64,000 nucleotides of DNA, taken from assembly GCF_003073045.1 (NCBI RefSeq), contig NC_037597.1, positions 7,746,717 to 7,810,716 of the forward strand, read 5' to 3'. Below, piece after piece: positions 1 to 64,000 of this stretch (positions are counted from its first letter, which is position 1; each line of letters opens with the position of its first letter). Source of the DNA: Pomacea canaliculata. Its lineage: Eukaryota; Mollusca; Gastropoda; Architaenioglossa; Ampullariidae. The notes under the pieces were generated by a model that saw only the letters and a list, made by a program, of their open reading frames with translations, was not told the origin of the DNA and searched no databases. Both the position numbers and the translations under genes were made by a program.

Positions 1-313
1 GCTAACATCTGCAGTTTTCCTTCTAACACAACATTACAGAATAGTCATAGGTGTGTATGTGAGAATAAATTTGAATTCTTGATTGGTTGATTAACTTGAT
101 CATGTATTGTTTAAATGAAGTGGATGTATTCTAAAATCTGGAATTTGCCTACAAATGCCATAAACTGTTCATAAATCATTAAAAAAAAAGAAATGTCCAA
201 ATAATCAGCAAGCAAGGTGAAAAAGGAAATGAGAAACATGATAATATTAATCATTGTTTTTCTGTTATACCACATCAAAGATACTATAGTGTAAGACATA
301 GACTATTACTCAC

Positions 314-1806
314 TTAAATGTCTTGATGTTTCCAAAGACCATCCAATATCTAGCAGCAAGCAATGCCAATGTAATGACAACAAATATAAATGACTCTGAA
401 AAATACACAATACACTTTACATTAATAGGAAACCTATTTTTTTTAAATTACACAAAATTTATAAACAAATATGTGTTTACATGCTTGTTTTATTCAGCAC
501 TATCACACTGCACACATACACACAATAATTCATTTCAATATAGCAACATTATATTACATCAGCCAAATAAACAAATAAAATCTCACCTGCTGCTGACAAC
601 AAGTAGTCTTTATAAAAAGCAAGTTCTAATGCATAATAAAAAACATGGTCTGGTTGCAAGCCTGGAGATGATACATCTGCCTTTCTCTGCACTAGTTTTG
701 TCAGAGCATCACAAAGCCAAAGCACTAGCAAAAATCTCCAGTACCCCTAATGAAAAGAAATCAACAGTGCCAAAATCAATGAACAGTTACTTTATCATTA
801 ATGACACATATAATGATAATACTTTGAAATATGTCTATTTTATGAGGGAAAGAAAACTTTGCATTTTAATAACATTTTCTTTCAATTTCATGGCATGTTA
901 CTTAATACAAATGAATACTTTTACAAGAATGCTTTATTAAGATGTAATAGAGTTGAGCACAGTGCCAATCACAGTGCCAGTACTTTATAAATAAGCAAAA
1001 TTAATTCTCTGCAAGACTGGCACACTATCATGGGCCAGTTCATGCACAATTTTATCAAATCATCATCATATGCTGCTTACCTTAATCTTAGAGTTCACAA
1101 GCACATGTCGATAAGCTGTCTGTTGCAGCAAGAGAATGTCCAAGAAAATAATAACTTCATCATATTCAATGTACTTATCTGCAACCTGTTTGCAGTAACT
1201 CTGAAACAATAAAACTCTTTATAACTTTTATTGTTTTATAAAAACATTTTTATAATTATATTTTATTGCACCAAAAATAATTCATTGACTATGAGAACTT
1301 TTGGTGGCACCGAACTATTAAAACAAGATATGACAAAGTTAACAGAAAAAAATACAAAGTATTTGGAGGGAAAGGGTCTTGTTTATCTTTGATGTTTTAC
1401 CCAAAGTTAGCAACAAAGGCCATATTATGGTAAGCTACTCAGTCCTGTAAGTATGTGTCATATCCACAAGGCGAGAAAAAGAGAAAATGTACATTGTGAG
1501 ATAGTAAGAAAAATAAATAATAAGTCAGTCAGTTGTCCCTTGACTGATACCTATTGGGTAAATGGATACACGCAGCTGTCACGACTCTCCTGTTTTGGGC
1601 AATAGTGAGAAGGTCCTACACAGGAAGACCTGTCCAGTAAATAACGTCAGAATCTCTTAAATGATCAGTGAACATCTGAAATTTTGGAAATGCAGCTTAC
1701 ACAGTGTGCTATTTTAATTATGCCTTTCTTGAAGTCTCGGTAGAGTTCTTTGACTGGCTGACCACAGTGGCACACATTCATAGCCTGCTTTCTCGCCATC
1801 ATTCAT
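314..1806 (-). CDS. ARV1: ARV1, lipid/sterol homeostasis protein (5' part, runs off window)
   Basis: ER membrane protein of the Arv1 family, needed for sterol trafficking and GPI-anchor synthesis. Four minus-strand exons are visible: 1799 or 1806-1701, 1200-1081, 746-587 and 395-314, all with GT-AG borders and matching phases from exon 1 on. Exon 1 has a zinc-ribbon half (CHCGQPVKELYRDFKKG) ending in AHC. Exon 2 opens with SYC and then reads CKQVADKYIEYD, like human CQKPVDKYIEYDP. Exons 3 and 4 encode hydrophobic segments such as YWRFLLVLWLCDALTKL. The C-terminal half lies left of position 1. In exon 1 the better N-terminus (MNDGEKAGYECV, from 1806) is out of frame with the HCGQ part by one base; the frame that works starts at 1799 (MARKQAMNV). 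Family identity is confident; the start is not. Confidence 0.88.
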
Positions 1807-2378
1807 TTCTTTGTTGAAATCTGTTCCTTTTGTTAATCCGTTGGTTTATTTTTGGGTTCAGAATAATGCCATTGACATAGAAATACGCGATTCTGGAACA
1901 GCGCACAAAGTAGATAAAACATTCAACAACCCATTTACAATTTACCTAAATTTTATTTAAATTATACGTTCAATTTAAGGCAAATCAACACAAAAATAGT
2001 AAACAACCCATCTCGGGTATAGAGATGTTTTCATCTTTACAATCATCTTTCTCTTCGGCTTTTCTTTAATATGTTTCTACGGAAATAATATATCGATAAC
2101 TAAACAGACTATATGGTTGGTACTGAATGATGCAGCAAATATTTTAAGACTTTACTATAGAAAAACTCTTCCCAATCGCAGCACACCAATAACTTCATTC
2201 GCTTCGTGCCTTGCGAATACAGCCACACAACTAAAGGAAAAGCACTTGGAATATTTCAAGGGAAAGCATTCAGTTACACTCATCACGGGACATAACTCCC
2301 AATATAAATGTCAGCTGCTTTCGAGCCTAAGCACATGGTTTCTTGAAAGCTTTCTGCAACATTATATGTGTTTATAAA
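1807..2378. promoter_or_regulatory. Divergent ARV1/POP7 promoter interval
   Basis: The start codons of ARV1 (minus) and POP7 (plus) lie about 570 bases apart, so both promoters must sit here. I see no TATA box placed convincingly for either gene. An open frame at 2117-2377 precedes POP7 but resembles nothing I know and is more likely 5' untranslated leader. A shared promoter is inferred from the spacing alone. Confidence 0.45.
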
Positions 2379-2819
2379 ATGGATTCAAAAGAACTTAAAA
2401 CTGCTAAGGACGACAAGAAGTCTCGTGAATATTTTAAAGACCTTATCGACAGGGAAGAATACCTCTTAAAGAAACGCTTGCCACCGCGTCTTCCAACACG
2501 AAAAAACGATGTATATGTCTCAAGGAAGACAAATTTTGAAGCGCAGCTAAATCGCTGCCAGAAAATCCTGGACGTGGGAAATGAAGTTTACATTCATGGA
2601 CTGGGTTCAGCCATTAATCGCGCCATAAACTTAGCTCTTCAACTGAAGGAAAGAGGCGTTGGAAGTGTTGAAACTTCAGTTCATACCTCCACGGTGGAGT
2701 TGGTAGACGATCTTGAGCCTGAAAACGATTGTTTGGAACCAGAGGTACTTCGAAGACATTCTTCTGCTGTACACATACGCGTGTACAGACCAGAGGTTTC
2801 AGAGTCGACGCTTTCATAA
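2379..2819 (+). CDS. POP7: POP7/RPP20, ribonuclease P and MRP protein subunit p20
   Basis: Small Alba-fold subunit of the nuclear RNase P and RNase MRP complexes, which process tRNA 5' ends and pre-rRNA; it normally pairs with RPP25. The intronless frame gives 146 residues, close to human RPP20 (140). It contains YLLKKRLPPRLPTRKNDVYV, then KTNFEAQLNRCQKIL, EVYIHGLGSAINRAINLALQ and TSTVELVDDLEPE, each nearly identical to human motifs, and ends in the basic strand SAVHIRVYRPE. The open frame extends 12 codons upstream to 2343, but those codons look unlike the family, so I start at the Met at 2379 (MDSKELK). The gene is divergent from ARV1. Confidence 0.93.
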   Translation: MDSKELKTAKDDKKSREYFKDLIDREEYLLKKRLPPRLPTRKNDVYVSRKTNFEAQLNRCQKILDVGNEVYIHGLGSAINRAINLALQLKERGVGSVETSVHTSTVELVDDLEPENDCLEPEVLRRHSSAVHIRVYRPEVSESTLS

Positions 2820-3468
2820 AAGTATTGTTAGCATTTGTCAACAAATGTAAACACAGCAGCAGATGTCAACAAAATGAAAACTAGAAATGCTTTAAATGTG
2901 ACTTGTTGACCGATTAGTTTGGGGCAAATTATGGAATGATTGTAAGAAATGTAAATTCAGTGATAAAAATGAAAACAATGGAAAAATGAATTACTGGAAG
3001 TTAGGTTTCATTTGTGAAGTGCACCTACCTCAAATTTCTGTGCAGTAGAAAATGTGTGAAAATGCAGTGAAAATGAGGATCCTTATTTCTTACTTACACT
3101 GTGCATTTGTTATTCTCAACATTATCCTGGACATTCTGTTGATTCATTCTTGCACTAGATTGAAAACAAAATCATTTACATTGAAATTATCATCAGCTTT
3201 ACACATTTCTGCAGTTTTTATTAACCTAAATGTAACCGATGTATGTTGGAAGGACTGAAAGAGAGCACTTAAGTTCATTTGTATACATAAAATGTTGTCT
3301 TCTACTGCATTTGACTGGTTGCATCTTGTATACTTTGTCATGTACGGGCAACAAACTCTGCTGATGTAGGTCGGCAGATAATCTTCAAACCTGGTATCTA
3401 AGGTGTTGTAGTAATTTGGTTATCTAGGAAAGTCAACCTTGTGCACCTAACAGTTAATTTTATTATTG
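2820..3468. other. POP7 3' untranslated/intergenic stretch
   Basis: AT-rich sequence downstream of POP7. Short frames occur on both strands (for example 3052-3258) but have no recognisable product. The POP7 3' untranslated region probably occupies the first part. Confidence 0.4.
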
Positions 3469-3753
3469 TATCTTTGGGGGAAGAGGACGGCCGAGTGGTT
3501 AGAGCGCTGGCGTCCGAACCGAGAGCGCGCTGGTTCAATTCCCGATAAGCGCAGCAAACTTCCCCCAGTCGACCCAGCTGAAGGTAATGGGTACCTGACT
3601 CCATAGAGGGTCGGGGAAGGTAAGGCAGCGAGGGAGAGGAGATGGGCACCACCCTCATGTAAAAAGCTGGCCCCGAGAAAAGTGGGGTCTCTAACACCTC
3701 ACTCCCCAAAACGACCTTTAAAGGTTATGGGACGACCTTTACCTTTATCTTTG
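3469..3753 (+). repeat. tRNA-derived SINE with target-site duplication
   Basis: The head mimics a tRNA-Ser/Leu: an A box (GGCCGAGTGGTTAGAGCG, near 3490) and a B box (GGTTCAATTCCCG, near 3532) define an RNA polymerase III promoter. A non-tRNA body follows, and the tail carries the repeated GACCTTTAAAGG / GACCTTTACCTTT motif. The element body is about 3477-3745 and is flanked by the direct repeat TATCTTTG (3469-3476 and 3746-3753), a target-site duplication left by LINE-driven insertion. The extra body rules out a plain tRNA gene. The SINE family name is not assigned. Confidence 0.85.
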
Positions 3754-5399
3754 ATACAATTGTGTGATTATTATTGATGGTGGGGAAAGGCACTAACAAT
3801 TACATCATTATCACTGTAATTGCAATGTACATTGCAGAATGCATTTTCTCTTGTACCTTTTTTAAGAACAGTTCCAGTTGCAACATGAAACTGTGCCTTC
3901 AAAAAGATATCAGATGTTTGCTGCAAAAACAAAAAAAAAAAACCTTTTGATTTTAGATCGGTTTTTTTTTTTTTTTTATCTTTTCTTGTAATTATATTTC
4001 TTATGCTAATCAAGTGAATAAAATTCTTGCTTTCGCCACCTTTGACTTCTTTTTATTATTATGTAGTCATTTTCTCACCTTTAATTTTAAGCTAAATATT
4101 TAGCTTCTAGAGACAGTGCCCCAGGACAACCATCCCTCCAGTTTTCATGATTTATATTTTGGAAAACTTTCACTCATTACTTTGTAATTTAATATAAATG
4201 AATTGGAGGATTGAGAAAGAACCAGTCGGCAAAATAAACTTGTCTACATTAATATTATTAACATATCTTTATTATGAATTCTAAATTATGATTTATATAA
4301 TAATTTTTCTAAAATATCAAGCAGAAAAGAGAGGAAAAAATAAATCCTGCCATAAACATACTTTCAGTTATTGCACAATTTATGGCGCCAATTTCTTTCC
4401 AAGTCTTTCAGTTATATTAAAGAAGAAAATAAGGTCTGATTTCCTAGATGCTAGGCCATTTAATTTAATTGTACGAAGCTCAAAAACAGATTGTTTCATA
4501 CAGTTGTAAATATGCTTGAAAAAGTCAAAGGGACATGTATAACTTTCGTTGTTGGGTTTTTGTGTTCTGTACAGTGCAACCTTACTTTTAGCATTGCGAC
4601 TGATATTTTAATCATGTACATAAACTAGGTTTGTGGATATTGGATATTTTAACTCGAAGGCAGCAGATAGTTTTTGTAAATGGTCGTCTTTGTAATGTTA
4701 TTGCTAGTGCTAGATCTCCACAGGCTATCACCCATCTTGAATATCATAGGGAGTTTTATACCATCATCAAAATGTATATATACTCGTAGGCAACATCTAA
4801 GACTTTTTTTCTGTCGAAATGGAGCAACCAGAACCTCACTAGCTCTCCATCTAGCAAAGCACTATAGTGGCATCATTGCCGTGTGAAACTACGGGGCTAA
4901 AAATGTATTACCCCTCCCCTTTCATATGTCACATGATAATGGACATTTTATACTCATGATACACTATCATGGTGTGACACTCTCTTTAATGTATATATTA
5001 AGGATGAGACGATCATTACTATCAGCTATATGATGATGCAAGTACTCTTGTAACTGGTGAGTAGATGAAGCTATACCTATCAACAATAATTTATGCTCAT
5101 TACGCATTAACAGCAATTAGTTTGAAAAAAAAAAAAGAGGACAGTAAAAGGGGGTATTGAGCACTAGAATATTTTCTGGTAGGGTTGATGGCTTATCTAA
5201 GTATGATGCATCATGCAGAAAGCATACTGCTGCAGACTATTAATTTTACACAGGTAATGCAGGACATACTTCCATCCATAGACTTAAAATCATACAAGTC
5301 GGAGATTCGATCTGCTAAAACCTAAGGGAAATAACATCCCACTTCCGGCAATTTTACGATAGACCACTCTCGAACCGACTTTTCCATGGTGACACGAAA
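3754..5399. other. Intergenic region between the SINE and DPY30
   Basis: AT-rich with poly-A and poly-T runs near 3930-3980 and 5127. No coding exon or recognisable element was found; the short open frames (such as 4288-4509 and 4680-4886) have no supporting features. The last few hundred bases, richer in CG near 5340-5400, probably hold the DPY30 promoter. Confidence 0.4.
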
Positions 5400-8300
5400 A
5401 TGGCTGACGGTAAGTCTAACACTAACATCATTTAAATACAAACTAAGATGACGGTTGGCTCAAGGCAATTGTAAAAAGTTTGTGTAGCGTTTATACACAT
5501 ACAATGCATCCTTTAAAACCTCTCAGATTTAGATACATCAGTAGAAGCGCCTGTGTATGCTATTTACGAATGCGCGCGCTCACTCTTAACCATTATCCCC
5601 ACAACATACAACACACAGAAATTCACGAAGATCAGTGTAACTGATACAACTTGTTTGTCCAGAGTAAGCCTTAGTTATATTTAATAGCGAGAAATTATGA
5701 TCCCAAATGCCAATAAAGTGTGCATCATTAGTATTATTCATTTATTAGTATTTTTATTAATTTCTGTTTACTATAACCACGGACGTTTATAAGTTCGTGT
5801 TATAACAGAACCGGCATTAGCCATTTGTTGTTGGAATGACATAGTGAAATGAACATAAATGTGTACGTTTTTTACGTGTTATTTTTATCAACAGATGTCC
5901 CACCGTGGGTTCGTTACATATAAGTGCATGTTTACTGCACTAGCTGTGTATTCTTGATTAAAAGAATCCCCCCGTAACAAATATTACTCGCGCCTAATTG
6001 CACCCCATAAACGAAAACCTAGAAATAGTCCTATCATTCAGTTCATTAACAGCACATATTTCCATATCTCCACACATTACCCACTCATCAACATTCAATG
6101 GGACTGTTGTATATACCTCTGTTCAATCACCTTAACACTTGAGTAATGCATTTACATTAAACTTTCTTTCTTTTCATAAAACAAAAAGGCAGTGAGTCAA
6201 AAATGTTGAAAATTAAATAGAAAATCAGTACAACGTACTTTTGATGTTTTTGGAATTTTGTCTTAGATCAGGTGACCACAGCTTTGTCTGGGGAGGCTAT
6301 TGCTGATCCTCAAGAAGGTGGACTAGAGATGCCAGACAACATTCAGGTGACTATTATTTAGCATGGAATTAAAGTAACATTAGCTTTAATTTAGCTGTTT
6401 TATGACCACCTTCGCCCATCATGCATTTTTTTTTTTTTTGGTATTCTAAATCAGCATGGCATTCCTCAACATCTGGAAGGAGCTGGTAGTCATGCTAGAT
6501 TGCTAGTTCATATAAAAACCAGAAAATAAAGGGTGAAAAACAAGAACCCATATCTGCTAATGCTCCTGATAGATGAATAAGGACAGTTTTCTAGCCATCA
6601 ACGTTAAATCAGTGGCCTTCAGGTCATTGATTTGCACTAAGCACTAGGCTGTGGCCCCTCACAAGAACATATTTAGAGCATTAGCATAAAAGCCTCAAAA
6701 TTAAAAATATCTCCCTGAAAACCCCAAAACATTTAAAGATTATTTACTCTGTGTGGGAAGATCAAAATAATATCATGAGACAGTAGCATGCCTAAATGTT
6801 ATGTGGGGAAGCAAACTGAATTATATTCAGAATTACAAGGAGAAAGGAATACCTTTTTGGACAATGTAGCTTTCTTAAAGTAGTTGAAAACATCTTAGAA
6901 ATTTTTCTACAAATATTTATATACATATAATTTCAGATTCAATGTAAATTTTATATTATTTGGCTAAAGACTTTTTAATTTTAAATAGATGGACATAGAG
7001 AAGATATAAAGGGGTTATAATGACTTTAATCGGTATTCGACCAGGAAATTCGAGAAAATGGAATCCGAACAAATATTTGAACTCGAACATCCAACGTTCG
7101 AGATGAGCGAGTTGAAAATTCTGCCAGCGCGCCTTGCTTGCGTCATCAGTGTGAGTGCAGAGAGAGAGAGAGTGAGTCATGAAAATGTGCAAAATGGGCA
7201 AATCGCAAATGTTGAACAACATCACCCTGATAAAGTGGTAGCAAATAGAGCAGTTAACATTTTAATGACAATGTTATGTCCACTTTCTGCAAAATTTTGC
7301 AAAGGAGAAAAAAACAGCAAACAATTGACAAATTCTTCCATTAGTTACCCTCTGTTTTTATTGAAGAGGAAAACAGTAAATGGTACATTTTATTTTTTTT
7401 TTTATTTATTTTTGTTTTGTTTTAATAAATACATCTTATTTCTTGTTGAGACTCATGTTTTTCTACATATTAATTTGTAAATAGGCATTTTCTGGGGCTT
7501 GGAACGAATTAATCCAGTTTCCATTATTTCCTATGGGTTTCATTGCTTCGGTTCTCGAACAATTTGGTTCTCGACCGTCCTCCCGGAACGAATTATGTTC
7601 GAGAACCGAGGTATCACTGTATCTCATTACAAAGTTCCTTGTCAAGAATAACTACCCTACACAGTCCCTTCTGAGTAGTCTTTTGGGGTTAGTGCATCTA
7701 ATGCATCCAAGATAAACTATTACTTCTTTTCTTTAGAAATCCTATACCACCATACGATTACATGTTGAAAATAAAGTAAAAATGTTTTCCTTTATTTACT
7801 AAGAAACTAATAATGAATGAGAAAGAGACCAACGAAAGCCCAGCAAAGCGGTCAAAAGTGGAATTGCAGTCTCTTCCAACACGAGCCTACCTGGATCAAA
7901 CAGTTGTGCCAATACTGTTGCAGGGGATGTCTGTTTTGGCAAAAGAAAGGTGAGTGTAAAACTATTTTGGTTATGAGTATACATTTTTCTTTAAGATAAT
8001 AAGATGCATATGCTCATTATTGAACAGAAGGAATATAATAATTTAGTGATAAAAGTAATAGGATATCTTGAGACCAGGCAAACAACTGTTATAGGTACCA
8101 AATAAAGGTACATTTTTCTATATCTTCATAATTACAAAATAATATTGTGTTGTGTGAAATAAAGCATCAACCTGGGATATTATTAATGTTGTTGATGAAC
8201 TGTCAATAGTCTTAATTTCCCCCTCAGTTTCTTTCTTTTATAAAAGCATAGAGATACCAAAAAAACTGTCAAATTTAATATTCTTATTGCAATTTAAAAC

Positions 8301-8421
8301 TATTAACTATTAAGAGTTATGTAGTCCAGAATTTGAAAAATTGTTTTCTTTTTCCAGGCCACCAAACCCTATTGAGTTCCTAGCAGCTTTTCTTTTGAAA
8401 AACAAAAATCAGTATGAGTGA
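5400..8421 (+). CDS. DPY30: DPY30, subunit of COMPASS/MLL histone H3K4 methyltransferase complexes
   Basis: Dimeric scaffold subunit that binds ASH2L and stimulates H3K4 methylation; DPY30 domains also occur in axonemal and dosage-compensation complexes. Four exons: 5400-5409, 6267-6346, 7804-7949 and 8358-8421. They join in frame to give 99 residues, the same length as human DPY30. The N-terminal part ([19 protein letters not shown]) is variable. The dimerisation domain is nearly invariant: [20 protein letters not shown], then [20 protein letters not shown], with end LLKNKNQYE. Intron 2 holds a degenerate mariner-like element. Intron 1 is about 860 bases and contains no recognised repeat. 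Polyadenylation-like AATAAA lies near 8539. Confidence 0.95.
7025..7622. mobile_element. Degenerate non-autonomous Tc1/mariner-superfamily element in DPY30 intron 2
   Basis: The right end, read on the minus strand from about 7621, is TA followed by CAGTGATACCTCGGTTCTCG and further copies of the GTTCTCGAAC/TTCGAGAACC unit. The left part (7033-7110) has related words in the other orientation (TATTCGACC, GAACTCGAAC, CGTTCGAG). This terminal style, with a TA target, is typical of pogo/Tigger-like mariner relatives. No transposase is recognisable, and the open frame 7058-7480 is probably incidental. The left boundary is uncertain. Confidence 0.5.
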
Positions 8422-11400
8422 TCTCAGCAGCACAAATACTCCAGTTATACGTTTATCAATCATCCTTGTAATTTCTTTTTGTTCATTGACACGAATGAGA
8501 AAGCTGCTTGATATTTACTTGTTTTAAATTAGGGAGATAATAAATAAAATGTTTATTGCTTCTTGTAATGACATGTATTTGACTCTTGAGAGGAAGGAGG
8601 GAGAAAGAGCACTTGTATGCAAGCTAGAGAAAATGTATTACTTTTTCAAGCATATTTACAACTGTATGACACAATTTGTTTTTGAGCTTCGTACTTTAAG
8701 CATTCCAAAATCTACTAGACATTCTCATTGTTTTATAGTTAAGTCCTCTTTACTGAATGCTGTCCTATGAATTTTTCTTTTTCCTTTGGCGATGGTAAGT
8801 TCCAAATATATAAAATGCTTGTTTGGAAATAAAAAATTCATGTTTAATTTTGTATTTCCCTGCGAAGTGTTGCTGACGTCAGCAAACTAAATTTGCATAT
8901 CTTTTCAAGTTGAATCATTAATGACATTTTGCTTTTTACAGACTTGGTACTCCTCTCATTTGCTCGATGTCTGTAGGAGAAATTTCTGTGTTGAGGCCTG
9001 ATTGTCATTCAGCTTTGGCACTTCTGTGTCTACTTATGAAAATACATGTAGGTAGTATAGCTGTGTACTATACATGTATGTGCAAAAAAAAAAAAAATGC
9101 CATTGAGACTAGGGCCTGTCAACATCTTGAAAATGTTGAAGAAAACCAACATATAAAGATTTCATATCACCGAAGAGATGTACAAAAATTTAAGAACCAA
9201 TAATGATGGACAAAGGTACAACAAGCATTACATTTCTTGCTATGCAATGAAGCACAATATAGAAACTGGTTTACAAACAAATATTAGCTACGAATCACTG
9301 TTGTTTAATATGCATGGTCTGTCAAAGGCAGTTTGTAATGCATAGGGGGCGATAATGTCAGGTTTTTTATTTTCCTGTTATGATATCATTTTATTCTTAG
9401 CTGTAGTTCTCTTAGGCACTAGATATGAAAACGCCAGCTTTCATGTTTTTGTCACTTTTGAGGCATTCTGAAAACTCAACAAAGTCACATTCCGCTTCAG
9501 AGACAATAGGAACATTTATTTTCCAGAAATATATCAAAAGAGACTATATCATCAAAACTTCCAACAAAGCAAAAATTACCTGAAATATATATATAAAATG
9601 AACACAGCTTTTTGTCTGAGAAGAGTAAGCTACATATGCAAAAGAAAGCAAAAACATAATTTCTGGAGATCACAGTCTTAAGTATGTGGGTACTGCCCAG
9701 CAAAATAAAAAAAAAAGGATCAGGGTTTTTTATATGTAATTTATTGCTTAATGAAGTAAAAGCAATGACTTGCCTAAGCATCTGAGCAATCTGAAATTTT
9801 GAGACAATATTAGAGATGGTAATTTAAAAATTTGATGCTCTTTGTTAATGCAGTGATGAGCTACAACTGTAACATATTTTTAAAGTGTGCAAATTAAAAA
9901 ATTCTTAAAATTTTAAATAGGTAGAGCTATTAAAACTAGTGTTTCAGATTGCCATCATTGTGTTAATCACTTCTGTCACGCAATGCTTCTGACCAAAAAA
10001 ATGTTGCCACAAGAATTAATTAACATCACTGACATAACTATAAATTTGCAAAAACTTTTAACATTTAAAATTTTAATATTTTAGCCTTATATTGCTAGGT
10101 TTTATCGGTAACTTACAAAAGATTCAAACTATATGAGATGTGCAAATAGCATGCTATTTTAAATAAAGGACATGAACATCCACAGATTTTAGTTTGAGGG
10201 GTGACTGTAGGTAGACACACAAGGAATTCAACAATACACAATAAATATCATAAACATTGTGAAGTTATGAAAACACATGCATATGCAATACCTTATCAAT
10301 TTCAACAAAGAGACACTTGTAGGATCAATAAGCTTATGCAAATACCATACCTATCCAGGACAAAGTGTGTTGTAGTAAATGGTTTTGATGCAGATGAAAG
10401 ATGCATAATGTCATAATAATAATTAAAAGTTAAACAGTACAGCTGAAAGCCATCCAAATATCAAATTAACTACTAATCTGTGAAGAAAAAAAAAAACTTC
10501 AATAACAGTGAAGACAAGTAACTTGATGTCCACCTTCACATCATGCTACTTTTGCTATTTATCAGGTCTGTAAGTTTGTGTTTTCTGAGTATTGCTGGCA
10601 TTTGTAGTTGAACCAATGATAGCTTGACAAAGGTAGTAAACAGCAGGAGGCATAGTCTTTTGGTTGATATGTGCAGTCCCTTTAGCAACAAGGTTAATAA
10701 ACATTAAATATGTATATTGAGATATACAATGTAACAAGTTTGAATAAAGCAGTAAATTTTTTTTTTTATTTAATAACTGAAGTTAACTATCTATCTAATC
10801 CTCTTCGTGCATCAGGTTAGTTGCTGACACGGCGTAAAACACCAATTCTCCCCCCTCGTGCATCAGGTTGCACATAAGGCCTCAACCAGAGTCCGCCACC
10901 GATATCGATTGGCTGAAACCCGTTCTAGGTGACCCCATGTCCAGCCCTTTCCTTTCATCTCCTTTCCTCTGTTCTTCTCCAAGTTTCCTTTGGGCGGCCT
11001 CATTTTCTTCGGCCGTCTGGAGTCCATCGTAGGGCAACTCTGGAGAGTCTGTCGTCTGCTGGCGGAGCACGTCCAATCCATCGCCAAAGCCTTTGTTGAA
11101 TGTGTTTGGTGGACTCTGTTTCAGTTCTTTGGTGGAGTTCTTCGTTGGTGAGGGCATTTGGCCAAAAGATGTTAAGTATGCGTCTGAGGCAACTGTTTTG
11201 GAACACGTCTAGCTTGTTACTGATGGTTTTGGTCATCTTCCATGATTCTGATCCATAAAGGAGGGTGCTGATCACATTTGACTTGAAGATTCTCAACTTG
11301 ATATTCTGACTGATGTTTTTTGCCTTCCATGTGCTCCTGAGTGAGGTGAAGGTGTTTGACATTTTGGACCCAAGATAGGTGAAACTGTCAGCTTCCTCAA

Positions 11401-12389
11401 TCTCTTAACTGAAGTTAACATTATACCTAATTTAAGTAATAAAAAAGTACATAAAAGTTTAAAATAAATTTTAACAGTGGGAATTGTAACAGTTGGAATA
11501 GAATCCAAATCTGTTTTTCTCTATTTAAATGACAATTTAATTACCTTTTCAGTATATAAACTACTGCACCGATTTCTCTTCTGTAATGCCATAAAAGGAA
11601 GCATACACAAGTTTTTTTTTAGTAAATGGAAAAAAATATAATTATAGCAAAGTCTAAAGCAAAGAGGTAGCAGGGGCTTAAAGCACATACATATAAAAAG
11701 TGTGTTGTCATATTCTCTCTGTTAACCAAATAAAACTGTTCACTTGTTCTTTGTTAGGATGCTAACTTCAGTGCTTCCACAGAAGATCTCCACTCACTTT
11801 CTCAATTAATACTGATTTTGAGCAAATTTTACTCAAATGCTTTGTGACAAATATCTAAAAATGTGTGTAAAGGTAAATTTATGAGATACGTCTTACGGAA
11901 AAAGGAATAAGTCCCATAGCTTTGCAGCTGTAGGCTCAGTCAACTCTTATGGATTACCCTTGTCTTTAAAGGGCACATCATGAGGAGAGAGAAGCTTAAC
12001 CCTCTCCTTCCAACCCCTTTACCTCCTTTTACAGATTAGGTATCCTACTTTAAGGACAGTGTGATTTTTCAGTCACAGATAGCCTTGAACCTGAGAACTT
12101 TTAGGTGTTAAATCTTGAACATTATATCCTCTCAATAACTTTAAATTTAATCATCACAACAAGGTCAACATTCTGTTGAACAACATTTAAATTCATTTTT
12201 TTCAATAATACTTCTTACTCTGTCTAGCCAGTTTTATTTAAGAATTGTTCTTGATTATTCTTTAACACAATAAATAAGAAAAATAATCAAAAAGCTCTCT
12301 GGGGATGCACTAAAGGCAGACAATTATTAGGAAGAACAGGTCAGCCCATTGCTCAGAAGTTGCTACAAAGCTTATGTTGTGCTTTGATT
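8422..12389. other. Intergenic region between DPY30 and PNP 3' ends
   Basis: The genes on both sides end here (convergent). The stretch holds the DPY30 3' untranslated region, a palindromic CRE-like word GCTGACGTCAGC near 8872, several poly-A/T tracts, a SINE-tail-like motif near 10818-10845 and an RTE-type LINE fragment at 10863-11410. A further diverged repeat with a B-box-like end may lie at about 11930-12130. No other exon could be supported. Confidence 0.45.
10863..11410 (-). mobile_element. RTE-type LINE, degenerate 3' end of the reverse-transcriptase ORF
   Basis: Minus-strand frames encode the C-terminal signature of RTE-like LINE polyproteins: LLYGSESW, then LRRILNIFWPNALTNEELHQ, RLWRWIG, RWTPDGRRK and finally LTWGHLERVSANRYRWRTLV near the end. 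The segment is spread over at least three overlapping frames (11362-11000, 11157-10882, 11087-10863), so it carries frame shifts and is dead. It is 5' truncated, as LINE copies usually are. A second copy of the same general type lies in PNP intron 2 (17640-18020) and a longer one in PIGF intron 3. Confidence 0.8.
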
Positions 12390-15300
12390 TTAATCATTCA
12401 TCTGTTCTACTAAAGAAGTTACAAGTTTCTGGAGATCTTTGGCTCGCCTCTCCCCTACTAGTAATACTTCTTCATGGGTTGTAGCCCGAGAAACATTATA
12501 ATCTTGTGGGCACATATCAGTAATAAGGGAAATGCCAAAGACTCGCAGACCACAATGTCTGGCTACAATTGCTTCTGGCACTGTGCTCATACCTGCACAA
12601 AGAGCATTAAACATTTAATGGTCTTCAATGGTAGTAATAAAAATATTTAACATTTCTTGTTAAGCATGTCAACTTACAATTTATTTTTTTTTGGGGGTAT
12701 AAAAGATTTATTCTAATTAAATGATGTGTGCCAGTCCTATAATTCCTAAGTGAAATTTTATAGCACCAAACTGAGTGTACCATTATTTCATGTGTATGTT
12801 CTCCCTTCTCACTCTCTAGAACATCCAATTATTTTTAACTACATAAAGATGCATCTGCAGAATATGCAGAAAGGTACATTAAGAACTTTTCCCTTGTACA
12901 AATGTACACTACAATGTTTATAATGTGTGTTAACAATTACATAATTAAACTTCATACCAACTGCATCAGCTCCAAACAGTCGAAGCAAACGAGATTCTGC
13001 AACAGTTTCAAATGTGGGGCCTCCAACCATGACATATGTTCCCTGTCGTAAAATTTTGGCATAGCCAAGTTTCTCGGCAATGGTTTTAGCTAAGTCTTGC
13101 AGGCTCTGATCATATGTATTTACTGTTGCTGGAAATCGTGGACCAAATCTGGAAAAAAAAAAAACTACATTATTAATTTCTCAAGTTTATACAATTATGG
13201 CAAAGTTCTCTAAATAACAGTGACAAAATGTAAATAATACAGACGAAAAATGAAAGCTATCATATGAAACCAATAAGAAAATGTAGTATCAATACTCACC
13301 ATGGCAGCTGCCCCTTTTGTGCAGTACATATTTAGTAACCTACATATTTGACTGATATTAATATTCTCCTTAATGTTCTGATATGTTGCCTGTCTGTTTT
13401 AAAAAAAAAAAAAAGCTTGCTTAATATGTTAATGCCCTTGGCATTTTGGGTAGATACTCCCCGTGAACATTTCTTACTCCCCAAGAACTTTTTTCCTTTT
13501 TATTGTTCCCCCTTTTTTCCTTAGCCCAAATTTTTCTGTATGATATGTATGGGCAGATGCTTTAAGACATTTTTTTTGCTAAACTTGTGGTAACACAAAA
13601 ATTGCATACCATCACTAATTTAAGGTTTGCAATTTGCTTTGTTAGAGTGAAATAGTATAGCACAATAACTACTGAGGTTGTTTTCCCATTTGTAGGTGCT
13701 TTGCCAATCAAAATTCCTAATGGGTATATAAATATTGTAAAGCAAGTTTATTATAACGGTATTTACTACTCATCTTTAGTGCAGAAAGGTTTGGAATAAT
13801 GTTAAGGAATGATAGACATATAAATGGAATTGAAATAAGGTGGAAAATAAAAATGTTGCTATTTGCTGATGATACCCACATTTTTTTTAAAAAGGGTGAT
13901 AAAATGTCATTAAAAAAACAATAAGAATAGTAGATACAATTTGTAAAACATCAGGTCCAAAAATTAATTATGATAAAACAGAAGAATTCTGCCTAGGAAG
14001 TCTGAAGAACAAAATTTAGACTAAACTCAAAATTAAATGGTACCATCCAGCTAGTACTTGGAATAAGGTAAACAAATGAATTAAAATAACTTGCACAGAA
14101 ATTCAAAGATATTCCATATCTCTTTAAGCGTTTTAACTTCTATTGGTAGAATAGCTATTTTAAAATTGATTATTCTTTCAAAATTAACATATCTTTGGTT
14201 GTTACCAAATCCACCCTAGAATCTTTAAACTTTGCTTTTGTACAGAACCAAAACCACATAAAATCTGTTAAAAAAACACTAATCACTACACCTTGTGTAA
14301 AACTCATCAAAAAGAAAATGTCACTACAGTGGAACCTCGGTAACGAACTTAAGAAAATCCGAAACAACACTACAGGCTGTTATACTGCAATATGAATGAG
14401 TAAATAAACATATATAACATTATTTAAACATACTTGCTGTTTTGAGTTGACATTATAAAATCATCACACTTTTTTTGTAAAACTTCGGTAATACTACATC
14501 ACATAAAACTTCAATTCACTTTTAATCTTCTTTCATGATGATTATCTTATTAAAATAAAGACAAAAATCACATATCGTAACTGTGTCTCGAGCGCTTAAT
14601 ATCCGAGACAAACTTTAACGAAATTTTGTTCGTTATATTCGTTAAGTATATACTTCAGTTTTCTATTCAATAATCGGCCAAAATATAAGATAAAACAAAG
14701 ATTGATAGCTATAATTCAAGTTACAGAAATTCCACTAAGAACAGCTGGGTTGTGTATGAACTACCCTATAAAAAGAGTCAATTTGTTTCGGAAGTCTTAC
14801 ATGGAAAGAAAAGCTTTAAGAATTAAGTTAAAATAGATCCAGTTAAAAAAAAACTCAGCAGAAACTCAATTTTCATAATCTTGATATTAAAATTAGTTCA
14901 AAGGACTTTATTTATAAGGAATGGCTGACAAAAAATATATTTAGTATTAGAGACTTGAAAAAGAAAGGACAGATTTTTGTACATACAATTATTTTAAACT
15001 TTACAAGCAACATACAAATGTTTTAGAATTTATGAGCTATGTGAAAGCAGTGAAAACATATTTAAAGCAAAAGAATGTATTCACTGACAACAATGCCAAA
15101 ATCAAGTTACAGTTTTAACACTTAATTTTCCCAAAGAAAGATTAAAAGATTTATTATAATATAAATGCAGACAAATATAAACCAAACTGTTGTCAAAAAT
15201 GAAATTTCAAAAACTGCAGAGTGAATTAAATTTTAACCCACTCTTTCTGGTTCGCATCCTCAGAAGCGAACTTTCCTCTAAACTGGTGCCTGTTTTGCAT

Positions 15301-18300
15301 GCTGTAATGCACCAAACAGGGCAGAGTTAAAAAAAAAACCCAACATTGTGCTGTGCATAAATAAATGAATAAATAAGGAAAGAAACTGTTGGTACCTTTA
15401 GGAATTGTTCTACTATGAATTATTTCTCTTAGGGAGCTAAAACAGTCAACCAATGAGGTATTTTATGCTTGAAACTAGACAATGATCATGTCAGTTGATC
15501 AAGAGCCATGTTTAAGACAGTTGTATTTCTCAATTTGACATGGATTTGTACCCCAACAACTGAAAGTGATAATATAATTGAACAAAATAGTTGACATTTT
15601 ATGTATATTCTAATTAAATATTCCACTGCTTGGCACTAAATGTTTGTATATATTGTGTAAACAGTTTTTTTTAAACTTTCAATCTCATGACATGAATCAA
15701 TCGTTACATAGTTACCATCTTTTATTCGAATTTAGTACAAGAAAACAAAAGCTATATTTCTTAAAAATCCAACCATGTAAATGTTTCAAAAATGCTCTTT
15801 AAAACTAAGTCACCGATGGATGTCTTTACTGTAGATTAATAGCTATAAATATTGAAATATGCATGTGTGTATTTATTTTTTATTTTTATATGAGCTCTGT
15901 TATTATTTGTATTGCTGTAAAATATGGTCAAAAGAAATTTAAAGAATAAGTAAAATCAAGAACCAGTATCTTCATACCTTTCATCATTTTTGCCAATAAG
16001 AACACACTCTCCAGTGAGACCAGGAAGGTCAATGTGATCCTTGATGATCATGATGTCCCCTGTCTTATATTCGGGGTTCAGCCCACCAGCAGCATTAGTG
16101 AGAATCACAGTTGTGATACCCAGCGCCTTCATTATACGAACTGGGACGGCAACCTTTATACAGACAGATATTCTGCTGCTGTATGGTACTTGGAGAGTTG
16201 AAGAGAAATGGCGAAAGTATTAATATGAAAATAAGGCATTTCACCTTAAGGTCATTTTGCCCTACAGAAAGTCAGTTCATCCCAGCTACTTCCATTTCGT
16301 CCCAGGTAGGCCCATTTTGCCCCAAGACTAAAAAGTCAAATTGTCTCAAGCCCAAAAGATGAATGGATCACTGATGGTCTTGGGGCAAAATGACCAGCCT
16401 TGTAAATAATGATAATATTTATGCAAATAACTTGGTCATATAAAATACAAAACATGTACAGCAGGGTGCTGTATCAGAAAAATAATGAAATTAAAAACAG
16501 TGCTTGAAGGCAAAAACAGAATTTCTTTTCTTCAGTGCCCATCAAAAGACATTTTTAAATTCCTATTTTTGGAAACAATTTTAAAATAACAGATAGAAAA
16601 ATTCAATCTCCATAGTCTTGATTCAGCATCATAAACTTTGCACTAAAAAAAAAAATTGTCTGACTTACTATGAAACAATGAAAACTTGGTCAGATCTTCA
16701 TCATAAATGTGCCACATACCAATCATGGAAAATCATCAAAAAGCAAGTTATTCACCTTATACATTTAACATGGTCATATGGTTCTCCATTAAAAAAAATG
16801 TTTATGGACATTTCTACATTTTACATACACACCCACACCCAAAATATGTCACTTACTCGCCACATTGGATGACCCTCATAGTAGTGAATACGTCCTCTCA
16901 TCAACACTACTGGCTTGCCCCCCAGCAACCCAAATACTAGCTTTCCATCATGTCCAGGAACTGTACCACAGAAAGGGGAAAAAAAAAAGTCACCAAATGC
17001 AATACTGCAGTTAACTGAATCCAAAAAAGTTGCATATATATATATTTTACGTTCTATAATATATATATGTAAAAACAGCTAAAATTTGGGATAGAGAGTG
17101 TGTTTGGTCTGAGGTGATGTTATATGCCATCTTTCTGACTGCATGAAGGTACAAGTCAGAAAGTGGCAGCTGTGATGTACCAATAATTTTATTTGCTGGT
17201 GGATGACTCTGGCCAGCCTTCCTTATCTTTAACAAGTGACCATACCAGGAAGCGATGTTAAATGTCAGGATGCTCTCAACAAGAGACCTGCAAATAGTTT
17301 CCAGCACCCAGGAGCTATTGAAGCTGCAGAATTTCCTCAAAAGGTATAGTATTTGCTGGGCCTTTTTGTACACTTGGTTCCCATGAACACTGTAACAAGG
17401 TACTTAAAACAAGCAGCTCTCTGTACCTGCTGTCCTTTGATTTGGATTGGTGGGGGGAGAGAGGTAGTGCCATTTCAGGACACTCTATGAATGTGACACC
17501 TTTCAACAGGGATGGGTGTCAGGATTTTTTCCCGGGTACTCTGGTTTCCTCCCCCCTCGTCTTCCACTATAGTGCAAAATCGTCGCAAGGTTGAAGCACT
17601 TTCCTACTAAATAAACCAACTAAACCACCATACAGTTTGTCTACACAGTACCTCAGCATTGTTGAATCCCCTTCTTCTTATTCACCCCCAGTGGAGCATA
17701 GAGCCGCAACTACTCCACACCATTGGATCCAGTTCTGGGTGTCCCTTTCCAGTTGGGACCATCTCATGCCAGTTGCCTTTGCCTTGCTGTGGTCCAATCT
17801 CTTCCATGTCTGTCTGGGTCTCCCAACCCTGCACCTCCCCTGTGGGTTCCAACCCAGAGCTCGTCTCGTTAAATTGTTGGCCAGCTTTCGAAGGGTGTGA
17901 TCATTCCAGCCTCACTTCCACTTCTTGATGTCTTGGCTGGCAGGTTTTTGGTTGGTTCTCTCCCATAGGTCTGAACTGGAGACCTTCTCAGGCCATCTGA
18001 TGTTGAGGATATGGTGCAGACATTTTAGAGGGGCTACAAAATGTCCCCGCCACCAGCTTTCAAATTAGACCATAGAAGCTCTAGACACCGATATCACCAC
18101 AAGCCTTGTTGCAAACGAGGCAGAGGAACAAAGGCCAGAGGACTCGCAGGGCACATGCACAGGAATGGAGCAAGGAAAGCGCTGGACAGTAGATGATGGA
18201 GAAGTGCAGCAGCTGCGAATGGTGCACCCAAGCAGATGGTGGCCAAGGAGGTTAGCAAGGATGAGGCTAATGATATAGATGTTAGCGAGAGAAAAGCTAG

Positions 18301-21300
18301 CCATGATGAAGTTAATGAGGTGGGTGCAAGCGATAGTGCAGCTTGCGAGCTATAAGTGCTAGTGAAGTGGATACTAGTGGGCTAGGTGCCAGCAAGTTGG
18401 ACGTTAGCGATGATGCAACTAGTGAGGAGGCAGAGGTCATCAACGGAATGATGAATCATGTGAGAGGAAGAGCGGGGTATGAAAATAATCCTGAGCTTCT
18501 TGATGGCCAGGAAGGTCGGAATTGCGAAGAAAGTAGCCAACTGCAGACAGAGCGCTAGTTAGCAGTGCTGGGTCATTACAGGATGTTAAAAGTGGTGGTT
18601 GCGGGATTCGAGGATCGGCTGGCAGTGCAGATCCACTGCAGGTGGATGATGGTGGCGAAAGCACCGACTGGCGAAATGAAACTGCTGCAGGCTGATGGCA
18701 GTGGCTATCGCAGGATGTGAATGCCGACTGCCGAGGTGATACCACTGCAGGAAGTGAGCAGCCAGTGTCTCCACGAAACCACTGCAGATAGGTGTCAGGG
18801 CCAAGAGCTCGGCACAAGCGCATACTCTTGAAATGAAACCACTGCATGCAAGTGGCATTGGAGGTGCCATTGCAAGCAGGAGACAGCTACAGTCCTAAAG
18901 GGCTAGGGTCAACTATCTGTAGGTTCTCACAGGCGGTTGATGTAGGTAGTGCTAACAGAGGAGAGTCTATTGTCAGTTTCATCCTAGCTGTCGTCATAGA
19001 GACCAAAGTAAAGAAACTGCTAGATTCTAGACAATCAGAGATGAAGGAAGGAGTGAAAAGTTTTTGGGATTAGCAAATTATTACTGCCGTTATGTACCTG
19101 CCTTTGGCGCCATTGCAGCCCCACTGTCAGACCATTTGAGGAAAGGCAGTTCGGACAGGGTGAAGTGATCAGAACCATGTCAGAGGGCCTTCAACACATT
19201 CAAAGCTAGTCTTGTGTCAGGTCACATGACCAAAATGACAGACATGACGAAACCCTTTCTACTGCGAACTGATACCAGTGACAATGGTAAGGTGTAAGTG
19301 CCATTCTTTTGCAAGACAATGATGGGATGTTACACCCGGTGGCATTCGCCAGTAGGAAATTGACCATTGCAGAGTGCCAGTATGAGACTGTTTGTGGAAG
19401 TATCGGGCCAGTTAGTTCAGATATAACTTGGGTATAACCAGGATCAATTGTAGTTGTAAGGAGTTTTATTTCACCAAAGTGGTGAACCCATCTTCTGATC
19501 TTAGTCTAGGAACCTGGGAATTTCCTTTTAGCAAGGGGGTGTCATGAAAGAGTAGAAATAGCACGATAGTGCGGGTGCCACATCTCACCCCATCACAAGT
19601 TAAGCAGACGCGAGAGTGGAAGGTCACATAGCGGTATAGCCATGGTCCATAGGTACGGCCGCTGCAGCATCGGGGAAATCCAATGATGGCCAGACACAGA
19701 TCAGGTCCAGGGGCAGCAGGGTGGCAAACTGTGTCTTGCACTAGTGGTGATGCATGATTGGTCGTAGTTGTGACAATAAGAGTGACTGGCCAATCGGGTA
19801 CATATGTGGCACAAGCCAGCCTTTTAATTTAGTACTGAAGCCAAAATCGTGGCTTCATCATCTGCCTACCTTCGTTATCGGCAGTCTTCGTCTCCTACAT
19901 ATGAATTGTGCTGTTTTGGGAGGGCTGAAAGGCATTAATCCTATTTCTTTATTTTATATGGGAATAATAGCTTTAATATATGGGTTTTTGACGTGCAAGC
20001 TTGGTTGTGGAATGGATTAGACTTGTATGTAGAGATGCTACTGTATATCTAAAACCAACACCTCCCTTAACTTTATGTATAAAAAGTTGTATCATTCATT
20101 CTTAACAGCAATAAAATCCACCACCTGAAATATTTGAAAATACCTTATTTTACTTACCTGTGCTAACAGGAAACTTGGGAATTTGAGAATAGCAGATGGT
20201 ATCAGAATTAGTTACATGGTTAGCTAAATCTCCTAGCCCTGAGCCACAAACTATACCAATCTTTGGCTGGATCTTGGTATGGCTCTTTATGTTCTCAGCA
20301 ATACTTTGCACTTCATCAAAAGAATATCTGAAATTAAACATCAAAATCAAAATTGAAGTACATGAACATTACTTTTTTTAATTCCCACAAGGACAATAAA
20401 ATTATCTTTTGAACAGTTACTTGCAACTTGAGCTATGAACACAAATAATAAATTCTGGGACAAATGTCTTGCAAAATACAAGGGTTGTCTTTATGTATAT
20501 AAGATATACTGTTTATGTGACATTTCTCATTAATTTATACAACATGCAATTCATACAACAAACATTCTTTCACTATCAACAATGTGTTGGTAGAAATTAA
20601 TCAGATTTATAAGTCAAATGCTTTATTTTTGCTCATTATCCAAGTAATATTAGTAGGAAGGAACCTTAAAAAGAGTTGTCTAGAATTTATATCATTAATT
20701 ACTTTTGCTGATGCAATATTTTTTATATACCTATCTGTGTAGTGTGAATGTATGGAAGAAAATAGAATCTATCACCCAAGGTTGAGATTAAATATAAATC
20801 AAAACTAGTTAACACTATCTAGGATTGATAATGTACTGTTCCCTGCATGAAGTTTAAAAAAAATGAAGGACTTATTTATTTTCGACTACGGGTCTCAGTA
20901 TTTTGAATTCCTATATGTCCCTTTTACTTCACTCAATTTTTTTAGCATCCTAGCTAGCTTTGAGAAAACAGTTTCTCCAATATATGGGATGCTGGTAGAT
21001 GTTCTGCCCTCTACCAATTCTGCATGCCTAATGTCTTCTTTGCTGTTTTCATTTATGTTCACTTCTTACTGGCCTTATTGATTTTTTCAATCATACTACA
21101 TGCTGAGCTTTCATTTATAAGACAGGCGCATGATTTATTATCATCAACATTATCAATATTATTATAGCTTATACTGAGGAGGGTTAATCTCTGATCGAGT
21201 TTGTCATTTTCCTTAGTTAGACATCATCTAACTTTCTATAAATTTCAGAGGATGGAACAGATCTGCAGGAATTTTTCCTAAACTAGCAGCCTTTAACGCT

Positions 21301-21757
21301 ATATATGAACTATCGACACCTTAATTGCAACATTATTTGACAAGGTATTGCAGATAGTCTCAGACTTTAATTATTTGGACTTTGTCGTCATCATCAAACT
21401 TCACGAAAAGGTTGAAATTGCCTGCATCTGGATGTACTTTTAATGGGGTTGTTTTCCCTCGCTCTTTAATTTCACTAGCATTTCAAAATGTTGCCGGAAG
21501 AGGTTTGGCTGGCCCCGTATGCATGCAAACCGAATGATTAGCTTTGATGACATTTCATGATCACGAGTTTTCCGCTCGAGCTCCTCATCTCCAGTTTCCA
21601 GGGAAGTTCAGTGCCTGCTCAGTTTTCCTAAACTTTTGTGTCTTTAGACAACTAATCGGTCTCGATATAGAGGAAATTATAAGTATAATCTTGTTACATT
21701 TATTTTTTACTTAAACGGAACTTACCCTGACGATGACATATCATCAATACCAGCCAT
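12390..21757 (-). CDS. PNP: PNP, trimeric purine nucleoside phosphorylase
   Basis: Cytosolic purine-salvage enzyme that splits (deoxy)nucleosides with phosphate into base and (deoxy)ribose-1-phosphate. Six minus-strand exons: 21757-21726, 20327-20158, 16960-16857, 16153-15978, 13148-12958 and 12592-12390. They close in phase to 291 residues (human 289). Visible active-site features are the phosphate loop VCGSGLGDL (Ser40), [34 protein letters not shown] (inter-subunit Phe), [12 protein letters not shown] (Glu) and THEEV (His). At residue 250 (codon 12518-12516) the sequence is SLITDMC, so Asp replaces the Asn that is 243 in human. The frame stays open upstream of the chosen Met to an acceptor-like site near 21818, so a longer N-terminus is possible. 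It is divergent from PIGF. Confidence 0.95.
13785..15100 (+). mobile_element. L1/Tx1-like LINE fragment in PNP intron 4
   Basis: The plus strand near 13820-13990 encodes a LINE reverse-transcriptase core: [20 protein letters not shown] carries the catalytic F-A-D-D box, followed by [18 protein letters not shown]. Near 14130-14215 the frame reads [20 protein letters not shown], a thumb-type motif seen in L1 and Tx1 elements. The copy has several stops and frame changes and is dead. A mariner-like element interrupts it at about 14327. The outer ends are estimated. Confidence 0.72.
14325..14655. mobile_element. Mariner-like (TA-target) element nested in the LINE
   Basis: TA followed by CAGTGGAACCTCGGTAACGA at 14325-14346 is a typical terminus of pogo/Tigger-like elements and resembles the end near 7620. 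Inverted words (TTCGTTATATTCGTTAAG) near 14628-14645 may mark the other end. No transposase remains. It sits inside the L1/Tx1-like fragment, so it inserted later. The right boundary is approximate. Confidence 0.45.
16247..16402. repeat. Palindromic MITE-like repeat in PNP intron 3
   Basis: Left end AAGGTCATTTTGCCC and right end GGGGCAAAATGACC are inverted copies about 150 bases apart, with related words (CATTTTGCCCCAAG, TCATCCCAG, TCGTCCCAG) between. The structure would fold into a hairpin, as in miniature inverted-repeat transposable elements. The superfamily is not assigned because no clear target duplication was seen. Confidence 0.6.
17047..17510 (-). mobile_element. CR1/L2-like LINE, C-terminal fragment
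   Basis: The minus-strand frames 17506-17315 and 17373-17047 encode a LINE endpiece: [40 protein letters not shown] and later [20 protein letters not shown]. This resembles the region after the reverse transcriptase in CR1/L2/jockey-type elements. The two pieces are in different frames, so the copy is dead. The clade is given only tentatively. Confidence 0.65.
17520..17632 (+). repeat. SINE/MITE-like fragment with conserved CCGGGTACTCTGGTTTCCTC core
   Basis: The core near 17531-17550 is a word I associate with dispersed short repeats in many aquatic invertebrates. It continues to a tail ending in ACTAAATAAACCAACTAAACC. Its boundaries cannot be set and no target duplication was found. Confidence 0.4.
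17640..18020 (-). mobile_element. RTE-type LINE, degenerate C-terminal fragment
   Basis: Read on the minus strand, this stretch encodes words matching RTE polyprotein ends: [20 protein letters not shown], then [18 protein letters not shown] and finally [17 protein letters not shown]. It is a 5'-truncated, dead copy, distinct in sequence from the fragment at 10863-11410. Confidence 0.7.
18030..19070. repeat. GC-richer block with imperfect internal repeats
   Basis: GC content rises against the surrounding intron. At 18240-18440 the plus strand reads as loosely repeated acidic peptides ([24 protein letters not shown]). At 18620-18860 related words recur (GAAACCACTGCA, GATACCACTGCA, GAAACTGCTGCA). 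The block lies just 5' of the Gypsy fragment and may belong to it, but I cannot assign it. Confidence 0.4.
19070..20040 (+). mobile_element. Fossil Ty3/Gypsy LTR retrotransposon, 3' part with probable 3' LTR
   Basis: The 5' portion (about 19070-19400) resembles the end of the reverse transcriptase and start of RNase H of Gypsy pol ([39 protein letters not shown]). A purine run (AGCAAGGGGG) at about 19530 followed by TGTCATG at 19540 looks like a polypurine tract and the start of a 3' LTR reaching to roughly 20040. The element is clearly broken, with several breaks and most of the internal region missing; it looks old. No 5' LTR was found in the intron. Confidence 0.6.
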
Positions 21758-22088
21758 AACTACAATTTCTCTTCTTTTAAGCTTTGTAATCACAGGCTGC
21801 TTGTAAACGCCAGATATCTAAATTAAAGACGCAAGATAAGCGAAGATGTCAATCCCCTCCGTACTTAAAGACCACCCCACTCCCCACCGCCTATTACATG
21901 TCAAGGTGACAGTTCAAGGTTACATCGGGAAATATTTTTCCTCTGGCTCTGTTACTTTGAATATTGTCAGAAATAGCAGAAAATTTTATTTCGTCAAAGA
22001 AATCTGTTTTCAGCTGTCACTTGGTTTGCAAAGACACTTCTGGGGTGGGGGTGGGGGAAACAATTTTGTAGTACTCGCCCTTACCGGC
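21758..22088. promoter_or_regulatory. Divergent PNP/PIGF promoter interval
   Basis: The start codons of PNP (minus) and PIGF (plus) are only about 330 bases apart, so the two genes most likely share a bidirectional promoter. No TATA box is evident. A G-rich run (GGGGTGGGGGTGGGGG) lies near 22042. The interval may also contain an upstream PNP 5' exon border near 21818. Confidence 0.5.
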
Positions 22089-25000
22089 ATGGCGTCGTTT
22101 GGTACTGATAAAATCCCATCAAAGTCTATGATTACGTTTATAACGACTTTATGCATTATTTGGTGTTTTCTGTTAAGCGGAACATTAGCTTTGTCTCTGA
22201 CCATTAAATTTCCTCTCGATATCTTAGCAGAACCTCTTAGCAGCGTCAAAATAATAACACTTGTGACGGGAGGTGCATACATTGCCTTAGCAGCCTTGTC
22301 GTCTGCTCGCTTTTCTGTTAAAAGCATCTTTAAGTGCTGCTTCATCGTCGGATTGAGTTGTATCGTCTACCACTTTATCGCCGTTTTGTTCGGCGCACCA
22401 GCTATCGAGTAAGTGCAGTTTAAATTTGATATTTGGAACAGGTTTTAATAACCTGTTATCTCCCAAATGAATATTTGAGAGTAATTTTGTCTCCGTTGTA
22501 AAAGTTATTTGGAGTCCCCGGAACACACAAAAATGTTAGTGTTTGTTTTGCGTGTGTAGATAAAACCTGACATAAATATGACACTGGGATGACGAAATAA
22601 AAGAACCTCTTTGATGACTTTAGTGGGCACGTTGGCATGATCTCTAGCTGCCAGTTGAGACAGTAGATCCATGTTTATAAATAAGTCTTCAAAATAGAGA
22701 CCATAAGTAGCTGGATCAGCTATGTATTGTATAGATTCAAGACTATGCAAAAACCAGGAGATATATCCATCGCAGTATTTTCCTTTCCACAATACAATGA
22801 AAAACTGCAACAGTATTCCTTGCTGGAGCACATGACCCAATATTTATACCCAAACCTGATGGGCTTTTCTTTTATGAATTGTTTCAGGCTTGTTTTATGA
22901 TCAATGCTGATATTGGGTATAAAATACCCAAACTCGCGAAAATTCTCATTCAAGAGTTCAAACAACAGCTTCATCTCGAATGATCGATGACTTTTGTAGT
23001 TGTCTGCAGTAGCATTGTCCATGAAATAGATATTACTCTTCAATTTCTTAAATAGGTTTCGTGACAGCATTCTTGACAAAATGTACAAGAAGATGTTCTG
23101 CTTCGCTTTAATAGTCTGTTTCTGACAGGACTTATGGTATCCAGTTAGAATCAAAATCCCGAGAAAGACCTTCAGTTCTTTAGCTGATGTATGACATTCA
23201 TGATCGCTTCTAACATCAGTTGAATAGTGAACTGTTTCTCTAGCCACTGCATCGTACACCTCTGTCCCAAAAAACTCATCACAGGACCATGTTGGCCTAA
23301 AGTTTGTCTCACATTATTATCTGCTACAGAAGGTGCAGAACTTGTTGCAATACAAAATTTTCTTTCGTAAGTGAAAATTTTAGGATTTCTGATTATTGTT
23401 ATTGATATTGTAAGAAGAACTTGATTCTCTTCTCCTCTGGTTCAGCATTATCCCCCCTCATTGTCAAACTGTGTCTTCCATGTCTTCTCCAACCATTCTG
23501 GGAGCATTAGTAATAGGTGCATCACCTGCATTGGCAAGATCATCACCACCTTCATCTTCGTCTGACAATTCATTGGCATCCAGTGGTAGCACACAGATAG
23601 TAGATGCTGAGTATTCTTATTCACAAACTCTTCCAATTCCTCCAGGATAGTACACTTTCTTGGCATGTTTCACTACAAAAATGGGATAAATAAGGCTAAC
23701 AATCAAGGCACTATATACACACCATCATCCCAATGATGGAAATGATACGATATCATTCATGAGTTCATGGGATTGGAACAAAATCTAGCAAAAAAGGATA
23801 TGTAGATAGTATTTTTACATTGCATTAGTCCCTTAGTCTCTGCAAACTAGCACGTCTATGCTTACTATCACATGTAGCGAATGTCAGAAGCTACCTTCAA
23901 GGCCACAAAACACAACCTGCTACCCAAATGCTACATGGCACATGGCAAACTTTGCAGAAGTATTATGACAGACAACCAAGTCTTCTTTGAATGTCACCCA
24001 GATCACATAAATGCTTTGGTACAAAAGACATAAGCCAGTATATAACTGTCCTCTAAACTGGACATTAGGAGATAATGGGTTAAGGAAGAAGATATAAGAG
24101 CAATTTTCTATGCAAATATTCCCACCCCCTTTTTCACTATGTGTATATTTTCAATGGCTTAATCCCTTTGATCATGGGTTTATCATTTAATCAAATACTA
24201 ATTAACATCTTTCATAAATGCTATATTGTTTAACCACAGGTCAAGCAGAGAAACATTTCATTTTGCCATGTTGTTGTCAACACTAACTGTTGTACCCTCA
24301 TGCTGTCTTCTTGGGTCTGACATATCCAGATGGTCAACAGTATATGCCTCTTTCAGGTAAATCAACACTGCAGGGTTCTTGATAACCCTACAATACAATA
24401 ATTTTTGTTTTTGTATTGGCTGCAGAAGGCTATCTTTGAGAATGCATTACTGCATTTTAGCCAACTATAATGGCAAAAGTAAACTGGCTGTCATAAAGGA
24501 CGACCACTTTATATTGCTTATCTTTAATGTCCCCACACTAACTCACATAATGTTCACAACCAGGTTTGTTAACAGCAGAAAATTTTGTATAAACATACAT
24601 AAATATAGCATGTACTCTAAATGCTATGTTTTAACCTCTTAACAGGTCAACATTGGGAGCAGAAACAGCTGTGTACTTAACGTCAGTGTGTACCCTAGCT
24701 GGGGCTTGGCTTGGGGCTTTTCCTATTCCTTTGGACTGGGACAGGCCGTGGCAGGTTTGCAGGAGGTTTACACTTATGAACAATATTACATTTTCATGAC
24801 CAGTGACCACAACTTTCCCGTAAAAAAAAAAATTAAATAGGTTTTAAAAACAAATTTGTGGAAATATTAATTTCCAGGTTAACCTGTTCTACCTAATGCA
24901 GTAATATTTTTATTTTGCTTAGTAGGCAAAAATACCATTTGTGGCAAATCTCTGCTAAGCATTAAATTGATAAAGAATAAATTCATTAATGAAGCAAGTT

Positions 25001-26904
25001 TTTTTTGTAATGCATTACTGTCATTACATTTTGATGTACACTTTTTTTCAAGTCAATCTACTCTTTATGGTGAACCACAAAATAAGCACTTACTTCCATG
25101 TTGACCTATATTTCGCTGAAATGTTGAAACATCAAAATAGACCTAGGGTTATGTCTGTGCTGAAAGGATTAATATTCATGGAACTTTACCTAAAAGTATT
25201 ATTTGTAACACTGGATGGAACACTCTGAAGAGATTCTGAATCGACCTCGTCCACCATCCTTTCTTGACATACCACCAGCAACTGAACTTCAGGTCAACAC
25301 TAGCCTCCCACTAAGACAGAAATCATCAAAGCTATCAAAAGCATGAAAAGTGGCATAGCAGCAGGCCCAGATAGCATCCTTCAGAAGCACTAAAGGCAGA
25401 CCCAGAAACAACGGTAAAAATTTTACAGCCCCTCCAACACAAGATCTGGGAACAAAAGCTAGTACTAACAGACTGGAAACTAGACCACCAGGTCAAGTTA
25501 CCAAAAAGAGGAGAACTCTCCCAGTGCAACAATTAGCATGTCCATCCCCAGCAAAGTCCTGACTAGGGTAATACTAGAGAGACTGAAGAAAGCACTATAC
25601 AAGAGACTGAGACCAGAATAAGTTTTGCCAGAATATGTCTTGCCACTCTCTGCATCATCATTGAGCATATTGAGTGGCAATACCCCCTTTATAAAACTTT
25701 TATGGACCCCGAGAAAGCCTTTGGCAGTATAGACGGACATCATCTGTAGACTGATGATCCACTATTATGAAGACTGGTCCTGCCAAGTTATCCACAACAG
25801 CAAACTCACTAAACCTTTCGTAATAAAGACTGGCATAAGACAGGGTTGCATATTATCACCGACAATCTTCCTAATGGTCATGGACTGGATTATGTGCAAG
25901 ATGATCCAAGACAATAACACCAGTATCCAGTGGACCTTCGCCAAACAGCTAGAGGAGCTGGATTTTGCAGATGACATTAGTCTCCTATCTCATCGGCAGC
26001 AGCATGCACAAACCAAACTGAGTAAGCTAGCAGACTGATGTGATGAGAATTAACAAGCAGGAACTCCCAATCTAACTTCAAAGAGAGAACATCCTGGAAA
26101 CAGACTGCTTCGCATACCGGGAGCATTGTCAACAAGGATGGTGGAGCGAACATTGACATCAAAAGCTGCATCAACAAGGCATGCTTTCAACAGCCTATGC
26201 CCCATCTGGAACTTCCTAGCATTATCCTTCCACAGTAAGACAAGCATCTTCAACACCAATGTAAAAGCAGTCCTACTGTATGGTTCTGAAACCTGGAGAG
26301 TGACAAACACCATCAACAACTAGCTCCAGACCTTTACTGATGCCTATGCCATATTCTGGGAATAAGATGGCCTGAAAAATCTCCAACAACAGCCTGTGGA
26401 AAAAGAACTAACCAGAATGCCACTAGTCAAGACATCAAAAAGCGCAAATGGCGCTGGATAGGACACACTCTGCACAAACCAGCTGACAACCACTGCTAGG
26501 CAGGCACTTGACCGGGTCCTCTGGCGAGATGTTGCGGCCCTATGCTCCTCGAGGAGTACATGGAATAAGCAAAACTAATTATTTCTAACACTCATTTTAA
26601 TAGTAAACACTTGACTAACTGTGTATAGGATCTTGGGTTCAGTTAACAACATAGCTAAATTATTACCCAAATTGTTTGACAGATTAATGACTTATATTGA
26701 TGAATGACTAGTCTTTTTTCCATTGCCTCCCTCTAGAGTTAAGTAATCTGTTGAGAAACTGTAATCAGTATTCATCGTTATTTGCAGGTGTGGCCAATCA
26801 GCTGTGTCTTAGGATCACTGTTTGGGTACTGCCTTGGTCTTCTGGCTGCTGCCATTTACATCCCCTACAAATATAAAGAGCTGTCCAAGATGAAGCTAAT
26901 ATAG
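22089..26904 (+). CDS. PIGF: PIGF, GPI ethanolamine-phosphate transferase accessory subunit
   Basis: Multi-pass ER membrane protein that stabilises PIGO and PIGG, which add ethanolamine phosphate to GPI anchors. Four exons: 22089-22408, 24240-24356, 24646-24754 and 26788-26904, joining in phase to 220 residues (human 219). Conserved parts are YHFIAVLFGAPAIE at the end of exon 1, ETFHFAMLLSTLTVVPSCCL in exon 2, GAWLGAFPIPLDWDRPWQ in exon 3, and VWPISCVLGSLFGYCLGLLA in exon 4. The frame is open upstream to 21846, but the Met at 22089 (MASFGTDK) gives the family's usual length. Intron 1 carries a piggyBac remnant and intron 3 an RTE-type LINE. Confidence 0.95.
22445..24083 (-). mobile_element. 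piggyBac-type DNA transposon remnant in PIGF intron 1
   Basis: Minus-strand frames (23666-23448, 23259-22720, 22840-22505) match piggyBac transposase, DDE_Tnp_1_7 type: SAKELKVFLGILILTGYHKS, MDNATADNYKSHRSFEMKLL, LKQFIKEKPIRFGYKYWVMC, LYCGKENT and then YGLYFEDLFINMDLLSQLA. The pieces need frame changes, so the transposase is dead. Candidate ends are TTAA at 22445-22448, near CCTGTTATCTCC, and TTAA at 24080-24083, preceded by GGAGATAATGGG. These give inverted ends and the TTAA target typical of the superfamily, although the left end is shifted by a few bases. At about 1.6 kb it is shorter than an intact element. Confidence 0.82.
25238..26540 (+). mobile_element. RTE-type LINE, degenerate reverse-transcriptase ORF in PIGF intron 3
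   Basis: Plus-strand frames contain a LINE reverse transcriptase: KSMKSGIAAGPD-like start near 25340, then IKTGIRQGCILSPTIFLMVM and LEELDFADDISLLSHRQQHA with the F-A-D-D catalytic box near 25965. Beyond it come VLLYGSETWRVTNTINN and the RWRWIG-type end. Stops and frame shifts are scattered through it, so it is inactive. Endonuclease sequence was not seen, which fits 5' truncation. Confidence 0.85.
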
Positions 26905-29014
26905 CAGACGAAAATGTGTGTGTGTGTGTGAGAGAGTGCATAATTGCATGCACACCCAATCAAGATTCATGTATGTTGTATGAGTGCTTGCAAGTGTGTG
27001 GGTCTGGCTGAAGTTACCCAAAATGGCATTTCCAAAAAAAAATTTTTTTTTTTTAAATTATCTGTGACTTTTCATAGCACCTTTGTTTTTAGGCTGTAGT
27101 GAAATAAACTCTGTAACTGTGCAATTACAGGATAAAAGACTAGAAACTTTATTTCAAGAAACATTAGTCAAAGCACTTAGCTTTGAAACAGTAAAACAAG
27201 ACTTTCTTTTATCAGTATAAAACTTAAATAGCCTCAGTTTTTTGGAGCTGGCTTACTTTCACTGATCTTTTAATTGCCCGACCTAATTTGTCATTCTTTC
27301 CACAAATGCAGTATTACATACAATATACTGGACTACGGAGAATCAAACTCTAAATACTGCCTGTTGCCACTGACTGGCCTTGATATTTCCAGTCAAGATA
27401 CTGTTCGGACATAAACACCTTTTTCTTTGTGATTAAGTTTGTTATTAATACAATATTAATCACTTAAATAACCATTATTTACTGAGCACTTATATCTCAT
27501 TTACAAAATCTGTCATTTGATTATCTTTCATTTTTGGTTAACATTTGTTATTTACACCATGTAATAAAGCATATATCAAGAGACCTTGAATAGTGGTTTA
27601 AATTATTTAGGGATAATTCTAATCCGTATATCCAAACGATGAAATTATGTCTGGCTAATCTCTTTCCATATTTTTCTGGCATTCTGGTCAACATTCAACA
27701 TTGTTCAGAATGGAATCTGTTTTGTGCACTGGCTGACATACAGATAACCACATCATCAATGTTTTCTTCCCCTAAATCTGAAATGAAACAGTCCAGAATA
27801 GAGATGTTGGGCAAAAGAAATCCCATCCAGTTTTCATGGAGTCATGCAGATGTCTGCATATCTTCACATCTCTACATGGTAAAGAATTCCAAAAGCAACC
27901 AGCATAAACTTGGATCATCAGGCAATAGCAATGTCACTTTGAATAGCATCCCAAGTACCCTCATTGCCATGGACTACAGTTAAATCATGTAACTAATCAA
28001 CAAAATCTCTAAAACTGGCATAAAAGTAAAAGGCATGTACCATGGTTCTAAGCCACTCAGTAGATGGACATTTCTTGCAAAGAAAACATGGTACTGCTAT
28101 TTATCTTTTAACTTATAAAAAGGTAGCTGAGACATGACTAAAGGAAAAAATGGCATATATCATAAAACACAGTAGTAATAATAATAATAAATACAAAATT
28201 TGTAAGCGCATACTCACACTCTTAAGGAGCATGCTCTTACTGCCTAAGAACAAGAACGAAACATGGACAGCATACAAGGGACAGGAAAACAAACAACATA
28301 TGCACTATAAAGAATAACAGTACTAACAAAGAATAAAATCAAATACAAAAATGCAGAGAGGAAACAAAGAACAAGAACATCACATTGAAAATATCTAGAT
28401 TTGACAAAAACCTACCCTAAATTCAGTACTTATGGAATGTTAAGGAGTTTTTTTTAAAAGTATTTATATGCCTATTTTGAGACATTTTAACAAAATTAAA
28501 TATCAAACAGTAGTCTTACATATTTTCATTCCTCTTAACATTCAGATAAATTGCAGTAAATTCATGCAAAAGCAGTCAACGCAAAATGTTTTATAAGCAT
28601 ACGGTTATCGATCTTGGCACCAAAGTCTTTATAACAGTTAGTAGCTTTATTACTTATGGACATAAAATATTTAATTTAAACACTTACACGCATAATAGAA
28701 GATGGATGAAGGTAAAGATGAGTATACTACCACAAAAAACAAAAAAACAAACTACCCTACCTTGAAAACCAGGCTACTGGTGTTACTGTTTTTCTCCTAG
28801 CTGTAATTCTTTAATAATGTAAGTTTCTAAAACTTACATGTAAAATCTTCAGAGCTGCATTTGATTTGCATTTTTAGTTAATCTACTATGTATCCAGAAA
28901 CAGGTGATCTTGTCACTCAAAAAGTTTAGGAAATCAAATCTTTATCTAAGTAAAATAGACTCTGGGCATAAGAACAACCATTGTCATGTATGCAGAATGC
29001 TTTCAGACAGAATA
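26905..29014. other. Intergenic region between PIGF and BSCL2 3' ends
   Basis: Convergent 3' untranslated and spacer sequence. It contains a TG/AG microsatellite at 26915-26936 and AATAAA-like signals near 27104 and 27561. A dispersed-repeat-like segment begins with TAATAATAATAATAAATAC near 28170 and continues through CACACTCTTAAGGAGCATGC. The frame at 27639-27983 (114 codons) has no recognisable product. Confidence 0.4.
28165..28400 (+). repeat. Dispersed repeat with TAATAA-run head
   Basis: An ATAATAATAATAA run is followed by ACAAAATTTGTAAGCGCATA and CTCTTAAGGAGCATGC. The stretch at 36855-37010 in a PAPOLA intron begins similarly (ATAATAATAGGATTTATATAGC) and shares AAGAACATG-like words. 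I infer a dispersed short repeat of unknown class. Confidence 0.4.
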
Positions 29015-32000
29015 TTAGTTTAAAGAGCCAGAGTTAAAGGAAAACCTTTGTCGAAGCTGAAAGGTTTGTTCTTTGTCCACTTCTTGCACAGAATCTTCTA
29101 CCTTGTAAAAATCTTCCCCAGGTGAATCTTCTGATTCCTTAAAATTTAAAGACATTTTACCTACAGTTTTAGCTGGTCTTGAAGTAGGTGTCATTGTAAA
29201 CTGCTGAATGTAACCTGAAATAAAGATAAAATGCAAATAATGTACAGGTAAAAGTGTTTCAGAAACTTTAAATAATACATGGCAACATGACCGTTCATTA
29301 AAACTGACACATTGACAAGAATAATGTACTGCTGCTTTACCTTTCTGCATATCCTTTTCCGATTTTTTGTCCTCTTTCAGTAGAACGCCTAAACGCTCCT
29401 TCCTTGCTTGATATGTTAGTTCCTGCTTCTCAGGCTCCTCCAGCATTTGTGTGTTCTGTGTGTTAATCTTATACCAGGAAAGTAGTGATACCAAAGACAG
29501 CCACAAAAAATTGAAGGTTATTCCTATTAAAGCACTTGTGAATGGCCAGAAAAAGAGGTAATATCTGCAATAGGGTAAGAGAAAATACCTCAGTGTTGAT
29601 GGCATGAACCAGATATTTACTGATTTAGTATCTGGTATTAAAGGTTATGTTTTTAAATACATGTAAGTACCATTAAAGATCTTTTCTAGACTAACAAGAT
29701 GCAAAATATTCAAAGAATGAGCTACATCAGAAGACATAAAAAACAAAATTAACTTTGTATGTTGAACATTATACCTTAGACCCTTGTACACAGCATGGAA
29801 CTTAAGTTGACCAGAATAAAATTCCAGTTGCCTGCTATGGATTTCGACCAGTGCTCCTACTGCTGGATGGTACTGTTTAGGGGTTTAAAAAAAAATCCCA
29901 TAAAAATGTTTATTAAAAGTCTGTGGATGTGTATCCAAGTGGCCTTTGTTTACATGTAAAACATGCTGCTCTTGCTATTTAGTTTGAAAATTATATCTGC
30001 ACCCATTAAATATTTTATGTTCTTCTTCTTCTATTCATCAACAGTTACTTTAAAAAAAAGAAATAAATGCCTTTCATGAAAAATATAACCCAATATGTAC
30101 TTTCTCTGACAGCACATGCACGTGTGTCAATGCATGTATACAGTTTGTTTATTCACTCCTTCATTAACACACTCATGCCTTACCACATCATCCCAAAATT
30201 TATCAAAGAGTTCTATGCTCAGGATTTGTTTCTGTTCGAAGAAACCAAGTAAATAGAGGGGAGACAAAGACACTGTCTGTATGGTCTGCAGCAGGTTAGA
30301 CTGGTAACGCAAAGCTGTCTGCAAATGCAAAAACAAATTAACAAATTAAAAAGAAAGTTGAAATCTCAAAAAGGCTTATTAAGCATAAAAATCTTAAAAT
30401 AAGAAAAATATTATTAACTCCACTGGCTATTATAGGAAAAAAAAGGTATACTTAAATACATGCACATGCACACTCTCTCTCTCATTCGCATACATCGCCC
30501 ACACATTTCAGATTCACCATAGATACCAAAACACCTGAGCATGCACATACACATTCAGGATGCATCAGCAAAGATTTTGCCTACAGGTGATGGGTCACAG
30601 CCAAAAGTTCTACTAACTGCATGCACCACCACAACTAATTGTCAATAATTGCCAAAAAACAGTCACCTAAATATCTTATGCTATGAAAGTGTTCACAATA
30701 TCAAGCGATGAAAAATAGTAGCACTAATGCACCATATCCTAAAGCAGGACCTTTTTATGAAGATTCTAGTTTTATATGTTTCTAGCAATCCGCAAAGCCA
30801 CTCCTGACTCTCATATCTAGATGTCACAATCTTTATTCAAATTATGGCCTCAGAAGATAAACCAGCCAATTTCTTCTTTCATCTTACCCTGCTGGCATTT
30901 TCTCTTATGTAATCTGAAGTACATGTAATTAAAACTTACTGCCCTAGATGATTCTTGTATGATGTTGCCAAATCTGTCATACACTCTCATGATGATCATA
31001 AATGTACCTGCAGTGACAATGGTTACACTTAGTGTGTAGTTTATGAAAAAAACTTTGCAGATGTGTGCTGTGTACATGCACATGCATCCTAATCCCAGGA
31101 TGAACACTTTGCAAACAATGCTTCAGATTTTCATTTAAAGATCCATGCTTAAAATAAATGAGTGAAACAAAATTTGTTTTATTTTCATTCTTAGGAAAAT
31201 GAAATCTTCATAACTGCAATAAATTAAATCAAAAAGCATCTCATTTTTCTTCTGTTCACTTTTATGATCAAGGAACATGTAAACATGAGACTTAAAAGAA
31301 TCACATGTAAACAGGTTTTTATAGCACTGAATTCTGATACCCAAATTACATGAATGCTTTTTGGATGCATTATTATGGATCAAGTGATGCCAGTACGGAA
31401 ACACACCTAAATCTCTGTTTGTCATTGAATCAGGAACTTCCAGATCAAAGGAAATGCGATACTGCTGACCTCTGCCCAGAACCTATTAAGAAGAAACTCG
31501 GATTATGTAAGGAAAATTTGGAGAATGGGATGGGGAACAACCTAAACCTATGCATGTCATAGCTTCTCAGCCTATACATTAATATGTTACAAAAATATCA
31601 TTCAGCTTGCTACTTAGATTTTTGGCATCATCATGTTCTGTCTTTCTACTCACGATTGCTACGTCCATAAGATGAAATGTTCTTTCCTTGCATAATTAGA
31701 AATTTGGGGGAGGGGTATTTTTCTATAATCTAACATTATAGTAAGGTTGTTACTGTACATCGCTATTTAGCTTAGGCAGGGATGAATATGCACACACATA
31801 CAACATCAGCATACTATCCACCCAAACACTGACACAAAAGCCAAAATGGAAAATAATTTCCTTTTTCACATGTTACAGTTCTTCCATGCTTAAAGGAAGA
31901 TCCCACCTCCTAGTGTATGAATTGTTATTATGTAAACATAATATCATTTGCTTAGAACAAATTTAGCATGTCATTTAGATTTTTGCAGACAACTTTACTT

Positions 32001-33417
32001 ACATGACTACCTTTTAAGAAAACATCCTTTATATGATTTTTCAAAATAGAACTCTACTGAAAACCAGTTGTAGAATGTGAAAGAAAAGTAAATGCCCAGA
32101 TAAACTGACTTTGTCTAGTGATTGAATGGGTTCTCTAATTACTAAAGACACAATTTTTATTTTTAAATGAAGTAAATCAAGATGTTTGACAATTCTCGTT
32201 TCCAAGTCTAGATAAAGTTTCATATCAACTTTCAATAAATAAGTCATCAAAGCAAAATCCCCATAAAAACCTGTAAACATATTTTTATTTCCAATAAAAA
32301 TACATCAACAAGATACAAAATTGATTATTTTTGCACTTAAAATACCTTACCTCTGCCCTTCCCTCCTCAGACAGTGTGACATTTGCCATGGGAAAGGAAC
32401 ACATGCCAACTCCAGATGGACAAACTCTGGAAGAAAATTTGGTACATGTCCTTAGACATTGTCATGATTTTTACAATTTTTGGAGACTGATAACATTGCC
32501 CAACTGAAGGCAGAAGTATAAATGCTCATTGTGCAATCCTTATGACTGCAACTTTTAAACTAATTGATTTAAGATTCTTTCCAGAATGTACAGCAGCTTT
32601 AAAATCTTCCTTTATTTCTTCATTGATACATTAAAAAAGGGAGGTAACAAAAGTGACTGGCACGTCTACATTTTCATAATGATAGTTAAAAAGTATTGCA
32701 AAATATTTGTTTACGTTATGATTTTATTAAATTGCTTTACCTACGGGTAATAGGTTACCTATTTGTGTTATTTGATGCACAAACAGAAGGAAACAGAGGG
32801 ATACAATTTGCCTCATGATTAAAAATATTCATTTCTGCAAGTTTAGCCAGTTTCATAAATAAAATAACACTTTCTACATGCACCACTAATACAATCTCTT
32901 TTCTATCTTAAGCAGTGGGTCGCTTATCTTTACTGCAACTTCTCAATTTCCACAAAACTGTGTTGCATGCTAATGGAATTTCCCTGCTACAAGTTATTCA
33001 ATTTATCGAGTGCGTACATCAGGGATTTTATTTAAAATGAAAAGTATTAGTATAAAACTTAAAGCCAGAAGTCATCCTATCAATTAACCTAACAAAAGAA
33101 TGAATACGAAACAGGTCATTTTACGCCTAACACTCAATGAAATGTTAATAGAGAATCTCATTATCAAAATTCTTTTTGAAGTATGTACTTTCGTCGACTG
33201 TTGTTTACCTAAACTTGAAGTGTGCTGATCGTGCCAGAGATGCAGATGGCACGTAGATGTGGTAAAAAGTGGCATAAAACACAACTGCAAGCCATGCTAA
33301 AAATGAGGCGAACGCACCATATAGTATGACACGTTCTATCGTCTTTGTAAGCGTGAAGAGGGTCCATAAGGCCAAATTGTGCCACCAATCTACAAGTAGC
33401 CTAAAGACAGAGAACAT
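29015..33417 (-). CDS. BSCL2: Seipin (BSCL2), ER lipid-droplet assembly protein
   Basis: Oligomeric ER membrane protein at ER-lipid-droplet contacts that controls droplet formation. Eight minus-strand exons: 33417-33209, 32426-32351, 31482-31407, 31007-30940, 30318-30184, 29872-29775, 29564-29341 and 29214-29015. They close in phase to 361 residues. There are two membrane segments: ILYGAFASFLAWLAVVFYAT (exon 1) and the stretch around FWPFTSALIGITFNFLWLSL (exon 7). The lumenal domain between them carries CSFPMANVTL with an N-glycosylation site (Asn85, the counterpart of human Asn88), DLEVPDSMTNRDLG, SSRA, LGFFEQKQILSIELF and VEIHSRQLEFYSGQLKFHA. The cytosolic tail is acidic and lysine-rich and poorly conserved. 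The first ATG at 33417 is used. It is divergent from PAPOLA. Confidence 0.95.
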
Positions 33418-34246
33418 GGCAAACAACTATCAAACTGGTGCTGTTGCGAACCTACACGACCCGCCCTTCTTAAGTAGTTAGAGTTATCTAACATTTCTGA
33501 CCTTTGCACCCCTTCAGTCATTGACAAAATAAATAAAGACAAGATTCACTAAAATGATCACGTGAAAAAAACGAAAAATAAACATGATTACTTTAAGTGT
33601 TTAATTAGAGAATAACTTGCAATAATGTTTGCATTTATGCAATTTGTACGGTTTGAGGTCGACCGGATGTTGATTACAGACTTGTGGGAATAACTTCAAC
33701 CCGCCATTGTTGGTCACGTTTGGCTGGAAAACATAAACTTTATGGTCAGTTAGGAAATAAATATTAATTCTGCCTAATCAGATGGCTTACTGACATATCG
33801 TCCGAAGTAAATTTATCCACAATAAGGTAACTTCGCTTAAATGCGACCTATTTGCGTTACCTTTTGCTACTATTTACCCCCTCACCGAGTTGAGGAGATA
33901 GTCCTCCATTCAGAATTAGTGTCTTGATTGATAAAGAATCCGATATGATGTATTAACTGAAATACAAATTATGATTTCGACTTTGGTATCGATTCCATGA
34001 AGTTGTAACCAGTGAAAAAGATTTTGTTTATTGTCGTACTGTTAATTATTTGACACCAACGTTCCTTAAAGGTGAGTCGCTGAGCAACAAAAAGTATGCA
34101 GTTTCCGCGGATTTTCGCACTTACATTGCTGACAGTAACAAGCAAACTATGTTCCTTTTTCGCTCTACATCATTCTTTCCAGAACACAAAAAAGTCACGC
34201 AGTATAATAATAATGTTTACTTTCTGTTGTTAGAGATTTTGACACC
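33418..34246. promoter_or_regulatory. Divergent BSCL2/PAPOLA promoter interval
   Basis: About 830 bases separate the two start codons, which read away from each other. The interval includes both 5' untranslated regions. A short open frame (34050-34295) overlaps the poly(A) polymerase start out of frame and looks incidental. No specific factor site is claimed. Confidence 0.45.
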
Positions 34247-47904
<13,658 letters not shown>

Positions 47905-50900
47905 GCGTGAGTGTACCTTGACCAGCTTGACAAAATAATGTGCTTGAGAAAACTGGATGGAACAGTTTCTCTTTCTTGAGATTTTCTGGATCTGTTGCAG
48001 GGAGAGATACCAGACAGCAGCTGTGGGAGGGTTCTATGCTGTTTTAAGAGAAAAATGTTCCATTTTTACATGTTCATGTGAATAGACATCTGTAAGAGTG
48101 GGAATGTTTGGGTGGGTGTTTTGTGTTGGGCAATGAATAAGGGTGTATTTGTGTGCTTGTATGGGTATACATGTACCTGTAATGCTGACACATGAAATGA
48201 TATCCAGGGAGATCATCCTGCATAAGAGAGATGCTTACACTAGGAACACTGGTGTAAGGAAAATTTAGTTTCATTTATGTGATTCAGGGGCAGCTAGGCA
48301 TGTTTTTCACACCCCTTAATAGTTTTTTATTAGGAAAATAAGATGATTTATCATTGCAAAGCTTTGCAGTACTTTAAGAGGAGATCGTACAAGAAGCAAC
48401 CATTATCATATCTGTTTTGACATTGCCTGTAAACAAAAACATGGTGATGACACTATTGTAACAACTTTGAGGCTGCTTCAAAGTATCAATAATGTATTTC
48501 ATACTAAACAAAGATTGCTTTTGCAGATCAAGTAGCAAAATACTAAGAAAATAATCACATTAAGTAAACATTTGTGCATTTAAAATAGTTTTATTGTTGT
48601 TGAGACTAATTTTTTTTTTTTTTTGAGTTACTTGAATGTGAGCTGAGCAGGTGCAGAGATGTAATAATTGCACAGGGGATAATGTACTCATAAGGTGTAT
48701 ATTGATGGTGTTGAATTGGAAATAGTAGGTGTGGTCTAAAAGGGAAAAAAATGTTTAAAATGCTTAAAAGCATAAGACCTTTTCTCTCTCTTCTGAGAAA
48801 GTTTTATCATTGAAGGTTTGTTTCTCAGATGTGTTGAAACAATGAATTGAAATTTCTTGAGTGAAAATTCACTGGCCAGATATGATAAGCATTTGATTTA
48901 TTCCCCTCTCCCGATCTTCCCATGGATGTTCCTGATGGGATGATTGTACACCACTAGTTGTACCCCAGTTTATTGTGCCCTGAATTTTTCAGCTGACCAA
49001 TTGCACTTTTTAGCTGTCATTATTTCTGGATATGTCCCTGTTGGTGGTTTGTTAACCACTAAGGGAACTGTGTATTGTTAAGATGTTTACGTTTAAAGCT
49101 GTAAATGTTTAAAAAGGACTTGCTTACAAGTCGTCTTTTGCTGAAGCCCATTTGTCAAACTCCTATATGTGTTGTGAATTGTTAACATATTCACCTGCAA
49201 AGCTGTCAAAGCTGAGTGGAGAGGAGAACTTGCTTCAACATTTACATTTTGCATGGATGTTGAATTTAGGGTTTTCCTTCTCCAGGAAGTGGCAGCTTCA
49301 TAATTTTCATACCTTGTGGAGCTTTCTGGTTTTCATGTTAGTATTTTTCATTAGTCACTGTGAGAGTGCCCTTGATTTAACACTTTTATATGAATTGTTG
49401 GTCCAGTTCCTCTCGCATCTTGCAAAGAAATTTGATCGTAAGAAACTGAGACAGTACTGCTGCTTAATTACGCATAAATTAATGCAGTAAATCTTCAGGT
49501 TCCAGCAGTAATGTTTCACTCTTCTTCTCAGGAGTCACTGTTTATTAAGTTGCATTGTTTGCTTAAGGTGCGAGAAGTAATCACATTTCATCTTTAGATT
49601 TAGAAATAATAGTTGTTCCATTTTTATTTGATCCTCCTTTATCTCTTTTTGTTTGTAAATATGTTCATAAAATTAGTTTACAGCTGGGCTGAATTGAAAG
49701 AGATTTAAGGTATCCAAAGAACTTTTTTTAAATGAAGGCAGGGTCTGCTGCAGGCCCCTGTTTCCCATTATTTCTGCATTAAATCATTTTTTTAGAGGAA
49801 CGGAAGCATTATCTTTTTGCGTAATTGTTGTCCAAGACCCTAATAGAGAAATTAGATAAATATTTTGTACCAATAGTTCCTTCATCCTTTCACAGAAGTA
49901 CACTTAAACAAATTATTTCATCTGCCATTGTAAGTATCATTATCAGACAGACAATATGTAAATGTGTACAGGAAGTAAGAAAAAAAAAAGGTGCGCTTGG
50001 CAAATCTGCATTTATTTGTCACTTTTCAAAATGAAGAAAAAAGGTTGTTGAGTAAGTTTTGCATTGTGTCTGCATAAAGCTGCCATACAAATCCTTATGT
50101 AAACCAACAGGTAGAAGTTCTCTTCGGTATTTGTTCTTTTCACCATGAGCTTATGGTTGAGCTCTGGAAATGATTATAGTTTTATATTTCATTTCATTAT
50201 TGAGAAGGTCACACTTGTATCACATCAAATTATGCTAAGCTCAGTACAAAGAAAATAATTGCTGGATCTTTAAGGTTGTTGAGAAAGTACTTAGTTTGCA
50301 TATAAAAATGTTTACTGATTTGTTCTTGGTACTGTGATGCTTCTGTCAAGCACCAGTGAACACATGTAACTTTAAGGTTGTCATCTTGACGCTGACGTTG
50401 ATACTCTACTGCATAGAACATTGGTTATAAAGAAAAAAACAACATAATGTTATATCGCAGGTGAAAAAATTTCACGCAGTTGTAGATTAAATGTGCAAAA
50501 ATCAACCTTTCCTACCAGAATCCCTCTTTGACATATTACTCTTTAGCAGAATGAAAAGAAATTAGTTATATGAAATGGTTTATCAAATGTTGTAACAAAA
50601 ATATTTCTCTACACAACGTTCTCTGGACTTGATATTCATTGATTTCTATGTCGGTTTGTTCATTTTCCTTTTCATGTTAAATTGCCATTTGCACTAGTTA
50701 AGGAAGGCTATTCAATTCAAAAATGTTAAGCTAAAGATGTGTAGAGTTACATCACATTATTCTAACTTTTTGCCCTGAAGATTATTGATTTTAGTAGGCA
50801 TGAAACAATGTCTGACACAGACCAAAGCACAAGTCAAATAGACTTAAGAACATTTATGCCTTATGCTGAATGTATTAATCCACTGGTATCATTTTTAAAA

Positions 50901-51650
50901 ATTATTTTTAAATGGATGGAAGATGAACACTCGTGTCATTGAAAATCGAAAAACTTTTGCTTTATGGTGTTTCTAATGAGGGAGCTTTAAAATAGTTTTT
51001 CAGTATTTTACTTAATTCACCTTCTAACTGTAGGATGAGACAAATTTCCAAACTTCTAACCAACATAATTGGCTTCTATTTTGTGCTATTTTTGTTTGGT
51101 GTGGGGTGCAGTTTCTTGTGGAGAATGTTGATACAGAAATGTTGCCTAATGTACAGCAAGCATTGGTGATGAGGCACAGGAGGACAACAGACAGTGCAGT
51201 GGATGAAAAACAGGTAGTTTTCTTTGTTTTCCCAGACATAAATATTTGACTTGGTACTGTGTATGATGTGACTGAAAACAACACTTGACGGGGAAAATGC
51301 TGAGAAAAATGATAAATATTCAACCGAAATGGAAAGCCCTTACTGATTCCTTGTCAGTTTATGATTTCTGATTTTTTTTTTCCCAAAGGGGATACTCCTC
51401 TGTTTGGTTTATATGCAGCAGTAAGAGCATGCAACACATCAGCAAGCTGAAATACAACTACAAAGAAAAAAAAATGGAAAATAAAAAAAAAAAAAGAAAA
51501 GGGGGAGAAAAGCAGTCTCTTGTCCAGGCTTGATTGGAGAGAGTGAGTGTACTAAAAATTTCTTACTAGTTACGTGTGTCTAATGAAGTGTAGCTGTCAT
51601 TTATGCTTTTATGACCAAGTGTAGGAAGTTTTTTTTTTTATCCTTAGTTG
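47905..51650. other. PAPOLA 3' untranslated region and intergenic sequence
   Basis: A long AT-rich stretch without recognisable exons. The early part is presumably PAPOLA 3' untranslated region; no single polyadenylation site can be picked with confidence. A-rich and T-rich runs occur near 48610, 49981 and 51470. Open frames such as 49152-49490 are unsupported. Confidence 0.4.
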
Positions 51651-51851
51651 TTCTAGATCAGGGGTTCTTAACCGGGGTTCGAATGAACCCTGGGGGTTCG
51701 GTGAGTGTCTCAGGGATTCGGCGGAGCCTCCGCCACAGAGGTCAAGACACTCCCGCAATTCATGATGACACTAAAGAAGGGTTCGGTGAATGTGCATATG
51801 AAACTTGTGGGTTCGGTACCTCAAACAGGGTTAAGAACCAATGTTCTAGAT
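51651..51851. mobile_element. hAT-type MITE with perfect 8-bp target duplication
   Basis: A 185-base element (51659-51843) begins CAGGGGTTCTTAACC and ends GGTTAAGAACCAATG, a near-perfect inverted pair. It is flanked by TTCTAGAT on both sides (51651-51658 and 51844-51851). The 8-bp duplication and CAGGGG...-type ends are the hallmark of hAT elements. It has no coding capacity and depends on a full hAT element elsewhere. The intact ends suggest fairly recent insertion. Confidence 0.93.
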
Positions 51852-52577
51852 GTTTACTCTTGTACATAGCCCCAAAATATCTCTCAACAAACCATACAAT
51901 TTTCGATCAAATGTAGAGGCACTTTTTAGACAATGGCATTTACTTGCTTAGCTTTGTTAGTTTACATTAGTTTTCTTTTGGTGTTCTTATAAAGACATTT
52001 TGAAGGAAAAAGATTTCAAAATACAAGTATATTAAAGGTAGTAAAACAAAGGAAAATGTTCCATGTTAAATATTTTGTCAAAGACATCATCCTAAAATTC
52101 ATGAACAAAAAAGAATGAAAAATAATCATGTTTGTGGTGACATAAGGACAGCTGATCGTTAAAATAATATGCCAATAAAATACAGTTTTATAGACTGATG
52201 GGGGGGGGGGGGACTCTTTTAGCTACACTTCATAATAACAACATAGCTTTAACTTTTGTATGCAGATTGCTTCAGATACACTGCAACAACAAATACGGCT
52301 TCTTGAGATTTTCTTTTTTAATGCATGTTAATTTATGTATCATGCATGGAAAATGGTGTAGCAGTTCTAATTGTATTACAGACAATAGTCATAATTAGGA
52401 AACAGCATGTTTCCATCTGATGTTCAGAGTAATATGTATTGGAATTAACATCATATGAGCAGAAGGAAACTTATTCAACTCGGAGAACATTTTTAACTTA
52501 GGGTTTAACACTACAGTCTACTAAATTTCATCTGGAAACTATCAGTTCCAGAAAGTTTACCCTACCTTGAACCACAG
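51852..52577. other. Spacer between the hAT MITE and the globin 3' end
   Basis: AT-rich sequence with a 13-base G run at about 52200-52212, an assembly-fragile site. It probably includes the globin 3' untranslated region on the minus strand. Nothing else is recognised. Confidence 0.4.
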
Positions 52578-55500
52578 TTACATCATGGGTTGGGACAAAG
52601 AGTTGTTATCTGGGAGATGATCCTGTTTGAAGCCTTCAACAAGCATGTTGAGAATAAAGTTGATTGTTTTTTTGTAGATATCCTCAATATGCACTGTATA
52701 CCGATCTCCAAGAGTGTCGCTAACAGCCAGGAGGAAGGGTTCTTCCAGAAGCTATCAAAGGAAAAAATAATACATTTTCATGTGGTGTTCAAAATAAAAT
52801 AGAAATTGCAAACAGTGATATTTAACAACAAAAATGTTCTGTTACTGGCACAATGAGCTGTGTAAGCTTATGAATTACGCTAATTGCATAAGGGACAGCA
52901 AATGCGTCTAGAGAAAGCAGTTATATCCCCTAAAGCTCTTTAGTAGGAAAGTAAGGGAAATGGATGACGAGTCGTCTGCTAGGCGTCATAGGCAAAAACA
53001 AAAGGAACTTAAAAAAATGTTAATTGAGAATGAGTTTTATCGGATGGCGAAAAAGCTGTCTCCAGGGGATACAAACTAGTACATGTTTTCTACTAATTGT
53101 GAAAAACGTCAATTCTGACTCAAAACGTAAGAATATGAATTATTTTGGAGAGCATATATACGGAGTAAACTAAAACTCAACTTTCTGGCTGACTCGAACC
53201 TGTCGCGTAAAAAGTGGTGAAGGCGTAAGACGTGGAACGCAGTAAGTATAGCTTAAAACAGTTGAAATGATTAGAGAGTCTTTAAAATATCATTATGATT
53301 TCTGGCTCATGTGTTAAGTGCATTCATTCTCGTGTATAATTTTCGTTATACATGTTCGAGCCTAACTCACCAAAAAGACGTTGGGATCAAATCCATCAAA
53401 GCGAAAGTGACCTTTCCCACTTTTAGAAGCATGTTTATGACACTGTCTGCATCATCAAGCGTTGTGATCGCTTCGTCGATGGTGAACATGACGCCACGCA
53501 CGTGACTTTCTAAAAGCTTGTTGTTGCGAAGATCAGTGAGAGTAGTAGCAGAGTCAAATTGTTTGAAGAACTTGATCGCATCTGCATTCTTTTCGAACAA
53601 GCTGTAATGGAAAAAAAATGTAACTAAGACGCAATCCTCTTTACAAATATAATTGCAGTCGAGTTTTATTTTCAATAATCTAACTTGCAGATTCAATTAT
53701 ATTAGGAACTAATTAATTGATTATTAGTATTATTATATTGCGCCAGGTTTTCGCTAGAAGCTATATACTCGTCGCAAACAACAGATCCACACACACAGTC
53801 AATTTGCTACTCGAAAATATGATCTCATACAGTGTTTAATGAAAGTTTCCTGCACTGGCAGGAAATTCCAAAATGTGGGTCCAAATGCTTACAAAATATC
53901 AATTGCAGCATTGTACTTAGAAATCTTTGCTTTTTTTTTAGCAGAAAGATATCTTGGGTCTCTGCGCCCGCAGTGATTTACACTAGTGAATAAAATTAGA
54001 ATCGTACAACTTACAGTCGTCTGCATTTAGGGATAGAGGTGACAATCGGACCGAATGATAGAATTTAGATTCTAGAAGCTTCAGTGGACGGTGTTGGATC
54101 TCTGATGAAGATATGCAGACATTTCCAACGGCCACTGACTGCTTAAGTTGGGTGAGGTTTGGCCTGAGCGTTGTGCACCGAAACACATAAGTCGATGAAA
54201 GCTGTTCGCGTAAAATCGCGTGATCGATGGCAGATAAATCCAAAAGGAGCGAGTAATGAGATATATTTACGTTCAGAGGTATTCAAGAGATTATTCACCA
54301 GCAGAGTGCAGCAAGACTTACAATAGGCTGACTGGTAAGGCGTGAGAAGATCATTAGCCTCCGCCTGATCCACGAGCTTCAGCAGGACAATAAATTCAAT
54401 TACTTTTGAGAAAAAGACTCTGATCTGTAATTTTTCAAGTCTTCTGAGGTCATGTTGGCTTTCTTAAGTAGGGGTCTTACTAGTTATCGCGTTTAAAAAC
54501 AGTTATATGACTTCCAGGTGAAAAGAGAAATACACATAATATGTGTCTAGTTCCTGGTGGTCCTGACGTCTTCAAACTTGTTTGAAAGAATCTGGAGCTC
54601 CAACGGACCTGTCGGTTGTCATTATAGCATTTTTAGACTGAGCAATAATATCAAGATCATGTCCGATTTTTTCGATCTTGTCCGAAAAAGTCGCAGAATA
54701 ACTGCACAAGATCAGCTGAAGATCTTGAACTAAGTACGCGTCATCAGCCATGTCCCGGACAGCAGGACATGTAACGCAGTTCATTCTTTCTGCGAAAACG
54801 TTGTGTGCTCGAGTCAACATGTGTCGGTCACGATAGGTAAAGCCACGCGTGCGAATTGAGTATGCAAAAGAGCGAATGTTAGGGGTTTTAAAAGTGCAAA
54901 ATGTTCGAGAAAGGTGAATAGTCATCTATGTTCCGACCGACCGTGAAGTTGCGCACTTCCAGAACTACAAAAGTCGAATTATATGTGGGAAGTGGAGATT
55001 ATACCTGCCTTGAGAAATGTGGTCAATAGTTTTTTTTTAAATAATATATAAACAGTGTCTAATTAACTGTGACCGCTATATCGGCATAGCTTAGTTCGAA
55101 TCGAGGCTGAGCCTTCAACAACAGACTTCGTCATTTAACCAGCCAGGAGATAGGACGATAAGCCCGCGTCGACGTGTACATCGTGCTGCGACGAAGCTGT
55201 CAACCCGAAAAGCCGGCGCCTACTGTGAGCATTTGTAAGGGGTGCAACGTCAACCCCGAGAGGCGATATTGGGACTGTATTCAGAGGACGCCGATTCCAG
55301 AGAGACGACCTCGAAATTTAGTCACACAAGTGGCAAGTCGTATTGTACGAAATCATATAAAACCCCTTTTCCAACTTCAAGCTGCCTGCCGGCGAAAATC
55401 GTAAGCCAAGAACTGAACTGTTGGAAAGGGATTAATTCTGTTTTCTTATTTCTTTTGGTATATCGTTGAATTTCTCGACGCTGAATGACATCAACTCGAT

Positions 55501-56499
55501 ATGTGTTAGATAATTCAAGGGTAGCATACGTGAAATTTATTGGCTGTTGGACGTTATTTTTGTTTGTTGTATGTATTAAAGTAGACAGGGCCAGAAAAGG
55601 TAAATGTAGTTTGTATAGTTCGAGAGAAAATAAAACTGCGTGCATGATTGAGACGAGGCGTTCACGAGTGTTGTGACAATCTGTCATGCGGACACTTAGC
55701 TAAACTATTTCCAGGGTGGATTACTACTGTCGCATAAAGATGTTTGCCCTTTGTGATCACGTCGTTCTCTCGAGTTTTAGACCAAACGTAATTCTGATGA
55801 TAGCAGTCTTTACCCACCTACTTTATTTTTAATGTCATTTAGAAGTACCATATGAAAAAGATGTGCGGCAGATAGAGTTAATTTATCCTTCACTAGAAGC
55901 GGTCAGGATATCTAGTGGAATTTCATATGTAACTTTCAGATACGCTCATCGTCATCACCATCAACATAACTCTTATTTCACAATGACTATGAATCGCCAA
56001 ATTACTCTGCCCCAACTTTTGTCAGGAAATCTATAGTTATGTCTAGCCTAAGATGTATGTTATGAAAGGGCAAAGATATTGAAGATATCACTTTTCCCCT
56101 CAAGATATAAGACAAAAATAAAACAGAGCGCTATAGTGACAAACTTTAAATTAATAATGTTAAAATAGAACCGTAATAATTTGATTATGTTGATAGAATG
56201 ATTTACAATTGACAAGTAATTAAATTCATTCCCGAGGTAATAGCAAAAAAGAAGTTTACAGCTTACCTCATAAACATGTTAATGCCTGTTTGGGATATGT
56301 TGCGACCGATAGCTTTCCAAGATCTTTTGATGAGAAACTTCTGTCTCCGTGTTAGCTGGATCCGCTCATCGTCCTTTAAGTTTCCGTCTGGGTCATTGAG
56401 TTCAGACATTACATTTTTGTGGCACTGGCAGCGACATTCGGTCGATCCTTGAGAGTAGATACTGTAGCCTTGAAGTGATGAAGACACCTGACAGCCCAT
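52578..56499 (-). CDS. Membrane-anchored-type globin (globin X/neuroglobin-like), frame interrupted
   Basis: Heme globin. Three minus-strand exons: 56499-56267, 53601-53371 and 52751-52578. Introns fall in phase 2 after helix B (MFM/SLFEKN) and phase 0 before LLEEPFLLAV, the ancient B12.2 and G7.0 positions. Exon 1 encodes MGCQVSSS (N-myristoylation plus palmitoyl-Cys type), a CRCQC cluster and LTRRQKFLIKRSWKAIGRNI of helix A/B. Exon 2 has FFKQF (CD1 Phe) and LLESHVRGVM with distal His111. The F-helix segment GHFRFDGFDPNVFL, with the proximal His, is in the next frame: exon 2 is one base short near 53411, and exon 3 (DTLGDRYTVHIEDIYKKTIN) agrees only with that shifted frame. With the frame kept it would be about 212 residues. 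Either an assembly error or a pseudogene. Confidence 0.82.
53985..54925 (-). mobile_element. CR1/jockey-like LINE remnant in globin intron 1
   Basis: Minus-strand frames carry worn reverse-transcriptase motifs: SYSATFSDKIEKIGHDLDII (linker before the polymerase), LLTPYQSAYCKSCCTLLVNN (a YQSAYR-type motif), MDLSAIDHAILREQLSS (palm A-type) and LSLNADDCKLYDS (the ADD catalytic box). The order along the minus strand is correct. The pieces lie in different frames, so the copy is dead. Confidence 0.7.
55069..55678 (+). other. Possible solo-LTR-like fossil segment
   Basis: A GC-richer segment with a TATA-like word (CATATAAAACCCC, near 55349), a polyadenylation-like AATAAAACTGCG (near 55629) and outer edges TGTGACC...GTTGTGACA. 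The order suits an LTR, but no matching target duplication and no internal retroelement sequence was found. Fossil solo LTR is a guess. Confidence 0.25.
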
Positions 56500-57166
56500 G
56501 CTTATTAATCCCTTATAGTTTCACTCACCTTTTTAGCAAATGTTTCTTGATTTACGTCCAGATGGCTTATAGGCGAAACGTTTAACAAAATTGGCCTTTT
56601 TCTGTGAACTTTATTTAATCTTACGAAATTTTGGAGACATTTTAAAAGTATTTTCACAAGCGATACTGACCAGGAGAAAATTTACCCAGCAATAATAGTT
56701 GCAATTAGCTTCTTATTTATTAGTACCAAACGGTCTAGACATTTATTATTGAAGTCAGAGTACTTGTTCTTTAGACAGCGTGAAGCAAATATATCACGTT
56801 TACATCAGTTTTCATGATGTCGAATTGAATGCTACGCATGACTGATATTTCGAACTTAACGGACACTTCAAAAGGCAAACCAGTCAGTTCCGGCAATGTC
56901 TGTCTTTTATAGGGAAACGTCGCGGAGCACAGCTAGCATTGGCAGAGCATTGTAATTTATGAGTATCTTAAGCCGGTGACGTAAGTCTGCCATGGCACAC
57001 CCATTGCCGCCATTTCTGCATAATCATCTTGTGTCCATCAAGATGTTTCAGATGCAAATTTTACAAATTGAGCAGAGACGAAATATCAACGAGTAAATCA
57101 CTAGCTAATAATTACTAATGTTATAACGCCCGTGGTAGAGTTGAATCGATTCTGGCCAACTTGTAA
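56500..57166. promoter_or_regulatory. Upstream region of the globin gene
   Basis: Sequence 5' of the minus-strand globin. It should contain that gene's promoter and leader. No repeat or exon was recognised. Confidence 0.35.
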
Positions 57167-57442
57167 TCAGAAAGCTTGTTTGACTTCTATGGAAGATGCT
57201 ATTTGTGCTAATGGCATTCGCTTTTGATGTGAAAGGATACGAGCAGCAAAATCAAGGGCAAAAACCCGATTAGGTTTGGAATAAGGAATAGCAGGTTTAT
57301 GGAGGTGGCAACGCGACAAACACGAATGATTCTCATAGTCAATCGGTGTATTGGTTGACTCAGTCATCGACCCGACCGGCAGAGTAACAAGCAAGTACGC
57401 AGACCATAATGTTAAAATGATGATGTTCAGTAGATATCTGAT
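57167..57442 (-). CDS. Candidate exon for a small secreted peptide precursor (unrecognised)
   Basis: After an acceptor-like TTATTCTTCAG, the minus strand is open for 91 codons to a stop at 57167-57169. It starts with a signal-peptide-like hydrophobic run (YLLNIIILTLWSAYLLVTLP), then TESTNTPIDYENHSCLSRCH with two Cys, and then an amphipathic-looking stretch with a dibasic KR (VFALDFAARILSHQKRMPLA). No in-frame ATG precedes the hydrophobic run, so a 5' exon would be needed. I do not recognise the family. It may be a chance frame. Confidence 0.3.
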   Translation of the reverse strand: MRYLLNIIILTLWSAYLLVTLPVGSMTESTNTPIDYENHSCLSRCHLHKPAIPYSKPNRVFALDFAARILSHQKRMPLAQIASSIEVKQAF

Positions 57443-60400
57443 CTGAAGAATAACAATAGTAGAGTTGTGAGTTTTAATGGAAAATTCGGATTATGATATC
57501 AAGGCATTTCTCGTTCAGGTTCAGGTCGCAAGCATCGTCTTCTCCGTAAAGAAAGCTTACTACTAGTCTCACTTCGACTATCATTTGTAAAATCTAGGCA
57601 ATTTAATGATTTAATGTGTTTGCTAGCTGAGATTTCTTCACCCTTGAAAAGACATTGCTAGTTTTAACCATGCTTTGTTGACTGATTTGTCTGAATGAAA
57701 CAACATTATGCTGCCTATGTGTGTCTGTTGCGTGCTGCTTTTATTCGTGTCTTCGTTTGGATGTATTTTAAAAATAGCATTTTTAAATAATCAAAAACAC
57801 TCTTCAGAAAATGGCTTTTAATATGTTGGTTGTGCTCTTTTTTGACAGGTATACTGTACGCTGCTTTGTCTTATTGTTGTGTTGATAAAGGCTGTATTTG
57901 TCGTCCCTGTACATTTGCTCGTATTCCACATTTATGAAACGAATCCTGTTCGTATAGGAACTCAAAGAAAAGCAAAATCCCGCTTACCTCAACACTCTTA
58001 AAGACAGAAAAAATCGGTATTTGGCTGGACTATTGCTTAAGGCGTGTCAACTTTCCTCAAGAGCTAAAGAAGATGTGCTTTTTATATTTATCACGCAGAA
58101 AATATTTATCCTGTGATGCTCAAGTAATCCATATGCTCTGGTATGTTTTTATGTTACTCTGCGCACTGAACGTTATTTCATGTGCTCACGTGAGCAGAGA
58201 TACGTAAATGAACAACAAAGCTATAGCTTTTAAATAGTTTACATACATGGCAGCAAAAACTCGTTGTGAAAAGATGACGAAAGCAAAGGCAATGAAGTAG
58301 AACTTTTTCTTATTATTTGGTGTTCCATCAGGAAATAGTAACTCAGGTGAATTAAGACGAATTCTATTCTTAGTTTTTTGAGGTTTTTTCATTAAAATAA
58401 TAATTTAAAATGTTTAATTTCGGTTCAAATGCATTTTACTAAACTGCAGACTACTCGGCGTTCCCTACTTCAAGGTAGAATTTTGTTTTCGAAATCTATA
58501 ATTAATGGAGGCATTCTATAATCTCGCGATTTTTTTTATGCTGTGTAGTAAGATCTTCACAATCCGTTACATGAAGTGGCGCCTTGCTGTTAAGAACACT
58601 TACATTCGTTAATGTCAATTCTTTTTCCGGTTTAGGTAAACAATGATTTCGATCTCCAACGCAGTAGATGCCACAAACCAAGCCGGCTGTTCAGTGACCC
58701 CGACATCTGCTCCTGAAGTATATTTCTCACCGCGGTGTGGTGGTGTTTGCTTCTCTCAAATGATTTTGGAAAAGTGCAGAGTTTGACAGACAATGCCGAT
58801 AGAAATAGATTTTAAAAAAGCGTTTGAATATGAGTGAAATTATCGAGCTTACTTTTCCAATGCTTCCAGTATATAAGGTCATGAGACAGTCATGGATGTT
58901 ACACATTTCCTACCTGATGGATAGCTGACTATGAAGAAACAGCAAAATTTTTCGATAGGATGTAAGAACCCGTATTAACGCTCAGTGTGTTGAATCAGTT
59001 GCTTGTGGAAGAAAATTCGTGTAAGACATGTGAGACATAATGAAGCCACATTTAAGAAAAATTATTAACATTATTTTTTTAGTGACATAGGGAAAATGTA
59101 TCAAGTTCGTTATTACTGTCTTGTGAAATCCATTCTTTTCTTTCTGAAAAGGAGTAGGAGGAAAAACATCTAAACAGATGGTTAGACACGTTTTCTCTTT
59201 TGGGTTAGGCTTTTTTCCATTCTTTCTTTTTGCGTTTTACTTTGGTTATCTTAGACGCTGCCCCATTTCCATAGCTTCACTTTGGCAAAGCCTGCTTGTA
59301 AAATACATTTTAAAGTGTGCCCCATTGGCCGAGTGATCTATAACTTCTACTGCCATTGAGCAGGTTATCAGAAAACCAGTGCTCAAATGGGTGAGGTATT
59401 TGAATCCTCGTACGTCCCACGAGGGTAAAACTAGGTATAAGATTACATTTTCTCCATATTACCGAGTGCCTTGATGGTTCCCTCGCTCGCTGATGTCATG
59501 CCAGATCAGTTGATCCTCTGATTAGTCTTCTTATTAAAAGAAGGATGATCAGTTTTGGGTTTAAATTGATAAATACAAATAATAGTAATAAACGTTCAAG
59601 CGTTGTATATAGAATACTCTAAAACTTACATGAAAGAAATATCCTTATGTCTAGCTATATCAGTACTGCCCCGACAATACTGCAAGATCTTGGTCTAAAG
59701 TGGAGTATGGATAAATCAGAAAAACATAAACCAGTATATCCAGAACAGGATAGGAGAACTAAACCCCAAACAAAAATATTCAAGTTATTATGTTTCAAAG
59801 TATTTTTTTACTAGAACCCTACTTAAAATACCCCCCCCCCATGATTATCTCCCATTGGTCATTGAATAACCATTTTCCAGTGTATACCAGTAGGCAAACA
59901 GATACCCTCTAGAAATGAACGGTTTTGTTGACTTTGTAACACTAAGGAATAGGGAATAAATTGTGGGGTTTTTTGTTTTCTTTTTTTAGTTAGCTGCCAT
60001 AAGCCAACCAGTGTGTGTGTGTGTGAATAATAAATACTATTTATAAAGATAGGAATGTGTGTGAACATGTGTGGATATATTTTTAATATCTCAATACCCC
60101 TTAGAGGGTGACAGAATAAAGAATCTTGAATTAACAACGAAACCGCGCGCCTCACCGGCAAGTTTTAGGGTGACAGTGAAGAGTATACCTCTGGAGCCAA
60201 ACCACAAATAAAGCTGAGAGAATGGATTTCCCCTGATACGTGGAGCATCCGCACACCAGTACGGAAAGGTGAAAGAAGTCACTCATAAGCTAGAACTAGA
60301 ATGATATTGTGGGACCGGGACAGGTCAGATGGCCAGGTTTTTGAGAGACAACAGCGGATTAAGGTGACAAGCTTTGGTATACTGGGAAAGAAACTAGACA

Positions 60401-61707
60401 GGAGCATGACGTGGACTTCCTCATACATACATACCTTGACTAACATCAACAGACGAGCGTGTATTAGGAGCGCTTGATTCAGGTGCAAATAGTTTATTGC
60501 CAGTTTCATTTGATGTAGCAAATTACTAACATGATAAGTCAACATAAGCATTTTAAAATAGTGATCTGTATTTGGCACAATTTGGACGTACAGTTAAGAA
60601 TTACCCATTTACTCAATTAAAGAAAATTCATTGAGCTTTCTTCCAGATTACCCGTAAGGAAAATATTTTGGGAGGTATAGGAGACAGACTTTTTTTTTTT
60701 ACATGATCTGGGTAATAAGGCCACTATAAAAACAAAAACTCTACGCTGCGTGAATATGCGCAAACAGAACTGCATTGGATGCGCGAAGTTGATAATTGAA
60801 AACTAACAAATAAAATGACCATTTATATTACGCCTTCAAGACATCGTATGCTCAATTAATTGATTTGTCTTTGTACAATGACTAAATGAGCTAGAAGAAG
60901 TCATGTTTTAAGACAGTGAATCAGAAGCTTGATATCGATGTACAGTATAAGCATGTATATATAAAGATATCAAACTATTGACGAGCAAAATAGGAAAAGT
61001 AAAAAAGCAAAAAGAGGATCAAAGACATCATAAATAACCGATTTAAATTAACATTGTCAATATTGTAAAGGCCTATTAATATTATGCATCATCATCATTA
61101 CTTTCGTGTAGTGTTTTATTAAATATTTAGTATTTTTAAAATATTAAATTTTTGGAATGCAAAAGTCAAAGTCAAATTATACGTATCTGCTGTTGTCTTA
61201 AAAATACGTTTAGTAATTCTGAAACATCACTTTTAGCATATAACAGCATATATGTGTAGTTTATATGTAAGAAAAGCAAGTGATGGTCAGACGTGCGAAG
61301 GAACATTGAATCTGAAGTCTCTCCATCATGGTGTCTTTACAATATTTATAAACATAGGGTATTTACAGGCCAAAAGAGAACTGTATAGCAAAGAAGAATA
61401 AAGAAGACTTTAAGTCATAGTGGTTCTTTTCTTTTTTTGATTACCGCCACAACGTCTCAGAAACTATTTAGTATCTCTTGCTGCGGAAGTTCTAAAAATA
61501 TTCTTTTTTGTTTACTTATTTGCTATCAGATGATTTGGTCATAAGCTTGTGAATTTAAAATTAAGTAAATAAAACAATTTGGCAAAAAAATAAAGTTAAA
61601 AAGAAAAGTTCGCTAACTGTAAAATTGCCTCTGGCCCAATGCTTTTCTTTAAATTTCAGGCGGGGAACTGAAGAGTGAAATGCACTGGACTTAAGAAATC
61701 ACAGTCA
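57443..61707. other. Intergenic region between the globin and the BAD-like gene
   Basis: AT-rich spacer. It contains a diverged tRNA-like SINE candidate (59320-59560), a C run near 59831, a GT microsatellite at 60011-60025 and poly-T runs. A GC-richer stretch at 60140-60440 has no recognisable coding match. No conserved exon was identified. Confidence 0.4.
59320..59560 (+). repeat. Diverged tRNA-like SINE candidate
   Basis: TGGCCGAGTGATCTATAAC near 59328 resembles a tRNA-Ser/Leu A box, and GTATTTGAATCCTCG near 59397 a B box. The body reads CCGAGTGCCTTGATGGTTCC and ends near GATGATCAG. The A-to-B spacing is longer than in a tRNA gene. No target duplication was found, so this is tentative and unlike the SINE at 3477. 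Confidence 0.4.
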
Positions 61708-62696
61708 CTAAAACCAGTGGTGAGTGCCAACAGTCTCAGGATATGATGATGAATAATGACTGCCTACAGATGAATCTTCGTCCTCCTCTCTTACGGTCAT
61801 CTGCAATACAGGTACGAAATGTTAGATATGAATTGATTTTCGGTTCTCTAGATGACGTTCATACCTGACCTTTTGCAATCATGAAGATACTGGGTCCCAC
61901 TTTGTCCTCACGTCCTGAAGAAACCTGATATCATGTTTGAATGAAATGTGGGGTGGTGGTGGTGATTGTGGTGGTGGTGATGGTGGTGGTTGTGGTAGTG
62001 ATGGTGATGGTGGTGGTGTGAAACAACCAAAATTTGAGAAAAAAAAAACAAAGATTACTGCTACGTACCAAGGGTCTCCGCGAACGCTCATATACGAATT
62101 CATCACTCATACGCCGCAGCTCGCGACCCATTTCTCTGTGTTGCAGCCACCTCACGTCCGACTCGGAGTATGATCTGTCCCGCTTCGGCATACTTCTCCT
62201 ACCAGCCATCGTGGTCCGCTGCTGTTGCAACATTTGCTGGTGGAGATAATGCTGTTGTTGTTGCTGCTGTTGATAATGTACGTCTTTCTCGTGGCTGAAA
62301 GAGTAGGACCGTTGTCGCCCTGAAATTAACAAGTTAAAGATGATAACGATCATGACATGCAGTTTAATTGGTCCAGAAACCAGTTTCGAGACTTTGATAA
62401 GCTCAAGGATAACCCATAACGACAGTATGGCCAGTCTTTCAACAACACACAGACCTACGTCATCACTGTCATATTATATCAATGGTAAGAATATCTTATT
62501 TGGTCAATCAATCGTATTTTGTTGATATTTCTCGAGAAGCTCGAGGTGTTTGCATTCACAGTATTCATATACAGTTATTTGAACAAGGGACTGGCAACCA
62601 AACGGAACTAGTGAAATAATCACAGGAAAATCAACATTACTTTTAAAGACGTCCACATCACTGCTATTTACTTTTCTTATCACCAACGCTTTATAC
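61708..62696 (-). CDS. BAD: BAD-like BH3-only apoptosis regulator (3' part of gene)
   Basis: BH3-only proteins bind and neutralise pro-survival BCL-2 proteins. The core minus-strand exon 62319-62069 encodes GRELRRMSDEF, identical to the BH3 core of vertebrate BAD, preceded by W and followed by basic residues. Upstream in the same exon are RQRSYS and RDRSYS, both RxRxxS sites of the kind phosphorylated by AKT/PKA in BAD. The second sits before the BH3 at nearly the same distance as human RGRSRS. The Ser in RRMSDEF is also kept. A glutamine run (seven Q) lies between. A probable preceding exon 62696-62641 joins in phase (YKALVIRKVNSSDVDVFKR). 3' exons start at 61914 (short end DVRTKWDPVSS) or 61906, the latter running to 61865 and then 61800-61708 (MTVREEDEDSSVGSHYSSSY...). 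The first coding exon is not identified. Confidence 0.75.
61945..62022. repeat. GGT trinucleotide microsatellite in a BAD-like intron
   Basis: Imperfect (GGT)n with GAT and TGT interruptions, between two exons of the BAD-like gene. It produces a long Pro/Ser- or Thr-rich frame on the minus strand that is an artefact of the repeat. Confidence 0.85.
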
Positions 62697-64000
62697 CTGA
62701 GGTAATCCTAAATACTAAAGTAAGGGTGGGATGTGTATAGCAAGTTCATTTAGCTCGGCTGTCAACACTCAGTAGGGTGGCTTATCAAGATGTTCTACTT
62801 TACAGAGCGCTATTGCATGTTCAAACATGACCTCATTTCTCACATTGAATTCAAAATACAAAGTGATGTATTTGAATTTACTCCTGCTTTCAAGTCATGC
62901 TTTTTTTATTATTCAGTACCCGACGTGATTATTTATCGTTCTAATAGACTATTTTACAAATTATCTTTGTTTTAAAGGGAGGAGAGGGTTGATTTCTCTC
63001 TCCCTGTGTGTGTGCACGCGCGCGCTCGTGTGTTTGAACCCATAGGCCTGCGACATGTGTCAAAACATACGCGACATCTATCTGCCTTTAGAATGGATCA
63101 AAACATTTTGTCTTTCTACATTAATACGTACTTGGCACTTGCTCCATTAAATGCCGTATTTCTAAAATCATCGTTCATTATCGCCAACTACAAAAAGCTA
63201 AGATCATAAGAGCACTAACAAAACGTCTACAAAAGTATCCTATGTTCTGCAAATATCTTGAAAGTTGTTTATCTATACATATCGATATCAATAGTGGAAC
63301 TTAAATAGTTTATCGACAGCAGGTCAAGTTAAAAGATAGCGCTGACGTAATGTAGGTCACGAAAGCTGAAGTAGACAACACTACAGGGGTGCTGCGTGGA
63401 TTCTTTGGAGGGTCTAAATGATTACTCAAGCAGAGATAAAAGAAGTGAGATGTCATATTTAGGTTCAGTCGTGACTAGAACTTTTTGCACTCAGTGAGTT
63501 CCTTGTCAGAAACAAATCTGTTTACTTCTCTATTATCTGAAATTGGTAACGAATATATAAAGTGGTCACAAACAAGTGAATGTAACACAAGATCATTCTA
63601 AAATTTAATTCTTGCTTAGTGTTGTGTTGTATATTACATTATGTAGATGTCACAGTTTCTTGTTGTGTGTGTATATATATCTATATATTACAATTTTTGC
63701 TGCCCATCATCTGCAGATGTAATGAACTTTCAAGTCGATTTGTCCAGCATTTTAATGCGCATTATACTGGTTTCTGAATGAAGTATTTATCATGTGCGCG
63801 CCAAAAATGGACAACTAGATGTTGCTGCCACCACCGCCATCACCACGACTATTACCACTGATACTACTACAACTACAAATCACAGCTGCAAGTCAAAAGA
63901 CTGTCAAAGAATAGAAGGCTAGGAATGGATATTCTGGTAGCAGTTCTGAGCTGTAGTGACTATATTTATGCTGAATTCATTCATCTTCTTAACATAAAAA
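62697..64000. other. Right-hand end of the window, upstream of the recognised BAD-like exons
   Basis: No exon was recognised, although the 5' part of the BAD-like gene should lie here or beyond position 64000. There is a TG/CG-rich low-complexity run at 63003-63032, a TA-rich run near 63672-63690 and an ACC/ACT trinucleotide-rich patch at 63822-63880. Confidence 0.4.

Follow-up and report, generated by a model that had tools for sequence, protein, structure and literature searches.

A candidate BAD-type BH3-only gene in a 64,000-nucleotide window of the Pomacea canaliculata assembly

BAD and other BH3-only proteins

BAD, which to our knowledge is known from vertebrates, is the textbook connection between growth-factor kinases and the mitochondrial machinery of cell death. 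Human BAD has 168 residues and the Ser136 site of the mouse protein is of the RxRxxS type; BNIP3, to which we return below, belongs to a different family. Unphosphorylated BAD places its BH3 helix in pro-survival members of the BCL-2 family. Binding of 14-3-3 is promoted when Ser112 and Ser136 are phosphorylated, and a phosphate on Ser155 blocks the BH3 (PMC1368972, PMC3916415; here and below, statements attributed to a paper refer to the excerpts of it that were consulted). Mammalian BAD phospho-peptides with Pro at +2 include RSRMSSYPDRG and RGSRSAPPNL (PMC1368972). Zebrafish bad has four exons, the third of which ends with the BH3 and the fourth of which holds the stop codon; Ser84 and Ser103 of the protein correspond to mouse Ser136 and Ser155, and Ser112 is not conserved (PMC3916415). 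Since residues 88-113 of zebrafish Bad start with ALW (PMC6148235), the Trp is residue 90, which puts it 6 residues after Ser84 and gives 19 residues between the two serines.

As regards molluscs, no BH3-only gene was detected in bivalves in 2013 (PMC3634015); in 2017 a BH3-only homologue was stated to be absent in Crassostrea gigas, 'nor ... in the entire Mollusca phylum' (PMC5550854); and in 2022 BAD was listed among the proteins missing from oyster annotations, BH3-only members being described as yet unidentified in molluscs (PMC8917759). A 2022 study of the bobtail squid counts Bnip3 as BH3-only and Bid as absent, and its main text has no occurrence of BAD (PMC9389742); this BNIP3, from a mollusc, is like the gene described here in being called BH3-only. 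A survey of the same year, seeded with human Bim, Bad and Bmf, reports probable BH3-only proteins in deuterostomes except urochordates and, potentially, in Lophotrochozoa, those of schistosomes and Hydra being already known; coelacanth and zebrafish have a Bad homologue in that survey, lamprey and hagfish none (PMC8998228).

Nematode EGL-1, the schistosome and Hydra proteins, Drosophila Sayonara, and the echinoderm, hemichordate and cephalochordate candidates all resemble the present gene in having a lone BH3 within a protein that is unrelated in other respects (PMC8998228, PMC10107002). They differ from it in that no combination of BAD-like phospho-sites with a BH3 is described for them, as judged from the published descriptions consulted. 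An invertebrate BH3-only gene is thus not new as such, because there are candidates in cnidarians, schistosomes, echinoderms, hemichordates and cephalochordates, and the probable proteins of PMC8998228 limit novelty, above all if the animal is a deuterostome. What does appear new is an invertebrate gene with an unchanged BAD BH3 core and phospho-sites nearly in register; the excerpts of the literature that we searched yielded none, and no molluscan BAD either (the search covered article listings and excerpts; sequence databases may contain automatic annotations).

The BH3 exon and its resemblance to BAD

The stretch of DNA analysed (the window) comprises 64,000 nt of Pomacea canaliculata, namely positions 7,746,717-7,810,716 of the forward strand of contig NC_037597.1 in assembly GCF_003073045.1; all positions below are relative to it. 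The features that recall BAD lie in one exon:

62069-62319, minus strand: BH3 exon with both RxRxxS sites, the Gln run and the BH3 (exon 3 of the proposed four-exon model)
62300-62317, minus strand: RQRSYS, first RxRxxS site by motif count, a possible but uncertain counterpart of mouse Ser112
62252-62272, minus strand: Gln run of seven residues, located between the RxRxxS sites, as read from the exon translation
62165-62182, minus strand: RDRSYS, second RxRxxS site, in a position comparable to mouse BAD Ser136 (Trp 6 and BH3 Ser 20 residues further on)
62096-62131, minus strand: BH3 core MGRELRRMSDEF (h1 M, h2 L, h3 M, Ser-Asp, h4 F), from identity to BAD, PDB matches and predicted helix

The open frame of this exon reads RQRSYSFSHEKDVHYQQQQQQQHYLHQQMLQQQRTTMAGRRSMPKRDRSYSESDVRWLQHREMGRELRRMSDEFVYERSRRPL, giving the product RQRSYS...KRDRSYSESDVRWLQHREMGRELRRMSDEF. 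The exon is bounded by the acceptor TTAATTTCAG/GGCGAC and the donor CCCTTG/GTACGT, is entered in phase 1 and left in phase 0, and keeps its frame intact over 83 codons; GC content is 53% within it versus 35-37% in its flanks. Its splice scores are modest (1.4 for the acceptor and 1.9 for the donor, on an approximate scale). Judged by its sequence it is a real-looking coding exon, and the original prediction had placed it exactly, with an open frame between a consensus acceptor and a consensus donor.

That prediction took GRELRRMSDEF to be the core of the human BAD BH3, and residue for residue it does equal positions 111-121 of human BAD in the sequence given by PMC9171138. Over the 12-mer that includes h1, the exon matches human BAD at 11/12 positions and zebrafish Bad at 9/12, the two vertebrate proteins matching each other at 10/12 (counted on the printed sequences). 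By contrast, only 3-5 of the 12 positions are identical in the BH3s of human BID, human BOK and zebrafish Bik, Bmf, Bid and Noxa; these six score 15-30 versus 55 for human BAD, and they have Gly or Ala where the exon and BAD have Ser. The h1-h4 residues are spaced 4-3-4, exactly as Y95, L99, M102 and F106 are in zebrafish Bad (PMC6148235). The exon thus has the marks of a BH3-only protein (hydrophobic residues at h1-h4, Leu at h2 and the invariant Asp) together with one that is specific to BAD, a Ser of phosphorylatable type ahead of the Asp in an RRxS context, as also in human BAD. This serine, within RRMSDEF, is Ser 71 of the exon reading and is the conserved PKA-type site that had been claimed. 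When the exon alone was modelled as a single sequence with AlphaFold2 (mean pLDDT 75.3, pTM 0.33), a helix covering the BH3 was predicted at residues 52-79, with block-mean pLDDT values of 92, 97 and 89; a second, less confident helix (12-34) spans the Gln-rich part, and the low-confidence stretch between the two carries the RDRSYS site.

The other two serines of interest, Ser 6 and Ser 51, lie in RQRSYS and RDRSYS, so that two RxRxxS sites followed by RRMS do occur in the order seen in BAD. RxRxxS is found 26 times in the 127,996 residues of the six frames, which predicts 0.017 occurrences per 83 residues; the exon has two. As in BAD, where a basic site stands about 19 residues ahead of the BH3 Ser, the serine of RDRSYS stands 20 ahead of it; the Ser-Trp and Ser-Ser distances are 6 and 20 here versus 6 and 19 in zebrafish Bad (A7MCM4). 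A Trp between basic site and BH3 is likewise shared with human BAD, although it is 7 residues before the Gly of GREL and not 8 as originally counted (in the BAD peptide of the PDB it is 6). The match of RQRSYS to Ser112 is uncertain because its serine lies 65 residues ahead of the BH3 Ser, versus 43 in mouse (by residue numbering). Furthermore, both RxRxxS serines lack the Pro at +2 of 14-3-3-type sites, having Ser instead (RSYSFS, RSYSES), and 14-3-3 affinity may therefore be below that of the mammalian protein. The claim that the whole phospho-switch is preserved is thus borne out in part: the RDRSYS site is placed like mouse Ser136 and the BH3 Ser is kept, but the +2 prolines are missing and the Ser112 counterpart is doubtful.

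The remaining differences from human BAD are one extra residue between Trp and BH3, Met in place of Tyr at h1, and the Gln run. Zebrafish Bad for its part reads GQQLRRMSDEF, and it has no equivalent of Ser112, whereas the exon has an additional upstream RxRxxS.

The Pfam family BAD (PF10514) ranked first among families for the exon (E 0.0024, 18.8 bits), for an earlier gene model (E 0.0057, 17.5 bits) and for our 148-residue model (E 0.006, 17.4 bits), and the sole match of a 35-residue block (E 2e-4, 22.3 bits), with an alignment that is colinear across the RxRxxS site and the BH3. Over these four queries the scores of 17.4-22.3 bits lie below the family's gathering score of 28.2, and the Pfam scans of the exon and the models found no similarity to BAD outside a block of about 37 residues. 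Because this cut-off is not reached, both +2 prolines are absent and a single species was covered, formal membership of the BAD family is provisional. Matches to Tis11B_N, DNA_methylase and KPBB_C (E 0.08-0.26, exon and models) were dismissed as weak. In the PDB, the best 4 of the 10 matches listed are BAD BH3 peptides (E 0.003-0.22, the top one stapled); PUMA peptides, CREB chains and a designed protein, also among the matches listed, were dismissed as weak (E 0.45-0.86). No Bcl-2-fold Pfam domain was detected in the tentative 148-residue model at E up to 10, in keeping with a BH3-only protein, which has no BH1, BH2, BH4 or Bcl-2 fold. The NCBIfam scan gave no match, nor did the Rfam scan at the gathering score or the tRNA scan.

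How far such a likeness could arise by chance was gauged with the human BAD BH3 12-mer, scored without gaps against all six frames of the window and of 100 dinucleotide-preserving shuffles of it. The best score in the window is 55, at the BH3 exon, versus a maximum of 30 in the shuffles (mean 24.1, s.d. 2.3). The observation of a BAD-like exon as a whole holds. The spacing of the sites was treated separately, with 200,000 permutations of the 64 residues that precede the BH3; these keep the Arg/Ser-rich make-up of that stretch, and the criteria were chosen after the exon had been seen. Two RxRxxS motifs occurred in 0.48% of permutations, one at 18-21 residues before the BH3 Ser in 0.79%, both together in 0.053%, and a near RxRxxS with Trp at +6 in 0.015%. 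A degenerate pattern for GRELRR[x]SDEF had two matches in GTDB, both reading GRELRSLWDEF; as GTDB (257 billion bases according to the search tool) is prokaryote DNA, this is a rough null only. The degenerate BH3 pattern had 0 matches in IMG/VR, and of 37 stretches matched there in a search for relatives by peptide pattern none was confirmed.

Gene model and neighbouring genes

Exons on either side of the BH3 exon are proposed as follows:

63132-63178, minus strand: tentative exon 1 (MNDDFRNTAFNGASA), from an in-phase chain, donor score 2.4
62641-62696, minus strand: tentative exon 2 (YKALVIRKVNSSDVDVFK), with the same donor, 62641, as originally proposed; from an in-phase chain, fourth of five by score
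61708-61800, minus strand: proposed last exon, MTVREEDEDSSVGSHYSSSYPETVGTHHWF and stop, with in-phase acceptor TGTATTGCAG/ATG (score 2.6) and a phase 0 junction, by consensus only
61115-61120, minus strand: AATAAA, candidate poly(A) signal from the sequence, about 600 bases past the last-exon stop

Exons 3 and 4 join in phase at sites that follow the splice consensus, and the full four-exon model gives 148 residues, a size similar to that of human BAD; the N- and C-termini of vertebrate BAD are, we presume, not recognisable in it. The DEF of the BH3 is nine residues before the donor of its exon, and the proposed stop exon, 61800-61708, comes next (by splice consensus). If this model is right, the arrangement, like the total of four exons, would parallel that of zebrafish bad, where the BH3 likewise closes the last exon but one. 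In the intervening intron, some 50 bases past the BH3-exon donor, there is an imperfect GTG trinucleotide tract (61948-62018, 24 copies, 76% matches).

The upstream exons were obtained by enumerating in-phase chains with an approximate splice consensus, and splice sites upstream of the BH3 exon are weak. The options in phase were three one-exon and five two-exon chains. The chain that we kept (63178-63132 plus 62696-62641) scores 1.4 and was preferred by judgement over three higher ones (5.5, 5.5 and 4.3) because those need exons of 11 or 18 bases. The splicing of 62641 to 62319 proposed originally is supported as an in-phase option, being used by two of the five two-exon chains, those in fourth and fifth place by score. 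None of the three in-phase single first exons joined directly to 62319 was convincing, and a microexon at 62660-62641 between 63132 and 62319 was rejected (acceptor score -14). Translation might instead begin at the in-frame ATG within the presumed intron (MIVIIFNLLIS...), which the splice acceptor makes less likely. The real first exon may also be outside the window, past its edge at 64000.

Other genes could be recognised in the window:

2331-2819, plus strand: POP7/Rpp20, in one open frame
12390-20368, minus strand: exon pieces of purine nucleoside phosphorylase (PNP), by similarity to 2qpl
31135-31482 and 33205-33426, minus strand: two seipin exons (both a little short of the Pfam cut-off, E 4.3e-5 and 0.0012)
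53367-56520 (about 53.4-56.5 kb), minus strand: globin gene, with a Pfam Globin match only for 53367-53696

POP7 is identical at 71/113 positions to chain G of 6ahr, which we take to be human, and is without the 7-residue insert of that chain; the joined PNP pieces are identical at 144/264 positions to 2qpl, presumably bovine. The joined globin pieces have 5ziq ('Globin protein') as best PDB match (E 6.8e-8), and MGCQVSSS, in the first exon of the gene, could be an N-terminal signal for a lipid anchor, which we take to resemble that of globin X. To judge from these sequences, the neighbouring genes fit a non-mammalian, probably invertebrate, genome. The CpG observed/expected ratio of 0.47 does not by itself exclude a fish. 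The window also holds a piggyBac-type transposase piece (Pfam DDE_Tnp_1_7; 22720-23313, minus), a DUF6451 piece, apparently from the end of a LINE (11000-11404, minus), and a reverse-transcriptase piece (25733-26038, plus).

Origin and possible function of the gene

We consider it likely that this locus holds a BAD-type BH3-only gene, that of a probable invertebrate and most probably an orthologue of vertebrate BAD, with a putative switch of the kind proposed. The BAD-type BH3 claimed at the outset is supported by the 11/12 identity, and exon, order of sites and BH3 Ser all stood; the completeness of the phospho-switch has to be qualified. Homology to vertebrate BAD is very probable, and orthology is probable.

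The main competing explanation is convergence, in which an unrelated Arg/Ser/Gln-rich protein has gained a BH3-like linear motif, as the dipteran Sayonara did. BH3s are linear motifs that can evolve anew (PMC10107002), and likeness to BAD was not found beyond the 37-residue block. We nevertheless think this unlikely, for identity extends to residues that a generic BH3 does not need, including the Ser; the six other BH3s score far below human BAD; the spacing of RxRxxS, Trp and BH3 is nearly that of BAD; and the proposed exon layout resembles that of zebrafish bad. Rather less probable still is that the locus is what remains of a BAD gene, decayed or unexpressed. The weak splice sites of the tentative upstream exons would suit a relic, but the intact frame of 83 codons, the consensus splice sites on either side of it, raised GC and an unchanged GRELRRMSDEF core would not.

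Contamination of the assembly with vertebrate DNA, or a vertebrate BAD acquired by recent transfer, could account for a BH3 12-mer closer to human BAD than that of zebrafish Bad itself (11/12 versus 10/12). The exon, however, lies within 64 kb that also hold the POP7, PNP, seipin and globin genes, and the identities of PNP and POP7 to mammalian chains (144/264 and 71/113), the only ones compared, and the absence of the POP7 insert argue the other way, as do the flanks, the Gln run and the last exon, which we take to be unlike vertebrate BAD. A vertebrate source, discounted from the start, is accordingly very improbable.

If the locus is a BAD-type gene as we favour, its mode of action may be envisaged by analogy. 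The BH3 segment, as an amphipathic helix, would occupy the groove of the animal's own BCL-2-like proteins and so free BAX/BAK; survival kinases would phosphorylate RDRSYS and RQRSYS, and 14-3-3 would be recruited; and a PKA/RSK-type kinase would phosphorylate the Ser in RRMSDEF, blocking entry into the groove. Binding, phosphorylation, effect on cell death and transcription are all inferred here from mammalian and zebrafish BAD.

A bolder proposal is that the gene is a BAD orthologue of a protostome, a mollusc, in which three serines form the kinase switch; that the last ancestor shared by protostomes and vertebrates already had growth-factor kinases controlling mitochondrial apoptosis by way of BAD and 14-3-3; and that the reported absence of BH3-only and BAD genes from molluscs reflects a failure of detection; we see this as evenly balanced. 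Were the molluscan origin true, the reported absence of BH3-only proteins and BAD from molluscs would be overturned, and if the animal is a protostome the BAD switch would date to early bilaterians, before the protostome-deuterostome split. The RxRxxS-W-GRELRRMSDEF block offers a searchable query for other phyla. Finally, seipin (BSCL2) and BAD are both on human chromosome 11q, and the presence of seipin in the same window as the BAD-type gene may be a weak hint of old linkage.
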